Source: Arthrobacter agilis (lineage in GTDB: Bacteria > Actinomycetota > Actinomycetes > Actinomycetales > Micrococcaceae). From it: 64,000 nucleotides of DNA. The DNA lies in NCBI RefSeq assembly GCF_002157505.1, contig NZ_NFSC01000029.1:186001-250000 (forward strand), written 5' to 3'. Shown here in pieces: positions 1-64,000 of this stretch (its first letter is position 1; every line of letters begins with the position of its first letter). The notes under the pieces are model-generated. The model searched no databases. It was given only the letters and a program-made list of their open reading frames with translations, and had not been told where the DNA came from. The position numbers and the translations under genes were made by a program.

Positions 1-618
1 CTCCTTGGCACGCTCCACGACGATCTCCGGTGTATTGCCGAAGGCTCGGGTGGACACGACTGTGTTCCGCCAGTTGTAGTGGATGTCGACGATGGGCGCG
101 AACGCCCAGTTGCAGCCCAAGGCCGTGGTTTCGACCCCGGCCACCTGTCCCATCCGCCGGGCGATCGTCCTGTCCGGGTGTGAGCCTGCCTGCAGGTGCG
201 TCGACACGAACGTCCCGTCGTCGCAGCTTCCGGCTCCCCCCATCTCCGGGTTGGACGCCACCAGCAGCGGGATGCGCGTCTTCGACTGTGCATAGCGGAT
301 ATGTTCCTGCACCGCAGCTGAGGGGCCGGGGCGGTACCGCATGCCGCCCACGTGGAAGTTCTCCAGGACGCCGTCGAGGTACTCCCGTGAGTAATCGTCG
401 TTGTGGTTGATGAACAGTTGGCCGATCTTCTCCTCGAGGCTCATGCTCGTGATGGTCGATTCCACCCATGTCACAGCGTCGTCGTCGAGAGTGAACGGCG
501 CGGCTCGGAGATCGACGTCGAACTGCCGCCCCCGGGTCTCGGAAGCATTCCTGCTGCGGGCGGCGGAATCCCGGAGGGGAAGGGACCGGTCTGGTTCGGC
601 TGCAATCGAGAAGGGCAT
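1..618 (-). CDS. Glycoside hydrolase family 3 protein, N-terminal part (cut by window edge)
   Basis: The reading frame is open from an ATG at 618 to the first base of the window, giving 206 residues without a stop, so the gene continues to the left. Residues about 50-206 read as the start of a GH3 (beta-glucosidase / beta-N-acetylhexosaminidase) TIM barrel. The motif MSLEEKIGQLF is followed by strands around IPLLVASNPEMGG and by the CNWAFAPIVDIHYNWRNTV segment, which matches the conserved APVxDIxxNP region of the family. The first 50 residues look non-conserved and no signal peptide is visible. The catalytic aspartate loop lies outside the window, so substrate cannot be judged. No strong ribosome binding site precedes this ATG, so the start is uncertain. 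Confidence 0.8.
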   Translation of the reverse strand, partial: MPFSIAAEPDRSLPLRDSAARSRNASETRGRQFDVDLRAAPFTLDDDAVTWVESTITSMSLEEKIGQLFINHNDDYSREYLDGVLENFHVGGMRYRPGPSAAVQEHIRYAQSKTRIPLLVASNPEMGGAGSCDDGTFVSTHLQAGSHPDRTIARRMGQVAGVETTALGCNWAFAPIVDIHYNWRNTVVSTRAFGNTPEIVVERAKE

Positions 619-778
619 GGCTTCATCGTGACGAGGGACCGTTCGCGCGACAAGGGATTGCCATTTGTTGGCGTGGGAACGCGCCAGGGCCATGCCGGCG
701 CTCCCGGTCATGCCGGTCGATCAGCCTCCCCGGGCTCCCAAGGCAGCGCTGCGCAGCTTTCAGCCGGCCGGCAGTGCG

Positions 779-2335
779 CTATGCCGGCTGGTATCCCCCC
801 GCTCCATGGAGGGCCTGGACGGCATCCTCCGGGCGCGAGGCGGCCGCCACGAACCCGTCGGGCCGCACGAGGTACAGCATGCCGGGCCGGAGGGGCGTCG
901 AGCCGGTGGTCGCGAAACGGTGGAGGGGGAGCCCGAACTCCCGCGCCGCGGCTTCCGCATGCCGGATCCCTGCCTCGTCCGCCGCATACAGGTGCAGCTG
1001 CCATACCGCAGAGCGCAGCACGTCGAAGTTCTCCCCGGTCCACTGCAGCCGCCTCCCGACGACGGCGTCCCGGCGTCGGCGCACGGTGCTCCCGTCCATC
1101 CAGTAGTGGATGCGGATCTGCCCGAGATACCCCGCGAGGCGCCGTCCGACCGGCAGGCGGGGGAACAGGGCGACGGCGACCGGCAGTACGACCCGGGGCA
1201 CGTACCTGCGCACGGCCATCACGACCTTCGAGGAGGATGTCAGGCCGCGGAACACCAGATCCGTCGTCGTGAGCAGGCGTACCGCCACGGGCCGGCGTTC
1301 TGCCTCGTAACGACCGAGGAGGGTCTCGGGCGCGCGCCCGGCGAGGACGTCGGCGAGCTTGAACGCGAGGTTGTGGGCGTCCTGCAGGCCCGTGTTCATG
1401 CCCTGGGCGCCGACCGGGGAATGGACGTGGGCCGCATCCCCGGCGAGGAACACGGAACCCGTGCGGAAGTGCGCGGCGATCCGGTGGTGGATGCGGTAGG
1501 TGGAGAACCAGCGGTAGTCCTCGTAGGTCACGCCGAACGCGTCGGCCATCCGGCGCCGCGCGAAGTCCTCCGTGACGGACGGGGTGTCGTCGTCGCCGGC
1601 GGTGCCGATGAGCCGCTGGCCGTTCCTGCCCGCGTCGTCGGGCCGCATGGGGAAGGCGAGGAGGAACTCGGTCGCCTCCTGGCGGATGTTCACGGAGGCG
1701 GGAGGAAGCCCGGTCACTCCCACCGCATCGACCAGGTAGAAGGTCTGCCGGCTGGTGGTGCCCTGGAACGCGATGCCGGACAGGGTGCGGACCCGCGATG
1801 ACGCCCCGTCGCAGCCGACCGCGAACCGTGCGGACAGGGTTGCGGTTCCCATGGGCCCCTCGACGACGGCCACGACGCCGCCGTCCACCTGGTCGAGGGA
1901 CGCCAGCCGGTGCCCCCAGCGGACGGATCCGCCGAGCGCCTGCAGGTTGTCGACGAGGAGCCGCTCGTTGGCGCTCTGCTCCAGCATGTGCATGCCGGGG
2001 TAGGGGGAGAGCCCCCTGCTGAGCCCGCCCAGCGGGACCGGCGCGAAGGCCCTGCGCCCGAAACCCGGCCGCACGGACTCGGCGTGCACGGACTCCGCCA
2101 GTACCCGGTCCACGACGCCGAGCTGGTCGTAGATCTCCATGGACCGCGAATGCACGCCCAGGGCGCGGGACTCCACCGTCGGGCCGTCCTTGCCGTCGAT
2201 CAGCACGACGCGCACGCCCAGTTTGACCAGCCAGTTCGCCAGCATCAGGCCCGTGGGGCCGGCTCCCACCACCAGGACGTCGACGCTCCCGGCGTCGTGC
2301 CGTTCGTCCTGCCCCATCGCGTCCTCGTGCTCCAT
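779..2335 (-). CDS. FAD-dependent monooxygenase (aromatic hydroxylase-like, PF01494)
   Basis: 518 residues. It belongs to the flavin monooxygenases that hydroxylate aromatic or polyketide substrates using NAD(P)H and oxygen. Near the N-terminus (about residues 15-45) is the dinucleotide-binding motif GAGPTGLMLANWLVKLG. About residue 160 lies GCDGASSRVR, the DG motif of the family, and about residue 280 is FLAGDAAHVHSPVGAQGMNTG, the second FAD motif (GD). The C-terminal 150 residues resemble the thioredoxin-like tail of phenol-hydroxylase-type enzymes. The start at 2335 was chosen because GAGGAGG lies 9 nt upstream; an ATG at 2317 is also possible. It follows the pterin dehydratase/VOC gene by 26 nt on the same strand, suggesting an operon. 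Substrate unknown. Confidence 0.88.
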   Translation of the reverse strand: MEHEDAMGQDERHDAGSVDVLVVGAGPTGLMLANWLVKLGVRVVLIDGKDGPTVESRALGVHSRSMEIYDQLGVVDRVLAESVHAESVRPGFGRRAFAPVPLGGLSRGLSPYPGMHMLEQSANERLLVDNLQALGGSVRWGHRLASLDQVDGGVVAVVEGPMGTATLSARFAVGCDGASSRVRTLSGIAFQGTTSRQTFYLVDAVGVTGLPPASVNIRQEATEFLLAFPMRPDDAGRNGQRLIGTAGDDDTPSVTEDFARRRMADAFGVTYEDYRWFSTYRIHHRIAAHFRTGSVFLAGDAAHVHSPVGAQGMNTGLQDAHNLAFKLADVLAGRAPETLLGRYEAERRPVAVRLLTTTDLVFRGLTSSSKVVMAVRRYVPRVVLPVAVALFPRLPVGRRLAGYLGQIRIHYWMDGSTVRRRRDAVVGRRLQWTGENFDVLRSAVWQLHLYAADEAGIRHAEAAAREFGLPLHRFATTGSTPLRPGMLYLVRPDGFVAAASRPEDAVQALHGAGGYQPA

Positions 2336-2361
2336 CGCGGGCCTCCTCGCCGGTGTCCTGG

Positions 2362-3009
2362 TCAGCGGTCCAGGGTCGTGCAGACGCAGGCCCGGTTGCC
2401 CTCGACGTCGGCCAGCACGGTGAAGGACGGCGCCCGGGTGGCGTCGACCACCGTGCCTCCGGCGGCGACCGCCGCCGCGATGCGGGCGTCCGCGGCGTCG
2501 TGCGGCACCCAGAGGTCGATGTGGAAGCGCTGCCTCGGCGTCTCGTGTGCGTCGGTGTGCTGGAACCACAGGAGCGGAACCCGCCCGGAGGGATCGACGA
2601 CGTCGTCGCCGTCCACCGCGCCGGGGTCCCCGGTCAGCAGCGCCGCCCAGAACGGGCCGATCGCGGCCGCGTCGGCGGTATCGAGGGCGAGCTCGACGAC
2701 GACGGGAGCGGCGGGATCGGCGGCGATGCCGCGCGCGGTGGCGAGGTCGCTGATCGCCCTGGCCAGCCGGACGTCGCGCTCCGTGACACCGGACGCATCA
2801 TGGCTGAGAAGCTTCACATCGACGTGCGGGTAGGTCAGCACGATGTCGGGGTGGTGGTCCACCTCCTCGGCGAGCTCGCCGATGGCCGCCACGAGGGAGA
2901 GGCCGGTGGCGAAGTCACCGGTCAGGAAGCGGGCGTGGAGCGCCTGGGCCAGCTTCCGCCAGTCGCCCAGGCCGGCGTCGAGGATCTGGCGGGTGCCGAG
3001 GATAGTCAT
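2362..3009 (-). CDS. Pterin-4a-carbinolamine dehydratase-like domain fused to a VOC/glyoxalase-like domain
   Basis: 215 residues. Residues about 10-100 resemble 4a-hydroxytetrahydrobiopterin dehydratase: the segment LAEEVDHHPDIVLTYPHVDVKL carries the HHP histidine pair and a following histidine typical of the family. Residues about 110-215 look like a VOC domain (WFQHTD, RFHIDLWVPHD, ending in a VLADVEGNRACV strand), as in glyoxalase-like proteins. The ATG at 3009 is preceded six bases upstream by CATACT, so the transcript is probably leaderless. It sits just upstream of the FAD monooxygenase and may act with it, for example by processing a hydroxylated product; that is inference. Confidence 0.82.
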   Translation of the reverse strand: MTILGTRQILDAGLGDWRKLAQALHARFLTGDFATGLSLVAAIGELAEEVDHHPDIVLTYPHVDVKLLSHDASGVTERDVRLARAISDLATARGIAADPAAPVVVELALDTADAAAIGPFWAALLTGDPGAVDGDDVVDPSGRVPLLWFQHTDAHETPRQRFHIDLWVPHDAADARIAAAVAAGGTVVDATRAPSFTVLADVEGNRACVCTTLDR

Positions 3010-3198
3010 GCGGCCAGTATGGCCCGGTCGGAGAGGCAGGAGAAGGTCTCCCACCCGAGCAGTCGACGGCCGGCCGGTAAGGCTGTGATTTGACTCTCAG
3101 TCCCCTACAGTTCAGGGTTTTATGTCTGTCATATTCGTCCCACCCACGCAACCGCCGCTGCCTTTCTGCCCCGCGGCTGCGGAAGGAACACCTCCTCC

Positions 3199-4677
3199 AT
3201 GTCTGATCCCGTTCTCTCGGCGCCCGCCTCCGCCCGCGCCACCGGCCGTTCCAGCTCCTCACCCCACCTGACCCGGGCGCTGAGCAACCGCCACATCCAG
3301 CTGCTCGCCATCGGTGGCGCCATCGGCACCGGCCTCTTCATGGGCTCCGGCAAGACCATCTCGCTTGCCGGTCCCTCGGTGATCTTCGTCTACATGATCA
3401 TCGGATTCATGCTCTTCTTCGTCATGCGCGCCATGGGGGAGATCCTGCTCTCCAACCTCGAGTACAAGTCCTTCAGCGACTTCGCGGGAGACCTGCTCGG
3501 ACCCTGGGCCGGGTTCTTCACCGGGTGGTCCTACTGGTTCTTCTGGGTCGTGACGGGCGTCGCGGACATCGTCGCCATCTCCGGGTACGTGGACATCCTC
3601 GCCCCCGGGACCCCGCTGTGGATCCCGGCGCTGGCCACCCCCGTGGTGCTCCTGCTCCTGAACCTGCCCACGGTGAAGGCCTTCGGCGAGGCCGAGTTCT
3701 GGTTCGCCATCATCAAGGTCGTGGCCATCCTGGCCCTGATCGCCACCGGCATCGTCATGATCGCCACGCACTTCACCTCTCCGGCAGGACAGGTCGCGAA
3801 CCTCGCCAACATCTGGAACGACGGCGGCATGTTCCCGCACGGGCTGTTCGGCTTCATCCTCGGCTTCCAGATCGCGATCTTCGCGTTCGCGGGCATCGAG
3901 CTGGTCGGTACCGCCGCCGCCGAGACGAAGGACCCCGAGAAGACGCTGCCCCGAGCGGTGAACTCCATCCCCATCCGAGTGCTGCTCTTCTACGTGGGAG
4001 CCCTCACCGTCATCATGGCGGTCAACCCCTGGCGCACCATCGACGCCGCCAACAGCCCCTTCATCGGCATGTTCACCCTTGCCGGCCTCGGTATCGCTGC
4101 CGTCGTCGTCAACCTCGTGGTGCTGACCTCGGCCGCCTCGAGCGCGAACTCCGGTATCTACTCGACGTCGCGCATGGTGTTCGGACTCGCACAGGACGGC
4201 AATGCCCCGAAGTCCTTCGGCAAGCTCAGCCGCCGCCATGTGCCGCAGAACGCCCTGCTGTTCTCCTGCATCTTCCTGCTCGCCGGGCTGATCCTGCTCT
4301 ACTCAGGCGACTCCGTGATCGGCGCCTTCACGATCGTCACCTCGGTGGCCTCGGTCCTGACCATGTTCGTCTGGTCCATGATCCTGATCAGCTACCTGGC
4401 GTTCCGCCGCCGCCGTCCGGAACTGCACGAGCGGTCCGCGTTCAAGATGCCCGGATCCACGTTCATGCCCTATGTGGTCCTGGCCTTCTTCCTGTTCATG
4501 CTCGTCGCGCTCGCGCAGGCCGAGGACACCCGGCTGGCCCTCTTCGTCACGCCGGTGTGGTTCGTGCTGCTCGGAGCGGCCTGGTACGTCAACCGGAAGA
4601 CACCGTTGCAGCAGGCGCGCATCGAGGAGCACAAGGCCGCACTGCAGGCCGAGCAGGTGGCCCGCGCAGGCCGCTAG
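3199..4677 (+). CDS. cycA: Amino acid permease, D-serine/D-alanine/glycine (CycA-like) type
   Basis: 492 residues, the usual length of an APC-superfamily permease, with about 12 hydrophobic segments. The N-terminal RHIQLLAIGGAIGTGLFMGSG motif is the substrate-binding signature of the amino-acid transporter subfamily (TM1). The stretch through MRAMGEILLSNLEYKSFSDF and the sequence order resemble CycA, the proton symporter for D-alanine, D-serine and glycine. GGAAGGA lies about 10 nt before the ATG. The gene stands alone, followed by a strong hairpin terminator and a convergent gene. Subfamily is well supported; exact substrate is inferred from resemblance. Confidence 0.85.
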   Translation: MSDPVLSAPASARATGRSSSSPHLTRALSNRHIQLLAIGGAIGTGLFMGSGKTISLAGPSVIFVYMIIGFMLFFVMRAMGEILLSNLEYKSFSDFAGDLLGPWAGFFTGWSYWFFWVVTGVADIVAISGYVDILAPGTPLWIPALATPVVLLLLNLPTVKAFGEAEFWFAIIKVVAILALIATGIVMIATHFTSPAGQVANLANIWNDGGMFPHGLFGFILGFQIAIFAFAGIELVGTAAAETKDPEKTLPRAVNSIPIRVLLFYVGALTVIMAVNPWRTIDAANSPFIGMFTLAGLGIAAVVVNLVVLTSAASSANSGIYSTSRMVFGLAQDGNAPKSFGKLSRRHVPQNALLFSCIFLLAGLILLYSGDSVIGAFTIVTSVASVLTMFVWSMILISYLAFRRRRPELHERSAFKMPGSTFMPYVVLAFFLFMLVALAQAEDTRLALFVTPVWFVLLGAAWYVNRKTPLQQARIEEHKAALQAEQVARAGR

Positions 4678-4740
4678 TCGCCACCCCTCCGGAACACCGA
4701 TCCGGGAACATCGATCCGGGAGCACTGCACCGGAAACACC

Positions 4741-4769
4741 GAAGGACCGCCCCGCGGGGGCGGTCCTTC
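4741..4769. terminator. Bidirectional intrinsic terminator between convergent genes
   Basis: A perfect 13-bp inverted repeat (GAAGGACCGCCCC and its complement) with a 3-nt loop lies between the convergent permease and DUF4235 genes. It has no long T tract, which is common in high-GC actinobacteria. Its symmetry would serve both strands. Confidence 0.8.
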
Positions 4770-4784
4770 GTCATCTGCATCGGC

Positions 4785-5045
4785 TCAGGTGAGGTCGCGG
4801 GTCTTCGCGAACCGGTCGATCGCCTTCTGCGTGGAACGGTTGGTGAGCACCTGGATGGTGGTGCTCACAACACCCGAGACGATCGCGAACACCAGGGCGG
4901 AGCGCAGGGTGTTCTCCAGACCGTCCTTGCTCTTCGGTGGCGCTTCACCCGTGATCTTCTCCCACAGGAAGTCGACGAGCTTGGTCCCCACGAAGCCGGC
5001 GCCGACGCTCATGCCCGCGCCGAGCAGCTTGAACAGTACGTTCAT
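4785..5045 (-). CDS. DUF4235 small membrane protein
   Basis: 86 residues with two hydrophobic segments (about residues 5-25 and 48-65). The pattern GAGMSVGAGFVGTKLVDFLW, then LRSALVFAIVSGVVSTTIQVL and a terminal KAIDRF matches the actinobacterial DUF4235 family. AAGGAGA precedes the ATG by about 5 nt. Function of the family is unknown. It is convergent to the permease gene and appears to be transcribed alone. Confidence 0.85.
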   Translation of the reverse strand: MNVLFKLLGAGMSVGAGFVGTKLVDFLWEKITGEAPPKSKDGLENTLRSALVFAIVSGVVSTTIQVLTNRSTQKAIDRFAKTRDLT

Positions 5046-5278
5046 GTCTCTCCTTCTGGTCCGGTAGTCCTCCGCCTAGCCTAGCCGCGGCACGCGGCCC
5101 TCGGCACAGGAAGATGCACGCACGGAGCCGGCTGGCGCCCGTCCCTCTCGGCGCGCCCGCCGCCGTGATGCACCGCTGCACGACGACATGCCGGTCTCCC
5201 ACAAGGGGCAGTTACGGGCTCGACACCATCCGCGGGGCATTGCCTGCGGTGTAGGATCGGTAGCGCTCAACCAACAAA

Positions 5279-5387
5279 CGACAGGGGAGCGCCGATCCGC
5301 AGCGTGCTGCGGGAACGGGCGCTGAGAGTGCGGACCGCCGCAGACCCTCGAACCTGATCCGGCTAGTACCGGCGAAGGGAGTCGAGT
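5279..5387 (+). ncRNA. TPP riboswitch (THI element) upstream of ykoEDC
   Basis: The region contains the diagnostic TPP aptamer blocks in order: GGGGAGC near 5284, GCTGAGAGTGCGG near 5320, ACCCTCGAACCTGATC near 5344 and CGAAGGGAGTCGAG near 5372. A likely -10 (TAGGAT, 5252-5257) lies just upstream. The riboswitch precedes the transporter genes by about 70 nt and should shut them off when thiamine pyrophosphate is plentiful. The 230 nt between the DUF4235 gene and this element hold only its promoter region. Confidence 0.95.
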
Positions 5388-5458
5388 TCTCAGAGTGCAC
5401 GGAAACTGCTCCGGCAGCCCCCGGCACTATCCCCTCCTGTGTCCCAGGAGGAAACACC

Positions 5459-6067
5459 ATGGCATCATCAACCGCCCTCAACGGCACCTCTCCCCGTACC
5501 CGCCAGTGGCGCGTCGTCGACATCGTGGTGGCCTCGGTCATCGCGGTCGCCGTCGGCGTCCTGTTCTTCGCGTGGTCCGCGGGGTACTCGGGCATCAGCC
5601 TGCTCACGGCGGGCTTCCCGCCCCTGGCCGGCCTGTATTCCGGCGGCTGGCTCATCGCCGCCGTCCTGGGCGGGCTCATCATCCGGAAGCCCGGCGCGGC
5701 AATCTACTGCGAGGTCCTCGCGGCGGCCGTCGAAGCCCTGCTCGGTTCCCACTTCGGCATGACCGTGCTGCTCTCCGGAGTCATCCAGGGAATCGGCGCG
5801 GAGCTCGTCTTCCTGCTCTTCCTGTACCGGAAGTGGAACCTGACAGTGGCGCTGCTCGCCGGTCTCGGTGCAGGCCTCGCGCTCGCGATCAGCGAGAACA
5901 TCCTCTACAACGCGCTGTGGACGTTCGAATTCAAGCTCCTGTACACGGTGTTCGCAGCCATCTCCGGCATCGTCATCGCCGGTCTGCTGTCCTGGCTCGC
6001 CATGCGGGGCCTCGCCAAAACGGGCGTGCTGTCCTCGTTCGCCGCGGGCCGCACGGCGGACGTGTGA
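5459..6067 (+). CDS. ykoE: ECF transporter S component YkoE (thiamine precursor binding)
   Basis: 202 residues with about six membrane segments. The sequence (DIVVASVIAVAVGVLFFAWSA, then AAVLGGLIIRKPGAAIYCEVLAAAVE, then SENILYN) fits YkoE, the substrate-binding subunit of the YkoEDC energy-coupling-factor transporter. This system is associated with uptake of hydroxymethylpyrimidine or thiamine. The TPP riboswitch directly upstream supports that role. AGGAGG lies 7 nt before the ATG. The stop overlaps the GTG start of ykoD by 4 nt. Confidence 0.92.
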   Translation: MASSTALNGTSPRTRQWRVVDIVVASVIAVAVGVLFFAWSAGYSGISLLTAGFPPLAGLYSGGWLIAAVLGGLIIRKPGAAIYCEVLAAAVEALLGSHFGMTVLLSGVIQGIGAELVFLLFLYRKWNLTVALLAGLGAGLALAISENILYNALWTFEFKLLYTVFAAISGIVIAGLLSWLAMRGLAKTGVLSSFAAGRTADV

Positions 6068-7554
6068 CACCAGCGCAGGCATCATCCCCGGCCGCCGTGC
6101 ACGTCCGCGCCCGGGGGTGGGGCTGGCGTCACGGCGGACGGAAGGCCTTCGCCGCACGCGGGCTCGATCTCGACATCCGGCCGGGGGAGCGCGTCCTGCT
6201 CCTCGGGGCCTCCGGCGCGGGCAAGTCGACGGTGCTCTCCGGCCTTGCCGGCCTGCTCGGCACCGGCGACGAGGGCGAGCAGGAGGGTGAGCTCCTGCTT
6301 GACGGCGCGCATCCGGCCGAAGCCAGGGGGCGCGCCGGGCTCGTCCTGCAGGACCCCGAGACGCAGGTGGTCCTCGCCCGCGTGGGCGACGAGGTGGCTT
6401 TCGCGGCCGAGAATCTGTCGGTGCCGCGCGAGGAGATCTGGCGGCGCGTGGGCAGGGCGCTCGACGACGTCGGGCTCGACCTTCCGCTCGACCACCCCAC
6501 GACGGCGCTCTCCGGCGGCCAGAAGCAGCGGCTCGCGCTCGCGTCCGTCCTCGCGATGGAGCCGGGGCTGCTCCTGCTCGACGAGCCCACCGCGAACCTC
6601 GATCCCGAGGGAATCCTCGAGGTGCGCGACGCCGTCGTCCGCGTCCTCGAGCGCACCGGAGCCACGCTCGTCGTCGTCGAGCACCGCGTGGCGGTGTGGG
6701 CCGACGTCGTGGACCGCGTGGTCGTGCTCGATGCCGGCGGAGGGGTCCTGGCCGACGGGCCGCCGGGGACGGTGCTCGCCGAGGGCCCGACCCGGGACCG
6801 GCTCGCGGCCGCCGGTGTCTGGGTCCCCGGGTGGCAGCCGGACGTGGGCGGACCGCTCCCCGCCGGTGGCGGTGAGGCCCTGCTGTCGGCCTCCGGCCTC
6901 ACCGTCGCCCGCACGAAGCGGGGACCGGCCGCCGTCGAGGACCTCGGCATCGAGGTGCGGGCAGCCGGGGCGCTGAGCATCACCGGCCCGAACGGGGCCG
7001 GGAAGTCGACCGCCGCCCTGACGCTCGGCGCCCTGCTCCGCCCGCGGGCGGGACGGCTCGAGGCATCGGCGGCCCTGGCCGGGACCGCCGATGGCAATCC
7101 GTTCCGCTGGCGCTCGTCCGAGCTGGTCCAACGCATCGGGACGGTCTTCCAGGAGCCCGAGCACCAGTTCCTCACAGCGACCGTCGGCGACGAACTGGAG
7201 TTCGGGCCCCGGCGGGTCAGCGGAGCTCCGGACCTGCGACGCGTGACGGACGTGGCCGAGCGACTCCGCCTCACCCACCTGCTGAAGGCCAATCCCTTCA
7301 CACTGTCCGGCGGGGAGAAGCGGCGTCTGTCCGTCGCGACGATGCTCGCGACCGCCCCGCGCATCCTGATCCTCGACGAGCCGACGTTCGGACAGGACGC
7401 CGGGACGTGGGCCGAACTCGTCACCCTGCTGCGCGAACTGATCGACGACGGCGTCTCCGTACTCTCCGTCACGCACGACGCCGATTTCATCGCAGCACTG
7501 GGTGGCGCCACCCTGCACATCTCCGGCGGAGCGGGACGGCTGGTGACCCGATGA
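6064..7554 (+). CDS. ykoD: ECF transporter ATPase, two ABC domains in one chain (YkoD)
   Basis: 496 residues carrying two fused ABC ATPase domains. The first has Walker A GASGAGKST (about residue 50), signature LSGGQKQRLALA and Walker B LLLLDEPT. The second has GPNGAGKST (about residue 310), LSGGEKRRLSVA and ILILDEPT. It energises uptake through YkoE (S) and YkoC (T). The GTG start overlaps the ykoE stop (GTGA), and the gene's own stop overlaps the ykoC ATG (ATGA), so the three genes are translationally coupled. Confidence 0.95.
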   Translation: MTPAQASSPAAVHVRARGWGWRHGGRKAFAARGLDLDIRPGERVLLLGASGAGKSTVLSGLAGLLGTGDEGEQEGELLLDGAHPAEARGRAGLVLQDPETQVVLARVGDEVAFAAENLSVPREEIWRRVGRALDDVGLDLPLDHPTTALSGGQKQRLALASVLAMEPGLLLLDEPTANLDPEGILEVRDAVVRVLERTGATLVVVEHRVAVWADVVDRVVVLDAGGGVLADGPPGTVLAEGPTRDRLAAAGVWVPGWQPDVGGPLPAGGGEALLSASGLTVARTKRGPAAVEDLGIEVRAAGALSITGPNGAGKSTAALTLGALLRPRAGRLEASAALAGTADGNPFRWRSSELVQRIGTVFQEPEHQFLTATVGDELEFGPRRVSGAPDLRRVTDVAERLRLTHLLKANPFTLSGGEKRRLSVATMLATAPRILILDEPTFGQDAGTWAELVTLLRELIDDGVSVLSVTHDADFIAALGGATLHISGGAGRLVTR

Positions 7555-8348
7555 GCACCGACCACCTGACCCCGGTGCTGACCGGGAAGACCCTCCTGCG
7601 CGCCAATCCCGTGTCCAAGCTGTTCGCCGCCGTCGTCATCACGCTCGCGCTGATGGCGAGCATCGACTGGGTGAGTGCCGCGGTGGTCCTCGCCTGCGAA
7701 CTCGTTCTCATGCCCCTGCTGGGCATCAGCGCGGTGGGGCTGGCGCGGCGGATCTGGCCGCTGCTGGTCGCAGCGGCCATCGGCGCCTACGGAACCGCCC
7801 TGCTGGCGGAGAAGACGGGGCGCGTGCTGCTCGACGTCGGTCCGCTCCTCTTCACCGAGGGGTCGGTGGCGGCCGGCATCGCGGTCGGGCTGAGGGGCCT
7901 GGCACTCGCGCTCCCGGGCATCTTCCTCCTGCTCACCACGGATCCCACGGACCTCGCCGACGCGCTCGCGCAGAAGCTGCGCCTGCCGCACCGCTTCGTC
8001 CTGGGGGCGCTGGCGTCGCTGCGGCTGGTCGGCCTCCTGGTGGAGGAGTGGGAGAGCCTCGGGCTGGCCCGGCATGCCCGGGGGATCGGCTCGGACGGCT
8101 CGATCGTCGCGCGGACCCGCAACCTGCTGGGGCAGTCCTTCGGGCTGATCGTGCAGGCCATCCGGCGGGCCACCCGGCTGGCGACGGCGATGGAGGCCCG
8201 CGGCTTCGGCGGAGGGACACGCACGTGGGCGCGCGAGAGCACCCTGGCGCCGCTCGACGCGGCCGTCGCCGCCGTCGGTCTCCTGATCGCCGGAGGTGCA
8301 GTGACGGCGGCCGTCCTGGCCGGGACCTGGAATTTCATCCTGTCCTGA
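7551..8348 (+). CDS. ykoC: ECF transporter transmembrane T component (YkoC)
   Basis: 265 residues with about five or six membrane segments. It carries T-component features: an N-terminal RANPVSKLFAAVVITLALM helix and, about residues 215-225, the coupling helix segment ATAMEARGFGG, which contacts the ATPases. It is the last gene of the ykoEDC operon. A small hairpin (ACGAC-N4-GTCGT, 8354-8367) lies in the 43-nt gap to the convergent ABC gene. Confidence 0.93.
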   Translation: MSTDHLTPVLTGKTLLRANPVSKLFAAVVITLALMASIDWVSAAVVLACELVLMPLLGISAVGLARRIWPLLVAAAIGAYGTALLAEKTGRVLLDVGPLLFTEGSVAAGIAVGLRGLALALPGIFLLLTTDPTDLADALAQKLRLPHRFVLGALASLRLVGLLVEEWESLGLARHARGIGSDGSIVARTRNLLGQSFGLIVQAIRRATRLATAMEARGFGGGTRTWARESTLAPLDAAVAAVGLLIAGGAVTAAVLAGTWNFILS

Positions 8349-8391
8349 CCGGGACGACCGCCGTCGTGGCCGGGGAGTCCTGGGGTAGCGC

Positions 8392-9129
8392 CTAGAGCAC
8401 GTCCGAGAGGAACGACTTCAGGCGGGGCGTCTGCGGGTTGTCGAAGAGGGCGGCCGGCGGGCCGGACTCGACGACGACACCGCCGTCCATGAACGTCACG
8501 GTGTCCGAGACGTTGCGCGAGAAACCCATCTCGTGGGTCACGACGACCATCGTCATGCCCGCCGCGGCGAGGTCCGCCATGAGGGCGAGGACGCCCTTGA
8601 CGAGCTCCGGGTCCAGCGCGGAGGTCGCCTCGTCGAAGAACATCACCTCGGGGTCCATGGCGAGCGCCCGGGCGATCGCCACACGCTGCTGCTGGCCGCC
8701 GGAGAGGTTCCCGGGCCGAACGTCGGCCTTGTGCTTGAGGCCCACCAGGTCCAGCTGCGCGAGGGCTTTCTCCCGCGCCTCGTCCGCGGGCATCTTCCGG
8801 AGCTTCCGCAGCGCGAGGGAGACGTTGTCCACCACGGTCTTGTGGGGGAAGAGGTTGAACTGCTGGAACACCATACCGATGCGGCGGCGCAGCTCGTCGG
8901 GGTTGTCCTTCAGGACGGACCGTCCGTCGAGCAGGATGTCGCCCTTGTCCGGTTCGATCAGGCGGTTCAGCACCCGCAGGAGCGTCGACTTGCCGGATCC
9001 GGAGGGGCCGATGACCGACGCCGTCGTCCCCCGTTCCACATGCAGGTCGATACCGCGCAGCACGTGGTTGGAGCCGAAGGAAAGGTGGAGGTCCCTGCCG
9101 GTCAGGGTTCCCGATTCGAGAGTCTTCAC
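8392..9129 (-). CDS. Polar amino-acid ABC transporter ATP-binding protein (GlnQ/TcyC type)
   Basis: 245 residues, a single ABC domain: Walker [11 protein letters not shown] loop [11 protein letters not shown] (typical of amino-acid importers), signature [15 protein letters not shown], Walker [15 protein letters not shown] and a switch histidine in VTHEMGF. It is the last gene of a permease/binding-protein operon and overlaps the permease by 4 nt. The operon is led by a SAM riboswitch, which points to methionine, cystine or another sulfur amino acid as substrate (inference). Confidence 0.93.
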
Positions 9130-9890
9130 GCCTTCGCTCCTTCGCCGATCTTCGCGGCCAGTTCATCGGGCTCGGGCTTCTCCCGCTTGCCCACCCGCAG
9201 CCGGTTGTCGATGTAGTTGACCAGGTGCGTCAGCGGGATGGTCAGGCACAGGTACAGGGCGGCGGAGGCGATGAGCGGCGAGAGGTTGCCCGTGGTGCTG
9301 GCCGCATCGTTGCCGATCCGGAACAGCTCACGCTCGCTGGTCAGCAACCCGAGGAAGTAGATGAGCGAGGATTCCTTGATCAGCGCGATGAACTGGTTCA
9401 CCAGGGCGGGAAGCACGCGCCGCACGCCCTGGGGGACCACGACGAGCTGCATGGAGGAGCGGTAGCTGAAGCCCAGCGCGCGCGAGGCCTCCAGCTGTCC
9501 CTTCTCCACGCTCTGGATGCCGGAGCGGAAGATCTCGCCGATGTAGGCGGCGGCCATCAGTGACAGGGCGAGGATGCCCATCGGGAACGGGCTGGTGCTG
9601 CCGGTGGCCTGGCGGTAGATCGGGCTGAGGCCGATGCCGATGAGCAGGATGATCACCACGGCGGGCACCCCGCGGAAGATGTCCGTGTAGATGCGCGCCA
9701 CCCAGCGGAGCAACCGGTTGCGGGAGATCCCCATGATCGCGAGGACCATGCCGAGGAACGTCCCGATGATGCCGGAGGACAGGGCGAGGATCAGGGTGTT
9801 CCGCAGTCCGACCGCCAGGAGTTCCGGCAGGACCGCGGCCATCGCCCCCCAGTCGAAGAAGGTCTGCGAGAGCTGTTCAAGGGCATTCAT
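9126..9890 (-). CDS. Polar amino-acid ABC transporter permease
   Basis: 254 residues with five predicted membrane segments. The motif [20 protein letters not shown] in the middle is the EAA loop of the HisM/GlnP permease family, which docks onto the ATPase. The segment [27 protein letters not shown] that follows is equally diagnostic. It lies 10 nt downstream of the binding-protein gene and overlaps the ATPase gene by 4 nt. Confidence 0.93.
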
Positions 9891-9900
9891 GCAGGGACCG

Positions 9901-10824
9901 CTACTTTACTTCCACGGCTTTGCTGCCGGGCTTCCAGTCGGAGGGCATCTCGCGGTCCGGGTACCACTCCTTGGTGAGCTCGGTCCACGTGCCGTCCTCG
10001 ATCACGGCGTCGAGCCCCGAGTTGAGAGCGTCGATCAGGGGCTGGTTCTCGCTGTTGACCGCATAGGCCGTGAAGTTCTCGGTGTTGATGATGGTCTCGG
10101 CGATGGTGGTGTCATCGCCCTCCTTCACCTGGCCGGTGGCCTGCTGGGACGGGGCGACCCATGCGTCGACCTGGCCGTTCTTCACGTTCGCGTAGACCGT
10201 GTTGTAGTCCGCGAAGCGCACGGGCTCGAGGCCGAGGGTGTTGGTCACGTAGTCGTCCTGGACGGTGCCCTGCACGACGCCGATGCGGGTGCTCTCCGAC
10301 AGGGAGTCGAAGCCCGTGACCGAGGAGCCGTTCTTCGTCACGACGGCCATGTAGCCGAAGTCGTAGCCGTTGGTGAAACCGACGTTCTCGCGGCGGGCGG
10401 CCGTCGTGGAGATCGAGGAGGATCCGACGTCGAACTGCTTGTTCTGGACCTGGGCGAGCAGCGCGGAGAAGTCCGTGGACGCGAACTCGACCTCGAGGCC
10501 GAGCTTGTCGCCGATGGCGCGGAGCAGTTCGTTGTCGTAGCCCGTGAAGACGCCGTTCTCGATGAAGATGTTCGGCGGGGCGTCCGAGAGGGTGCCGACG
10601 CGCAGGGTGCCCTCCGTGATGAGGCCGAGCTTGGAGGTGTCGATCTCGTCGACCGGCGTGGTGTCCTCGGTCGTGTACTGGTCGAGCGACTGCTGGTCGC
10701 TGCCGGCGAGGGCGTCGGTGGTCGCGGTCGGCTCGCTGCTGCTACTGCTGCTGCTGCCGCAGGAGACGGTCAGGGCGAGGAGCGGGACGGCGAGTGCCGC
10801 GAGGACTTTACGGGAGATGTTCAT
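9901..10824 (-). CDS. Amino-acid ABC transporter substrate-binding lipoprotein (family 3)
   Basis: 307 residues. The N-terminus has a charged start, a hydrophobic core and lipobox LTVSC (cysteine about residue 21), followed by a serine-rich linker, so it is a lipoprotein. The mature part is a family 3 solute-binding protein: GTLRVGTLSDAPPNIF, GYDNELLRAIGDKLGLEVEF, FDVGSSSISTTAARRENVGF and a C-terminal TWTELTKEWYP. The ATG at 10824 has GAAGAAGGA upstream. First gene of the SAM-riboswitch operon; 165 nt separate it from the aptamer, room for an expression platform. Confidence 0.92.
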   Translation of the reverse strand: MNISRKVLAALAVPLLALTVSCGSSSSSSSEPTATTDALAGSDQQSLDQYTTEDTTPVDEIDTSKLGLITEGTLRVGTLSDAPPNIFIENGVFTGYDNELLRAIGDKLGLEVEFASTDFSALLAQVQNKQFDVGSSSISTTAARRENVGFTNGYDFGYMAVVTKNGSSVTGFDSLSESTRIGVVQGTVQDDYVTNTLGLEPVRFADYNTVYANVKNGQVDAWVAPSQQATGQVKEGDDTTIAETIINTENFTAYAVNSENQPLIDALNSGLDAVIEDGTWTELTKEWYPDREMPSDWKPGSKAVEVK

Positions 10825-10989
10825 GGGGTCCTTCTTCGATGCTGGCCCGGGGTGTGGGCCGACTGGCTGGATTTCGGGGAGGAACGGATGGCTGCCGGGA
10901 GGCTGCTGGCTGCTGGGTGACACGCTCGCTGTTCTGGCTGTGCGCGTTGTGGCGGCTGCTGTCCCGGTTACCTCGGGGTGGTCCGCACG

Positions 10990-11109
10990 ACGCCGTACTT
11001 GCCAACCGGGGGACTGGTCCCGGCGGCCGAATCTTCACCTGGAGCACCCCACTACGGGAGAGGGTTGCTGTCCAGCCGGCCAGGGCCCAGGGCTGGAGCT
11101 CTTGATTTC
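10990..11109 (-). ncRNA. SAM riboswitch (SAM-I/IV clan, SAM-IV-like)
   Basis: Read on the minus strand, the region contains a stem CCAGCC/GGCTGG, then CAGCAACCCTCTCCCG, then GTGGGGTGCTCCAGGTGAAG. These match the conserved core of S-adenosylmethionine aptamers of the SAM-I/SAM-IV clan (GGCAACCCTCC..., GGGGTGCCCCGGGTGA). A basal pairing AATC/GATT and a downstream hairpin CCGGG/CCCGG followed by GGCAAGTACGG resemble the extra hairpin and pseudoknot of SAM-IV. It begins a few bases after a good promoter and precedes the amino-acid ABC operon. Exact subclass needs a covariance-model search. Confidence 0.8.
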
Positions 11110-11116
11110 AACAAAA

Positions 11117-11145
11117 ACGCTAGGGCAGCACGAAGCGCCGGTCAA
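11117..11145 (-). promoter_or_regulatory. Promoter of the SAM-riboswitch/amino-acid ABC operon
   Basis: On the minus strand TTGACC (11145-11140) is followed after 17 nt by TAGCGT (11122-11117), a near-consensus housekeeping promoter. The predicted start lies at about 11110, at the 5' edge of the aptamer. Confidence 0.75.
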
Positions 11146-11214
11146 AACGAAACTGCGCGGGAATCAGCGTTTGACGCGGTAAACGGCCCGTAGGGCAGGC
11201 TTTTGTGGGCAAAA

Positions 11215-12093
11215 TTACACGAAGCGGTCCACGAGGTCGGTCAGCTCGGCCGTGAGGGCGGCCGAGGATCGGAGGTCCTGACCGTCGAGCGAGAGGACGG
11301 GCGCGAGGAGCCGGATGCTCGAGATCAGCCATACCGCGTCGGCGTCGAGGAGGTCGTGCGGCTCCAGCGGGCCGTAGCCGAGTTCCCACCCCTGCTCCTT
11401 CGCCGCAGTGAACAGGGCGCTCTGGGACGTCCCGGCGAGGATGCCGCTCTCGAGCTGCGGTGTCAGGAGTGTCTTCCGTCCGTCGCGGTCGTGGGCCAGC
11501 AGCACGGTCGAGGTGGGGCCCTCGAGGACCTTGCCGTCGGAGGACGTGAAGATGACGTCGTCGGCCCCGTGTGCCTTCGCATAGCGGATGGCCGCCATGT
11601 TGACGGCGTAGGAGAGGGTCTTGGCGCCCAGCAGCAGCCAGGGCGCGCGCTGCGCCACGGTGCTGTCATACCCGCGTTCGAGGAACAGGACCCTGAGCCC
11701 CGTCCTGCGCTGTTCGATCGTCGACGCCGGCACGGGCGCGACCTGGACCCACGCGGTGGCCCGCCCGGCGCCTTCGGCCCCGCGCGTGGCGATGAGCTTC
11801 ACGACGGCGTCGCGGCGCTCCGGCTCTGCTGCCGCGAACTCCCGCAGGCCGGTGCGGATGGCCCGGCTCCATGCCTCCGCGTCGGGGACCGGAAGGTCCA
11901 GGGCCGCTGCGGACGACGCGAGCCTGGTCAGGTGCGCCTGCTCCTTGCGGGGGGACCCGTCGACGGCCAGGAGCGATTCGAAGATCCCGTCGCCGCGGGT
12001 GGCGCCCAGATCGGTGGCCAGAAGCTGGGGCTGGGAGGCGTCGACGATCCTGCCGTCGTCGTGGGCCGGGTCGAGGAACACGAGAACAGTCAT
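11215..12093 (-). CDS. pabC: Aminodeoxychorismate lyase-like PLP enzyme (class IV aminotransferase)
   Basis: 292 residues, a fold-type IV PLP enzyme. GATRGDGIFESLLA near residue 33 is the N-terminal signature. The segment LLLGAKTLSYAVNMAAIRYAK (about residues 155-175) contains the lysine expected to bind PLP. The segment DDVIFTSSDGKVLEGPTSTVLL is the ExxxSN-like phosphate-binding region. These features fit 4-amino-4-deoxychorismate lyase, the last step to p-aminobenzoate, but branched-chain or D-amino-acid aminotransferases are close relatives. TACGCT lies 7 nt before the ATG, so the mRNA is probably leaderless. A kinase-PabB fusion lies about 7 kb away. Confidence 0.8.
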   Translation of the reverse strand: MTVLVFLDPAHDDGRIVDASQPQLLATDLGATRGDGIFESLLAVDGSPRKEQAHLTRLASSAAALDLPVPDAEAWSRAIRTGLREFAAAEPERRDAVVKLIATRGAEGAGRATAWVQVAPVPASTIEQRRTGLRVLFLERGYDSTVAQRAPWLLLGAKTLSYAVNMAAIRYAKAHGADDVIFTSSDGKVLEGPTSTVLLAHDRDGRKTLLTPQLESGILAGTSQSALFTAAKEQGWELGYGPLEPHDLLDADAVWLISSIRLLAPVLSLDGQDLRSSAALTAELTDLVDRFV

Positions 12094-12188
12094 GGCCCCC
12101 AGCGTATCTGCTCGCGGTCGACCACCCCTGTCTGTAGTGTGCGAGGGGATGCCCGGCACTCGGGTACCACCACAGGGGGTTGGGGAGC

Positions 12189-12572
12189 ATGGCGCAAGAA
12201 CGGGTTGCCGCCGCGGAAGCCTTCGTGGCCGAGCTACGCGCCGAGGTCCTGTGGGTCCAGTGGCAGCACAACGTGAGCGTCGGCGACAGTGATGCTGCGG
12301 CACTGATCGAGCAGTCCAACGCGCTGTGCCGGGACGTCTGCCCGCCGATGCTGGTGGAGCTCAACGGCATGGTGTCGCTCACGCGGGGCGCTCTTCACGG
12401 TTTCGCGACTGCGCTGAACATCGCAGCCATGGCCATCGTCGGCCCGAGCGCGGTCGACAGGACACTGGCGGACTTCTTCGCCCAGGTGCACAACCCCCCG
12501 TACCCCACGCGCTACTTCGAGTGCCCCGCCGAGGCGCTGGCCTGGCTCACCGAGCATCCGTACGGCCCCTGA
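12189..12572 (+). CDS. DUF7793-type small protein
   Basis: 127 residues, no signal or membrane segment. The layout (beta strand VLWVQWQHNVSV, helix, strand PMLVELNGMVSLTRGAL, helix, strand AMAIVGPSAVDRTLADFF, ending NPPYPTRYFECPAEALAWL) matches a family of actinobacterial proteins with a STAS/SpoIIAA-like fold. The conserved GxSxVDRxLAxFF and PxPTRxF motifs are present. Its role is unknown. It is convergent with the EAL protein gene. GGGGAG lies close to the ATG; a TTG at 12180 in frame is an alternative start. Confidence 0.75.
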   Translation: MAQERVAAAEAFVAELRAEVLWVQWQHNVSVGDSDAAALIEQSNALCRDVCPPMLVELNGMVSLTRGALHGFATALNIAAMAIVGPSAVDRTLADFFAQVHNPPYPTRYFECPAEALAWLTEHPYGP

Positions 12573-12583
12573 CAACGACGCCG

Positions 12584-13705
12584 TCAGGAGCTGACGGTGG
12601 TCCCCGATCGGGTGAGCGCCGTGATGAGCCTCTCCACGCGGACGAGGCCCGCGAAATCGCCGGCATCGTCCGTCGCCATCACCGGATCGAAGCGGGTCGG
12701 GATATCGCGCGTGACGCACCGCTCCAGGGCCTCCGGAATGGGTGTGTCCGTGTTCACGCACATGCCCTGGCCGAGCACACCCAGAAGCGCCGCGTCCTGG
12801 GTCAGCACCGCCACCGGCCGGCGCCCCGACACCAGGACGACCTCGGTCAGCGAGGGGTCCCCGGCGAACGCTTCGCGTGCATCATCGATGCTCGTCACGG
12901 TCGCCGCGACTTCCAAGACCGAACCAACGGACGGGCGCCTGGCCGGGACCCGGCGGGCGAGACGATGGGCGATCTCGGGGTCGAGTTCACCCCAGGGCAG
13001 GGCCGGGCGGCCCAGCAGGTAGCCCTGGACGAGGGGAACACCCAGGGAGGCGAGGACGTCGAGTTCCTCGATCCGCTCGACACCTTCGGCGATGATCCAG
13101 GCGTCGAGCCTGCCCGCGAAGGCACCCAGCATGTCGACCAGCGCACGCTTGGCTTCGTCGTGGTGGATATCGGTGATGAAGTCCCGGTCGACCTTGACGA
13201 AGGCCGGCCTCAGTGCCAGAAGATGCTGCAGTCCTGCGTACCCCGAGCCGGCATCATCCACGGCGATCAACGCTCCCGCCGCCTTCAGTCTGTTGAGGTC
13301 CGGCTCCAACTCCAGGTACGACTCGATCTCTGCGTGCTCGGTCAGTTCGATGATCACTCCGCCCAGGTGTCCGGCCTCATCCCACACGTCCCGGATGGCA
13401 GGAGCCGGCAGGAGGTCGGGAGACACGTTGACGGTGAGGAAGCAATTGCGGGGCAGCGACGGGCGATGGGCGAGGGCTGTCCGCAAGGCCGCCGCTTCCA
13501 GTTCGGCCGGGCAGCCGGCTCGCCGGGACCGGGCGAACCAGACCTCCGGGTCCTGTTCGGCGAAGCCCGGGAACCGCAGGAGGGCCTCGAACCCGACGAC
13601 GGTGCCCCGCGCCGTATCCACGATGGGTTGGTACATCGAGACGATGCCCTCGCCCCGGCATGCCGCAGCGAGGTCATCGCTCCAGTTGTCATCCCGCTCA
13701 GCCAT
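12584..13705 (-). CDS. EAL-domain c-di-GMP phosphodiesterase with C-terminal CBS-like region
   Basis: 373 residues. Residues about 10-245 form an EAL domain with the key elements present: E40-A41-L42 within VVGFEALLRF, NVSPDLL, IIELTEH, VDDAGSGYAGLQ (the metal-binding DD), VKVDRDFI and IAEGVE. It should therefore be able to hydrolyse cyclic di-GMP. Residues about 250-373 look like a pair of CBS motifs (VLVSGRRPVAVLTQ, PVMATDDAGDFAGLVRVERLI), which bind adenine nucleotides in other proteins. No membrane segment is visible, so it is cytosolic. A GGDEF synthase lies about 37 kb away (50905-52053). Confidence 0.88.
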   Translation of the reverse strand: MAERDDNWSDDLAAACRGEGIVSMYQPIVDTARGTVVGFEALLRFPGFAEQDPEVWFARSRRAGCPAELEAAALRTALAHRPSLPRNCFLTVNVSPDLLPAPAIRDVWDEAGHLGGVIIELTEHAEIESYLELEPDLNRLKAAGALIAVDDAGSGYAGLQHLLALRPAFVKVDRDFITDIHHDEAKRALVDMLGAFAGRLDAWIIAEGVERIEELDVLASLGVPLVQGYLLGRPALPWGELDPEIAHRLARRVPARRPSVGSVLEVAATVTSIDDAREAFAGDPSLTEVVLVSGRRPVAVLTQDAALLGVLGQGMCVNTDTPIPEALERCVTRDIPTRFDPVMATDDAGDFAGLVRVERLITALTRSGTTVSS

Positions 13706-13765
13706 GGCAGGCCCTGGACGCGGTGCCGGCGGTTGGATCCCGCGGCAACTCGGGGTGCAACAACG

Positions 13766-13939
13766 TCAGGCAGGCAGCGTGTGGGCCCGGACCGCTTCCC
13801 TGACCTCGGGGGGAAGATCGGTCAACCCGTGGGCCGTCGCCGCATGGCTCCGCACGTTGGACAGGATCTCGTCGTCCGAGGCGCATACCCAGTGGGCATC
13901 GCACCCGGGAACCACGTCGCCGCAGGCAAAGGACTTCAC
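13766..13939 (-). CDS. DUF1059 small protein
   Basis: 57 residues from a GTG start at 13939, which has GGGGGAAG 6 nt upstream. The pattern KSFACGDVVPGCDAHW, then DDEILSNVRSHAATAHGL is the DUF1059 signature, with conserved cysteines and a CxH-type arrangement that could bind metal. Function unknown. The gene lies 60 nt downstream (on the same strand) of the 331-nt gap described next and is followed by the EAL gene. Confidence 0.85.
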   Translation of the reverse strand: MKSFACGDVVPGCDAHWVCASDDEILSNVRSHAATAHGLTDLPPEVREAVRAHTLPA

Positions 13940-14270
13940 GGCACTTCCCCCTTCGTGTCGGCCGGGCCTGTCCTTGCAGTCCGCCGGGTCGGTAGGCGCC
14001 GGATGGACGCCGGCACCGGCACTATCGTAGGGGCCCGGGCAGTGGCCTGACGAGCGGAAAGTGTGACGACGAGCGCGTGTCCGCGGGCCGCTGGAGGTCC
14101 GGACGGGATGGACGGATGTGCCCCTAATGAGGTGTCCACAGCTGCCCGCGGTAAACCGTTCCCCGATACGGCAGTACCGTAGTAGAAAGCCTGCTGACGA
14201 ATCGCGGGACAGGGACGCACAATAGGCGTCGCGGCGTCGTTCTTCCGACGGCCGGCGCGGAGGACTGGGA
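13940..14270. other. Divergent intergenic region, 331 nt
   Basis: The gap separates DUF1059 (minus) from the GAF protein (plus) and should hold both promoters. The only structure seen is a small inverted repeat TACGG-CAGTA-CCGTA at 14167-14181, about 90 nt before the GAF gene. No convincing coding frame was found. Confidence 0.5.
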
Positions 14271-15077
14271 ATGAATCGGCAGGCACACGTGCAACGGATC
14301 AGGGAGGCGCTGTCCAGCACGGGCCTGGGCTTCGAGGAAGTGTGGCTCCGCTATTACTCGTTGGGTGGGCTTGTCTCCCAATTCGAGATCGAAGCGTATG
14401 TGGGTGGCGTGCTGGAGCTGCCCGTCGAGGAGTGCGACCTGCTGGCCGATGCGATGAATGAACTCCTGGCCGAGGCCACGGGGGATGGGGGTTTCCGGGT
14501 TCCCCGGTGCTCCGAACACCGGTTGGACGCAGCACAGGAATCCTCGAAGGATTCCCGCCAGGCGCTCGGCCTCGCCGGAGCTTTCCTGTTCACCGACGAG
14601 GAGCAGGAAGTCGAGCGGCTCGACGCGGTGTCGCGCACCGGACTGCTCGATACGGGGCAAGAGGAGCGCTTCGACAGGATCACGAGGGAAGCCAAGGAGT
14701 ACTTCCAGTGCAGTTCGGTGATCATCGCGCTGATCGACGACCACCGGCAGTTCCTCAAGTCCGTCATCGGCCCGATCCAGCAGAACATGCCGAGGGAGAT
14801 CTCCTTCTGCAATGCCACCATCCGGAATGCAGGGGCACTGATCGTGCGGAACGCGCTCGAGGACGATCGTTTCCGGAACAACCCGCTCGTGCTCGGGGAA
14901 CCCTACATCCGCTTCTACGCCGGCTACCCGCTGCGCGGGCCCGGTGGGTGGACGGTCGGCACCCTCTGCGTGATCGACCAGGAACCACGGGACTACTCCC
15001 ACCGCGATGGCAGGAAGCTGCGTGCACTGGCGCGTGCGGTGGAGGACGAGATCAACGGCCCCCGAAGCCTTCCCTGA
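14271..15077 (+). CDS. GAF-domain protein with unknown N-terminal helical region
   Basis: 268 residues. Residues 1-85 are helical and charged (HVQRIREAL, FEIEAYVGGVLELP) and match no family I can name. Residues about 120-265 form a GAF domain: RTGLLDTGQEERFDRITREAKEYF, then VIIALIDDHRQFLKSVIG, REISFCNATIRN, and VGTLCVIDQEPR. The sequence resembles stand-alone GAF sensors with the conserved F-C-x-x-x-I pattern found in bacterial phytochrome-like and redox sensors. Ligand is unknown. GGAGG lies about 10 nt before the ATG. Confidence 0.8.
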   Translation: MNRQAHVQRIREALSSTGLGFEEVWLRYYSLGGLVSQFEIEAYVGGVLELPVEECDLLADAMNELLAEATGDGGFRVPRCSEHRLDAAQESSKDSRQALGLAGAFLFTDEEQEVERLDAVSRTGLLDTGQEERFDRITREAKEYFQCSSVIIALIDDHRQFLKSVIGPIQQNMPREISFCNATIRNAGALIVRNALEDDRFRNNPLVLGEPYIRFYAGYPLRGPGGWTVGTLCVIDQEPRDYSHRDGRKLRALARAVEDEINGPRSLP

Positions 15078-15118
15078 CTCCAGGCCGGAGTTCGCGGGCC
15101 GTCGGACGGCGGGGTGGG

Positions 15119-15385
15119 CTAGAGCTGGGCGGCGGCGTCAGTGGTAGAGCTCGACGCACGGGCAGCAGGACCGGCGGCGTCCGCGGCGTCCGCGTCGTCG
15201 CGTCGGTCCAACTCCTCGGTGAGCTCCTCGTTGCGCTGACCCGTCTCGGGATCGACTTCGCCGTCGTGAACATACTCATGCGCTATCTCGCGCTGGATCT
15301 TGCTGTTCAGTACTTCCACCTCGGACAGGTCCAGGGGCGTCAGGTCATCGGGGAAGGGTTCAGAAGGGGTAAGCCGGGAGTTCAT
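15119..15385 (-). CDS. Hypothetical small acidic protein
   Basis: 88 residues, rich in Asp, Glu and Ala with no hydrophobic stretch. Residues 15-65 (LDLSEVEVLNSKIQREIAHEYVHDG then DPETGQRNEELTEELDRR) look helical; the C-terminal third is low-complexity Ala/Ser. The ATG has a modest AGGTG upstream. I do not recognise a family. Codon usage and frame quality support it as real but unproven. Confidence 0.55.
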   Translation of the reverse strand: MNSRLTPSEPFPDDLTPLDLSEVEVLNSKIQREIAHEYVHDGEVDPETGQRNEELTEELDRRDDADAADAAGPAARASSSTTDAAAQL

Positions 15386-15713
15386 AGCACCTGTCTTCGG
15401 GGAATGAGCACGGTAGATACCCGGCTCTCTTCTGAACCGTCGCCGACATCACCGGCTGGTCATCATCCTACTGACCCGGGGCCCGCGACGGCCATCAGGA
15501 CCTACGGAAGGGCGCGGCGCGTCGCGCCCACCGCTACGTGTCGTCTCGGAGAAGCGCCGCTTTGATAACGAAGTGGGACGGCGCTGGTGTTGCGGGGATG
15601 GACAGGCACAATGGAGGTGCAACTGAACGCCACGAGCGACGACAGGGCCATCCGGTTCCATTCGTCGCTTTCCCTGTGTTCGACACCATTGAAAGAGAAG
15701 GGCTGGGCGCATC
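15386..15713. other. Divergent intergenic region, 328 nt
   Basis: It separates two divergent small genes. It contains a GC-rich hairpin (GGGCGCG, 6-nt loop, CGCGCCC; 15510-15529). No convincing gene was seen. Confidence 0.45.
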
Positions 15714-15995
15714 ATGTCAGCAGAGGACCGTCACCGGCTTGCCGTCGCAGCAGCGGACAAGGAGGCAGCGGCATTCGAGTTGGATCATGCCGAACTGAAC
15801 CTTCAGGAAGCCATCGTGGTCGCGCTCGAGCACGGCGAAGACCCGGAGGTCATTGCGGAGGTCGTGGATCTGGAGCCGGAGAAAGTCCTCGAGCTGAAAG
15901 GCTCCGTGGACCAGCCGCCCTTGCCCAGCCTGGAGGACCTCACCTCGGTGGCGCCTGACACCGCCCTGCCGGGAAGCGTGTCCGACGCCAGCTAG
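15714..15995 (+). CDS. Hypothetical small protein
   Basis: 93 residues. The N-terminal half is a predicted helix (AEDRHRLAVAAADKEAAAFELDHAELNLQEAIVVALE), the second half a short LEPEKVLELKG helix and a Pro/Ser-rich tail. It resembles small helical proteins seen in Arthrobacter genomes, but I cannot name a family. The stop overlaps the end of the convergent amidase gene by 4 nt. Confidence 0.6.
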   Translation: MSAEDRHRLAVAAADKEAAAFELDHAELNLQEAIVVALEHGEDPEVIAEVVDLEPEKVLELKGSVDQPPLPSLEDLTSVAPDTALPGSVSDAS

Positions 15996-17764
15996 CGCCC
16001 CTGGTCGCGCCGGTTATCAGGGCGGGCTTCCCGCCCCGCGGAGTCTTCCAGGGGAGGGGTCCGCGGTGGTGCTGATCGTCGCGGCGATCCCGTGGCTTCG
16101 AACGCCGCAGCGAGGCGCAGCAGTTCGGTGTCACGATAGGCGGGGCCGGCGAACGTCAGCCCCACGGGCATCCCGATGTCGTGCATCACCCCCATGGGTA
16201 CGGTGACCGTCGGTATGCCGAGGTGTCGGGGGACGAGGTTCCCGTTCGACACCCACACACCATTGCGCCAGGCGATGTTCGCCGACGCGGGGTTCGTGTC
16301 GCAGTCGGCCGGCCCGACATCCGCTGCCGCCGGGAAGAGGACGGCATCCAGCCCGAGGCCCTCCATCCAGGACTCGAGGTCCGTCCGCCGTGTCTCCTCG
16401 AGCCCCTGCAGTCCCTCCTCCAGGTGCGGGATGTCGGCGAGATTCACGGCCCCGGAGGCCCGGATGTGCTCGGGGTATCCGGCGATGTCGTCGTCGAAGC
16501 CCGAGTACCGGTCGGGCAGTGCGCCGCTGTCCGGCGGGAAGATCCCGGCACCGTCGACGTCGGCCAGCGAGTCGAGGTCCGGGTCGCCGTTCGCCTGCAG
16601 GAAGTCGTGCCAGGCCCACGCCGAGAGGTCGACGATCTCGCTCTGCAGGTATTCCGCGCTCACCAGGCCACGGGTCCGGATGGTCGGTGCGCCGGGGCGG
16701 TCACCCTCGTAGTTCGAGACGACGGGGAAATCCACCTCGATCACTTCCGCCCCGGCCCGTTCGAGGTCGGCCCGGGCTGCGGCCCATAGGTTCAGGATCG
16801 AGTCCCGCGTCCGGATGCGCTGCCCGGTCGGCCCGCCGAGTCCTGGGGAGGAAGCCGTGCCGGCGTCAGGGTCCCTGTTGATGTACATGCGCGGGACGCC
16901 CAGGCGCTTCCCGGCGAGGTGTGAGCGCGCGTCGTCGGCGGTGCGGGGAGCGAGGGACGGGTAGGAGTCCGGGCGGAGCGACGACGCCGGAGGGATGGCG
17001 ATCCACGGCTGGACGCGCCAGAAGTCGCCGCGCGCCTCGTCGTCGTCGGCGACGATGACGTCGAGGACCTCCAGCAAGTCTGCCATGGTGCGGGAGTGGG
17101 GGACGACGACGTCCATGGTGGGCACGAGGGGCCAGTTCCCGCGCACGGAGATCACGCCGCGCGAGGGCGTGTAGGCGCAGAGTCCGTTGTTCGAGGCCGG
17201 CGCCCGGCCGGAGGACCAGGTCTCTTCCGCGAGTCCGAAGGCGGCGAAGCTGGCCGCCGTCGCCGTCCCCGACCCATTGGATGATCCGGAGGCGAATGCG
17301 GCGGTGAGGTAGTCCGCGTTGTAGGGGCTTTCCGCCCGCCCGTACACCCCGCGCTGCATGCCCCCGTTGGCCATGGGGGGCATGTTCGTGAGGCCGAGGA
17401 GAATGGCTCCGGCGTCGCGCAGCCGGCCGATGGTGAAGGCGTCCTGCTGGGCGACGAGGTCCTGGAACGCCGGCGACCCGGCGGCGACGGTCAGGCCCCT
17501 CACCTTATAGCTGTCCTTCGCGGTGTACGGGATGCCGTCCAGCGGTCCCCGCGCCTCGCCGCGCGCCCTCCGCTCGTCCGAGGCACGGGCCTCATCGAGG
17601 GCGTCGGGGTTCATCACGACGACCGCGTTGAGGCGTATCCCGTCCTGGTCGTAGGCCTGGATGCGCTGCAGGTAGGCGGTGACGAGTTCTTCGCTGGTGG
17701 TCCAGCCCGCCAGAAGGGCCTCGCGAAGGTCCCGGATGGTGGCTTCGACGACTTCGATCGGCAT
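15992..17764 (-). CDS. Amidase (amidase signature family)
   Basis: 590 residues, somewhat longer than the usual 450-500. The amidase signature is present: lysine of the Ser-Ser-Lys triad in GIPYTAKDSYKV (about residue 85), and the serine-rich block FASGSSNGSGTATAASFAAFG (about residues 160-180) with the two serines. The usual GGSSGG is altered to SGSSNGSG. It probably hydrolyses a carboxamide. The ATG overlaps the stop of the agmatine deiminase gene by one base (TGATG). One tempting reading is that it hydrolyses N-carbamoylputrescine or a related amide produced by that enzyme, but amidases of this type have broad or unpredictable substrates. Confidence 0.88.
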   Translation of the reverse strand: MPIEVVEATIRDLREALLAGWTTSEELVTAYLQRIQAYDQDGIRLNAVVVMNPDALDEARASDERRARGEARGPLDGIPYTAKDSYKVRGLTVAAGSPAFQDLVAQQDAFTIGRLRDAGAILLGLTNMPPMANGGMQRGVYGRAESPYNADYLTAAFASGSSNGSGTATAASFAAFGLAEETWSSGRAPASNNGLCAYTPSRGVISVRGNWPLVPTMDVVVPHSRTMADLLEVLDVIVADDDEARGDFWRVQPWIAIPPASSLRPDSYPSLAPRTADDARSHLAGKRLGVPRMYINRDPDAGTASSPGLGGPTGQRIRTRDSILNLWAAARADLERAGAEVIEVDFPVVSNYEGDRPGAPTIRTRGLVSAEYLQSEIVDLSAWAWHDFLQANGDPDLDSLADVDGAGIFPPDSGALPDRYSGFDDDIAGYPEHIRASGAVNLADIPHLEEGLQGLEETRRTDLESWMEGLGLDAVLFPAAADVGPADCDTNPASANIAWRNGVWVSNGNLVPRHLGIPTVTVPMGVMHDIGMPVGLTFAGPAYRDTELLRLAAAFEATGSPRRSAPPRTPPLEDSAGREARPDNRRDQGR

Positions 17765-18885
17765 CAGTTCATCTCCTGAGGGGTTCGCGGGGCCGGCTGC
17801 TGCTGGGTGATGCAGTGGATTCCTCCGCCGAAGGCGAAGATGTCGCGGGCGTCCACCAGTTCGATCACCCGGTCGGGATACGCCGCCGCCAGGATGTCGG
17901 CGGCCACCGCGTCGTTCGGGTCGTCGAAGGCGCAGAGGATGACGACGCCGTTGGCGACATAGTGGTTGATGTAGGACCAGTCGACGAACCCGTCGTCGTC
18001 CCGGATGACCGTCGGCGCAGGCAAATCGATGATCGTCAGCGGTGCGCCGTCGGCGTCGACAGCCGAGACGAGCGCGGAACGCAGGAGACGGGTCACCTCG
18101 AAGTCCGGGTGCTGGGGGTCGTCCTGCCGGTGGAGGAGCAGTGTCCCGGACGCGGTGAACGCCGCGACGATGTCCACGTGTCCCCGGGTGCCGAAGTCGT
18201 CGTAGTCCCGCGTCAGGCCGCGCGGCAGCCAGATGGCATGGCGCGTCCCCAGGCGGGCGTGGATCTCGGCTTCCACGGACTCCTTCGTCGCCGCTGGGTT
18301 CCGCCCCGGGTCGAGCTGCACGGTGTCGGTCAGCAGGACGGTGCCGCGGCCGTCGATGTGGAATCCGCCGCCCTCGTTGACGAGAGCGCTCTGCGATGCG
18401 CTCACTCCGGCGAGGTGCGCGACGGCTTGGCCGACGTGCTCGTCCCTTGACCATACGGCCCAGTCCTGGGCTCCCCACCCGTTGAAGACCCAGTCGACCG
18501 CATCCACTGTTCCGTTGCGCCCGTGGACGAACGTCGGCCCGGAGTCCCGGAGCCACGCATCGTCGAGGGGGACCGTCTCGATGCCGATGCCGGCTCCCAG
18601 CATCGTCCGCGCCGAGTCCAGGTCGGCCGGATCGACGAGGACGGTGACCGGCTCGTACCGGGCGATGGTTTCCGCGACCCGGGCCCATGCCGTCCGGGCC
18701 CGGTGGAGCGTGCTGCTGCCGGACCGCCCGAACGTGTCGTTCGCCGGAGGGAAAGCCAGCCAGGTCCGGTCGTGCCTGGCCCATTCGGCAGGCATCGTTC
18801 CACCGGCGGGCATTGTTCCGCCGACAGGCGCCAGGCCCGGCACCTCGTCAGCCGGTGCGGAGCGGGGGGATCGTACGGTGTTCAC
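17764..18885 (-). CDS. aguA: Agmatine deiminase (peptidyl-arginine deiminase family)
   Basis: 373 residues, the family length. It should convert agmatine to N-carbamoylputrescine and ammonia. The conserved elements are all visible: MPAEWARHDRTWLAFP at the start, DDAWLRDSGPTFV, NEGGGFHIDGRGTVL, GTRGHVDIVAAF and the catalytic cysteine near the C-terminus in GGGIHCITQQQP (about residue 358). The GTG start at 18885 has AAAGGAA upstream. The N-terminus carries a short direct duplication (GGTMPA twice). The gene is first in a two-gene operon with the amidase and has a palindromic operator upstream. Confidence 0.92.
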   Translation of the reverse strand: MNTVRSPRSAPADEVPGLAPVGGTMPAGGTMPAEWARHDRTWLAFPPANDTFGRSGSSTLHRARTAWARVAETIARYEPVTVLVDPADLDSARTMLGAGIGIETVPLDDAWLRDSGPTFVHGRNGTVDAVDWVFNGWGAQDWAVWSRDEHVGQAVAHLAGVSASQSALVNEGGGFHIDGRGTVLLTDTVQLDPGRNPAATKESVEAEIHARLGTRHAIWLPRGLTRDYDDFGTRGHVDIVAAFTASGTLLLHRQDDPQHPDFEVTRLLRSALVSAVDADGAPLTIIDLPAPTVIRDDDGFVDWSYINHYVANGVVILCAFDDPNDAVAADILAAAYPDRVIELVDARDIFAFGGGIHCITQQQPAPRTPQEMN

Positions 18886-18949
18886 GGGGATTCCTTTGCG
18901 GAAGGGACAGGAGGCTCACCGCATGGCATAGGGACCCGCAGCGACCTAA

Positions 18950-18966
18950 AATGAATGGCATTCATT
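18950..18966. promoter_or_regulatory. Palindromic operator candidate upstream of aguA
   Basis: AATGAATG-G-CATTCATT is a perfect inverted repeat with 8-bp arms and a single central base, 65 nt upstream of the aguA start. Its size and symmetry suit a TetR- or GntR-type repressor dimer. No regulator gene is adjacent. Confidence 0.6.
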
Positions 18967-19050
18967 ATTTCGGACTACTGTAGGGGACGTGGGGGACCTC
19001 ACACAAGCACCGGACCGGATATCCGCAGGAGCCGGGTGAAGTCGGGACCT

Positions 19051-21093
19051 TCAGTCCTCGGCAGGGAAGACGGCGCCGAGCGCGGACAGGACGCCGCGGG
19101 CCTTGACGCGCACCTCGTCCCACTCCTCCGCGGGGTCGGAATCGGCGGTGATCGCCCCGCCCACACCGAGCGTGAGGCGGGTGCCTTCGTCGTCGTCCTG
19201 CAGGACGAGGGTGCGGATGACGACGGCGAGGTCGGCGGCCCCGGTGAGGCTGAAGTAGCCCGCAGCCCCGGAGTACGGGCCACGCGGGGCTCCCTCGAGG
19301 CGGTCGAGGATCGCCATGGTGCTGATCTTGGGTGCGCCGGTCATCGAGCCGGCGGGGAAAGCCGACGCGATGACGCCTGCGCGGGCACTTCCCGGCCGCA
19401 GCCGGGCGTCGATGGTGCTGACCATCTGGTGCACGGTGGCATAGGTCTCGATGGCGCACAGCCTGCTGACCGTCACCGAGCCCGGCACTGCATGGTGCGA
19501 GAGGTCGTTGCGGAGGAGGTCCACGATCATGATGTTCTCCGCGCGGTCCTTCTCGGAGGTCCTGAGGTCCTCGGAGAGGGCGGCGTCGGCGTCCGGGTCG
19601 GCCGAGCGGCCCCGGGTCCCCTTGATCGGTTCCGCCCGCATCCGGCCGTCAGCGGTGAGTTCCAGGAAACGCTCGGGGGACGTGCTCGCGACGGCGAAGC
19701 CCGGGAAGCGGAGGAAGTGGGCGAACGGGGCGGGACTCGCGGCGCGCAGGCGGAGGTACGCGGCGAGCGGGTCGGCGCGCTCCACGCGTGCGGACAGCGA
19801 CGTCGTCAGGCACACCTCGTAGGTGTTCCCCTCCGCGATCTCGTCCTGCGCCCGGCGGATCTTCCCGAGGTACTCCTCGCGCGAGTCGCGGACGGCGAAG
19901 CGGGGCACGCCCAGCGGGGGCGACGGCGGAACGGGACGCGGCGCCGCGACGGCGTCCCGTGCCTGCCGCAGCCAGGCGTCGCGTTCCGGATCCGGCCGTC
20001 CGTCCGAGAGGGACAGCAGGAAGACGGCGCCGTGGTCGTGGTCGAGAACGACGGCGCGGCCGGCGAAGAGGAGCGCGGCGTCGGGCAGGGCATCGCCGGC
20101 GTGCACGGAGTCCCCGCCCCCCGTCTCCCGCTTCAGCTCGTAGCCGAGGTAGCCCAGCCACCCGAGCCCGAACTCGCACCCGGGGATCTGCGGCATCCGG
20201 ACGGCCCTGCGCCCCCAGACGTCCTCCAGCCACCGGAAGAAGGGCTCGCGGATGCGGGTCGTGACTGCTCCGGCGGTGATCTCCGTGATGCCGTCCCGGT
20301 GCAGCGCCTGCTGCCCGAAGACGCCGCCGGCATCGGCCAGGATGCTGAACCGGTTGCGGCCGCCGGGCCGCTGGGCCGCTCCGGTGCCGGCGTCGGAGCT
20401 GTCGAGCCACACGGCGGCGGGGGCGCTGCCGTACAGCGCGGAGAAGAGTGCGGCGGGGTCGGGGGCCGCGTCGATGCGCTCGCAGTCGACCGTGAGTCCG
20501 CGCCGTCCCGCACGCTCCGGCGCCATCAGGACGGCGCAGGCGGGCAGTCCTGTGAGCGCGAGCCGGACCGCCCGGGGCGACGGACCCTGGTGGCCCTGCA
20601 CGACGACGTCGGCGACGACGCGCGGATCGTCGGCGGCCAGCCACGTCGACTCCTGGTCCGCCCACCGCTGCCAGAAGGGCGCGTAGGTGTCGCCGTCGCG
20701 CTCGAGGGCGGTGCGGCGCCGAACCTCCTCGTCGGCCTCCACCCAGAGAACGACGTCGAGGTGGGCGTGGGCGGCCGCGGCTGCCGCGCCGACCCCTTCG
20801 AGGAGGACGATCTCGGCGGCCGGCGTCGTCCGCTCCGGGCCGTCCTGGCCCTTCTCCCAGTCCCAGGCGTTCCATCGGGCGGACCGTCCCGACTTCAGCG
20901 GGCGGACCACGCGGTCGACGTACCGGGCTATGCCCTCGCCGAGCCCGTCCCACCCGGGGTAGATGTCCTCGAGGTGGAAGAGGCTGACGGTGTGGTGCTC
21001 GCGGAGGAGCGCCGCGAGTTCCACGGCGAGGGTGGTCTTGCCGGCGCCGGAGCGGCCGTCGATCGCGATGAGCAGGGGTGTCTCGGCAGGCAC
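19051..21093 (-). CDS. pabB: Fusion: P-loop (uridine-kinase-like) domain + aminodeoxychorismate synthase component I (PabB)
   Basis: 680 residues. Residues 1-185 form a P-loop kinase with Walker A IDGRSGAGKTT, FHLEDIYPGWDGL and a later VLWVEADEEVRRR, as in uridine kinases. Residues about 215-680 are a chorismate-binding domain: GLGWLGYLGYELK, then AEGNTYEVCLTTSL, FPGFAVASTSPERFLEL, PIKGTRGR (with the PabB-type lysine), DRAENIMIVDLLRNDLS, SAFPAGSMTGAPKIS and GGAITADSDPAEEWDE. It should make aminodeoxychorismate from chorismate for folate. The kinase domain's role is unknown. The gene ends a minus-strand group with the LysE, phosphatase and methyltransferase genes, only 3 nt from the LysE gene. 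Confidence 0.9.
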   Translation of the reverse strand: MPAETPLLIAIDGRSGAGKTTLAVELAALLREHHTVSLFHLEDIYPGWDGLGEGIARYVDRVVRPLKSGRSARWNAWDWEKGQDGPERTTPAAEIVLLEGVGAAAAAAHAHLDVVLWVEADEEVRRRTALERDGDTYAPFWQRWADQESTWLAADDPRVVADVVVQGHQGPSPRAVRLALTGLPACAVLMAPERAGRRGLTVDCERIDAAPDPAALFSALYGSAPAAVWLDSSDAGTGAAQRPGGRNRFSILADAGGVFGQQALHRDGITEITAGAVTTRIREPFFRWLEDVWGRRAVRMPQIPGCEFGLGWLGYLGYELKRETGGGDSVHAGDALPDAALLFAGRAVVLDHDHGAVFLLSLSDGRPDPERDAWLRQARDAVAAPRPVPPSPPLGVPRFAVRDSREEYLGKIRRAQDEIAEGNTYEVCLTTSLSARVERADPLAAYLRLRAASPAPFAHFLRFPGFAVASTSPERFLELTADGRMRAEPIKGTRGRSADPDADAALSEDLRTSEKDRAENIMIVDLLRNDLSHHAVPGSVTVSRLCAIETYATVHQMVSTIDARLRPGSARAGVIASAFPAGSMTGAPKISTMAILDRLEGAPRGPYSGAAGYFSLTGAADLAVVIRTLVLQDDDEGTRLTLGVGGAITADSDPAEEWDEVRVKARGVLSALGAVFPAED

Positions 21094-21096
21094 GGC

Positions 21097-21714
21097 TCAG
21101 GCCAGGGCGAGCAGCGCGCCGACGCCGACGAAGAGCGAGCCGAAGGTGCGGTTCAGGAGGACCTGCCCGCGGTCGTCCTGCGTGAAGCGGCGGAAGGAGC
21201 GCGCGGTTCCGGCGTAGAAGAACCACATCACCAGGACGTCGATGCCGATGACGGTCGCGGCGAGCACGCCGTACTGGGCGGGCAGCGGTTCCTCCGGCCG
21301 GATGAATTGCGGGATGAGGGCGAGGAAGAACACGATGGCCTTCGGATTGAGCAGGTTGACCCACACGCCACGCCGGAACATCGAGAAGACGCCCTCATCG
21401 CCCTGCAGCGCGCGGATGTCGCTGTGCTCGGGCTTCTGGAGGAACTTCCGCACGCCGAGGTACGCGAGGTAGGCAGCACCGGTGTACCGGATGAGGTTGA
21501 AGGCGAGGGGTGAACTGGCGACGAGGAGCCCGACGCCGGCCGCGGCGATACCGATGTGCACGAGCAACGCGGCCTGTTGCCCGAGGATGCCCCAGATGGA
21601 ACGGCGGAAGCCTACCGTCAGGGCATTGCTCATGGTGTTCACGGCACCGGCGCCGGGAACGAAGCTGATCAGCGTTCCGGCGCCGAGCAGCGCCAGCCAG
21701 AGGGAGGGATTCAC
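21097..21714 (-). CDS. LysE/RhtB-family exporter
   Basis: 205 residues with about six membrane segments. The LysE family pattern is clear: FVPGAGAVNTMSNALTVGFRRSIWGILGQQAALLVH near the start (PGP-like motif altered to PGA), LIRYTGAAYLAYLGVRKF, and FRRGVWVNLLNPKAIVFFLALIPQF. Such proteins export amino acids or their analogues. The GTG start is used because the nearest upstream ATG runs into a stop after three codons. It lies 3 nt upstream of the kinase-PabB gene and 23 nt downstream of the phosphatase gene. Confidence 0.88.
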   Translation of the reverse strand: MNPSLWLALLGAGTLISFVPGAGAVNTMSNALTVGFRRSIWGILGQQAALLVHIGIAAAGVGLLVASSPLAFNLIRYTGAAYLAYLGVRKFLQKPEHSDIRALQGDEGVFSMFRRGVWVNLLNPKAIVFFLALIPQFIRPEEPLPAQYGVLAATVIGIDVLVMWFFYAGTARSFRRFTQDDRGQVLLNRTFGSLFVGVGALLALA

Positions 21715-21737
21715 CCGTTCATGGTAAGCGCCGCGGG

Positions 21738-22247
21738 TCAGCCGTCCGAACCGTCGGCGTCGAGCTCGTTGCGGACGTAGCGGACGACGCCGTCCACTGC
21801 GGCGTCGACCATCCTCCAGGTGGCTTCGAAGTCGCTCGCGTCGCCGTACCAGGGGTCGTAGATGCCCAGCTCCTCGAGGTCGGTGTCCGTCGTCGAGGGA
21901 TCGAACTCGCGCAGCAGGTGGATCCTGTCACGGGCGTCGTCGTTCGGTGCTTCCGACCGCAGTTCGCGGTAGTGGTCCAGGTCGAGGGCGAGGATGAGGT
22001 CCCGCTCGCGGTACCAGCCCGGTTCGAAACGGCGGGCCCGGTGAAGGTGGCTCTCGATGCCGAGTTCGGTCAGCTTCGTCGCCGCGCGCTCATCGATGGG
22101 GCGGCCCGCCTCCCAGTCGGTGGTGCCTGCGGAATCCACGACGACGTCGCCTGCCATGCCGGCCTTCGCGAAGGCGTGGGTCAGCATGAGCTCGGCCATG
22201 GGGGAGCGGCAGATATTGCCGGTGCAGACGGTGACGATGCGGTACAT
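21738..22247 (-). CDS. Low-molecular-weight protein-tyrosine phosphatase
   Basis: 169 residues. The active-site loop C8-TGNICR-S15 (CX5RS) lies at the N-terminus and the general acid in the DPWYGDASDF motif is at about residue 130; both are needed for phosphotyrosine hydrolysis and both are intact. Actinobacterial members act on phosphoproteins or in capsule and stress regulation. TAGGCT lies 6 nt before the ATG, so the transcript is probably leaderless. Next gene on the same strand is the LysE exporter. Confidence 0.93.
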   Translation of the reverse strand: MYRIVTVCTGNICRSPMAELMLTHAFAKAGMAGDVVVDSAGTTDWEAGRPIDERAATKLTELGIESHLHRARRFEPGWYRERDLILALDLDHYRELRSEAPNDDARDRIHLLREFDPSTTDTDLEELGIYDPWYGDASDFEATWRMVDAAVDGVVRYVRNELDADGSDG

Positions 22248-22323
22248 CCCGCCAGCCTAGCCGCGGATCCCGCGCTTGCACCTCGCCTGCAGGGGGTGAT
22301 CGCCGCCGGTCTTGGAGCCTTGC

Positions 22324-23121
22324 TCAGTCCCGCGCGAGGATCTCGACGCTCGGCATGAGGAACACGGCGTCGTCCATCCGCGCCCACCTGCGCCAGCCCT
22401 CGGCGAGGCGGTCGAGCGTCTGCTGGTCGGCGAGTCCGCGTTCGAGGGTCTGTTCCGCGAAGGCCGAGTGCAGGACGCGATCCGCCCAGGACCCGGCGTG
22501 GAAGCGGCGCTCGTCGGGTGTGGCGTAGATCCAGTTCGACGACGACACCTCCACGTGCGCGAAACCGGCGGCGGACGCCCAGCCCGGGAGCCTCCGGCCG
22601 GCATCCGGCTCGCCACGGTTGCCGCGCGCCAGGTCGCGGTACAGGGTCCTCCACTCCTCCAGTTCGTCGACCGCGGGATGCCAGGCCATGGCCCCGAAGT
22701 CGGCGTCACGTGCGGCGACGATGCCGCCGGGGCGCACCACGCGCCGCATCTCGCGGAGCGCGGCCACCGGGTCGGCGACATGCTGGAGGAGCTGGTGCGC
22801 ATGGACCACGTCGAAGGACTCGTCCGCGAAGTCGAGGTCGTAGACGTTCCCCTCACGGAATTCCACGTTCGCGAGGTCCCGGTGCGTGTCGGCCGCCTGG
22901 GCGACGACGTCGGCGGAGCTGTCGATGCCGACCACCGACCCCGGCGCGACGATGTCCGCGAACCCTGCCGTGATGCTGCCGGGGCCACAGCCGATATCCA
23001 GCAGGTCCATGCCCGCCTCGAGGAAGGGCTCGAGGTAGGCGGCCGACGACGCGACCGTCCGCGCAGCATGCGCCGCCGTCACGCTCGGGTGGTGTCCGTG
23101 GGAATAGACCTCATCGCTCAT
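22324..23121 (-). CDS. Class I SAM-dependent methyltransferase (UbiE/Methyltransf_11 type)
   Basis: 265 residues. The SAM-binding motif LLDIGCGPGSITAGF (motif I, about residue 40), acidic loop VVGIDSSADVV, NVYDLDFADESFDVVHAHQLLQHV (motif II/post II) and VRPGGIVAARD (motif III) are in order. Substrate is unknown. The TAGCCT box 6 nt before the ATG suggests a leaderless mRNA. It lies 28 nt upstream of nothing on its own strand except the MarR gene end, so its promoter is within the intergenic gap. Confidence 0.9.
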   Translation of the reverse strand: MSDEVYSHGHHPSVTAAHAARTVASSAAYLEPFLEAGMDLLDIGCGPGSITAGFADIVAPGSVVGIDSSADVVAQAADTHRDLANVEFREGNVYDLDFADESFDVVHAHQLLQHVADPVAALREMRRVVRPGGIVAARDADFGAMAWHPAVDELEEWRTLYRDLARGNRGEPDAGRRLPGWASAAGFAHVEVSSSNWIYATPDERRFHAGSWADRVLHSAFAEQTLERGLADQQTLDRLAEGWRRWARMDDAVFLMPSVEILARD

Positions 23122-23149
23122 TCCGGAAGGCTAACCCCCAGCGGGGCCC

Positions 23150-23620
23150 TCAGCCAGCACCGACGTCGTCCCGCGCCTCATTCTTGGCCGCAACCGTGGC
23201 ATCGGTTATTTTCCGCATCATGTCGAGCAGGAGCCCCAGCTGCTCGTCCGAATACTGGTCGAACACGCCGCTGATGTGGCGGGCGAGCGGGGCGAACAGC
23301 ATCGCACCCGTGGCGCGTGCCTTCTCGGTCATCTCCAGGTGCACCTGCCGGCGGTCGACATCGCTGCGACGGCGCGTGACATGGCCTGCGGAATCGAGGC
23401 GGTCGACGAGTGCCGTGGTGGCCGGTGAGCTCAGGTTCAGCTCCTCCCGGAGCAGCCCAGGGGTGACCGTGAGGCCGGCACTGGCCGCGCCCATCATGAT
23501 GCTCAGGGCGTGGAGGTCGGTCCTGTAGAGGCTGTCGCGCTCACTGGCGGCCTCGACATAGCGGTCCGTCTCGATGGTGAACTGCCGCAGGAGTGCCAGA
23601 AGATCGTCCCTCATGGCCAT
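23150..23620 (-). CDS. MarR-family transcriptional regulator
   Basis: 156 residues. The winged-helix core is visible: LTVTPGLLREELNLSSPATTALVDRLDSAGHVTRRRSDVDRRQVHLEMTEKARA, with the DxRxxxLxLT wing motif as DRRQVHLEMT. Dimerisation helices flank it. AAAGGAGG lies upstream of the ATG at 23620. It is divergent from the MMPL transporter with inverted repeats in the 97-nt gap, so it probably represses that transporter and itself. Confidence 0.92.
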   Translation of the reverse strand: MAMRDDLLALLRQFTIETDRYVEAASERDSLYRTDLHALSIMMGAASAGLTVTPGLLREELNLSSPATTALVDRLDSAGHVTRRRSDVDRRQVHLEMTEKARATGAMLFAPLARHISGVFDQYSDEQLGLLLDMMRKITDATVAAKNEARDDVGAG

Positions 23621-23662
23621 CGTTTCGCGCCTCCTTTTCCTCCAGTCTAAATCGGCCCCAAC

Positions 23663-23697
23663 TATCTCCACGATGGATATACTCTGGAATAGAGATA
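23663..23697. promoter_or_regulatory. Inverted repeats between marR and MMPL gene (operator candidate)
   Basis: Two overlapping symmetric elements lie in the divergent promoter: TATC-N9-GATA (23663-23679, with inner TCCA/TGGA) and CTCT-N5-AGAG (23682-23694). The outer arms TATCTC and GAGATA (23663-23668, 23692-23697) are also complementary. They would suit binding of a MarR dimer. Confidence 0.55.
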
Positions 23698-23717
23698 ACG
23701 CGAGGAAGGCCCGGTTC

Positions 23718-25865
23718 ATGGGAAACAGATGGTTGAGGGCGCTCCTACCCGTCGTCCTCGTGCTGGTCTGGCTGGTGGGTGCGGCAGTGGGCGGTCCGAC
23801 CTTCGGGCGGCTCGACGAGGTCTCGAGCAACGACTCCGCGTCCTTCCTGCCCGCCAGTGCCGAGTCGACCGAGGCCGGAGAGTTGCAGCAGCGCTTCAAC
23901 GACTCGGACGCCATCCCCGCCGTGATCGTCGCCGAGTCCGACACCGCGATCGACCCACGCGACCTCGGCTCCTACGAGGAGCTCAGCGTAACGCTCGGCA
24001 GGGTCGAGGGGCTCGAGCCCCCGGCCGAGGGGGCCCCTGCGGTCGCCGGGCCCATCCCGTCGGAGGACGGATTCGCCGTTCAGTATCTCGCCTTCGTCCC
24101 CTCCGACGCGGAGCTCGCCGAGGTGGTCGGCGAGTTGCGGACGATCCTGGACGACGAGCTGCCCGACGGCGTCACGGGGTACGTGACCGGCCCGGCCGGG
24201 TTCACCAACGACCTCGTCGAGGCCTTCGGTGGCATCGACGGCATCCTGCTGGCCGTGGCGCTCCGCGCCGTGTTCGTCATCCTCCTCGCCGTCTACCGCT
24301 CGATCGTGCTGCCGTTCCTCGTCCTGCTGACCTCGGTGTTCGCACTGGCGACGTCGATCCTGCTGGTCTTCGGCTTCGCGAAGCTCGACTGGATCCAGCT
24401 CACGGGCCAGAGCCAGGGCATCCTGTCGATCCTCGTGATCGGCGCGGCCACGGACTACGCGTTGCTACTCGTCGCGCGGTTCCGGGAGGCGCTCGCGGAG
24501 AACGAGACGAAGTGGGAGGCCATGCGCGTGGCCTACCGCGGCTCGTTCGAGCCGATCCTCGCGTCCGGTGCCACGGTGATCCTCGGCCTGCTGTGCCTGC
24601 TCTTCTCGGACCTCAACTCGAACCGGAGCCTCGGGCCGATCGCCGCGATCGGCATCGTCTTCTCGCTCGGAGCAGCGCTCACGTTCCTCCCGGCACTCCT
24701 GCTCCTCTTCGGCAGGGGTGCTTTCTGGCCCCTGCGACCGCGCTACCGCCCTCGTACCGAAGCGGCGCCCCGGGGCAGGCATGCGGCAGCCGCCGGACCC
24801 GACGCCGGACCCGACACCGCACTCGAGCGGCTCGGAGGCGTGTGGAAGCAGGTGGCCCTGCTCGTGGCCCGCCGTCCGCGGGTGCTGTGGATCGCGTCGC
24901 TGCTGATCCTGGTCGCCGGTGCCCTCGGGCTGGCCCAGCTGCAGGCCAGCGGCGTGCCGCAGTCCGCCCTGATCCTGACGCCGTCGAACGCGGTCGACGG
25001 CCAGGACGCACTCGCCCGCCACTTCGATGCCGGGTCCGGCAGCCCGGTCTACGTCGTCGCGCCCGAGGCCGACCAGGAGGCGGCGCTCGAGGTCGTCGCG
25101 GCGCAGGAGGGCATCTCCGAGGCCTCCCTCACCACGGGCCCTCGCGGCACCGCCGTCGTCGAGGACGGGCAGGTGCTCATCAGCGGCACGCTCGAGTACC
25201 AGGCGGACTCGGAGAAGGCCGAGGACGTGGTGCGCGAGCTGCGGACCGCGCTCGACGACGGCAGCCCGGACGCACTGGTCGGCGGTGTGACGGCGGTGGC
25301 GATCGACACGAACGACACCGCGCTCGCCGACCTCGTCAAGATCATCCCGATCGTCCTGGCGGTCATCCTCGTCGTGCTGATCATCCTGCTCCGCTCCGTG
25401 CTCGCACCGGTTCTCCTCGTCGCCAGTGTGGCGCTCTCCAACGCGACGGCCCTCGGAGTCTCGGCGCTGGTGTTCAACAGCGTCTTCGGGTTCGAGGGCG
25501 CGGACGCTTCGGTGCCGCTCTTCGCCTTCGTGTTCCTGGTGGCGCTCGGCGTGGACTACAACATCTTCCTCATGACACGGGTGCGGGAGGAGTCCATCCG
25601 GATCGGTACGCGGCCGGGGATCCTCCGCGGACTGGGGGTCACCGGAGGCGTGATCACCTCGGCCGGCGTGGTGCTGGCGGCGACCTTCGCGGCGCTCGGC
25701 GTGATCCCGATCCTCTTCCTCGCGCAGATCGCCTTCATCGTGGCGTTCGGCGTCCTGCTGGACACCGTGCTGGTGCGCTCGCTGCTGATCCCCGCCCTGG
25801 CGTACGACATCGGTCCAAAAATCTGGTGGCCCTCGAAGCTCGGCGCGGTGCCGTCGGCGCGGTAG
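23718..25865 (+). CDS. MMPL-family RND transporter
   Basis: 715 residues with the duplicated RND layout: one N-terminal membrane helix (LPVVLVLVWLVGAAVGG), an extracytoplasmic domain (about residues 35-190), five membrane helices, a cytoplasmic stretch (about 360-400), a second single helix and domain, and a final five-helix block. The conserved GAATDYALLLVARFREAL and LGVDYNIFLMTRVREES motifs carry the proton-relay aspartates. Mycobacterial relatives export lipids; here drug or lipid export under MarR control is likely. GAGGAAGG lies before the ATG at 23718. A hairpin terminator follows. Confidence 0.92.
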   Translation: MGNRWLRALLPVVLVLVWLVGAAVGGPTFGRLDEVSSNDSASFLPASAESTEAGELQQRFNDSDAIPAVIVAESDTAIDPRDLGSYEELSVTLGRVEGLEPPAEGAPAVAGPIPSEDGFAVQYLAFVPSDAELAEVVGELRTILDDELPDGVTGYVTGPAGFTNDLVEAFGGIDGILLAVALRAVFVILLAVYRSIVLPFLVLLTSVFALATSILLVFGFAKLDWIQLTGQSQGILSILVIGAATDYALLLVARFREALAENETKWEAMRVAYRGSFEPILASGATVILGLLCLLFSDLNSNRSLGPIAAIGIVFSLGAALTFLPALLLLFGRGAFWPLRPRYRPRTEAAPRGRHAAAAGPDAGPDTALERLGGVWKQVALLVARRPRVLWIASLLILVAGALGLAQLQASGVPQSALILTPSNAVDGQDALARHFDAGSGSPVYVVAPEADQEAALEVVAAQEGISEASLTTGPRGTAVVEDGQVLISGTLEYQADSEKAEDVVRELRTALDDGSPDALVGGVTAVAIDTNDTALADLVKIIPIVLAVILVVLIILLRSVLAPVLLVASVALSNATALGVSALVFNSVFGFEGADASVPLFAFVFLVALGVDYNIFLMTRVREESIRIGTRPGILRGLGVTGGVITSAGVVLAATFAALGVIPILFLAQIAFIVAFGVLLDTVLVRSLLIPALAYDIGPKIWWPSKLGAVPSAR

Positions 25866-25876
25866 CGCACATCACG

Positions 25877-25912
25877 CAGAAGGACCGTCCGGCTCTGCCG
25901 GCGGTCCTTCTG
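25877..25912 (+). terminator. Intrinsic terminator after the MMPL gene
   Basis: CAGAAGGACCG pairs with CGGTCCTTCTG (11 bp), with an inner CCGG/CCGG continuation. It starts 11 nt after the MMPL stop. The following 170 nt up to the PhoP-box promoter show nothing else. Confidence 0.8.
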
Positions 25913-26086
25913 CTGTCGAGTAGTGCCACTGTCTGCGTCAGTAGCGGGGGGCTGTGTTCTCTCCGGTCTCCTTCCGTTGCCTGGCTGATGCTTCCAGCGT
26001 GCAGCCGCACCCTGTGCCAGGGCTGTCGCCCGCCCCTGTCTTTGCTGAGGACTGTGCTGAAGACGCCGTCTTTCCTGAAAGCTTGC

Positions 26087-26129
26087 TGCACAGCAACTGC
26101 ACAGGTTCTGGAAAGCGGCGGTCTAGGTC
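26087..26129 (+). promoter_or_regulatory. PhoP-box promoter A (upstream of the small exported protein and phoPR)
   Basis: TGCACAG-CAAC-TGCACAG (26087-26104) is a direct repeat with an 11-nt period, followed after exactly 19 nt by TAGGTC (26124-26129). The repeat matches the published mycobacterial PhoP box form (TCACAGC-N4-TCACAGC). The repeat sits where a -35 would be, as expected for activation by an OmpR-type regulator. Two other promoters in this region have the same geometry. Confidence 0.7.
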
Positions 26130-26175
26130 TGCGCGGGAGAGTTGGAGAACAGACACCACCCGCCAGGAGGACACC

Positions 26176-26433
26176 ATGATCAGCTACCGTCCCACCCCCG
26201 AACTGACCGCCGGACGCACGGGCTTCAAGGCTGCCATCGGAGCCATGGCCCTCGCTGCGGTCCTCGGCACCACCGCCTTCGCCCCGATCGGAGCCGAGTC
26301 GGACCCCCAGGCCGAGGAGGCCCCTGCGGTCGTCGGGGCCGCCGCCATCGGTGCCATCCCCGCCGAGCAGGCACTCCTCCGCCGGGACGGCTCGCTCGAC
26401 CAGGGCGCTGCGGCAGGTCCGCTCCAGGCCTGA
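26176..26433 (+). CDS. Small exported or membrane-anchored hypothetical protein
   Basis: 85 residues. After a basic start (ELTAGRTGFK), a 20-residue hydrophobic stretch AIGAMALAAVLGTTAFAPIGA looks like a signal peptide with possible cleavage after it. The mature part is only about 45 residues, acidic then ending DGSLDQGAAAGPLQA. AGGAGG lies 6 nt upstream. I do not recognise it. Its place between a PhoP-box promoter and the phoPR genes suggests that it belongs to that regulon, possibly as an accessory sensor, though this is inference. Confidence 0.7.
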   Translation: MISYRPTPELTAGRTGFKAAIGAMALAAVLGTTAFAPIGAESDPQAEEAPAVVGAAAIGAIPAEQALLRRDGSLDQGAAAGPLQA

Positions 26434-26547
26434 CGCCGGCCCCGGTCCGCCGCTCCGCAAGACCCGTACGGAATACTGGACCACAACGCTCAGCCCGCAT
26501 TCGCTCCGGCCTCGGCCGGTACCTCCGGAAGACACCAGGAAGACCCG

Positions 26548-27297
26548 ATGGCCGACGCCTCGCACCACTCCATGACCGACAACCTGCCGCGCCTCGCGCA
26601 TCCCGACGGCAGCCCGATCCGCGCCCTCGTCGTCGACGACGAGACGAGCCTGGCGGAACTCGTCAGTATGGGCCTCCGGATGGCGGGCTGGAGCGTGACG
26701 ACGGCCAGTGACGGCGCCGCCGCCGTTTCCGCGGCGCGCGACTTCCGCCCCGACGTCCTGGTCCTCGACGTCATGATGCCCGGCGTCGACGGCATCGAGG
26801 CGCTCAAGAGGATCCGCACGTTCGCACCGAACGTCCCTGCCCTGTTCCTCACCGCGAAGGACGCCGTACAGGACCGCATCTCCGGGCTCTCCGCCGGCGG
26901 CGACGACTACGTCACCAAGCCCTTCAGCATGGAGGAGCTTCTGCTGCGCCTCCACCGCCTGGTCCAGCGTTCCGGCGTCGCGGCGTCGGATTCCGCAGAA
27001 CTGGTGGTCGGGGACCTCGTGATGAACGTCGACACGCGTGAAGTCACCCGCAATGGAGAGGACATCGCCCTGACCTCCACCCAGTGGGAGCTGCTGCGCT
27101 ACCTCATGGAGAATCCGCGCCGTGTGGTCAGCAAGTCCCAGATCCTCGACAACGTGTGGAACTATGACTTCGGCGGCCAGGCGAACATCGTCGAGCTGTA
27201 CATCTCCTACCTCCGCAAGAAGATCGATGCCGGGCGCACACCCATGATCCACACCGTCCGCGGCGCCGGGTACGTGCTCAAACCCGCGGCTTCGTGA
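26548..27297 (+). CDS. phoP: OmpR/PhoB-family response regulator, PhoP-like
   Basis: 249 residues. A receiver domain (about residues 25-140) has the acidic pair VVDDE, phosphoacceptor D74 in VLDVMMPG, and the lysine in TKPFS. A winged-helix DNA-binding domain (about 150-245) ends in VELYISYLRKKID and IHTVRGAGYVL. The sequence is closest in feel to mycobacterial PhoP (shared PALFLTAKD, GGDDYVTKPFS, NVWNYDFGG). It is coupled to the sensor kinase gene by a 4-nt overlap. Promoter A lies upstream of the small gene ahead of it, so autoregulation is likely. Confidence 0.9.
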   Translation: MADASHHSMTDNLPRLAHPDGSPIRALVVDDETSLAELVSMGLRMAGWSVTTASDGAAAVSAARDFRPDVLVLDVMMPGVDGIEALKRIRTFAPNVPALFLTAKDAVQDRISGLSAGGDDYVTKPFSMEELLLRLHRLVQRSGVAASDSAELVVGDLVMNVDTREVTRNGEDIALTSTQWELLRYLMENPRRVVSKSQILDNVWNYDFGGQANIVELYISYLRKKIDAGRTPMIHTVRGAGYVLKPAAS

Positions 27298-28811
27298 CTC
27301 CTCCGCATCCCGCGGGTGCCCGGCCGGGCCGCCGTCCGCTGCATTTGCGCACGAAACTGATCCTGGCGACTCTCGCGCTGCTCACGGCGATCTGCGTGGC
27401 CATCGGTGTCCTCAGCCACCTCGCCATGAGCAGCTACCTCACGGGGCAGCTCGACGACGCACTCATGCCCGCCGCCGGGCGCGCCGGTTTCCCCGGCGGG
27501 CGCCCGCCCGGCGACGACGACGACCGGCCCTTCCGGAACGTGGATCCGGAGAACGCGGCCGGCCAGCGTCCGGGCACGCTCAACGCTGTGTTCCTTGATG
27601 ACGAGGCACAGAACTCCGCGCTCGTGCAGGATGACGGCACCACGGAACCGCTCACCGACGCCGACCTCGACGTACTCTCCGCCGTCGACCCCGGCAGCGG
27701 ACCCGAGGAACTGGAGCTTTCCAGCGGGCGCTACCGCGTCGACGCCGCGGCCCTGCCCACCGACCTCACCCCCGACGGCTCCGTCCTCGTCACCGGCCTG
27801 TCCACCACCGAGCGCGACAGCACCCTCGTCTCCCTCGACATCACGGTGGCCGGACTCTCCCTGGCCGGACTGGCGCTGACCGGGCTCGCCGGAACGGTGA
27901 TCATCCGGCGGTCCCTGCGCCCCCTCGAGGAACTGTCAGCCGTCGCGACGTCCGTCTCGCAGCTTCCCCTGTCCTCCGGCGAAGTGGCCATCCCCGTGCG
28001 GGTCCCCCCTGCCGCGGCCCAGCCCGGCACGGAGGTCGGCACCGTGGGGCTGGCCCTGAACGAGATGATCGACCACGTCACGAGCGCCCTGCGGGAACGC
28101 CATGCGAGCGAGATGAAGGTGCGGCAGTTCGTGGCGGACGCGAGCCACGAACTCCGCACGCCCCTGACCTCCATTCGCGGCTACACGGAGCTGGTCCTCA
28201 TGAGCGAGACCGTGAGCCCGTCCGGACGGTCCGCGCTGGAACGCGTGGACAGTGAGTCGAAGCGCATGTCGTCCCTCGTCGAGGACCTCCTGCTGCTCGC
28301 ACGCCTCGACGAGGGCCAGCGCGGCGAGGCGTCCGACGTCGACCTCACGGAACTCGTGATCGAGACGACGAGCGACGCGCAGGTGGCCGCACCGGGCTAC
28401 ACCTGGAGCCTGGACCTGCCGGACGAGCCCGTCGAGGTGCGGGCGGTCGAGGCCGAGGTCCGCCAGGTGCTCATCAACCTGCTCTCCAACGCGCACAAGC
28501 ACACCCCGCCGGGCACGGCGATCTCCACCGCGCTCGCAGTGGGGGAGGGACGCGCGAGCATCACCGTCACGGACTCGGGTCCGGGCATCGATCCGGCCTT
28601 CCTCGACACCATCTTCACCCGGTTCAGCAGGGGGGACGCGGCGCGGTCCGCGAGCGCGGGCAGCACGGGCCTCGGCCTCGCGATCGTCCAGGCGCTCGTC
28701 GAGGCGAACGGTGGGAGCATCAGCGTGACCAGTGAGCCGGGCCGCACGCAGTTCCGCGTGGACCTCCCGATCTCACAGCCCGCTCACATGCCGGACCAAG
28801 AGCACGCCTAG
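27294..28811 (+). CDS. phoR: Sensor histidine kinase, partner of the PhoP-like regulator
   Basis: 505 residues. TM1 is LILATLALLTAICVAIGVLSHLAM (about residues 22-45), then an extracellular sensor region of about 130 residues rich in Asp and Pro, TM2 (about 180-205), a HAMP linker, and the kinase core. The H box is ASHELRTPLTSIRGY with His285; the N box INLLSNAHKHT, G1 DSGPGID and G2 GLGLAIV are intact. It should phosphorylate the regulator encoded just upstream. The GTG start overlaps that gene's stop (GTGA). Promoter B lies inside its last codons. Confidence 0.93.
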   Translation: MTPPHPAGARPGRRPLHLRTKLILATLALLTAICVAIGVLSHLAMSSYLTGQLDDALMPAAGRAGFPGGRPPGDDDDRPFRNVDPENAAGQRPGTLNAVFLDDEAQNSALVQDDGTTEPLTDADLDVLSAVDPGSGPEELELSSGRYRVDAAALPTDLTPDGSVLVTGLSTTERDSTLVSLDITVAGLSLAGLALTGLAGTVIIRRSLRPLEELSAVATSVSQLPLSSGEVAIPVRVPPAAAQPGTEVGTVGLALNEMIDHVTSALRERHASEMKVRQFVADASHELRTPLTSIRGYTELVLMSETVSPSGRSALERVDSESKRMSSLVEDLLLLARLDEGQRGEASDVDLTELVIETTSDAQVAAPGYTWSLDLPDEPVEVRAVEAEVRQVLINLLSNAHKHTPPGTAISTALAVGEGRASITVTDSGPGIDPAFLDTIFTRFSRGDAARSASAGSTGLGLAIVQALVEANGGSISVTSEPGRTQFRVDLPISQPAHMPDQEHA

Positions 28812-28814
28812 GCT
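28772..28814 (+). promoter_or_regulatory. PhoP-box promoter B (upstream of the thymidylate-kinase-like gene)
   Basis: CTCACAG-CCCG-CTCACAT (28772-28789) is followed after exactly 19 nt by TAGGCT (28809-28814), 25 nt before the ATG at 28834. The leader CGTAGAACTGG-GTATG is shared with promoter C. The site lies in the last codons of the kinase gene. Confidence 0.72.
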
Positions 28815-28833
28815 CCGGTCGTAGAACTGGAGT

Positions 28834-29535
28834 ATGACTCCAGCAGCACAGAGCACCACCGCCCGCTTCATCGTCGTCCTGGCAGGCATCGACGGCGCGG
28901 GCAAGACGACGGCTGCGCATGCCCTCGGCCGGCTCCTCGGGCCATCCCGGCCCACCCTCGTCCTCGCCAACCACTCGGGACGGCGCACCCTGGCCGCGTG
29001 GCTCGACCGATCCGGACGAACCCTTCCGGCGTGTGTCCTCGACGTCGCCGAGTCCGCCGTCCGGTCGGTCAACGTGATCGCGAACCACCTGCGCGCCAGA
29101 CGGTTCGACGGCGTGGTCATCATGGACCGGCACCTCCACTGCCAGCAGGCGCTGCGCGTCGCCCGCGGGCTCGGCCGTGGTCGGGTCCTCTCTGCCCTGG
29201 CACGGATGCTTCCCGCTGACACCGTGGTGTTCCTCGACGCCAGCCCCGAGGAAGCCCACCGCCGGATCACGGCGCGGGGCACCGATGCCGAGAGCCTCGA
29301 GCACCTCCGGGCCTACCGGGAGGGCTACCTCGCTCTTCCCGAGTTCGCAGGCTTCCACCGGGTGGCTGCGGATGCACCCTTGCTGGCCGTCCTCGACGAC
29401 ATCGAGGAGGTCATCAGTCGGGGGACGCCGTCGGTGGAGGATCCCCTGATCGGGGCGCACGGATGCACATTCCCGGCTGTGGCAGGGCACAGCGGCGGCA
29501 CAGCAACGCTGGCGAGGGTTGAGGTGGACCACTAG
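28834..29535 (+). CDS. Thymidylate-kinase-like P-loop nucleotide kinase
   Basis: 233 residues. Walker A GIDGAGKTT (about residues 18-26), a DRH motif (VIMDRHLHCQQAL) like the DR motif of thymidylate kinases, and a lid-like RRITARGTDAESLEHL are visible, followed by a C-terminal tail. Overall shape is that of dTMP kinase, but the LID and substrate loops differ from housekeeping Tmk. It begins the CotH-led group and has its own PhoP-box promoter; its stop is 20 nt before the CotH start. The phosphate acceptor cannot be told from sequence. Confidence 0.75.
   Translation: MTPAAQSTTARFIVVLAGIDGAGKTTAAHALGRLLGPSRPTLVLANHSGRRTLAAWLDRSGRTLPACVLDVAESAVRSVNVIANHLRARRFDGVVIMDRHLHCQQALRVARGLGRGRVLSALARMLPADTVVFLDASPEEAHRRITARGTDAESLEHLRAYREGYLALPEFAGFHRVAADAPLLAVLDDIEEVISRGTPSVEDPLIGAHGCTFPAVAGHSGGTATLARVEVDH
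29486..29503 (+). promoter_or_regulatory. PhoP-box-like repeat E upstream of the CotH gene (weak)
   Basis: GGCACAG-CGGC-GGCACAG is a perfect 7-4-7 direct repeat 52 nt before the CotH start, inside the end of the preceding gene. No TAGGNY hexamer occurs at the 19-nt spacing, so it may be an operator without its own promoter, or chance. Confidence 0.4.
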
Positions 29536-29554
29536 CCGCCACCAGAAGGACACC

Positions 29555-31120
29555 ATGCCCCGCCCACCGCTCATCGTCTCCACTGCCGTCGCCGTCGCCC
29601 TCTCGCTTGCCGGGTGCAGCGCGATCGGCACCGCCGATATCACCGCCCTCAACAGCACGACGGGGGCGGTTCCGGGGCCGGCCACCGGGTCGACCCTCTT
29701 CGCCGGCACGTCCCACACCGTGAGCGTCGAGTGGGACGAGGCCGAGTACGACGCCATGATCGATGCCTACGGAACCGACGGGTCGAAGGACTGGATCCAT
29801 GCCACGATCACGATCGACGGAACGGTGCTCGAGGACGTGGGGGTGCGCCTCAAGGGGAACTCGACCCTCCGCGGGCTCGAGGGTACGGGCGGGATGGGCG
29901 GCTTCGGTGGAACCGCTGCCGATGTGTCGGCGGACGCCCCTCAGACCCTGCCGCTGCTCGTCGACTTCGACAAGTACGTCGACGGCCAGGACTACGAGGG
30001 CCTCACCCAGCTCGCCATCCGGCCGGGCAGCCCTGTTGTCAACGAGGCCCTGGCTCTGGCCCTCACAGCTGCCTCGGGACAGGCGAGCCAGCGTTACGCA
30101 TACACCACCTACTCCGTGAACGGCAGTGCGACCGAGACCCGGCTGGTCATCGAGAACCCCGACGAGGCCTACGCCGACGCGCTCGACACGTCCGGCGTGC
30201 TGTTCAAGGCCGACGCCGAGTCGAGCTTCACCTACCAGGGTGACGACCTCGCCACGTACGAGGAGCAGTTCAAGCAGCTCAATGCGGAAGGCACGGCGGA
30301 TTTCCAGCCCATCGTGGACTTCCTCCAGTGGATGGAGGGAGCGAGCGATGAGGAGTTCGATGCCGGCCTCGCCGATCGGGTGGACGTGGACTCCTTCGCA
30401 CGGTACGCGGCCACCATGAACCTGCTGGTCAACGGCGATGACATGGCAGGGCCGGGCCAGAACTACTACCTGCGCTACGACCTCGAGACCCGGAAGATCT
30501 CGGTGCTGTCCTGGGACCTCAACGGGGCTCTGACGGGCGATGCCTCGTTGTCGCCCGACGAGGAACCGACCATCGGCGGGATGGGGGGCCCGGGTGGCGT
30601 CCGTCCCGACCGCGGGCAGGCCACTGACGGAACGACCGACGGCACGGCTGGTGGCACGGCCGGTGAAGCAGCACCGTCCGAGCAGTCGTCTGCCGACGCC
30701 GCGAGCGGCACGGTCGCGGGAGTGACCACCACGATGGTGGTTTCGCAGGACGACCAGCCGGGCGGGGGCCTGATCGACCCCGGTGCCGTGCCGGCGCCGG
30801 GTGTTCCCGGCTCCGGAGGGCAGGATAGCGCTGCTCCAGGGGCCCCCGACGCGCCCGGAGGCAGGGGCGGACGAGGCGGGAACCAGCTCAAGGAGCGCTT
30901 CCTGGCGTCGGAAGCCTTCGCGGAGGCATACAGCTCCGCCTACGCGGACCTGTACGAGCAGCTGTACGGCAGTGGCACGGCGGCGGATGTGCTCGACGAC
31001 ATCGCGGCCTCCATCCCCACTTCTGATGCCCTGACGCAGGAGGAGATCGACCAGCAGGTGGAGACCGTGGCGTCGTTCGTCGAGGACCGGACGGAGGCCC
31101 TGGCCGGCGACGTCGGCTGA
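29555..31120 (+). CDS. CotH-type protein kinase, lipoprotein
   Basis: 521 residues. The N-terminus MPRPPLIVSTAVAVALSLAGC ends in a lipobox (LAGC), so it is a secreted lipoprotein. The CotH domain shows HTVSVEWDEAEYDAM, WIHATITIDGTVLEDVGVRLKGNSTLRG, FARYAATMNLLVNGDDM and YYLRYDLETRKISVLSWDLNGAL. CotH proteins phosphorylate serines of exported proteins using an atypical fold; the usual WDxD appears as WDLN here. A Gly/Asp/Ser-rich linker (about residues 345-445) splits the domain from its helical C-terminus. RBS AGAAGGA precedes the ATG; the upstream in-frame start at 29519 was rejected because it would hide the signal peptide. Confidence 0.85.
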   Translation: MPRPPLIVSTAVAVALSLAGCSAIGTADITALNSTTGAVPGPATGSTLFAGTSHTVSVEWDEAEYDAMIDAYGTDGSKDWIHATITIDGTVLEDVGVRLKGNSTLRGLEGTGGMGGFGGTAADVSADAPQTLPLLVDFDKYVDGQDYEGLTQLAIRPGSPVVNEALALALTAASGQASQRYAYTTYSVNGSATETRLVIENPDEAYADALDTSGVLFKADAESSFTYQGDDLATYEEQFKQLNAEGTADFQPIVDFLQWMEGASDEEFDAGLADRVDVDSFARYAATMNLLVNGDDMAGPGQNYYLRYDLETRKISVLSWDLNGALTGDASLSPDEEPTIGGMGGPGGVRPDRGQATDGTTDGTAGGTAGEAAPSEQSSADAASGTVAGVTTTMVVSQDDQPGGGLIDPGAVPAPGVPGSGGQDSAAPGAPDAPGGRGGRGGNQLKERFLASEAFAEAYSSAYADLYEQLYGSGTAADVLDDIAASIPTSDALTQEEIDQQVETVASFVEDRTEALAGDVG

Positions 31121-31244
31121 ACGGGTGGACGCCCGCGAGGCTCTTGCGGCACCGCGTGGCACCTGCCGCCGTCCTTCCGCAAGCTTTGCGCAAGAACCCG
31201 TGGATGCCGCGCCACGGGTGCGGACCGTCGCTACCCTTGGGAGT

Positions 31245-31700
31245 GTGCCCACCCATCCGACTCCGCCACTTCCTGGCCAGCGCCAGGACAGCGGGACGGT
31301 ACCCCCGCGCGCCGATGCCGTCCAGGCTCCGAACGCGCGCGGAAAGGCTGCGCCGCTCCTCGATCCTGCCGTCCTCCGGGACATGGAACGGGACTTCCCT
31401 GGCACGTCCGTCGTCGAGCGGTTCGCCCGCGACTTCGCGGAGACCCTGGTGGGAAAGCTCGATCGGCTGGAGTTCCGGGTCGCCGAGGGCGACCCGACAC
31501 GCGCGGAGGATGCCGTCCTGAGCGTCACGACGTCGGCAGCGATGGTGGGCGCCACCCGCCTCACCCATGCCGCGATCGCAACGCAGCGGCTCATCGCGGC
31601 CGACGACCTCGAGGGCGCGCAGCGGTCGGTCGCCCTCCTCCGGGCTTGCGCCGCTGACACCATCTGCGAACTGCAGGAAACCTACCCGCGACGTCCCTGA
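31245..31700 (+). CDS. Hpt-like (histidine phosphotransfer) domain protein, possibly degenerate
   Basis: 151 residues from a GTG at 31245. Residues about 45-150 resemble an Hpt four-helix domain (LLDPAVLRDMERDFPGTSVVERFARDFAETLVGKLDRLEFRVAEGDPTRAEDAVLSVTTSAAMVGATRLTHAA in pieces). In normal Hpt domains the second helix carries AHxLKG with the phosphorylated histidine followed by SxxxGATRL; here that site reads VLSVTTSAAMVGATRL and the histidine is a leucine. TACCCT lies 7 nt before the GTG, so it is leaderless. It is convergent with the next response regulator, with which it may interact. Confidence 0.65.
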   Translation: MPTHPTPPLPGQRQDSGTVPPRADAVQAPNARGKAAPLLDPAVLRDMERDFPGTSVVERFARDFAETLVGKLDRLEFRVAEGDPTRAEDAVLSVTTSAAMVGATRLTHAAIATQRLIAADDLEGAQRSVALLRACAADTICELQETYPRRP

Positions 31701-31739
31701 CCCGACGCCTGACCTGATGTCTGACCTGATGGCCGGGTG

Positions 31740-32555
31740 CTAACGCGACCGGGCCTGCCCGGGGAGGATCCGGAACCCGACACCGCGGACCGTGACGATG
31801 AGCTCCGGATTCCCGTCGGCGCGGGCCAGCTTCTGGCGGAGGTTGGCGATGTGCACCTCGATGGCCCGTTCGTCGGTCCGGCTCACGAAGTTGTACCCGC
31901 GGTAGTCCCGGCCCCGCGAGACACGCACCAGGTCCTCTTTCGTCCGAACGGCACCGTTGCTGCGCATCAGTTCGTGCAGCAGGTTGAACTCCGTCTTCGT
32001 GAGCGGCAGCTCGATGCCTGAACAGGTCGCGGTGCGGGCCTCGCCGTCCACCACGAGGCTGCCGTTCCGCAGGAGGTGGTCCGACGACTTCCCGGCTCCG
32101 CCGTCGTCGGACGGGGTGCTGGAGGCGACGAGGGCGGGCACCGGCGGCGCAGGCGTGGAGAGTGCGTGCTGGCCGATGCGGGGCCTGCGGAGCATCGCGT
32201 CGATGCGCGCCCTCAGCTCGCGGGGCCGGAACGGCTTCAGGATGTAGTCGTCGGCGCCCGCCTGGAGGGCCGTGAGAATGTCCATCTCGTCCGCGCGTCC
32301 GCTCAGGACGACCACGTAGCAGTCGGTTGTGGACCTGATCCGCCGGAGGACCTCGTACCCGTCGATATCGGGCAGTCCGATGTCCAGGGTCACCACGATC
32401 GGGTGTTCCTGGCGGACCACGTCCACACCCTCGCGCCCGGTGGTCGCACCGCTGACCTGGAAACCGCCCTGCTCGAGGACGGCGGAGACGAGGTTGCGGA
32501 TGTCGAGATCGTCCTCGATGACGACGGCCGCGCGGCGATCCCCCGAGCTACTCAT
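31740..32555 (-). CDS. OmpR-family response regulator, apparently without an adjacent kinase
   Basis: 271 residues. The receiver domain (about residues 10-125) has the acidic pair VIEDD, phosphoacceptor D58 in TLDIGLPD, and lysine in LKPFRPRE. A Pro/Ser-rich linker (about 140-175) leads to the winged-helix domain (about 180-268) with ELPLTKTEFNLLHEL, RAIEVHIANLRQKL and VRGVGFRIL. No kinase gene lies beside it; the convergent Hpt-like protein could be a partner. Start at 32555 has AGG upstream and overlaps a small upstream frame. Confidence 0.9.
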   Translation of the reverse strand: MSSSGDRRAAVVIEDDLDIRNLVSAVLEQGGFQVSGATTGREGVDVVRQEHPIVVTLDIGLPDIDGYEVLRRIRSTTDCYVVVLSGRADEMDILTALQAGADDYILKPFRPRELRARIDAMLRRPRIGQHALSTPAPPVPALVASSTPSDDGGAGKSSDHLLRNGSLVVDGEARTATCSGIELPLTKTEFNLLHELMRSNGAVRTKEDLVRVSRGRDYRGYNFVSRTDERAIEVHIANLRQKLARADGNPELIVTVRGVGFRILPGQARSR

Positions 32556-32688
32556 GACCTGACGCTCCCCGATGGTGCTGGAGTGCCGCGCCCGGTGGAT
32601 CGACCGACGATGCCTGCGCCAGGGCAAGGGAGCCGGCGGCTGCGGCCATAGTGAAGGCGACGCTGTTGAATTCGCGTGTCCGAGGCAT
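32548..32688 (-). CDS. Possible small leader peptide upstream of the response regulator
   Basis: 46 residues, starting MPRTREFNSVAF, with a hydrophobic middle (TMAAAAGSLALAQ). The frame overlaps the response regulator start by 8 nt, which would allow translational coupling. No clear ribosome binding site is seen and no family is recognised, so it may be spurious. Confidence 0.3.
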   Translation of the reverse strand: MPRTREFNSVAFTMAAAAGSLALAQASSVDPPGAALQHHRGASGHE

Positions 32689-32891
32689 ATTCTCTGGACC
32701 TGTTCTCTTCGGCGGCCCGGCTGACCTCTTGGGTCCCGTGGCTTTGCGTCCCCGGCTCACACCGGGTTTGCCTTTATCGACGAGCGGCTGCCCGCCCGAT
32801 GATTTTAGCAACCTCCGGGAGCACGTCTACCCCTTGCCGGTAGTGCCACGTCACTCGCCATGATGCTCGTCCTCCAGGCCCCCGCCGGATG

Positions 32892-32934
32892 CTCACAGCC
32901 GCGGCACAAGAACGGCACACAGCAGCCATAGGGC
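32892..32934 (+). promoter_or_regulatory. PhoP-box promoter C (upstream of the phosphodiester glycosidase gene)
   Basis: CTCACAG-CCGC-GGCACAA (32892-32909) is followed after exactly 19 nt by TAGGGC (32929-32934), 25 nt before the ATG. A third half-site GGCACAC (32914-32920) continues the 11-nt period. The leader CGTAGAACTGG-GTATG is almost the same as that of promoter B. Further upstream, 32699-32891 shows no other structure. Confidence 0.75.
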
Positions 32935-32953
32935 CGCTCCGTAGAACTGGGGT

Positions 32954-34024
32954 ATGCCAACCTCCACGAAGCCCCGCAAGCCAAGCCGCCTCCGTAAGAC
33001 CATCCTCGCCTCGTCCCTCGCCGTGACCCTCGCCGCGGGTGGCACCACGGCCTGGGCCCTCGACCGCTTCGTCGTCGAGAAGGTGGAGATCTCGGACGTC
33101 TCCGCCTACGAGGCGGCTCAGGCAGGATCGACGGACAGCGCCACGGACAGCGCCACGGACAGCGCCACGGACAGCGCTACGGACAGCGCCACGGACAGCG
33201 CTACGGACAGCGCTACGGACAGCGCTACGGACAGCGCTACGGACAGCGCTACGGACAGCGCTACGGACAGCGCCCTGACCGGCACCTCCTACACCTCGGA
33301 GGACAGCAGCATCGACATTTCCACCGTCGTCACGGGATCCGGTGACGAGACCGTCACCTACTACGTGGCCGACGTCGAACTCACCGACGCCACGACCCTC
33401 CGCTCGGCGTTCGCGGACGACAGCTTCGGCGAGAACATCACCGAGACCACGTCGGCCATCGCCGAGGCCAACAACGCCATCTTCGCCATCAACGGCGACT
33501 ACTACGGCTTCCGCGATACCGGGATCGTCATCCGCAACGGCGTGGTCTACCGGGACGAAGGCGCACGGCAGGGCCTCGCCTTCTACACGGACGGCACTGT
33601 TCAGGTCTACGACGAGACCACCACGACCGCGGAGCAGCTGCTCGCGGACGGCGTCTGGAACACGCTGTCCTTCGGCCCGTCCCTCCTCGACGACGGCGAG
33701 ATCGCGGCCGGCATCGAGGACGTCGAGGTGGACACCAACTTCGGCAACCACTCGATCCAGGGGGAACAGCCCCGCACCGCCGTCGGCGTGATCGACGAGA
33801 ACCACCTCGTCTTCGTCGTCGTCGACGGGCGCTCGGACGGCTACAGCGACGGCGTCACGATGACCGAGCTCGCCGGGATCATGCAGGGGCTGGGGGCCAC
33901 GACGGCGTACAACATCGACGGCGGAGGGTCCTCCACCATGTACTTCGACGGCGAACTGGTGAACAACCCGCTCGGCAAGGGCGAGGAACGCGCCACCTCC
34001 GACATCCTGTACATCGGCGAGTAG
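32954..34024 (+). CDS. Phosphodiester glycosidase (NAGPA) family protein with TDSA repeat
   Basis: 356 residues. A single N-terminal membrane segment (TILASSLAVTLAAGGTTAWAL, about residues 17-37) anchors or exports it. Residues about 60-107 are a low-complexity spacer of twelve TDSA repeats. Residues about 125-356 form the NAGPA domain: NAIFAINGDYYGFRDTGIVIRNG, FGNHSIQGEQPRTAVG, and YNIDGGGSSTMYFDGELVNNP, which carries the family's D-G-G-G-S motif. Members cleave phosphodiester-linked sugars; in bacteria they often sit in exopolysaccharide loci. First gene of the glycosyltransferase-VTC group. Confidence 0.85.
   Translation: MPTSTKPRKPSRLRKTILASSLAVTLAAGGTTAWALDRFVVEKVEISDVSAYEAAQAGSTDSATDSATDSATDSATDSATDSATDSATDSATDSATDSATDSATDSALTGTSYTSEDSSIDISTVVTGSGDETVTYYVADVELTDATTLRSAFADDSFGENITETTSAIAEANNAIFAINGDYYGFRDTGIVIRNGVVYRDEGARQGLAFYTDGTVQVYDETTTTAEQLLADGVWNTLSFGPSLLDDGEIAAGIEDVEVDTNFGNHSIQGEQPRTAVGVIDENHLVFVVVDGRSDGYSDGVTMTELAGIMQGLGATTAYNIDGGGSSTMYFDGELVNNPLGKGEERATSDILYIGE
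33131..33274 (+). repeat. 12-bp tandem repeat (12 copies) in the glycosidase gene
   Basis: Twelve units of ACGGACAGCGCY, each coding Thr-Asp-Ser-Ala, run without interruption for 144 bp. Units differ only at the last base (C or T). The array encodes a flexible acidic spacer between the membrane anchor and catalytic domain. Unit number is likely variable between strains. Confidence 0.97.
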
Positions 34025-34033
34025 GGGGCACCG

Positions 34034-35224
34034 GTGATCATCCTCATCCCCGCCTACGAACCCGACGGCAAGCTCCCGCAGCTCGTCGGCGACCTGCTCG
34101 TTGCGGATCCCCGCCTTCTGGTCCTCGTGGTCGACGACGGCAGCGGTCCCCGCTTCAGCACCGTGTTCGACGACGCCCGCCGCGCCGGTGCCACCGTGAT
34201 CGGGTACCCGCACAATCGCGGGAAAGGGCAGGCGCTCAAGACCGGCTTCGGCTACGCGGAGCGCCACCACCCGGGGGAGGGCGTGGTCTGCGCCGACAGC
34301 GACGGCCAGCACGCCGTGCCGGACATCCTCCGCGTGGCCGCCCGCGTCCGGCCGGACGGCTCTCCGCGCTGGACCGGCTCCACGATGGTGCTGGGGGAGC
34401 GTGCGTTCGACGGCGACGTGCCGGTGCGGAGCCGCCTCGGCAACGCACTCACGCGCACCCTGTTCCGGGTTGCGGCGGGCGTCGGGCTGCACGACACGCA
34501 GACGGGGCTCCGCGGGTACCCCGCGGCGATGCTTCCGTGGCTGCAGTCGGTGCGGGGCGACCGCTACGAGTACGAACTGAACCTGCTGCTGCAGGCCGGC
34601 AAGGCGGGCCATCGGATCGACAGCATTCCGATCTCGACCATCTACCTCACCGGCAACAGCTCGTCCCACTTCCGGCCGCTCGTGGACTCCGCACGCATCT
34701 ACGCCCCGTTGCTCGCGTTCTCCCTGTCCTCGCTGGCCGCATTCGGCATCGACCTGGCAGCCTTCGTGGTCCTCGGCCTGCTGACGGACTCCCTGCTCCT
34801 GGCCGTCGTGGGAGCGAGGGCACTCAGCTCGTCGGTCAACTTCCTGGCGAACCGGCGCCTCGTCTTCGCCGAGGGCCGGCACCGGCCGCTGTCCGCCGCC
34901 GCTCTGCGGTACTTCACGCTCGTCGTCGCCCTGCTGGCCGCGAACTATGCCGGAATCTTCCTGCTCACCGACGCAGGGGTGCCGGAGGTGGCGGCGAAGG
35001 TCTTCACCGAAACCGCTCTCTTCATCACCAGCTTCACCGTGCAGAAACGCTTCCTCTCGGGCAGGGGCGCGGCCCCCACGCCCCGCGTCCCCAGGCCGGC
35101 GCTCCCTCGGGGCGCCGGACCGGAGACCGGGCCTGTCCCGCAGGCAGTGCCGGCACCCGACGCGGTGCCGGCCTTCACCCCAGTGCCGACGTCGGATGCG
35201 GCACAGGGCCGCCGCGTCGCCTGA
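34034..35224 (+). CDS. Glycosyltransferase family 2 fused to a GtrA-like membrane domain
   Basis: 396 residues. Residues about 1-210 are a GT2 (GT-A) domain: IILIPAYEPDGKLPQL, VVDDGSGPRFSTV, HNRGKGQALKTGF, and CADSDGQHAVPDI (the DxD-like motif). Residues about 225-345 form a four-helix GtrA-type domain (LAAFGIDLAAFVVLGLL, FLANRRLVF, FTVQKRFLSG). Such fusions use lipid-linked sugars at the membrane, as in cell-surface glycan glucosylation. The Pro-rich tail from about residue 350 is low-complexity. The GTG start at 34034 lies 10 nt after the glycosidase stop, so the two are cotranscribed. Confidence 0.9.
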   Translation: MIILIPAYEPDGKLPQLVGDLLVADPRLLVLVVDDGSGPRFSTVFDDARRAGATVIGYPHNRGKGQALKTGFGYAERHHPGEGVVCADSDGQHAVPDILRVAARVRPDGSPRWTGSTMVLGERAFDGDVPVRSRLGNALTRTLFRVAAGVGLHDTQTGLRGYPAAMLPWLQSVRGDRYEYELNLLLQAGKAGHRIDSIPISTIYLTGNSSSHFRPLVDSARIYAPLLAFSLSSLAAFGIDLAAFVVLGLLTDSLLLAVVGARALSSSVNFLANRRLVFAEGRHRPLSAAALRYFTLVVALLAANYAGIFLLTDAGVPEVAAKVFTETALFITSFTVQKRFLSGRGAAPTPRVPRPALPRGAGPETGPVPQAVPAPDAVPAFTPVPTSDAAQGRRVA

Positions 35225-35261
35225 CCCTCGTCCTGAGTGCTCATATGCCGTGCTCTGCCCC

Positions 35262-35279
35262 GGCACAGCACCGGCACAG
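35262..35279 (+). promoter_or_regulatory. PhoP-box-like repeat D upstream of the DUF4956 gene (weak)
   Basis: GGCACAG-CACC-GGCACAG is a perfect 7-4-7 direct repeat 54 nt before the DUF4956 start. TAGAAG follows after 15 nt (35295-35300), not 19, so it may be an operator with a different spacing. Confidence 0.5.
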
Positions 35280-35332
35280 CATGCCCTCGCATCGTAGAAG
35301 AAGAACTTCCCCCACCTCCCGGAGAATCCACC

Positions 35333-36052
35333 ATGAACATCCTGATCCTCATCGCCGCCGACCTTCTGGCGATCACCTTCCTCACCGTCGGCCTGTACCT
35401 GCGCCGCCACCGCCGTCGCGACCTCGTGGTCTCCTACCTCGGCATGAACGTCGGTGTCCTCGCGGTGGCCACGGCGCTCTCGGGTTCGGCTGCCGGCGTA
35501 GGACTCGGCCTCGGGCTGTTCGGCGTGCTCTCGATCATCCGCCTCCGCTCCACCGAGCTCGCCCAGCACGAGGTGGCCTACTACTTCTCAGCGCTGGCCC
35601 TAGGGCTCATCGCGGGTCTCGGCGCCGAGCCGCTGTGGCTGCCACTGGCACTCATGGGCCTGATCCTCGTGGTCATGGTCATCGGTGACTCCTCCCGGGT
35701 GTTGCCCGGGTACCGGCACCAGACCGTGGTGCTGGACCAGGCCATCGGTGACGAAGAGGTCCTCCAGGCGCGCCTTGCGGAGGTCCTTTCTGCCCGGATC
35801 CATTCCGCCACGGTGTCCGAACTGGACCTCGTCAATGACAAGACCGTCGTCGAGGTCCGCTTTGAAGTGGCACCGGCCCGGCCCCGAACGCCGGCGACGC
35901 CGTCGATCGCCGTGCTCCCGGAGGGCCGGCCGGCGGGCACCACCTACACGGACCTGCCCGAGACCACGCCTGCCGCGGACCCGGCCCACGTGCCCGAGCA
36001 ACGGCACGACCGGGACAGCCTGGCGGGCAGCGCACAGGCGGGGGTGTCGTGA
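35333..36052 (+). CDS. DUF4956 membrane protein
   Basis: 239 residues with five membrane segments in the first 135 residues (LILIAADLLAITFLTVGLYL, LGMNVGVLAVATAL, GVGLGLGLFGVLSIIRLR, YYFSALALGLIAGLG, LPLALMGLILVVMVI). The RLRSTELAQHEVAYYF loop matches DUF4956. The cytoplasmic C-terminus (about 145-239) has an alpha-beta domain then a Pro-rich tail. DUF4956 genes commonly sit beside VTC-type polyphosphate polymerase genes, as here, where the polymerase start overlaps this stop by 4 nt. GGAGA precedes the ATG. Function is unproven; a membrane partner for the polymerase is likely. Confidence 0.9.
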   Translation: MNILILIAADLLAITFLTVGLYLRRHRRRDLVVSYLGMNVGVLAVATALSGSAAGVGLGLGLFGVLSIIRLRSTELAQHEVAYYFSALALGLIAGLGAEPLWLPLALMGLILVVMVIGDSSRVLPGYRHQTVVLDQAIGDEEVLQARLAEVLSARIHSATVSELDLVNDKTVVEVRFEVAPARPRTPATPSIAVLPEGRPAGTTYTDLPETTPAADPAHVPEQRHDRDSLAGSAQAGVS

Positions 36053-36828
36053 CCGGCGGCGACTTCGCGGGCCTCGATGCCCGCCCTTCCGTCAGCCTCG
36101 ACGAGCTCAACACCGCAGCCGCCCTGCAGACCAGGGTGGACCGGAAGTACGTGGTCGGGGCGCGGCTGGCAGGCAGTGTTCTCGATGCCTTCGCCGCCGA
36201 GGTCCGCGTCCTCGAGATGCTCGGGCGTCGTTCCTTCACCTACGACTCCGTCTACTTCGACACCCCCGACCTCGACAGCTATCTGCTCGCCGCCCACGGC
36301 AGGCGCCGCCGGTACAAGATCCGCACCCGCACGTACGTGGACAGTGGCACCAGCTTCCTCGAAGTGAAGACCGAGGGCGCCCGTGCGGCAACGGTCAAGG
36401 AACGCATCCCCTACGCGCTCTCCGACAGCCACCGCCTCACCCCCGAGGGCCTCGCCTACATCAGCGAGACACTGAGCAGCTCCATCGGTTCGTTGCCCTC
36501 CGGGGTCCTCGAGCCCGTGATCGAGACCCGGTACCGCCGCATAACGCTGTACCTGCCGGAGTCGGAGAGCCGGGCGACGATCGACCTCGGCGTCACCTGG
36601 CGCAGGCCCGGCGGCCGTCCCCACGAACTCGACGGCGCGGTCATCCTCGAGACGAAATCGGGCAGCGCAGCAAGCGCCCTCGATCGCCACCTCTGGGCCT
36701 CCGGCATCCGGCCGAGCCGGATCTCCAAGTTCGCCACCGGCATGGCCGCCCTCGACCCGACGCTTCCCGCCAACCGCTGGCACCGCACCATCTCCACATC
36801 CCTCCCGCTCCGCCCCCTTTCCCGCTGA
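36049..36828 (+). CDS. VTC-domain polyphosphate polymerase-like protein
   Basis: 259 residues forming a single triphosphate-tunnel (CYTH/VTC) domain. Residues in the tunnel are present: RVDRKYVVG near the start, YDSVYFDTPDLDSY, RRRRYKIRTRTYVDSGTSFLEVKTEG, VKERIPY, EPVIETRYRRI, RATIDLG, VILETKS and SRISKFATG. The basic and acidic residues in these strands are those that bind the polyphosphate chain and metal in yeast Vtc4. It is cytosolic by sequence, so coupling to the DUF4956 membrane protein (overlapping start) probably exports or anchors its product. A shift of function to another triphosphate substrate is possible. Confidence 0.88.
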   Translation: MTGGDFAGLDARPSVSLDELNTAAALQTRVDRKYVVGARLAGSVLDAFAAEVRVLEMLGRRSFTYDSVYFDTPDLDSYLLAAHGRRRRYKIRTRTYVDSGTSFLEVKTEGARAATVKERIPYALSDSHRLTPEGLAYISETLSSSIGSLPSGVLEPVIETRYRRITLYLPESESRATIDLGVTWRRPGGRPHELDGAVILETKSGSAASALDRHLWASGIRPSRISKFATGMAALDPTLPANRWHRTISTSLPLRPLSR

Positions 36829-36880
36829 CCTCCCGCTCTAACCTCCCGCTCCGCCCTCCCGCCCTGACCAAAGGACTCCC

Positions 36881-38509
36881 ATGCTCACCGTTCCCCGCCC
36901 CGCCTCCCCCCGCAGCGCCGCCCTCAAGACCTCCGTCGCCGCCCTCGCACTCGCCCTCTCCCTCGCCGGCTGCGGCACGGGCACCACGAACGCCGGCTCG
37001 ACCACCACCACGCAGGACCCGGCGACAGCAGAGGCGACAGCCGAAGCAACCGCAGCGGATGACGCGGCAGCTGACACGGCAAGCGATACGGCAGACGCGA
37101 CCGCCGTCGTCGCCGCCGATGCCGTCACCGAGGACACGCACTACGACGCCGACGACCTCACGTGGGATGCTGCGGAAGAGATCCCGGTCACCCTCGCGGA
37201 CGGTGCGAGCAGCGCGGGTGACGGTGTCACCGTCGACGGCGATACCGTCACCATCACCGCAGCCGGGACCTACCGGCTGTCCGGAAGCCTCAGCGACGGC
37301 CAGGTCGTCGTCGCTGCGGGGGAGGAGGACGTGGTCCGCGTCATCCTCGACGGCGTCGAGTTGGCGAGCAGCACCGGATCGCCCTTCGTGGTCACGAGCG
37401 CCAATGAGGCTCTCCTGTACCTCGAGGACGGCAGCACCAACATCCTGACCGACGCCGACAGCTACGCGGACCCCGGCACGGACGCCCCGAACGCCGCCCT
37501 GTACTCGATGGCCGACCTCACCATCGCCGGCGCCGGATCCCTCACCGTCAACGGCAATGCCAACAACGGCATCGTCTCCAAGGACGGCCTGGTCCTGGCG
37601 GCCGGCGACGTCACCGTCGAGGCCGTGGACGACGGTATCGAGGGCAAGGACTACGTGGCCCTGCTCGGCGGGACCTACGACGTCACGGCCGGCGGCGACG
37701 GCGTGAAGTCCACCAACGAGGACGAGGACGGCCGCGGCTGGCTCACGGTGTACGGCGGGCAGCTCGTGGTGTCCTCGGGCGACGACGGTGTCAAGGCCGC
37801 CACCATCCTCACCGTCGACGCGGGAACGGTGAACGTCACCGAATCCGTCGAAGGCCTGGAAGCGCAGCACATCGCCGTCGACGGCGGCACTGTCGAGGTG
37901 ACCTCCAGCGACGACGGCGTGAACGCGGCAGGCGGATCGTCCGGCACCACCGGTGGCGGGGGCGGAATGGGCGGCGGTGGCATGGAGGTAGGCGACTACA
38001 CGGTCAGCGTGACCGGTGGAACCCTGACCATCAACTCCGAGGGCGACGGCCTCGACTCCAACGGCGATGCCAGCATCACGGGAGGCACCGTCGTCGTGAA
38101 CGGACCGACCGGTGACGGCAACGGCGCACTCGACGTGAACGGCGAGCTGACCGTCGACGGCGGCACCGTCGCCGCGGCAGGCAGCGCCGGCATGGTCGTC
38201 ACGCCGGGTTCGTCGTCGACGCAGTCGGGTGTGCAGCTCACCCTCGCCTCGACGGTCCCCGCCGGTACCGCCGTCCAGATCGCCTCGGCGGACGGCGCCG
38301 TCGTGGGCTCCTTCGTCGCCACCAAGGACATGGCATCGCTGATCTTCTCCTCGGCGTCGATCACGGACGGGGAGACCTACACGGTCTACACCGGTGGCAC
38401 CACCGCAGCGACGGAAGGCATCACCGAGGGCACTCTGGACGGGGCGGACGAACTCGGAACCGTTACCGCCGGCGAGTACACCCAGTCACAGGGACCCGGA
38501 GGCCGCTGA
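36881..38509 (+). CDS. Cthe_2159-type carbohydrate-binding lipoprotein
   Basis: 542 residues. The N-terminus carries a signal peptide with lipobox (SLAGC, cysteine about residue 31), an Ala/Thr/Asp-rich spacer to about 80, and then a right-handed repetitive beta structure with many G-x-x-T-V-x-G-D and DDG turns (VDDGIEGKDYVALLGGTYDVTAGGDGVKSTN, DDGVKAATILTVDAG, SDDGVNAAGG). This pattern matches the Cthe_2159-like polygalacturonan/calcium-binding surface proteins (PF14262). A Gly-rich loop (GGGGGMGGGGMEVG) lies near residue 365. It is the last gene of the VTC group, 52 nt after the polymerase. It is probably an anchored surface protein that binds an acidic polymer. Confidence 0.85.
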   Translation: MLTVPRPASPRSAALKTSVAALALALSLAGCGTGTTNAGSTTTTQDPATAEATAEATAADDAAADTASDTADATAVVAADAVTEDTHYDADDLTWDAAEEIPVTLADGASSAGDGVTVDGDTVTITAAGTYRLSGSLSDGQVVVAAGEEDVVRVILDGVELASSTGSPFVVTSANEALLYLEDGSTNILTDADSYADPGTDAPNAALYSMADLTIAGAGSLTVNGNANNGIVSKDGLVLAAGDVTVEAVDDGIEGKDYVALLGGTYDVTAGGDGVKSTNEDEDGRGWLTVYGGQLVVSSGDDGVKAATILTVDAGTVNVTESVEGLEAQHIAVDGGTVEVTSSDDGVNAAGGSSGTTGGGGGMGGGGMEVGDYTVSVTGGTLTINSEGDGLDSNGDASITGGTVVVNGPTGDGNGALDVNGELTVDGGTVAAAGSAGMVVTPGSSSTQSGVQLTLASTVPAGTAVQIASADGAVVGSFVATKDMASLIFSSASITDGETYTVYTGGTTAATEGITEGTLDGADELGTVTAGEYTQSQGPGGR

Positions 38510-38582
38510 CGCAGCACGCGTCGGGCTGTCCCACTCAGGCTGCCGGTGGTCAAGCTAGTACGGAGCCTGCTTCTGGCACAGA

Positions 38583-38608
38583 ACATAGGTAGACTGGTCT
38601 ACCTATGT
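38583..38608. promoter_or_regulatory. Perfect 26-bp palindromic operator of the TetR gene
   Basis: ACATAGGTAGAC-TG-GTCTACCTATGT is a perfect inverted repeat with 12-bp arms, 15 nt upstream of the TetR start. It fits autoregulation by the TetR protein. The downstream EamA gene is cotranscribed and so under the same control. Confidence 0.85.
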
Positions 38609-38623
38609 CAGAAGGGGTGCACC

Positions 38624-39196
38624 ATGAATCGGGTTGTGGGGTCAGCGCGGGAGCGGTTGTTGGGTGCCGCGTCGCGGTTGTTCTATGCCGATGGCATGAC
38701 GGCGACGGGTATCGACGCGATCACTGCGGAAGCAGGCGTGGCGAAGATGAGTCTGTACAACAACTTCGCCTCGAAAGAGGACCTGGTGCTCGCATACATC
38801 GACGCGCGCCACGAGGAGTGGCTGGAGCTGTACCGTCGCCGGTCCGGGAACGCCACCGGGCCCATAGGCGGGGTGATGGCCGTGTTCGACGCCTACATCG
38901 ATCACGCATCCGTCGCCTACCTGCACGGCTTCCGTGGGTGCGGTCTCCTGAATGCGGCCGCCGAACTCCCGGTCGGCTCCCCGGGCCGCGAGGCGGTGCG
39001 CAGGCACAAGGAACAGGTGGAGTCGATCCTGGCCGGACACCTCACCGGCGTCCTGCCTTCGCCGGTGGCGCGGGACACCGCTGAGCACCTGACATTCCTG
39101 CTCGAGGGGGCGATGAGCCGGGCAGGCCTCGAAGGTCAGCCGGATCGCCTCGAGCGTGCCAAAACCATCGCCCGCGGACTGGTCGATTCCCTGTGA
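38624..39196 (+). CDS. TetR-family regulator
   Basis: 190 residues. The helix-turn-helix (about residues 10-55) reads ARERLLGAASRLFYADGMTATGIDAITAEAGVAKMSLYNNFASKEDLVLAYI, a standard TetR motif. The C-terminal effector domain ends LEGAMSRAGLEGQPDRLERA. The ATG at 38624 was chosen for its GAAGGGG and because the palindrome lies directly before it. The gene overlaps the EamA exporter by 4 nt. Confidence 0.93.
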   Translation: MNRVVGSARERLLGAASRLFYADGMTATGIDAITAEAGVAKMSLYNNFASKEDLVLAYIDARHEEWLELYRRRSGNATGPIGGVMAVFDAYIDHASVAYLHGFRGCGLLNAAAELPVGSPGREAVRRHKEQVESILAGHLTGVLPSPVARDTAEHLTFLLEGAMSRAGLEGQPDRLERAKTIARGLVDSL

Positions 39197-40146
39197 ACCG
39201 GAACCGCCTCGTCGGCCTCGGTGCCATCAGTGCCACGTCCCTGCTCTGGGGGACGACGGGAACTGCCGCAACGTTCGCCTCGGGCGCCGGCCCCCTGGCG
39301 ATCGGGGCGGCCGCCCTGGGGATCGGAGGCCTGTTGCAGGCCCTCATTGCCCTCCCGGCGCTGAAGGCTGCCCTCCCGGCGCTGCGCGCGAACCTGCCGG
39401 CAGTGCTCCTGGGCGCGGTGTCGGTCGGGATCTATCCCCTCGCGTTCTACAGCTCCATGCACTACGCCGGCGTCGCCGTCGGCTCCGTGGTATCCCTGGC
39501 CTCCGCGCCATTGGCCTCCGGAGTCCTCGAGCGGCTCATCGACCGCCACCCGCTGAGCCGGTGGTGGATGCTGGCCGCGGGACTCGGCGTCCTGGGCAGC
39601 GCGCTGCTGTGCCTGTCCAAGATGCAGGGCCCGGCAGGGGACGCCGCCGGCACCGTCATCGGCACGGGACTGGGCCTGGTAGCAGGAGGCACCTACGCCA
39701 CCTACTCGTGGGCGGTCCATCGCCTCATGACCCGCCGGATCAGCCGGGCCGCCTCGATGGGTGCCGTCTTCGGCGGGGGAGGGCTCCTGCTGATGCCCGT
39801 CCTCCTCATCACCGGCGCCCCGCTCATCGCCACCACGGAGGCGTTCCTGGTGGCCGCCTACATGGCGCTGGTGCCGATGTTCCTCGGCTACCTGCTGTTC
39901 GGGTTCGGCCTCACCCGGGTCTCCGCGAGTACCGCCACCACCGTGACCCTCACAGAACCGGCGATCGCGGCGATCCTCGCCGTCGTCATCGTCGGGGAAC
40001 GGCTCGCCGCCGCAGGGTGGATCGGCCTGGGCATCATTGGCGGAGCGCTGCTGATCCTCGCTTTCGCCCCGACCAATGCCGCGGCCCGGCAGGCGGATCA
40101 GCGACGGGAGGAAATCCGGCAACCGTCGCTCGGCGCGTCCACCTAA
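39193..40146 (+). CDS. EamA/DMT-family transporter
   Basis: 317 residues with about ten membrane helices in two related halves, as in drug/metabolite exporters. Features include an initial LGAISATSLLWGTTGTAATFASGAGP helix, a helix-loop with SSMHYAGVAVGSVVSLASAPLASGVLERL, and TVTLTEPAIAAILAVVIVGERLAAAGWIGLGIIGGALL in the second half. Substrate unknown. The GTG start overlaps the TetR stop, so the exporter is likely derepressed when the regulator binds its ligand. Confidence 0.9.
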   Translation: MNRNRLVGLGAISATSLLWGTTGTAATFASGAGPLAIGAAALGIGGLLQALIALPALKAALPALRANLPAVLLGAVSVGIYPLAFYSSMHYAGVAVGSVVSLASAPLASGVLERLIDRHPLSRWWMLAAGLGVLGSALLCLSKMQGPAGDAAGTVIGTGLGLVAGGTYATYSWAVHRLMTRRISRAASMGAVFGGGGLLLMPVLLITGAPLIATTEAFLVAAYMALVPMFLGYLLFGFGLTRVSASTATTVTLTEPAIAAILAVVIVGERLAAAGWIGLGIIGGALLILAFAPTNAAARQADQRREEIRQPSLGAST

Positions 40147-40162
40147 AACTGTCCACCTAGGA

Positions 40163-40387
40163 CTACTGCTCGCCGTTCGCCCGTGCTTCGATCCAGTCGG
40201 TCGCCGCGTCGGAGAGAAAGATGCCGTCGGGCCCGCGCTCGCCCATCCACCACGAGTCGGACGCGATCAGGCCGCCGGCGCGGCTGATGTCGGCGGCTAC
40301 CTCCGGCGTCAGGGCGCTCCCGTTGTTCTCGATGAGCCAGTCCCGCGTCCGAGGCATCACGGCGGTCCACCACTGTTCAAGGTCCAT
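40163..40387 (-). CDS. Small conserved hypothetical protein
   Basis: 74 residues, soluble, rich in Trp (MDLEQWWTAVMPRTRDWLIENNG, then LIASDSWWMGERGPDGIFLSDAATDWIEARANGE). The repeated aromatic and acidic pattern looks like a small conserved actinobacterial protein that I cannot name. CATACT lies 6 nt before the ATG, so it is probably leaderless. It is convergent to the EamA gene. Confidence 0.65.
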   Translation of the reverse strand: MDLEQWWTAVMPRTRDWLIENNGSALTPEVAADISRAGGLIASDSWWMGERGPDGIFLSDAATDWIEARANGEQ

Positions 40388-40541
40388 GCCGGAAGTATGC
40401 CACCGGTCCGCTGTCCCAGGCAGGGCGACGGCACGAGCCGCCGGAACAGTTGACCCACCCGGCGGTCTACGTACAGCGCCGGCAGATCGGTACTGCTGAG
40501 GCGGTCTGCGACCTGCCGCCACTCGCACTACCCTCGTACTC

Positions 40542-40565
40542 GGGCATCGATCATGGTCGATGCCC
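40542..40565. promoter_or_regulatory. Inverted repeat upstream of the arsenate-reductase-like gene
   Basis: GGGCATCGA-N6-TCGATGCCC has perfect 9-bp arms, 37 nt upstream of the start. It could be an operator (for example of an ArsR-type regulator, none being adjacent) or a leader hairpin. The rest of the 214-nt divergent gap shows nothing clear. Confidence 0.5.
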
Positions 40566-40601
40566 TCCGATGCCATGACCCAGAGAGTTCCAGGAGGCTC
40601 C

Positions 40602-41048
40602 GTGAGCGCCCACCCCGCCGCAGGCACGACCGTCCAGCCCGCCGGGCCGAAGAGGCCGTCGGTCCTGTTCGTCTGCGTCCACAACGCCGGCCGGTCGCAG
40701 ATGGCCGCCGCATACCTGAACCACCTGTCCGCGGGGCGCATCGAGGTCCTGTCCGCCGGTTCCCAGCCTGCCGGCCAGGTCAACCCGGCGGCCGTCGAGG
40801 CGATGGCCGAAGAGGGCATCGACATCACCGCCGAGACGCCGAAGATCCTCACTTCCGAGGCCGTGCAGGCCTCCGACGTCGTCGTGACCATGGGATGCGG
40901 CGACGAATGTCCGTACTTCCCGGGCAAGCGCTATGAGGACTGGGTGCTCGAGGATCCGGCAGGCAAGGGCGTCGAGTCGGTCCGGCCGATCCGGGACGAG
41001 ATCAAGGGTCGCGTCCGCCAGTTGATCGGCGAACTCCTGCCCGCCTGA
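40602..41048 (+). CDS. arsC: Arsenate reductase-like LMW phosphatase-fold protein
   Basis: 148 residues from a GTG with AGGAGG upstream. The fold is that of LMW tyrosine phosphatases, with the P-loop C25-VHNAG-R31-S and the later TMGCGDECPYFPGKRYEDW motif, which is seen in actinobacterial thioredoxin- or mycothiol-linked arsenate reductases. The two cysteines of GCGDEC fit the redox relay. It probably reduces arsenate to arsenite or acts in mycothiol-linked reduction. There is no arsB or acr3 exporter nearby. A start at 40560 is possible but lacks a ribosome binding site. Confidence 0.88.
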   Translation: MSAHPAAGTTVQPAGPKRPSVLFVCVHNAGRSQMAAAYLNHLSAGRIEVLSAGSQPAGQVNPAAVEAMAEEGIDITAETPKILTSEAVQASDVVVTMGCGDECPYFPGKRYEDWVLEDPAGKGVESVRPIRDEIKGRVRQLIGELLPA

Positions 41049-41106
41049 GGCAGTCCGCGACGGCGGAGGGGTGCAGCAATTCTCCGGCTGCGCGTACCGT
41101 GGGCGA

Positions 41107-42420
41107 ATGACCGCCACCGACCCGCGTCAGCAGCACATCGTCAGCACCCTCGTCGAGGCCCACCAGGACCTGATGGGCGCAGATCCGCTCGCCTTCCGTG
41201 CCCGTTTCCGGAAGATGGCGGCAGACCCATACGCCTTCTACCGCGGCAGTGCGTCGCTGTTCTACACGGACATGGGGGAACTGGACGACCGGTGGGCGGA
41301 TGAGCGCACGGGACGGGTCTGGATCCACGGCGACCTGCACGCCGAGAACTTCGGCACCTACATGAGCAATGAGGGGCGGCTGACGTTCGACGTCAACGAC
41401 TTCGACGAGGCGTACGTAGGCCACTTCTCCTGGGACCTGCGCCGTTTCGTCGCCTCGCTGACCCTGCTCTGCTGGCAGAAGGCACTGCCGACCCGGACGG
41501 TGCGCGATCTGGCGCGCACCTACCTCGATGCGTACCTCGGTGCCGTCGAGGACTACGTGGAGGACGAGCAGTCGGCCTTCGCCTTCGGGCTGGGCAACAC
41601 CGAGGGCACCATCCACACGGTGCTGCAGCAGGCACGTGCGGCGCGGCGGACGGGCCTGCTCGATTCGCTCACCTCGATCGAGGGTTACGAGCGCCAGTTC
41701 CGCGACGACGGCTCCATTAGGATCCTCGACGACGAGGAGCGCGCCGAGGTGGCGGACGCGTTCGACCGCTACCTCGACACCATCCCCGAGTCCGGGCGGT
41801 CGCGTCGTCGGGTGTTCTACCGCGTGAAGGGCATCGTGGGCAAGAAGGGCTTCGGCATCGGCAGCGCCGGGCTGCCGACCTACAACGTCCTCATCGAGGG
41901 GTTCGACGAGGCGCAGGAGAACGACATCATCCTGACCATGAAGCAGTCGAACGTCGCCGCGCCGAGCCGGATCGTCGACGACGAGCGGGTCCGCAGCTAT
42001 TTCACGGATGACGGACACCGTGCCGTCATCAGTCAGCGGTCGCTGCAGCCGCACACCGATCCGTTCCTCGGCTATACGAGCATCCGCGGCGTCTCGTTCG
42101 TGGTCTCCGAACTCTCGCCGTACAAGCAGGACCTGTCCTGGGACGACCTCACCGAGCCCGAGCAAATGGTTCCCGTGCTCGAAGCCCTCGGGAAGGCGAC
42201 GGCGAAGATCCACTGCTCGACGGACGAGGACAGCGACCACGACCTGGTGCCGTTCCGCACCGAGACGGCCATCCTCGCCGCCGTCGACCCTTCCCGTGAC
42301 GAGTTCATCGAGGACATCACCGACTTCGGCGAGAGCTACGCCGACACCGTGCGGCAGGACCACGCCCTCTTCGTCGATGCCTTCCGCGAGGGGCTCATCA
42401 CCGCGGTGCCGGCAGCCTGA
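41107..42420 (+). CDS. DUF2252 family protein
   Basis: 437 residues. The segment VWIHGDLHAENFGTYM (about residues 75-90) with a later FDVNDFDEAYVGHFSWDLRR shows the kinase/phosphotransferase-like catalytic loop and metal-binding D typical of DUF2252. Near residue 245 VFYRVKGIVGKKGFGIGSAG resembles the nucleotide-binding lysine region. The family is thought to adopt a protein-kinase-like fold with unknown substrate. TACCGT lies 6 nt before the ATG, so the transcript is probably leaderless. Confidence 0.9.
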   Translation: MTATDPRQQHIVSTLVEAHQDLMGADPLAFRARFRKMAADPYAFYRGSASLFYTDMGELDDRWADERTGRVWIHGDLHAENFGTYMSNEGRLTFDVNDFDEAYVGHFSWDLRRFVASLTLLCWQKALPTRTVRDLARTYLDAYLGAVEDYVEDEQSAFAFGLGNTEGTIHTVLQQARAARRTGLLDSLTSIEGYERQFRDDGSIRILDDEERAEVADAFDRYLDTIPESGRSRRRVFYRVKGIVGKKGFGIGSAGLPTYNVLIEGFDEAQENDIILTMKQSNVAAPSRIVDDERVRSYFTDDGHRAVISQRSLQPHTDPFLGYTSIRGVSFVVSELSPYKQDLSWDDLTEPEQMVPVLEALGKATAKIHCSTDEDSDHDLVPFRTETAILAAVDPSRDEFIEDITDFGESYADTVRQDHALFVDAFREGLITAVPAA

Positions 42421-42429
42421 GCAGAAGAA

Positions 42430-44432
<2,003 letters not shown>

Positions 44433-44434
44433 CC

Positions 44435-45097
44435 ATGCCGCACCACGGAAATGAAGAAGAGCACCAGTCGGAGCCGGTGAGCTTCCGCGACAACCGGAAG
44501 ATCGACCCTGAGACGGGCGAAGTCCGTGGGCAGCAGGACGACGCCGGCGCTCCGGCCGCGGAGGAACCCGCGGCCGGAGGGCAGGCCGCGCCCGCTGGCG
44601 ACGCCTCCGAGGGAGATGCCCTGGCACAGGCCGAGGCCATCCTGAACGAGGCCGGCGCCGAGGGTGAGGCCGACCCTACGGCGAACGTCATCGCGGAACT
44701 CCGCGACGACCTGCTCCGCCTGCAGGCCGAGTACGTCAACTACCGGCGGCGCGTCGAGCGTGACCGCGATGTCGCGCGGGACCAGGCGGTCATCGGCGTC
44801 ATCAACTCGCTGATGCCCGTCCTCGACGACATCGACGCCGCTCGCCAGCATGGCGACCTGGCCGAGGGCCCGTTCGCGGCGATCGCGGGCAAGCTCGAGA
44901 ACGTCCTCAAGACGTACGAGCTCACCCGCATCGACGAGGTCGGCGTCGCATTCGATCCGAACATCCACGAAGCGCTCATGCAGCAGCCGAGCGCGGACGT
45001 CCAGGCTGACAGCGTCAGCCAGATCCTCCGCGCCGGCTACCGCAAGGGCGAGCGCGTCCTCCGGGCCGCGCAGGTCATCGTGGCGGTTCCGGAGTAG
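44435..45097 (+). CDS. grpE: GrpE nucleotide exchange factor for DnaK
   Basis: 220 residues. An acidic, low-complexity N-terminus (to about residue 80) is followed by the long coiled coil (AELRDDLLRLQAEYVNYRRRVERDRDVARDQA) and the compact beta domain with VGVAFDPNIHEALM and RVLRAAQVIVAVPE. It releases ADP from DnaK. It starts 2 nt after the dnaK stop. Confidence 0.97.
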   Translation: MPHHGNEEEHQSEPVSFRDNRKIDPETGEVRGQQDDAGAPAAEEPAAGGQAAPAGDASEGDALAQAEAILNEAGAEGEADPTANVIAELRDDLLRLQAEYVNYRRRVERDRDVARDQAVIGVINSLMPVLDDIDAARQHGDLAEGPFAAIAGKLENVLKTYELTRIDEVGVAFDPNIHEALMQQPSADVQADSVSQILRAGYRKGERVLRAAQVIVAVPE

Positions 45098-45306
45098 CTG
45101 TAACGCCGGGTGGGGCAGTCTTCCCGGGCCAACGAAATTCCTGAGCTCGCAGAGCTCGCTCGGGAATATTGAAGGCCCTACAGAAGACAGCCCCGCCCGT
45201 CTTCCCCGAACTGACCGGTTGAGAGAAAAGGCCGGGCACTCGGGGTACGGCCGGACCCGTCCGGCCCCCCTACAACTTCAGCAGTACCTACGAAAGGAGA
45301 CGCCAA
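45098..45306 (+). other. grpE-dnaJ intergenic region with hairpins
   Basis: The 209-nt gap within the heat-shock operon contains a perfect hairpin GGCCGGAC-CC-GTCCGGCC (45249-45266) and an imperfect repeat around 45139-45169 (AATTCCTGAGC... GGGAATATT). It could attenuate or process the transcript between grpE and dnaJ. No coding frame seen. Confidence 0.5.
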
Positions 45307-46320
45307 TTGGCTAGTCAGGATTGGGTCGAGAAGGATTTCTACAAGATCCTGGGTGTCTCCAAAGATGCGTCCGACGCAGACATCAAGAAGTCGTACCGGA
45401 AGCTCGCACGCAAGTACCACCCTGACCAGAACCAGGGTGACGCAGGCTCCGAGCGGACGTTCAAGGACGTATCGGAGGCCTATTCCGTCCTGTCCGACCC
45501 CGAGCAGCGCCAGCAGTACGACGCCATCCGCGCGATGGGCGGCGGTGCGCGGTTCTCCGCCGGCGGTGCAGGCGGCGGAGCCGGCGGCAGCGCCGGATTC
45601 GAGGACATCTTCGGGAACCTCTTCGGCCAGGGTGCAGGAACGCGGCAGGGCACCGGCACGCGCCAGCGCACCGGCTTCTCGAACGGCGACCTGCCTCCCG
45701 AGTTCGCCGACCTGTTCGGCGGCGGGGGCATGGGTGGCAGCGGCTTCCCCGGCGGATTCCAGTCTCCCCGTCCGCAGAAGGGCGCCGACCGTACTGCCAG
45801 CACGACCATCTCGTTCGCCGGGTCCATCAACGGGACCACGATCGGTCTCCGCGAGCCCTCGGGCGAGCAGATCGACGTGCGCATCCCTGCCGGTATCCGG
45901 GATGGGCAGAAAGTGCGCGTCAAGGGCAAGGGACAGCCCGGCCAGGCCGGACCCGGCGACCTCATGGTCACTGTCAATGTGAAGGACCACCCGCTCTTCA
46001 CGCGCGACGGCGACAACATCCGCGTACACGTGCCCGTCAGTTTTCCCGAGGCAGCGCTCGGCGCGCAGATCGAGGTGCCGACCCTCACCGGCGAGATGGT
46101 GAAGATGAGGATCCCGGCCGGAACGCCGTCGGGACGGACCCTCCGGCTCAAGGGCCGGGGCGTCAAGACCGCGAAGGCGACGGGTGACCTTCTGGTGACC
46201 GTCGACGTCGTCGTCCCGCAGAATCTGTCGAAGGAAGCCGAAGCCGCCGTCGAGGCGTTCCGCGACGCGACGAAGGACGCCGATCCGCGTGCGGGCCTCG
46301 CTGCGAAGGCGCGGCTGTAA
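45307..46320 (+). CDS. dnaJ: DnaJ-type co-chaperone without zinc finger (CbpA-like)
   Basis: 337 residues from a TTG start with AAAGGAGA upstream. The J domain (residues about 8-72) carries the HPD motif in KYHPDQNQ. A Gly/Phe-rich region (about 75-165) follows, and then two C-terminal substrate-binding beta domains (VRIPAGIRDGQKVRVKGKG, VPTLTGEMVKMRIPAG). The cysteine-rich zinc finger of type I DnaJ is absent, making this a type II protein; this is usual for the dnaJ in actinobacterial dnaK operons. Confidence 0.95.
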   Translation: MASQDWVEKDFYKILGVSKDASDADIKKSYRKLARKYHPDQNQGDAGSERTFKDVSEAYSVLSDPEQRQQYDAIRAMGGGARFSAGGAGGGAGGSAGFEDIFGNLFGQGAGTRQGTGTRQRTGFSNGDLPPEFADLFGGGGMGGSGFPGGFQSPRPQKGADRTASTTISFAGSINGTTIGLREPSGEQIDVRIPAGIRDGQKVRVKGKGQPGQAGPGDLMVTVNVKDHPLFTRDGDNIRVHVPVSFPEAALGAQIEVPTLTGEMVKMRIPAGTPSGRTLRLKGRGVKTAKATGDLLVTVDVVVPQNLSKEAEAAVEAFRDATKDADPRAGLAAKARL

Positions 46321-46371
46321 CAGTACATTTGAGCAACCGCCGGGAGCACCGGCAACGGAAGGAGGCATGCA

Positions 46372-46800
46372 ATGGACCACACAGTGCCCATCTACGTCAT
46401 CTCCGTGGCCGCCGAGCTCGCCGACATGCACCCGCAGACGCTCCGGCAGTACGACCGGCTGGGCCTGGTGACGCCCAGCCGGGCACCGGGCCGCGCCCGG
46501 CGCTACTCGCAGAAGGACGTCAGCACGCTGCGCGAGATCCAGAGGCTGTCGCAGGAAGGGGTGTCCCTCGAGGGCATCCGGCGCATCCTCGAACTCGAGA
46601 ACCAGGTGTCGGCGCTGCAGTCGCGCATCACCGAGCTGACCACGGAACTGGCCTCCCGCCGGGTCCGGGCCGAATCCAGCAGGGTGTTCGCCGCAGGGCT
46701 CGCCGGTGATGTGGTCACGCTGGCCCGCGGACAGCGTCCGCGTCCGCGCAGCCAGGCACTCGTCGTGTGGCGACCGGACACGGCCCGGACGGCGCGCTAG
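46372..46800 (+). CDS. hspR: Heat-shock repressor HspR (MerR family)
   Basis: 142 residues. The MerR-type winged helix-turn-helix starts IYVISVAAELADMHPQTLRQYDRLGLVTPSRAPGRARRYSQKDV, followed by a helical dimerisation stretch and a basic tail. HspR binds the HAIR sites before dnaK. Its TAG stop codon lies within the target site of the IS481 element that follows, so the insertion left the protein intact. Confidence 0.97.
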   Translation: MDHTVPIYVISVAAELADMHPQTLRQYDRLGLVTPSRAPGRARRYSQKDVSTLREIQRLSQEGVSLEGIRRILELENQVSALQSRITELTTELASRRVRAESSRVFAAGLAGDVVTLARGQRPRPRSQALVVWRPDTARTAR

Positions 46801-46801
46801 C

Positions 46802-47906
46802 TGTACTACCCAGGGACCTTGGTTGAGGTGTGAGGACGCGTTGTAGGTTCTGGACGCGAGGAGGACCCCCGATCGAAAGTGGAGCTGTCTAGGTTCCGGT
46901 ACCGATCAGGAGGTCCTCGTGTCTCACGCTAATGCTGCTCTGACGCCGATTCAACGACTACGGATAGGGAAGCTCATCGTCGACGACGGGTGGCCCGTCG
47001 CTCATGCCGCCGTGTTCTTCCACGTGTCCTGGCCGACCGCGAAACGGTGGGCCGACAGGTACGCGGCGATGGGCCGGGCGGGCATGCAGGACCGCACCTC
47101 ACGCCCCCACCACAGCCCCACGAGAACACCGCCGGTCCTGGTGCGGAAGATCGCGCATCTGCGCTGGAAGAAACGCCTCGGACCGATCGGGATCGGCGCT
47201 CGTCTGGGGGTGCCGGCGTCCACGGTCCACGCCGTCCTCACCCGCTGCCGGCTCAACCGGCTGCACCACGTCGATGTCCGCACCGGTGATGTCATCCGCC
47301 GCTACGAGCACGAGCGGCCCGGGGATCTGATCCACGTCGATGTGAAGAAACTTGGCAACATCCCCGACGGCGGCGGCTGGCGGTACGTCGGTCGGCACCA
47401 GGGCGGCCGGAACAGGGCCGGCACCCCGGGCAAGCCCCGTAACAAATACCGCGGCACCATCATGGGCACCGCATTCGTGCACACCGTCATCGATGACCAC
47501 TCCAGGGTTGCGTACGCCGAGATCCACGACGATGAGACAGCCACCACCGCTATCGGTGTCCTCCGCCGGGCCGTGTCCTGGTTCGCCGCCGGCGGGATCA
47601 CCGTCCACCGGGTCCTCTCCGACAACGGCTCGGCCTACAAATCGCGTCTCTGGCGTGAGACCTGCACCAGCCTCGGTATCAAAGCCAAGAAGACCCGGCC
47701 ATACCGACCGCAGACCAACGGGAAAATCGAGCGCTTCCACCGCACCCTCGCCGACGGCTGGGCCTTCAGCCGCCACTACCCCAGCGAACCAGCCCGCAGG
47801 GCAGCACTACCGGCATGGCTCCACGAATACAATCACCACAGGCCCCACACCGCCATCGGAGGCAAACCACCCATCACCCGGCTAACTAACCTCCCTGGGC
47901 AGTACA
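46802..47906 (+). mobile_element. IS481-family insertion sequence inserted at the hspR stop codon
   Basis: The element is 1105 bp. Its ends match as inverted repeats: left TGTACTACCCAGGGA (46802-46816), right complement TGTACTGCCCAGGGA (47906-47892), one mismatch in 15. It is flanked by GCTAGC (46796-46801) and GCTAGG (47907-47912), a 6-bp duplication with one mismatch that fits the known IS481 target NCTAGN. The transposase gene fills most of it. Confidence 0.9.
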
Positions 47907-47911
47907 GCTAG
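46919..47911 (+). CDS. IS481-family transposase
   Basis: 330 residues from a GTG with AGGAGG upstream. The N-terminal part has two helix-turn-helix motifs (LTPIQRLRIGKLIVDDGW... FHVSWPTAKRWADRY and LGVPASTVHAVLTRCRL). The DDE catalytic domain shows the aspartate in HVDVKKLGNI, the second in LSDNGSAYKS and the glutamate in NGKIERFHRTLADG. It is complete. The stop TAG (47909-47911) is provided by the duplicated CTAG target, so the last codon and the stop lie partly outside the element. Confidence 0.96.
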   Translation: MSHANAALTPIQRLRIGKLIVDDGWPVAHAAVFFHVSWPTAKRWADRYAAMGRAGMQDRTSRPHHSPTRTPPVLVRKIAHLRWKKRLGPIGIGARLGVPASTVHAVLTRCRLNRLHHVDVRTGDVIRRYEHERPGDLIHVDVKKLGNIPDGGGWRYVGRHQGGRNRAGTPGKPRNKYRGTIMGTAFVHTVIDDHSRVAYAEIHDDETATTAIGVLRRAVSWFAAGGITVHRVLSDNGSAYKSRLWRETCTSLGIKAKKTRPYRPQTNGKIERFHRTLADGWAFSRHYPSEPARRAALPAWLHEYNHHRPHTAIGGKPPITRLTNLPGQYS

Positions 47912-47934
47912 GTCCGCACGACCCACGCCCGCGT

Positions 47935-48050
47935 CCCGGCCGGACCTGCGCCCCGGCCGGACCTGCCCCTGCCGGACCTGCGCACCGGCCGGACCTGCGC
48001 CTCGGCCGGACCTGCGCCTCGGCCGGACCTGCGCCCCGGTCGGTCCTGCC
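47935..48050 (+). repeat. 17-bp GC-rich tandem repeat array
   Basis: About seven imperfect copies of CCGGCCGGACCTGCGCC run together, starting 23 nt after the IS target site. Copies differ at a few bases and some are shortened to 15. The array is not in a convincing coding frame. The remaining 105 nt before the next gene show no other feature. Confidence 0.8.
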
Positions 48051-48155
48051 GTAACGGCGGGCTGGAAACGGCGGCAGCACGACGTCGACCCCCGGTGGAA
48101 TTTGTCAGGGGACGCGGGCAGACTTGTCAGATGGAATCCACCCCGGAGATGCGCC

Positions 48156-48722
48156 ATGTTTGAAGTTTTCGTCGAAGCCCTGGCCATCGGTGCCGGTGTG
48201 CTCACCGCGCTCGGCGCGGGCACGGGCGTGGCCGGCTGGCTGGTGGTCCGCAAGGTCAAGCGGTCGAGGATCATCGAGCGCACGAAGGACCGGGGTCTGC
48301 TCGCCGCACGCGCCTACGCACCGGATCGGCTCACCAGGGAGCCCGCCCGCCTCATCGGCGAACTCACGCGCTCCTCCCGCGCAACCCATCTGGCCCTGGC
48401 CGAAGCGACGGCGCAGGGCCGTCCGGTCGGTGACCTCCCGCGCGCTGCGGCGGAGATCGATCAGGCAGCGGCATCACTGGACAACCTCCTGCGGGCCGCG
48501 GACCGCGAGCCCAACCGCGCGCTGAAGCAGGAATGGACCGCGGACCTCGCCGCGCAGGCACACGCCCTCGATGAGCTCTCGGCCGACCTGCGCCGTTGCC
48601 TCCTCCAGACGTCGCGCTCCATCGACACGCTCCAGCTCGAGCAGGCCACCCATCGCCTGCGGACGGAGATCTCCGCCATGACCACCTGGCGGGACAGCTA
48701 CGGGAACCGGCAGGCCTGGTAA
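48156..48722 (+). CDS. Hypothetical protein with N-terminal membrane segment
   Basis: 188 residues. Residues 5-30 (ALAIGAGVLTALGAGTGVAGWLVV) form a membrane anchor, followed by a basic patch and a long helical, Ala/Arg/Glu-rich cytoplasmic or coiled-coil region (about 45-188). I cannot name a family. The gene lies 49 nt upstream of the PspA-like gene, so the pair may be cotranscribed and work at the membrane. Confidence 0.65.
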   Translation: MFEVFVEALAIGAGVLTALGAGTGVAGWLVVRKVKRSRIIERTKDRGLLAARAYAPDRLTREPARLIGELTRSSRATHLALAEATAQGRPVGDLPRAAAEIDQAAASLDNLLRAADREPNRALKQEWTADLAAQAHALDELSADLRRCLLQTSRSIDTLQLEQATHRLRTEISAMTTWRDSYGNRQAW

Positions 48723-48771
48723 CCGGTTACACCAGGTAGCCTCAACCCAACCAGTCCCCGGAGGGTCCGAC

Positions 48772-49473
48772 GTGTCGATCAGACGCCGTATCACGCGCAT
48801 CGTGCAGGCCAACCGCTCCGCGGCGGCCGAGTCCAGGCAGGATCCGCGCGTCCAGGCGCAGGACGCGCAGCTGGCGCAACGCAGGCTGCTCGACCAGGCA
48901 CGGCGTGGCGCGGCCGACGTCGCAGCCCACCACCACCGCGTAGGGCTGGCAGCCAATGACGCCGCCGACTACCTCAACCGGGTCGAGGCGGCGGCAGCGG
49001 CCGCGGTGCAACGCGGTGACGACGACGCCGCCCGCGCAGCGATCCGTGAGTCGATGACGGCACGACGACGCCTGGAGACACTCACGAGGCAGCTGCACGA
49101 AGCGGAGCAGCAGGCCCGCCGGCTCCACGACGACGTGCAGCGGCTGGAGGAGCGCGTGAAGCAGAACGCCATGGAATACGACGCCCTGCTCGCCCGCCGT
49201 GCGGCAGCGCAGGCAGCCATCGGCGTCCACGACGCGCTCGCCTCCTCGTCGCGGGAAGCCGCGGCGATCGACGCCGCGCGCCGTAGCGCCGAACTCGAGG
49301 TCCGCCGCTTCGAGGCGCAGGCCCAGGCCCGCGAGGAGCTGTCGTGGACCGACCCGTCATCGCCGCGACTCCAGCGGGCCTTCGAGGAGCTCGAAGCCGA
49401 GGCGGCCGCCCAGCAGGAGCTCGAGGACCTCAAGCGGAGGAACTCCCGAGGCTATCCTCCAGGGCAGCACTGA
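48772..49473 (+). CDS. PspA/IM30-like coiled-coil protein
   Basis: 233 residues, predicted to be almost entirely coiled coil (about residues 20-215), Ala/Arg/Glu/Gln-rich with periodic leucines. The layout resembles the PspA family, which protects membranes under stress, but diagnostic phospholipid-binding residues are not clear. GGAGGG precedes the GTG start. Its 3' end overlaps the convergent DUF5655 gene by 44 nt. Pairing with the membrane-anchored protein just before it fits a membrane-stress role. Confidence 0.7.
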   Translation: MSIRRRITRIVQANRSAAAESRQDPRVQAQDAQLAQRRLLDQARRGAADVAAHHHRVGLAANDAADYLNRVEAAAAAAVQRGDDDAARAAIRESMTARRRLETLTRQLHEAEQQARRLHDDVQRLEERVKQNAMEYDALLARRAAAQAAIGVHDALASSSREAAAIDAARRSAELEVRRFEAQAQAREELSWTDPSSPRLQRAFEELEAEAAAQQELEDLKRRNSRGYPPGQH

Positions 49474-50008
49474 GGGCCCGGAGGACCGCGTCATCGACGT
49501 CCTCCTCCTGCCGGAGCCGGACGCGCCACGCGAACGGATCACTGGTGCGGACCGGTTCGAGCCCCGGCAGATCCGGCACCGCCAGGCGGAAGAACAGGTC
49601 CACCGCGGTCTTGGTGCCGGGCGTGACCTGCGCGAACTTCCGGCGCGACGTCTGCAGTGACACGTAGGTCTTGCGCATCTGGATGACGACCCCGGGGGTC
49701 TCGGCGGCCCACAGGAGGATCCGGTCCGCGATGGGTTTCAGGAGCGGCCGGTCCGCGTACTGGCCGTCATAGAGTTCGTCGGCGGATCGGAGGAAGAATT
49801 CCGGGAGCCCGAAGACCTCCCAGTCCACGCTCATCAGGTTGTACCCGGTGACGCCCTGGTTTTTCAGCCAGCGGGACAGCTCATCGCGGCAGGTGATCCC
49901 TGCATCGCGGGCAGCCGCCGCCCATTCGGCAGGCGTCCGGCCGGTCGTGCGCAGGAGACGCGCAGCATTGGTGTCCACCATCGGCTGCCAGCTCCGCATC
50001 TCGCTCAT
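49430..50008 (-). CDS. DUF4287/DUF5655 protein
   Basis: 192 residues. The N-terminal part (GRTPAEWAAAARDAGITCRDELSRWLKNQGVTGYN) resembles DUF4287 and residues about 75-190 (DRPLLKPIADRILLWAAETPGVVIQMRKTYVSLQTSRRKFAQVTP, then VDLFFRL) resemble DUF5655. Both domains often occur together in actinobacterial proteins of unknown function. GGGGAG precedes the ATG. It overlaps the convergent PspA-like gene by 44 nt. Confidence 0.8.
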   Translation of the reverse strand: MSEMRSWQPMVDTNAARLLRTTGRTPAEWAAAARDAGITCRDELSRWLKNQGVTGYNLMSVDWEVFGLPEFFLRSADELYDGQYADRPLLKPIADRILLWAAETPGVVIQMRKTYVSLQTSRRKFAQVTPGTKTAVDLFFRLAVPDLPGLEPVRTSDPFAWRVRLRQEEDVDDAVLRALSAALEDSLGSSSA

Positions 50009-50106
50009 CTCCCCACTGTAGTGGCGCCTCGCTCGCGGCCCGATGCGGCCGGGGATGCGCCGAGGAAGCGCCGAGAAGCCCGGGAAGGCGTTGCTACACT
50101 CGGGCG

Positions 50107-50790
50107 ATGACAGAGCTGAGCGGGTCCCACGTCCTCGTCGTCGGCGCTACCGGAGTCCTCGGTGCGGAGCTGTCGCGCCAGCTGGCGGCACAGGGCGCCC
50201 AGCTCACGATCTCCGGTCGGTCCGAGGAGAAGCTCTCGCAGCTCGCGGAGGAACTCGGCGACGCCGTCGTCGGCCGCGCTGCCGCCGACCTGGGGAAGCT
50301 GACGGGTCCTGCGGACATCGCCGCCGCCGTGTACGGCCGCGAACTCGACGGGGTCGTCTTCGCGTCCGGGGTCGTCGCGTTCGGTCCCGCCGTCGAGGTG
50401 GACGACGACACCCTCGACGAACTCATGCTCGTCAACCTCCTCGGCTACATGCGGCTCATGCGTGACGTCGCGCCGAAGCTGGGCAAGGACTCGTTCGTGG
50501 CCCAGATCAGCGCCGTCGTCGCCGAGAGCCCCACGGCGGGCATGGCCGCGTACTCGGCCACCAAGGCCGGCCTCAGTGCCTACGGCAAGGCGCTGACGCT
50601 GGAGCTCCGGAAGCAGGGTGTCCGCGTTCTGGATGCCCGCCCGCCGCACACCGAGACCGGGCTGGCCTCCAGGCCCATCGCCGGGGATGCGCCGAAGCTC
50701 CCGCAGGGCAAGGACCCGGTGGCCGTCGCCGGACGCATCGTCACCGCGATCCGGGAGGGCGAGCGGGACCTGCCGTCGTCGGCGTTCTGA
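50107..50790 (+). CDS. Short-chain dehydrogenase/reductase
   Basis: 227 residues. The Rossmann motif VVGATGVLGAELSRQLAAQG (TGxxxGxG variant), a serine in ISAVVAESP and the YxxxK pair in YSATKAG are all visible, so NAD(P)-dependent oxidoreductase activity is expected. Substrate unknown. TACACT lies 6 nt before the ATG, so the mRNA is probably leaderless. Confidence 0.9.
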   Translation: MTELSGSHVLVVGATGVLGAELSRQLAAQGAQLTISGRSEEKLSQLAEELGDAVVGRAAADLGKLTGPADIAAAVYGRELDGVVFASGVVAFGPAVEVDDDTLDELMLVNLLGYMRLMRDVAPKLGKDSFVAQISAVVAESPTAGMAAYSATKAGLSAYGKALTLELRKQGVRVLDARPPHTETGLASRPIAGDAPKLPQGKDPVAVAGRIVTAIREGERDLPSSAF

Positions 50791-50802
50791 GCGGCTTCCT
50801 GG

Positions 50803-50904
50803 GCCAGATCGGCCGATCGCCCGGATCAGGTCGATCGCGAACCAGAGGCCCAGGACCGGGTAGATGCCCAGGAGGGCGCGGGTGCTGCTGCAGGGAGCCA
50901 GGGC
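50803..50904 (-). pseudogene. Possible remnant of a small membrane protein
   Basis: Read on the minus strand, just after the GGDEF stop and in the same frame, the sequence codes ALLGIYPVLGLWFAIDLIRAIG, a good membrane-like helix, without a start codon or neighbours in frame. It could be a decayed gene or chance. The surrounding gap otherwise shows nothing. Confidence 0.3.
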
Positions 50905-52053
50905 TCAGTGGTGTTCTGCTCTGATGGCGCGGCCCCGGCCCCGCCTCTTGGCGGTGTACAGGGCGGCGTCGGCAGCGGCGATAGCGTTGGTGATCCGGTC
51001 CGGCCCCGGTGCCAGGGCCGCTATCCCGTAACTGATAGTGGGCAGGGGGAAATCGAAGCCGGACTGGCTCGTGCGGAGGATGCTGCTGATGGCGTCGGTG
51101 ACCGCTTCTGCACTGTCCATACCTGCTCCGGGGAGCAGGAGAATGAACTCCTCTCCGCCGTAGCGTCCCACCAGATCCGTGGATCGCACGGATCTGATGC
51201 AGGCTGCTGCGACCGCCTGGAGCACAGCGTCTCCTGCGGGGTGCCCGTGCGTGTCATTGACCTGTTTGAAGTGGTCCATGTCGGCCAGGACCAGCGTGCA
51301 GGGTGTGTTCCTGGTGGGGAGGCGGCGGATCTCGGATCTTGCCAGCTCGAGGAACCCCCGGCGGTTCAGGATCTGGGTCAGTTCGTCATGGCTGGCTTGC
51401 GCCCGTAGTTCCCTGAGGGCCTGTTCGTTGCTGAGGGTGGCCATGGTGAAGGACACCACGATCAGCAGGACCATCGTGAAAAGGGTGGTGGGGATGGTTC
51501 CGAAGTAGGACTGGAAGGCCGACGATGAGGGGCCTGCGGTCAGGAAGGCCACCCACCGGCAGAGGTAGTACAGCCCCAGGGCACCGGAAGCGACCGCCAG
51601 GGGGCGTTGTGTGGTGGTCGTGTTCGGGTCCAGTCGCCATATTTCGGTGGCGGCCAGACCGATGAAGACCGTCATGAACGCCAGGAGGAAAGCTCCGCCG
51701 GACCAGGTATTGGTCGAAGGGCTGTCGAAGGCGGACGCGACAACCGTCATGACCGGCGCGAGCAAGATCTGCCATGGTCCGGGCGCTGTCCTCCGGAGGG
51801 CCCGTGCGCCGCCCCACACGCAGGCGGACCCTGCCACCAGCAGGGCATTGCCGGCCGGGTTGGCCCAGACCTGATGGGCGGTGCCGTCGAACAGATAGAG
51901 ACCGGTCCCGGTGAGGAAGCAGGCGATCGCCGCGCACCACCACCTGCTATAGGTCGAGTGGCTGCGCCGCACGCTGACCCCGTAGAACAGGACCAGCAGG
52001 GTCAGCGCGATCACCCCGAACGCAACCTGTAGCGTCACAACGTCCAGCCTCAT
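50905..52053 (-). CDS. Membrane-bound diguanylate cyclase (GGDEF)
   Basis: 382 residues. The first 210 contain about seven membrane segments, resembling MASE-type sensor domains. Residues about 225-380 are a GGDEF domain with ELTQILNRRGFLELAR, LADMDHFKQVND and the active-site loop RYGGEEFILLLPG, so it should make cyclic di-GMP. There is no obvious inhibitory RxxD site. GGGAG lies 5 nt upstream of the ATG at 52053; the upstream ATG at 52077 lacks one. The EAL enzyme at 12584-13705 would degrade the product. Confidence 0.92.
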   Translation of the reverse strand: MRLDVVTLQVAFGVIALTLLVLFYGVSVRRSHSTYSRWWCAAIACFLTGTGLYLFDGTAHQVWANPAGNALLVAGSACVWGGARALRRTAPGPWQILLAPVMTVVASAFDSPSTNTWSGGAFLLAFMTVFIGLAATEIWRLDPNTTTTQRPLAVASGALGLYYLCRWVAFLTAGPSSSAFQSYFGTIPTTLFTMVLLIVVSFTMATLSNEQALRELRAQASHDELTQILNRRGFLELARSEIRRLPTRNTPCTLVLADMDHFKQVNDTHGHPAGDAVLQAVAAACIRSVRSTDLVGRYGGEEFILLLPGAGMDSAEAVTDAISSILRTSQSGFDFPLPTISYGIAALAPGPDRITNAIAAADAALYTAKRRGRGRAIRAEHH

Positions 52054-52286
52054 GCAGCTCCCACCATCGCGCTTCATCCCCGGTGATCACCCGGTTCACC
52101 CCGCCTCATCCGTCCCTCGCGAAGTCGCGTGCGGTACTAGCGCATTCTTCCATGGGCAGCAGGATGCGCCGTGGCCCTTGCGGGAGTCCGCATCCCGTGA
52201 TGCGGGGGACGGTATGCGCTGGGCGCCGCTGCGCCATGGCCGGCGCGTATCCGATGACTGTGCCCGATGCCGCCCAGCGCGGGCAG

Positions 52287-53318
52287 TCACGCGAAATCCT
52301 GCACTTTCCTCCAGCCCGGATCGAGAGTGTGCCTCGCGGTGAGGGAACGGCGGCCGCGAGCGGCGGCATCGAAGACGTCCCGCCCGTTCTGGTCCTCCGA
52401 GTCAGAGTAGAAGTGGAGCGTCCGGGCGCCCTTCGAGGTCTCGGCGGCCACGAGCATGCCGCGCTGCCCGAGGGCGTGCACCAGCCCGTTCTCGAGATCG
52501 TCCAGCTCCTCTCGGACAGCAGGTCGTGGCAGTCCCTGCTCGTCGGCGTCGAACGCGACGCGCAGAGCCGTGTGAAGGTCGAAGCGCGGATGGTCGATCC
52601 AGCGCAGCGGCCGCAGCACACGCACCAGGATCGGATGCCCGGAGCCCAGCTTCCCCTCCATCAGGAGCCACCCCGGCTCGGGTGCGGTACGGGCGAGCTC
52701 GGTCACCCGGGCGGGCAGGTCGGCCGCCGGGATGCTGTCCACGACGTCGTGGACGATGCAGTCCACGCGGCGGACCCAGCGTTCGACGTCGTCCTCGCCC
52801 AGTAGCCATTCGAGCATCAGCACGCAGAGGCCGTGCTCGTCGTCCCACTGGCCCGTGAAACCGGGGTTGTGGACGGACACGACGAGACCGTCCCCGGCGC
52901 GGGTCAGGGACGTGTGGATCCGCGTGCGGCGCAGGTCGAACACCCTGCCGCGGTAGGTGATCGTGGACTCCAGCATGTCCGGTTTGGCGCTGCGGGCGGG
53001 GACGAACTCCCACCGCCTGCTCGCCGGGGGCGATGCCCTGTACCATCGCTCCGCCACGGGACGCAGCGAAGGATTCCCCCCGCTCGAGACGCAGAGGGTG
53101 TGCTCCGCCTCCGTGCCCTTCCGCGTCTCCCATTCGAGGCCGCGGGCGATCGCCTTGACCCGGGTGGTCATCACTTCGACGTACGCATCGAAGTCGCCGG
53201 CGCGCGTGGCGGTGGTCAGCAGGTCCTCGCCGCCGTCGGCCCACCACTGCCAGAAGTCCGCAATGGGGTCCCTGCTGATTCCCCGGCCTGCGCCGGCCCG
53301 GCGCCTGAAAATACCCAT
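52287..53318 (-). CDS. DUF695 protein
   Basis: 343 residues, soluble. The C-terminal third (about 255-343) resembles DUF695 with AVREELDDLENGLVHAL, GMLVAAETSKGARTLHFYSDSED and a final VQDFA. The N-terminal region (about 15-160) looks like a related repeat (DFWQWWADGGEDL). Function unknown. CAGGA precedes the ATG. Between this gene and the GGDEF gene, 209 nt show no feature. Confidence 0.75.
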   Translation of the reverse strand: MGIFRRRAGAGRGISRDPIADFWQWWADGGEDLLTTATRAGDFDAYVEVMTTRVKAIARGLEWETRKGTEAEHTLCVSSGGNPSLRPVAERWYRASPPASRRWEFVPARSAKPDMLESTITYRGRVFDLRRTRIHTSLTRAGDGLVVSVHNPGFTGQWDDEHGLCVLMLEWLLGEDDVERWVRRVDCIVHDVVDSIPAADLPARVTELARTAPEPGWLLMEGKLGSGHPILVRVLRPLRWIDHPRFDLHTALRVAFDADEQGLPRPAVREELDDLENGLVHALGQRGMLVAAETSKGARTLHFYSDSEDQNGRDVFDAAARGRRSLTARHTLDPGWRKVQDFA

Positions 53319-53426
53319 GGTCCTGCGTTCTCCTGGTGCTCGCGTCCCGGATCAGCTCCGACTCCAGTGAATCTACCCGGGTGGACCCGGGATGGGCGAC
53401 CGCCGGCGGGCCGCGGGGGAGTGCTG

Positions 53427-54656
53427 TCAGGCGGTCCGGCGGGCCGGAGGGGCGCTGCCGGGCGCGCCGCGCAGCCCGACGACGGCGAGGAGACCGGCCA
53501 CCACGGCCAGCGTGCCGGTGAACCCGGCGACCCCAGGCCAGCCGAACTGGCCGAAGAACAGGCCGCCCAGCCAGCCGAGGAGGCTCGACCCGGCGTAGTA
53601 CGCGAAGTTGTAGAGCCCGGACGCCTGGGCGCGTCCGGCGCTCGCAAGGACGGGTGTCCAGCCGGAGGCGACGGAATGGGCGGCGAAGAAGCCGCCCGTG
53701 AAGATGACGAGGCCGAGGACCACCAGGGGAATGGAACCCGCGAGTGTTACCCCGAGCCCGGCCAGGATCACGGGAACCGCCGCGAGGAGGACGGGAAGGC
53801 GCCCGAACCGGACGCTCAGGCCTCCTGCCATCCGCGAGGTCGCCGTGCCCGAGAGGTAGGCGAGGAACAGCAGGCTCACCAGGGATGCGGGCAGGAGGAA
53901 CGGGGGTGCCTCGAGGTGGAATCCGAGGTAGTTGTAGACCGCGACGAATCCCCCCATCAGGAGGAACCCCTGCGCATAGACGGCCAGGAGCCGGGGGGAG
54001 CGCAGGTTGGTGGCGACACGTCGGATGAGCGACGGGCCCTGCCCCCGGACGACGGGGTGGAAACCGCGCGGCCGGGGAGCGAGCAGGACGAAGGCGACGG
54101 CGGCGCCTCCCGCCATGATGCTGACGCTGAGCACGCCCGCCCGCCAGCCGAGCAGATCCCCGACGGGCCCGGCCACCAGGCGCCCGGCGAGCCCACCGAG
54201 CGTCGTGCCGGCGATGTAGGTGCCCGCGGCCACGGCGGCGTGAAGCTTCTGCACTTCCTCGTGCAGGTACACGAGCGCCGTCGCGGGGACGCCGCCCAGG
54301 GCCACGCCCTCGAGGAAGCGGAGGGCGATCAGCACGCCGAAGGTGGGTGCCAGGGCGGCGAGGAAACCGAGGACGACGGCGGCGCCGATGGCCCACGTCA
54401 TCGTCCGCCGGCGCCCGGCACGGTCCGCGACGGCGGACCATGGAAGAACGGCGAGCGCCAGGCCCAGCGTCGCAGCGGAGACCGAGAGCGCTGCATCCGC
54501 GGGCGAGACCCCGAATTCGGATGCGAGTCCGGTCAACACTCCCTGCAGCGAATACAACTGGGCGAAGGTCGCCAGCCCGGCGAACAGCAGGGCGAGCAGG
54601 ATCCGCCGGTAGGCGGGTGAATCCTTCGCGTGGCCCGGCCAGGGGTCGCCCCTCAT
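53427..54656 (-). CDS. Major facilitator superfamily transporter
   Basis: 409 residues with 12 membrane segments. The MFS loop 2-3 signature is present as VLPWSAVADRAGRRRTMTWAIG, and a second after TM5/TM8 (RPRGFHP, SGTATSRMAGGLSVRFGRLPVL). It resembles arabinose-efflux-type exporters. Substrate unknown. The ATG at 54656 was chosen because the hydrophobic part begins soon after; upstream in-frame starts would add a Pro/Arg-rich extension. It is 53 nt downstream of trmB on the same strand. Confidence 0.88.
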   Translation of the reverse strand: MRGDPWPGHAKDSPAYRRILLALLFAGLATFAQLYSLQGVLTGLASEFGVSPADAALSVSAATLGLALAVLPWSAVADRAGRRRTMTWAIGAAVVLGFLAALAPTFGVLIALRFLEGVALGGVPATALVYLHEEVQKLHAAVAAGTYIAGTTLGGLAGRLVAGPVGDLLGWRAGVLSVSIMAGGAAVAFVLLAPRPRGFHPVVRGQGPSLIRRVATNLRSPRLLAVYAQGFLLMGGFVAVYNYLGFHLEAPPFLLPASLVSLLFLAYLSGTATSRMAGGLSVRFGRLPVLLAAVPVILAGLGVTLAGSIPLVVLGLVIFTGGFFAAHSVASGWTPVLASAGRAQASGLYNFAYYAGSSLLGWLGGLFFGQFGWPGVAGFTGTLAVVAGLLAVVGLRGAPGSAPPARRTA

Positions 54657-54709
54657 GGGGTTTCCCCAGGGCCGGACGTCGTACGGGTCCAACGTCCCAT
54701 GCCGCTCGC

Positions 54710-55588
54710 TCAGCGGCGGCGGTAGGTGAGGTCGAAGACCATCCGCCCGGCCTTGATCGCCTTGTTCTCGAAACTCGTGAGGGTCCGGCCCTCGAAGCGG
54801 GGGGCCCATCCACCGAGTTCATCGACGCCCTCGTTGACGCCCGTGTTGCCGGTGCTCACCGGGTCGCGGCCCTCGCGCACCGGGGCACCGCCCACCACGG
54901 ACTCCACGCCGCTCTCCCACACCTGGGTGAGGGGGCTGTCAGCGCCGGAGCGCTCGCCGTCGTGCAGGTTCTCGAAGTGCCCGCTCGCGTCCAGGACGGC
55001 ACGCATCTGCACCGCGTAGTTGGACCAGTCGGTGGCGAGGCGGAAGATGCCGCCCGGTTCGATGACCCGGGCGGCGAGGTCCACGTAGTCGTCCTTGACG
55101 AGCCTGCGCTTGTGGTGGCGGGCCTTGTGCCAGGGATCGGGGAAGAACGTCCAGAGCTCCGCGACGGACGACGCGGGGATCATGCCTGCGAATGCCTCTG
55201 CCGCGTTCACCTGCGCGGTCCGCACGTTGGTCAGGTCCTTCTGGCTGATGCGCAGCATGGTTTGGGCGAGACCCGGACGGTAGACCTCCAGGGCGAGGTA
55301 GTCGCGGTCCGGATCGAGTTCGGCCGCATGCGTGATGGCCTCGCCGAGCCCGGAGCCGACCTCGATGACGAGGGGCGCGGACCGCCCGAACGCCGCTTCG
55401 ATGTCGAGCACGAAGCCGGGCTCCACCGAGGTGTCGGCGTTCTCCACCCGCGGCACGTCGATCAGGAAGGCTTCCGCGAGTTCGTCCCAGGCCTCACGGC
55501 GCCTGCCCTGGAGGCGCGAACCCCGCCGGACGAAGGATACGGGCTGGGTGCGGTGCGGCTGGTCGGGGGTCTGTGCTTGTGGCTCCAT
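54710..55588 (-). CDS. trmB: tRNA (guanine-N7)-methyltransferase TrmB
   Basis: 292 residues. It methylates G46 of tRNAs. Family motifs are VIEVGSGLGEAITHAAELDPDRDYLALEV (SAM binding), RTAQVNAAEAF and the highly conserved FPDPWHKARHHKRRLV substrate loop, ending GRTLTSFENKAIKAGRMVFDL. There is a long loop of about 30 residues before that end (QVWESGVESVVGG... GVNEGVDELGG), seen in related actinobacteria. A GTG directly before the ATG is an alternative start. Confidence 0.96.
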   Translation of the reverse strand: MEPQAQTPDQPHRTQPVSFVRRGSRLQGRRREAWDELAEAFLIDVPRVENADTSVEPGFVLDIEAAFGRSAPLVIEVGSGLGEAITHAAELDPDRDYLALEVYRPGLAQTMLRISQKDLTNVRTAQVNAAEAFAGMIPASSVAELWTFFPDPWHKARHHKRRLVKDDYVDLAARVIEPGGIFRLATDWSNYAVQMRAVLDASGHFENLHDGERSGADSPLTQVWESGVESVVGGAPVREGRDPVSTGNTGVNEGVDELGGWAPRFEGRTLTSFENKAIKAGRMVFDLTYRRR

Positions 55589-55667
55589 CACCCCCAAGGC
55601 TACCGGCAGCACGGAGGAGCCGGCGTTCCAGCGGGGGGGCTCGACGGGCTCCACGGAGCCCGGTGCG

Positions 55668-56660
55668 TCAGGGCGCGTCGGAGCCGGAATCCGCGAGTTG
55701 CCGTCGACCTGCCGTGGTGAGGTGCCCGCGCAGCTCGGCGCACAATTCCTCGAGGGCCTGCGGGGCGCTTCGACAGATACGCGGGAACGCGAGGAAGCCG
55801 TGCGGCATCCCGACATACGTGGTGACACGCACCTGGACGCCGGCCGCCGTGAGCGCGGCGGCATAGCGCAGTCCGTCGTCCCGGATCGGGTCGTGCTCGG
55901 CGACCTGGACCAACGCCGCCGGCAGACCGCTGAGATCGTCGGCGAACAGGGGCGAGGCGTAGGGGTTGGAGTGGTCCTTCGGGTCCGGCGCGTAGAGGTC
56001 CCGGAATGCGGTGATGTCCTGTTTGGTCAGGATCGGCGCGGTCGCATTCTCCTCGATCGACCTGCTGCCGAGGGTCAGGTCCGTCGCAGGATAGATCAAA
56101 CCCTGGAAGGCGATCGCCGGACCTGAACGATCCCGTGCCATCAGCGTGACCACCGCTGCCAGGTTTCCCCCGGCACTGTCTCCGACGACCGCGACCCTGG
56201 TCGCGTCCGCTTCCCACTCCGGGGCACGGTCGACGATCTCGAGGAACGCGGCATAGCAGTCCTCCGCGGCGGCGGGCCACCGGTGCGTGGGCGCGAGGCG
56301 ATAGTCGAGGGACACGACGACGGCCTGTGCCTCCTTGGCGAGGCTGCTCGCCAGCCAGTCATAGGTGTCGAGCGTGCCGGTCGCCCAGCCGCCGCCGTGC
56401 ATGAGGATGACGAGCGGCAAGGCCCGGGCGAAGCCCTCCGGGCGGTAGACCCGTACAGGGATCCTCCCGGCCGCCCCAGCAGCAGTGTCCTCGTGGACGG
56501 TCACTCCGGGCGCGAGACCTCCCAGGAGCCAGTCGGTCAGAGGGTTGTGGCCGACGGACCGCTGCTGGGCGGCGATGATCTGCTCATCACTGCTGCCGGC
56601 GGGGGACAATCTGGCGATCGCCTTTCCGATCAGCCTCGTCCGTAGATCAAGCTTGGCCAT
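55668..56660 (-). CDS. Alpha/beta-hydrolase esterase (hormone-sensitive lipase family)
   Basis: 330 residues. The oxyanion motif HGGGWATG (about residue 90), nucleophile elbow GDSAGGNLAA (serine about residue 170) and later aspartate (EHDPIRDDG) and histidine (PHGF) form a complete triad. HSL-family enzymes cleave short-chain esters. GAGGGGC precedes the ATG. The 79-nt gap to trmB includes nothing notable. Confidence 0.92.
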   Translation of the reverse strand: MAKLDLRTRLIGKAIARLSPAGSSDEQIIAAQQRSVGHNPLTDWLLGGLAPGVTVHEDTAAGAAGRIPVRVYRPEGFARALPLVILMHGGGWATGTLDTYDWLASSLAKEAQAVVVSLDYRLAPTHRWPAAAEDCYAAFLEIVDRAPEWEADATRVAVVGDSAGGNLAAVVTLMARDRSGPAIAFQGLIYPATDLTLGSRSIEENATAPILTKQDITAFRDLYAPDPKDHSNPYASPLFADDLSGLPAALVQVAEHDPIRDDGLRYAAALTAAGVQVRVTTYVGMPHGFLAFPRICRSAPQALEELCAELRGHLTTAGRRQLADSGSDAP

Positions 56661-56820
56661 GCCCCTCGCTTTCGTGTCCCGGAACGCACTGACGCCTCGC
56701 ACAGGACAGCCGGTTCGTGTTGTCGGCGGCCTGCTTCACCAGCGTCGAATATAGCGTCCGGCGGGAGGGTTCACCATCAGGGGCCCCTGATGCTGTCCGG
56801 CCTGGAGCAGCGGGAAGCGG

Positions 56821-58230
56821 TCAGGCATCGATCACCAGATCGGTCCGCGCGGTCGAGCAGCAGGGCAGGAACTTCCCTGCATCTATCTCTCGTGCCCGGA
56901 TCCCGCCCTGGTGATTCATCTCGACCTCCCCGGAAAGCTTGACCACCTTGCAGGAGCCGCACATGCCTTCCTTGCAGTTCGCTCCGATCCGAACGCCCGC
57001 GCGCTGGGCCACCCCGAGGATGTGTTCGGCGGGGTCGATGCGCACGTTGATGCCGGTGCGCAGAAAGGACAGGGTGAGGTCTCCGGTTCCGACCGTGTCG
57101 AAGCTCGAGACATCGGGGGGTCCGCCCTCCGCGTCCGGCCCGCCCTCGGGGGCTCCGGGGCGGGGCTCGCCCGGGTCGACGGTTTCCAGCGGCAGCCCCG
57201 TGGCCTTCAGGGCTCCGTCGGCGTCGTAGCCGGGCTCGTAGAGCCCGAACGCTGAGGGCTGGCTTTCATAGTAGTCCTCAGCGGAATCAGCGATTTCCTC
57301 GGCGATTTCCTCGGCAATGTCCCCTGCAAGCGCGACCTCTGCCTGGTATTCGAGGAGCGTCTGGCGGTCTCCGGAAAAGAATTCCATGTTGATGGAGGTG
57401 TCGTCGACGCCGACCTTCCGCAGGAGTTCGGTGGCGGTATTCAGGTAACCCTCGGGGCCGCAGGCATAGACCTGGCGGCCGTTCGCATCGGGCGCCACCT
57501 CGTCGAGCATGGCCGCCGTCAGCCTCCCGCTGAGCCATTCCCACCTTTCGGGTTTACTGCGGTCGCCCAGGGCGTAGAAGACCTTCACGCGCGAGTCCAC
57601 GGACTCGATGTAGGCCAGTTCCTGGTGGAAGGCGAATCCTCCGGCCTCGGCTCCGTGGTAGAGCACCACGACATCGGCCTGTCCGGGCAGCGAGTGGATG
57701 GTCCGCACCATCGACATGATGGGGGTGATGCCTGCACCGGCGGCCAGCAGGAGATACCGTGCCCGGCGGTCGGCGTCCGGCAGGTGGAATGCCCCGACCG
57801 GTCCGAGCATCTCGAGGACGGTGCCGGGTCGAACGTTCTCGTGCACCCAGGGTGAGACCAGTCCAGTAGGGTCGCGCTTGACCGTGATGTCGAAGGTCCA
57901 CGGCTGGGTGGGCGAACTGGACAGGGAGTAACTGCGGTCCACCGCGTCCTGGTCCTCGCCGTTCACGGGGAAGGCGACGTTCACGTACTGGCCCGCACGG
58001 AACGCGAGGGGTGCACCGTCGCAGCGGCGGAACACGAAGGTCATCATGCCGCCCACCTCGGGGACGGTCTCGACGCATTCGGCCAGAAACTCCTGCGGAT
58101 GCCAGGGGCCCAGGGCGTGGGCGGCGCGGGCGGGTCCCTCGGTACTCCCCATCACCCTGTTCCACGGCATCTCGAGACCGCGGATGCGCTGTGGCTCCCG
58201 GATTGCCGTATCAGTGAGGAGTTCGATCAT
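56821..58230 (-). CDS. gbcB: Ferredoxin reductase of glycine betaine monooxygenase (GbcB-like)
   Basis: 469 residues. An FAD-binding domain (about 50-160, with FRAGQYVNVAFPV and RSYSLSSSP), an NAD-binding domain (LLLAAGAGITPIMSMVRTI, VYACGPEGYLNTA) and a C-terminal plant-type [2Fe-2S] domain with CKEGMCGSCKVV and a distal CC cysteine. It feeds electrons to the Rieske oxygenase, whose stop overlaps this ATG (ATGA). Between the NAD and ferredoxin domains lies an unusually long acidic, Gly/Pro-rich linker of about 90 residues, with a tandem EEIAEEIAD repeat. Confidence 0.92.
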   Translation of the reverse strand: MIELLTDTAIREPQRIRGLEMPWNRVMGSTEGPARAAHALGPWHPQEFLAECVETVPEVGGMMTFVFRRCDGAPLAFRAGQYVNVAFPVNGEDQDAVDRSYSLSSSPTQPWTFDITVKRDPTGLVSPWVHENVRPGTVLEMLGPVGAFHLPDADRRARYLLLAAGAGITPIMSMVRTIHSLPGQADVVVLYHGAEAGGFAFHQELAYIESVDSRVKVFYALGDRSKPERWEWLSGRLTAAMLDEVAPDANGRQVYACGPEGYLNTATELLRKVGVDDTSINMEFFSGDRQTLLEYQAEVALAGDIAEEIAEEIADSAEDYYESQPSAFGLYEPGYDADGALKATGLPLETVDPGEPRPGAPEGGPDAEGGPPDVSSFDTVGTGDLTLSFLRTGINVRIDPAEHILGVAQRAGVRIGANCKEGMCGSCKVVKLSGEVEMNHQGGIRAREIDAGKFLPCCSTARTDLVIDA

Positions 58231-59531
58231 GCCAAGTGCTCCTGCACGCGCTGCACATACCAGTTGATGAACGCCTCCACCTGGTATTCGCTCTTCATGT
58301 ACGGGCCGGGCTCGTAGGCGGGGCTGCCGGCGCCCTTCTGGCACAGTTCCACGAACGCCTTGTCCTGCAGATTCGTCTGCTTCCAGGTGTAGGTGAGTTT
58401 TTCCAGGTCGTAGTCGACGCCTTCCACGGCGTCGTCGGCCACCAGCCAGGTGGTGCGTACCAGTGTCTGATGTTCATTGACAGGGAAGACGGCGAACGTG
58501 ATGACGTGGTCCCCCTGGAAATGGAACCAGCTGTTGGGCTGCAGGTGCATCGAGCAGCGACCGAGGCGGAAGTCCCGCAGGTCACCGAGCAGCTTCTTGG
58601 AGAGCCTGCGCCCATCGGGGGAAAACGATTCGCCGTCGCCGTCGAGCGATTCCCTGGAGATACGGATTCCCGCCACGCGGGTGTCGAGCTGCTCGACCAC
58701 CTCGTAGGGAAGGCCATAGCGGCGGCAACGCTCCTCGAGCGAGGACTGCGCTTCCTTGTTGCGGTCCCACACTTCCTCGAGGTGGGCCGGGATCAGCCCC
58801 TCCGTCAGGCCCCAGGTGGGAAAGAGGGAACAGGCGAGCTCCGGGTGGCCGTCGCAGTGGTAGCACTCACGGTTGTTCTCCATGACGAGCTTCCAGTTGC
58901 CCTCTTCGATGATGTTCTGCTGGTAGGCGATTTTCGTCTTCGCCAGATCGTGGGGTGCGAGGTAGGGCTCGAAGATCTTGGAGGTTTCGTCGAAATCCGT
59001 CGGCGGTTCGTCGGCAATGCAGACGAAGACGAGTCCGGCGACCACGCGGCTGTGGGCGCGCTTGAGGCCGAAGCAGCCCTTGTCGAACTTCGTCTCCCCG
59101 GGTGCGGAGGCGTGGATCAGATTACCGTCGGGGGAGTAGGTCCAGGAGTGGTAGCCGCACACCAGGTTTCCCGTGGTCCCCGCGGGTTCGGTCAGGACGC
59201 GGGCGCCGCGGTGGCGGCACACGTTGTGCAGGACGTTCACGCCGCCGTCGTCATTGCGCAGCACGATCAGGGAGTAGGGCCCGTAGTCGACGGTGACGTA
59301 GTCGCCCGGCTCCGGGAGCTCGGCGATGCTGGCGGCGAAGATCCAGTGCCGGCCGAAGATGGCCTGCATGTCGACGCTGAAGATCGTCGGATCGGTGTAG
59401 AAGGGGGCGTCGAGGGAGTATCCCGCGCGCCGGAAATCGAACAACTCGGTAATCTCGGCCAGCTGCTCGGCAGGCAAGGAGGAAACGAGTTTCCCGCGTG
59501 AGTTGAGCGGCGCATTCACTGGAGCAGACAT
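58227..59531 (-). CDS. gbcA: Glycine betaine monooxygenase, Rieske oxygenase component (GbcA-like)
   Basis: 434 residues. The Rieske [2Fe-2S] ligands are C105-x-H107 and C125-x2-H128 (CRHRGA... CGYHSW), and the mononuclear iron site is in NRECYHCDGHPELACS and later. The NRECYHC motif is typical of betaine-type oxygenases, which demethylate glycine betaine to dimethylglycine and formaldehyde. It overlaps the reductase gene by 4 nt and lies divergent to the LysR gene. The BCCT transporter nearby would supply substrate. A carnitine or choline-type oxygenase is a less likely reading. Confidence 0.92.
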   Translation of the reverse strand: MSAPVNAPLNSRGKLVSSLPAEQLAEITELFDFRRAGYSLDAPFYTDPTIFSVDMQAIFGRHWIFAASIAELPEPGDYVTVDYGPYSLIVLRNDDGGVNVLHNVCRHRGARVLTEPAGTTGNLVCGYHSWTYSPDGNLIHASAPGETKFDKGCFGLKRAHSRVVAGLVFVCIADEPPTDFDETSKIFEPYLAPHDLAKTKIAYQQNIIEEGNWKLVMENNRECYHCDGHPELACSLFPTWGLTEGLIPAHLEEVWDRNKEAQSSLEERCRRYGLPYEVVEQLDTRVAGIRISRESLDGDGESFSPDGRRLSKKLLGDLRDFRLGRCSMHLQPNSWFHFQGDHVITFAVFPVNEHQTLVRTTWLVADDAVEGVDYDLEKLTYTWKQTNLQDKAFVELCQKGAGSPAYEPGPYMKSEYQVEAFINWYVQRVQEHLA

Positions 59532-59672
59532 GGGTTCCTCCCGAGAGGGCTGGGTACGCGATTCGTGGAGACGCCGGGCCAGTGGGCACGAAAGGCGTCA
59601 CCGAAGATGTTGTTGGCATGAGATTAGTCACAATCGCCGTGCAATAAAAGCGCAAGACTCTGGAGATAACAG

Positions 59673-59687
59673 TGCACAATAGGTGCA
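59673..59687. promoter_or_regulatory. Inverted repeat in the gbcA-lysR divergent promoter
   Basis: TGCAC-AATAG-GTGCA is a perfect inverted repeat reaching into the LysR start codon. LysR regulators often bind T-N11-A dyads in such divergent promoters, and TTGCAC nearby (59639-59644 region) may be a second half site. It would allow autoregulation and control of gbcA. Confidence 0.6.
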
Positions 59688-60631
59688 TGATCGATCCCCG
59701 GCTCATAACACTGCGGGTGTTCGCCCGGTGTGGCACTGTCGGCGCAACCGCGGAGCTCACGGGATTTTCTCCCTCCGCCGTCTCCGCGCAATTGCGGGAA
59801 CTCCAGCGCGTACTGGGAATGCAGCTGCTGACGAAGGACGGCCGGGGCGTGCGGCTGACCGCCACGGGCCGCTTCCTCGTGGCAGGCTCGGACGCTCTCA
59901 TTGCGCAATGGGAGAGCCTGCGCGCCGCGGCCCTGGAAGCCGGCGACCAGGTCCAGTCCAATTTCGGTCTCGGCGGATTCTCCACGGCGGCCGCCCAGTT
60001 GCTCGCGCCACTGGCCGCCACCCTGCGCTCGACACGCCCCCTGCTGAAGGTACAGGTACTCGAGGCCGAACCGGCCCGCTGCTTCGACTTGCTGGTTGCC
60101 GAGCGGATCGACCTCGCGGTCGTCGTCGCCATGCAGTCGGACGTCCATTCGGACGCCCATGTAGAGGACGATCCGCGCTTCGAGCAAACCGTCCTGCTCG
60201 ACGATCCCCTGGACGTGATCATTCCCTCCGACCATCCGTTGGCGTCGCGGGAGACGGTGACGCTCGACGAGCTGGCATCGGAACCCTGGATCACCGAGGC
60301 CGCCGGGTCCACCTACCATTCCCTGTTCACCGCGGCGTTCACGGCAGTCGGGGCGACACCGCGGATCGCCCATGAGGCCGTCGAATGGGAAACCCTGATC
60401 GCGTTCGTCGGTGCGGGGCTGGGCGTGGGCCTGCTGCCGCGACTGGCGCCCCTGCATGGTGCCGAGAACGTGGTCCGGATGCGCATCACGGGCAGGGGGA
60501 AACCCTCACGGCGCATTGTCGCTGCGGTGCGCAGGGGCAGCATCGCATCGCCCCTGATCCAGGAGTCGCTCGGCATCCTGCAGGTCCGGGCCGATCGGAT
60601 CCTCACCGCCCGGCCCGACGACGATCGCTGA
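59687..60631 (+). CDS. LysR-family regulator
   Basis: 314 residues. The N-terminal helix-turn-helix (LRVFARCGTVGATAELTGFSPSAVSAQLRELQRVLGMQLL) and C-terminal effector domain (about 90-300) are typical. It lies divergent to gbcA and probably activates the betaine oxygenase genes in response to betaine or a breakdown product. The ATG at 59687 has AGG close upstream within the palindrome; the earlier in-frame ATG at 59672 overlaps it too. Confidence 0.93.
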   Translation: MIDPRLITLRVFARCGTVGATAELTGFSPSAVSAQLRELQRVLGMQLLTKDGRGVRLTATGRFLVAGSDALIAQWESLRAAALEAGDQVQSNFGLGGFSTAAAQLLAPLAATLRSTRPLLKVQVLEAEPARCFDLLVAERIDLAVVVAMQSDVHSDAHVEDDPRFEQTVLLDDPLDVIIPSDHPLASRETVTLDELASEPWITEAAGSTYHSLFTAAFTAVGATPRIAHEAVEWETLIAFVGAGLGVGLLPRLAPLHGAENVVRMRITGRGKPSRRIVAAVRRGSIASPLIQESLGILQVRADRILTARPDDDR

Positions 60632-60778
60632 GATCGCACGGTCACCTCCAAGCCGGAGGTGACGGTGCTGGCTCCAGATGTCCTCGGGCGGCCAGAAGAT
60701 GTCTTGGTGCTCCCACACGTCCTCAGGACCGCCGTCGCCGTCGTGGACTCGATAGGCGCCGGCGTCATACTCACTCAT
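60506..60778 (-). CDS. Possible small protein downstream of the betaine transporter
   Basis: 90 residues. The first 50 (MSEYDAGAYRVHDGDGGPEDVWEHQDIFWPPEDIWSQHRHL) are acidic and Trp/His-rich and could be a real small peptide with AGAGG upstream. The rest overlaps the convergent LysR gene by 126 nt and looks less like coding sequence. I do not recognise it. Confidence 0.4.
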   Translation of the reverse strand: MSEYDAGAYRVHDGDGGPEDVWEHQDIFWPPEDIWSQHRHLRLGGDRAISAIVVGPGGEDPIGPDLQDAERLLDQGRCDAAPAHRSDNAP

Positions 60779-60879
60779 CCGGAACCTCTGCTCTGCGTCC
60801 GAGCGCGGGCGCGCCTCGGCGGCACGGGCCGGAACAGGCCGCATGCCGCCGAGGTGGGTTGCTTTCTCGAGGTGGGCAG

Positions 60880-62832
60880 CTATTGAGTGTGCGAACCGGA
60901 ACGCCGGGGCTCGACGGTTGGGATGATGCCCCTCGCGGGTCCTCCGGGACACTCCGAGTCGGAGCACTTCTCCGCGCACTCGTGCTTCGTCACGAGGTCG
61001 AACTGCGCGCCGCCGTGTTGTTCCACGCCGGTGCGGATGGCCCGCTCCACGACGGAGGTGGCCAGGCGGCGCCGCAGGGAGAGAGGATCCCGACGCAGGT
61101 CCTTGGTGAGCGCGAAGCAGAGCAGCAGCATGACGATGACGAACGGTAGAGCTGCCACGATGGTGATCCGTTGCAGGCCCGCCAGGGCTTCGGATGGTTC
61201 ATCGCCGCCTGCCAGCAGCATGACCGCCGCCACGGCGCCGGTGAGGCAGCCCCAGAAGATGACGACTCCGCGGCGGGGATGCTCGGCGCCATTGGAACTG
61301 AGCGACCCCATCACGATGGACGCAGCATCGGCGCCGGTGATGAAGAAGATCGCGACCAGGACCATGGCCAGCACGATGACGGCAGTGACAGCCCAGCCAG
61401 GCATGCTCAGGTTCTTGATCAGGTCGAAGAGTGCCCCGTCGAAGTTGACGGACGGTGTCCCGTCGACCATGGCGACCAGGCCGGGGGTGTTGGCCTCGTC
61501 GGCTTTCTGCTGGACGTCGAAGGCGGCGCCTCCGAAGATGGCGAACCAGATGACGCTGACGAGGCTGGGCACCAGCAGCACACCGGTGACGAACTGGCGG
61601 ATGGTGCGGCCGCGGCTGATGCGGGCGATGAAGAGGCCCACGAAAGGTGTCCAGGACACCCACCAGGCCCAGTAGAAGATCGTCCAGCTGGTCATCCAGC
61701 TACGCAGTGACTCATCGCCGACCGCTTCGGTCCGGGACGACATCTCGGCCAGATCGCGGGCGTAGTCGCCGACCGCGGAGGGGATCAGGTTGAGGATGAA
61801 AAGGGTGGGGCCGACGACGAAGACGATCAGCGCGAGGACGACGGCCAGGACCATGTTGATATTGGAGAGCCACTGGATGCCGCGGCTGATGCCCGAGACG
61901 GCCGAAGCGACGAAGCACAGGGTCAGGACGGCGACGATCGCCACGAGCACGGGGGTGCCGATTTCACCGAACCAACCATTGGAGGTCATGCCGCTGCCGA
62001 TCTGCAGGGCGCCCAGGCCCAACGATGCGGCGGTCCCGAACAGGGTGGCGAAGATGGCCAGGATATTGATGAACTTCCCGACCGGCCCTTCGACCGTTCG
62101 AACGCCGAAAAGAGACGTGAAGGCCACGGAGATCAGTTGCCTGCGACCCAGCCGGTAGGTTCCGTAGGCCATGGCGATACCCACGACGGCATACATGGCC
62201 CACGGGTGCAGGGTCCAGTGGAAGATCGAGGTGGCCATAGCCGTCTGGACTGCTGCGGGTGTCCTTCCATCCACTGTTCCGGGCGGGGGAGAGATGTAGT
62301 GGTAGAGCGGTTCGGCCACACCGTAGAACATCAGCCCGATACCCATGCCAGCGGCGAACATCATCGAGACCCAGGAGACAGTACGGAATTCGGGCTTCTC
62401 GCCGTCCTTACCCAGCGGGATGTCGCCGAACTTACCCAGGGCCAGCCACAGCACGAAGACCACGAAGAGCGATGCCGTGAGCATGAAGAACCATCCGGTG
62501 TACTCCATGACCCAGTTGAGGGCACCTGTGGACGTGCTGGACAGGCTGTCGCGTCCCATGAAGCCCCAGATGACGAAGGCGATGGCGATGGCACCTGTGA
62601 TCCCGAAAATAGTCTTGTCGAGAACGAGCTTGTGGCTCCGGCGATCCGCGACCGCCTGCTCGGTCTTGGCATGACGCAGCTCTTCGAGAATCTGTTCGTA
62701 CTCGGCGTCGGGCACGGGCGGTGCGCCTCCTTCCTCCGGATCGAGGACAGCAGGGTTCCTGTCTCCTCCGATGCCTTTGTCCGCAGGCGATTCCTCGGGT
62801 ACGTGGGATTTCAGGTCACTATCAAAAGCCAT
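60880..62832 (-). CDS. BCCT-family betaine/carnitine/choline transporter
   Basis: 650 residues with 12 membrane segments, plus an unusually long cytoplasmic N-terminus of about 70 residues. Signature regions: GMGIGLMFYGVAEPLYHY, the aromatic box FHWTLHPWAMYAVVG, and WAWWVSWTPFVGLFIARISRGRTIRQF. BCCT proteins import glycine betaine or related osmolytes with sodium. The acidic C-terminus contains CAEKCSDSECPGG cysteines and could sense osmolality. AAAGGA precedes the ATG. It lies near gbcAB, so betaine is likely, for both osmotic protection and food. Confidence 0.93.
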   Translation of the reverse strand: MAFDSDLKSHVPEESPADKGIGGDRNPAVLDPEEGGAPPVPDAEYEQILEELRHAKTEQAVADRRSHKLVLDKTIFGITGAIAIAFVIWGFMGRDSLSSTSTGALNWVMEYTGWFFMLTASLFVVFVLWLALGKFGDIPLGKDGEKPEFRTVSWVSMMFAAGMGIGLMFYGVAEPLYHYISPPPGTVDGRTPAAVQTAMATSIFHWTLHPWAMYAVVGIAMAYGTYRLGRRQLISVAFTSLFGVRTVEGPVGKFINILAIFATLFGTAASLGLGALQIGSGMTSNGWFGEIGTPVLVAIVAVLTLCFVASAVSGISRGIQWLSNINMVLAVVLALIVFVVGPTLFILNLIPSAVGDYARDLAEMSSRTEAVGDESLRSWMTSWTIFYWAWWVSWTPFVGLFIARISRGRTIRQFVTGVLLVPSLVSVIWFAIFGGAAFDVQQKADEANTPGLVAMVDGTPSVNFDGALFDLIKNLSMPGWAVTAVIVLAMVLVAIFFITGADAASIVMGSLSSNGAEHPRRGVVIFWGCLTGAVAAVMLLAGGDEPSEALAGLQRITIVAALPFVIVMLLLCFALTKDLRRDPLSLRRRLATSVVERAIRTGVEQHGGAQFDLVTKHECAEKCSDSECPGGPARGIIPTVEPRRSGSHTQ

Positions 62833-63178
62833 GAGCGGGTCCTTTGCTCGGTGAGGCATGAGTGTGCGAGGGGCCGCGGCGCTCGGGAATTGAACCGAGC
62901 GGAACGGTGCGGCTTTGGCTGGTGCGACGGTCACGAGTGTGCCGGCGACGATGGAAACTGGGTGGGTTCACCCCTTCCACCTTCGGGAGCTCATGTTTCG
63001 TGAACACGCTTCGTTCGTGTTCAGGGGTTTAACGCTGATATGTTCTGCCCACGATGCTTGATATATCAGTGGTACTCTAGCGCTTGGCTGGGTCCGCGTC
63101 TATAGCTCAGGCGCGGGAATAGGATGAATGGGGAGCTGGGGCGTCGAGACCCTGGGCTCATCGGGAGGAGACCTGGAG
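62833..63178. other. Divergent region with two operator-like palindromes
   Basis: The 346-nt gap between the transporter and GntR genes has TGAACACG-N7-CGTGTTCA (63001-63023, perfect 8-bp arms) and TGATATATCA (63059-63068), the latter a 10-bp perfect palindrome typical of GntR operators, plus a related TGATAT at about 63037-63042. These are likely sites for the GntR protein encoded just downstream, controlling both genes. Confidence 0.6.
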
Positions 63179-63874
63179 ATGGCAGACGCCGGCGGAGCAC
63201 CGACGCAGGCGGGGGTTCCGTCGGCGCCGCTGAGGCAGGACGACGAATCCTTCGCCGACTTCGCCTACCGGATCCTGTGCGACGAACTGATCGTCCTGGA
63301 CATCAAGCCGGGCGAGCCCCTGAACGACGACATCATCTCCCGGCGACTCGGCGTCGGCAGGACGCCGATCCGCGAAGCCATGAAACGGCTCGAGAGCGAC
63401 CATCTGGTGGTGGCCTACCCCCGGCGCGGAACATTCGCCGCCGGCGTGGACATCACGGACCTGGCCGAGATCTCCGAGATCAGACAGCTCCTGGAGCCGG
63501 CGGCAGCTGCGCGGGCTGCGCGACATGCCTCGCCGCAGCTCCGGAGCGAGCTCCGGGACTTCGCACGGGAAGTCGGGCAGCTGTTGCCGGGGATGCAATC
63601 GCAGCAGGATCTCATGCGTCTGGACCTGCGGGTCCATCGCATGATCTACCGGGCCACCGGGAGCAGGCATCTCGAAGACGTCCTGACCCGGTACGACAAC
63701 CTCGCGACGCGGATCTGGAGCCTGGTGCTCGAGAAGCTTCCGCCGGTGTCCGAGCACATCGCCCAGCATATCGAGCTGCTCGAATACATCGCGGCCGGGG
63801 ACTCCGACGCTGCTGCGCGGCTGACCACCCGGCACGTCACTGATTTCGAGAACCACATCAGGGCTGTGCTGTAG
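63179..63874 (+). CDS. GntR-family (FadR-type) regulator
   Basis: 231 residues. The winged helix-turn-helix (about residues 25-85) reads FAYRILCDELIVLDIKPGEPLNDDIISRRLGVGRTPIREAMKRLESDHLVVAYPRRGTFAA, the GntR signature. The all-helical C-terminal FCD-type domain (about 95-225) contains metal- or ligand-binding histidines (LRVHRMIYRATGSRHLEDVL, RHVTDFENHI). GGAGGAG precedes the ATG at 63179. It is divergent to the BCCT transporter and probably controls it. Its end overlaps the convergent gene by 17 nt. Confidence 0.93.
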   Translation: MADAGGAPTQAGVPSAPLRQDDESFADFAYRILCDELIVLDIKPGEPLNDDIISRRLGVGRTPIREAMKRLESDHLVVAYPRRGTFAAGVDITDLAEISEIRQLLEPAAAARAARHASPQLRSELRDFAREVGQLLPGMQSQQDLMRLDLRVHRMIYRATGSRHLEDVLTRYDNLATRIWSLVLEKLPPVSEHIAQHIELLEYIAAGDSDAAARLTTRHVTDFENHIRAVL

Positions 63875-64000
63875 CCCGGGCGGATACCCGCTCGGCGCCG
63901 GCGGATACGGGAAAAGTGGCCCCGAGGACTCCGAGGATGGCAGCGGCCTTGGTGTGGATCTCTGCCAGCTCATCCGCAGGGTCGGAGTCGGCCGTGATGG
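63858..64000 (-). CDS. Chorismate-binding enzyme, C-terminal end (cut by window edge)
   Basis: The last 47 codons of a gene running in from the right. The segment ITADSDPADELAEIHTKAAAILGVLGATFP matches the final GGGITADSDPxxE region of TrpE, PabB and isochorismate synthases, and closely resembles the end of the kinase-PabB fusion at 19051-21093. Which enzyme it is cannot be told from this part. Confidence 0.75.
   Translation of the reverse strand, partial: ITADSDPADELAEIHTKAAAILGVLGATFPVSAGAERVSARATAQP

Follow-up and report, generated by a model that had tools for sequence, protein, structure and literature searches.

What does a polyphosphate polymerase domain of the VTC type do among genes for surface proteins in a soil bacterium? 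Polyphosphate in bacteria is generally viewed as an intracellular product of PPK enzymes. A 2023 review of polyphosphate evolution, as available in extract, draws VTC within the eukaryotic distribution and presents PPK1 as the main bacterial enzyme (PMC10657179). A bacterial VTC with a membrane protein of its own would constitute a second, surface-linked route to polyphosphate. The cluster analysed here lies in a 64,000-nucleotide stretch of Arthrobacter agilis DNA (the window), for which an earlier note had proposed a system that produces a phosphate-rich polymer, moves it out of the cell and fixes it to the surface. Our analysis suggests that this bacterium probably makes a phosphate chain with a yeast-type enzyme and delivers it to its surface. 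The related bacteria examined have the core of the set in common, nearly always without Pel biofilm genes, as judged by PelG alone.

Cluster genes were assigned by Pfam matches above cut-off, and these placed CotH, NAGPA, GT2-GtrA, DUF4956, VTC and Cthe_2159 in the order that the earlier note had listed. The start given there, 26087, precedes the first gene, a response regulator at 26548. A thymidylate-kinase-like gene, a small ORF, a minus-strand response regulator and a riboswitch had gone unmentioned.

Neighbourhoods were compared over 151 distinct DUF4956 loci (154 before identical DUF4956 cores were collapsed, the window included, from three source sets that may share species), with 80 of 290 encoded relatives retained for the locus comparison. 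The cluster recurs across actinobacteria and is not confined to one strain. In 149 of the 151 loci VTC and DUF4956 are no more than 3.5 kb apart, a core arrangement that recurs far beyond chance. The third, exported gene within the same distance varies: it is Cthe_2159 in 90 loci, CotH in 44, both in 6 and neither in 11. The co-occurring set claimed earlier holds for the conserved core, DUF4956-VTC, but not for its partners, which change; CotH is missing near the core in 101 of the 151 loci, at a 3.5 kb cut-off too short to reach the window CotH, about 4.1 kb upstream of DUF4956. Outside the profiles used, no ORF family of at least 120 aa occurs within 5 kb in more than 18 of the 151 loci. At the genome level, DUF4956 is present in 106 of 297 genomes, and neighbourhoods were read in 42 of these 106 (the window's, 39 others, G225 and G268). 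NAGPA and GT2-GtrA adjoin in 38 of 38 genomes, all of which also have DUF4956, and the pair lies away from DUF4956 in half of them. The hypergeometric value calculated in the survey disregards kinship between genomes. The survey connects this NAGPA/lipid-sugar pair with DUF4956, and gives DUF4956 a testable role.

The VTC protein (36049..36828, plus strand; 259 aa) has PF09359 (E 3.6e-23) as its sole Pfam match, and no SPX domain was found in it. The closest match to its predicted structure is the yeast polyphosphate polymerase Vtc4, with its tunnel fold. In alignments, the basic tunnel residues and the metal-binding glutamate of Vtc4 are kept, the last three of these residues falling in a weakly scored stretch; the mapping follows the Vtc4 residue numbering. 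The window VTC is a putative maker of polyphosphate from ATP. Its neighbour, DUF4956, is present as claimed (35237..36052, plus strand; PF16316, E 6.2e-57), with a different start: position 35333 is an internal methionine, and the ORF opens at 35237. The protein has predicted membrane helices and an ACT-like C-terminal domain (model pLDDT 71.5), and R102 and R104 have a frequency of 1.00 in 156 rows. The MgtC label for DUF4956 comes from PMC12345266 (in extract) and the ACT label was likewise taken from print; a structural comparison in search of an MgtC-like fold gave no trustworthy match.

The two-component pair at the edge of the cluster had been named PhoPR. The response regulator (26548..27297, plus strand; PF00072 and PF00486) and sensor histidine kinase (27294..28811, plus strand; HisKA/HATPase) do not bear out that name: no NCBIfam PhoB, PhoP or PhoR model is over cut-off among the best 25 of 104 and of 81 matches (PhoB 194 of 296 bits, PhoR 181 of 334 bits), in a library that may be without an actinobacterial PhoPR model. 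Judged by its domains, the regulator is of the OmpR/PhoB type and not assignable to PhoP. Just 28 of the 151 loci have such a kinase at most 3.5 kb from DUF4956. The N-terminal sensor half of the window kinase (residues 1-260) is conserved among the cluster-adjoining kinases of Arthrobacter relatives, with 51-86% identity to kinases in ten relative loci; the kinase of locus L102 has 39% identity over the same residues, and that of L137 is on the opposite strand, about 5 kb away. Within the cluster, the second response regulator (31740..32627, minus strand; PF00072 and PF00486; likely start the ATG at 32555) carries in its leader a c-di-GMP-I-GGC riboswitch (32707..32781, minus strand; RF03167, 68.6 bits against a cut-off of 59), whose ligand, c-di-GMP, is assigned from the family name only, with a promoter-like site upstream. 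Locus L095 also has this riboswitch and, encoded against the direction of VTC, a second response regulator; it alone among the 154 loci compared has a relative of the small ORF (31125..31700, plus strand), which is HPt-like by eye only and without a Pfam match. The thymidylate-kinase-like P-loop protein (28834..29535, plus strand; PF02223, E 1.5e-11) has relatives in 2 of 80 named loci. The adjoining two-component genes, together with the VTC fold, could point to a second polyphosphate synthase serving intracellular phosphate storage under two-component control. We regard this as very doubtful: the partners of VTC are exported lipoproteins and a lipid-sugar pair, the window's own genome already encodes PPK1, and the regulators are not identifiable as PhoPR.

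CotH (29519 or 29555..31120, plus strand; PF08757, E 2.5e-22) and Cthe_2159 (36881..38509, plus strand; PF14262, E 3.1e-72) each have a LAGC lipobox and a lipoprotein signal, read by eye. The window CotH, the sole CotH match in its genome, matches by profile the solved spore coat protein H 5jd9 (E 6e-9). Its D307 and D333, at 98% in 53 rows, align with the Asp positions of B. subtilis D228Q/D251A; 5jd9 has an Asp 23 residues ahead of the Asp of WD, the same spacing as between D228 and D251 by a count made by eye. D333 is invariant and D307 is not in alignment A3 (30 rows), which places the loop differently. The window CotH appears to keep the family profile and the catalytic Asp residues, and is a putative kinase. 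Exported polyphosphate might serve as its phosphate donor in the ATP-poor surroundings of the cell. The retained Asp residues are consistent with such surface phosphorylation, as are the CotH loci themselves, which have the DUF4956-VTC core and no further family in more than 18 of the 151 loci. It is nevertheless the least probable of the explanations weighed here: with CotH absent and Cthe_2159 present inside 3.5 kb in 90 of the 151 loci, donation to CotH cannot be the general role, and we know of no CotH shown to use polyphosphate. As for the other exported or lipid-linked proteins, Cthe_2159 has a solved relative, 4peu (E 1.3e-41). The phosphodiester glycosidase NAGPA (32954..34024, plus strand; PF09992, E 1.8e-39), membrane-anchored or exported, matches the solved NAGPA 6pki/6pkg at E about 1e-8, its top solved match being 6ozd (1.2e-11), and its N-terminal hydrophobic stretch is kept in the 22 relatives listed. 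The GT2 glycosyltransferase fused to a GtrA membrane domain (34034..35224, plus strand; PF00535 and PF04138) is probably a polyprenyl-phosphate-sugar synthase and flippase; its nearest NCBIfam model is PpgS (60 of 370 bits).

CotH, VTC and DUF4956 genes have been printed as accessory genes of Gram-positive Pel loci, with function unassigned in the extract available (Whitfield 2020, PMC7112168). SIR_1592-1594 of S. intermedius form such a trio at Pel (PMC12345266, in extract), and the two sources together suggest that SIR_1592 is DUF4956. The extract of the latter (2025) states that its authors did not find the three-gene arrangement outside Pel. Our survey contradicts that statement: with pel presence judged by PelG (PF16933) alone, a PelG match was found in 0 of 47 searched genomes with the trio (47 of the 50 with CotH at the DUF4956 locus; L184 and G186 were left out and the window's genome searched separately), and none in the window's own genome. 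Among the 106 DUF4956-positive genomes of the 297, only G440 has PelG over cut-off; matches in G313, G436 and G479 are below it. Pel in S. intermedius rose on loss of the 4-TM/ACT gene, which would correspond to DUF4956, and fell on loss of the CotH gene, each by deletion, with Pel still being made (PMC12345266, in extract). These effects and the ACT-like end of DUF4956 would suit a regulatory role, in which VTC would bind or hydrolyse nucleotides or polyphosphate and DUF4956 tune surface glycan synthesis or export. This seems unlikely to us, given that VTC retains the Vtc4 tunnel residue set and that no glycan polymerase recurs, other ORF families of at least 120 aa reaching at most 18 of 151 loci within 5 kb. 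The sole VTC-gene deletion that we found in print still aggregates and still makes Pel (PMC12345266, in extract), which counts against a strong VTC role in the Pel setting.

The polymer reading of the earlier note still leads, since the set recurs, VTC shares its fold and tunnel residues with Vtc4, and CotH and Cthe_2159 carry lipoprotein signals; polymerase activity, export and attachment, like the partners' substrates, are predictions. In the form that we tentatively favour, at slightly less than even confidence, DUF4956-VTC would make and export polyphosphate, on which CotH, Cthe_2159 and the lipid-sugar/NAGPA branch would draw at the surface. The pair would be the bacterial equivalent, in two genes, of the VTC complex of eukaryotes: on the cytoplasmic side, the VTC domain would polymerise phosphate from ATP into polyphosphate, and DUF4956, as its membrane partner, would pass the chain outward and might sense a regulator through its ACT-like domain. 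At the surface, the Cthe_2159 lipoprotein may hold polyphosphate or else an acidic glycan bridged by calcium, and CotH may move phosphate onto proteins or glycans there. GT2-GtrA, in part of the order, would make and flip a polyprenyl-phosphate sugar, and NAGPA would use or trim the sugar-phosphate bond on the same material. Quite improbable is a version in which VTC-DUF4956 is a widespread PPK- and Pel-independent polyphosphate polymerase-translocase of the plasma membrane that places the chain on the outer face; in a novel type of extracytoplasmic transfer, NAGPA would then join to this polyphosphate a sugar taken from the polyprenyl-phosphate carrier that GT2-GtrA makes and flips, and CotH would be fed with polyphosphate as donor. 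The control genome of Corynebacterium glutamicum, a species used in laboratories, has VTC, CotH and PPK2 matches and no PPK1 match, and therefore suits a direct test.

Several known systems resemble parts of the cluster. Like the Gram-positive Pel accessory set, the window encodes the CotH, VTC and DUF4956 families together; by contrast, its genome is without a PelG match, CotH is often replaced by Cthe_2159 in the loci compared here, and the NAGPA/GT2-GtrA pair is added. Three-component glycosylation systems consist of a GT2, a GtrA flippase and a GT-C. The window has both GT2 and GtrA, as one fusion, whereas this fusion adjoins NAGPA and the cluster genes scanned gave no GT-C match. The CotH spore-coat kinases (5jd9; PMC7821199, in extract) have family and catalytic Asp positions in common with the window CotH, but the latter is an Arthrobacter lipoprotein, whose scanned neighbours include no spore-coat gene. 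The NELoc-2 locus of C. perfringens likewise brings together VTC/polyphosphate polymerase genes, CotH and a glycosyltransferase (PMC2879425, PMC11677781, both in extract), whereas its remaining genes differ from those of the window cluster. Its VTC genes adjoin membrane 'tubulin/FtsZ' genes of 226 and 222 aa (PMC2879425), which are probably DUF4956. Finally, the yeast VTC complex is matched in polymerase fold, in tunnel residues and in the presence of a membrane protein, here encoded beside VTC; it differs in that no SPX domain was found in the window VTC and that the membrane partner is DUF4956. The yeast complex acts at the vacuole, whereas its bacterial counterpart would sit in the bacterial membrane.

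All of the genes named by the earlier note are present, as claimed, among the gene calls of the window. A first plus-strand block consists of a response regulator, a histidine kinase, a thymidylate-kinase-like protein, the CotH lipoprotein and a small ORF, and a second one of NAGPA, GT2-GtrA, DUF4956, VTC and Cthe_2159, with short gaps or overlapping genes; a minus-strand response regulator lies between the small ORF and NAGPA. An MMPL transporter (23574-25865) is found upstream of the cluster, and the genes after Cthe_2159 encode a TetR regulator (38546) and an EamA transporter (39193). VTC and CotH each have one match in this genome. In the DUF4956 comparison, the closest named relatives are Arthrobacter; the top five rows, A. 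agilis accounting for three, have best segment identities of 77, 76, 72, 76, and 83%.

VTC was detected in 32 of 296 genomes sampled from the phylum, and a DUF4956 relative in 106 of 297 sampled from the order, four of these only above 1e-10. The window proteins served as seeds for the profiles by which neighbouring genes were counted. Around 34 VTC-chosen loci, from 31 genomes other than that of the window, DUF4956 was found at 33, CotH at 20, Cthe_2159 at 12, NAGPA at 1, and GT2-GtrA at 0. The 40 DUF4956-chosen loci of the order (39 genomes) all carry VTC, together with Cthe_2159 (33), CotH (2), NAGPA (10), and GT2-GtrA (10). Among 80 named DUF4956-chosen loci, the figures are 79 for VTC, 52 for Cthe_2159, 29 for CotH, and 43 each for NAGPA and GT2-GtrA; the sole locus without VTC, L161, stops at its contig end. 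Once identical cores were collapsed, 151 loci remained, the window included, and VTC lies within 3.5 kb of DUF4956 in 149. Within the same distance, 90 have Cthe_2159 without CotH, 44 CotH without Cthe_2159, 6 both, and 11 neither; beyond these profiles, every ORF family found within 5 kb is limited to 18 loci or fewer. The conserved unit is therefore DUF4956-VTC, mostly with an exported partner.

Some individual loci deserve mention. A. agilis UMCV2 has two DUF4956-VTC-Cthe_2159 loci (L135 and L138), with the NAGPA pair at only one. L167, from a record titled Sporosarcina beigongshangi, is an Arthrobacter-like cluster (71% identity) and possibly reflects a mislabelled or mixed assembly. At L160 and L183, the VTC frame is apparently shifted near its end, through broken genes or sequencing errors.

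The proposal that the cluster makes, exports and ties a phosphate-rich polymer to the cell surface is plausible and supported in part. VTC is probably a polymerase; polymer export by DUF4956 is a putative and more tentative assignment. Among the control genomes, Corynebacterium glutamicum matched VTC, CotH, and PPK2, with no match for PPK1, and Methanosarcina acetivorans matched all four. Both exported partners in the window start with a lipoprotein signal, LAGC, read by eye. Cthe_2159 is close to the solved structure 4peu, titled 'Uncharacterized protein', which we take to be Cthe_2159 itself, a polygalacturonate binder. Alignments of CotH show both catalytic Asp regions kept, the first Asp being out of register in A3, a 30-row alignment. 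According to PMC7821199, the B. subtilis CotH variants D228Q and D251A lack activity. At another locus, L048, a single 848-aa open frame runs from VTC through a lipobox-like hydrophobic stretch to CotH; it may be a fusion that arose naturally, its VTC part lying inside the cell and its CotH part outside.

Strong NAGPA matches (below 1e-80) occur in 38 of the 297 order genomes, and GT2-GtrA below 1e-40 in 39. Any NAGPA match at 1e-3 occurs in 124, the weaker ones covering the repeat region or the catalytic half. NAGPA adjoins GT2-GtrA in all 38 strong-NAGPA genomes; the remaining GT2-GtrA genome, G392, has a NAGPA fragment (9e-13) next to its weaker GT2-GtrA, and DUF4956 gave no match there. 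DUF4956 is present in 38/38 pair genomes (chance value 6e-20, kinship ignored). In 19 of them, no more than 15 kb separates the pair from DUF4956; in the other 19 it is farther off: one at 16 kb, five at more than 250 kb, and 13 on another contig. That the pair accompanies the core even when unlinked is the stronger hint that it works on the product of DUF4956-VTC. The nearest model to the GT2 domain is the polyprenyl-phospho-GalNAc synthase PpgS, with a score far under the cut-off, and the window NAGPA has relatives among solved structures. GtrA domains flip polyprenyl-phospho-sugar lipids, and NAGPA in animals cleaves GlcNAc-1-phosphodiesters. From the PpgS likeness and these two families, we infer a putative role for the pair. 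Within NAGPA, a 12-base tandem repeat (33131-33273, 11.9 copies) encodes TDSA repeats; since the N-terminal stretches of 22 relatives hold no comparable array, it is likely a strain-level expansion.

The name PhoPR proposed for the two-component pair is not supported: among the model matches listed (the best 25 of 104 and of 81), none for PhoB, PhoP or PhoR reaches its cut-off. The N-terminal half of its kinase is 51-86% identical to kinases of ten relative loci, and 39% identical in L102, a locus from another family; a kinase of this type lies within 3.5 kb in 28 of the 151 loci. As this half is kept in relative loci, a dedicated pair likely serves the cluster in Arthrobacter. A c-di-GMP-I-GGC riboswitch (32707-32781, minus strand) precedes the minus-strand response regulator, likewise in the relative locus L095. 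Its position near DUF4956 is common only to the window and G330, a sampled genome of the same genus; the element is a local addition, and the window's genome has a second copy at another site (G000:C22:95316-95390). The riboswitch is of interest because Pel, a biofilm polysaccharide, is under c-di-GMP control in B. cereus, according to the available portion of PMC7112168. The window also contains SAM-IV (10990-11107, minus strand) and TPP (5273-5397, plus strand) riboswitches.

With PelG (PF16933) as the sole pel marker, 2 of 297 genomes of the order are over the cut-off, and 6 match at E 1e-3. Among the 106 DUF4956 genomes, only G440 is over the cut-off; its PelG and a weak DUF4956 match are some 3 kb apart, and this PelG doubles as a positive control. 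PelG was matched in none of the 47 genomes searched whose CotH, VTC, and DUF4956 genes share a locus (a set of 48 without L184).

In excerpts of PMC7112168, cotH, polyphosphate polymerase, DUF4956, and DUF4832 are pel-adjacent accessory genes in streptococci and clostridia, with a variant in bifidobacteria. Homologues were deleted in S. intermedius, and in the accessible parts of PMC12345266 all four accessory mutants still made Pel and aggregated. Pel was up in the SIR_1592 mutant and down in the CotH mutant, and aggregation was reduced in both, by over 50% in 10% artificial sputum medium; the same parts mention no such Pel or aggregation change for the VTC mutant. SIR_1592, described there as 4 TM plus ACT, presumably corresponds to DUF4956. 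The authors of PMC12345266 state that they did not find the three-gene arrangement outside Pel. Among the open-licence papers listed by the literature searches, none describes the set as one system. The CotH-VTC-DUF4956 trio is already known; new, as far as searched, are its wide occurrence without PelG, the way in which exported partners alternate, and the constancy of the NAGPA pair.
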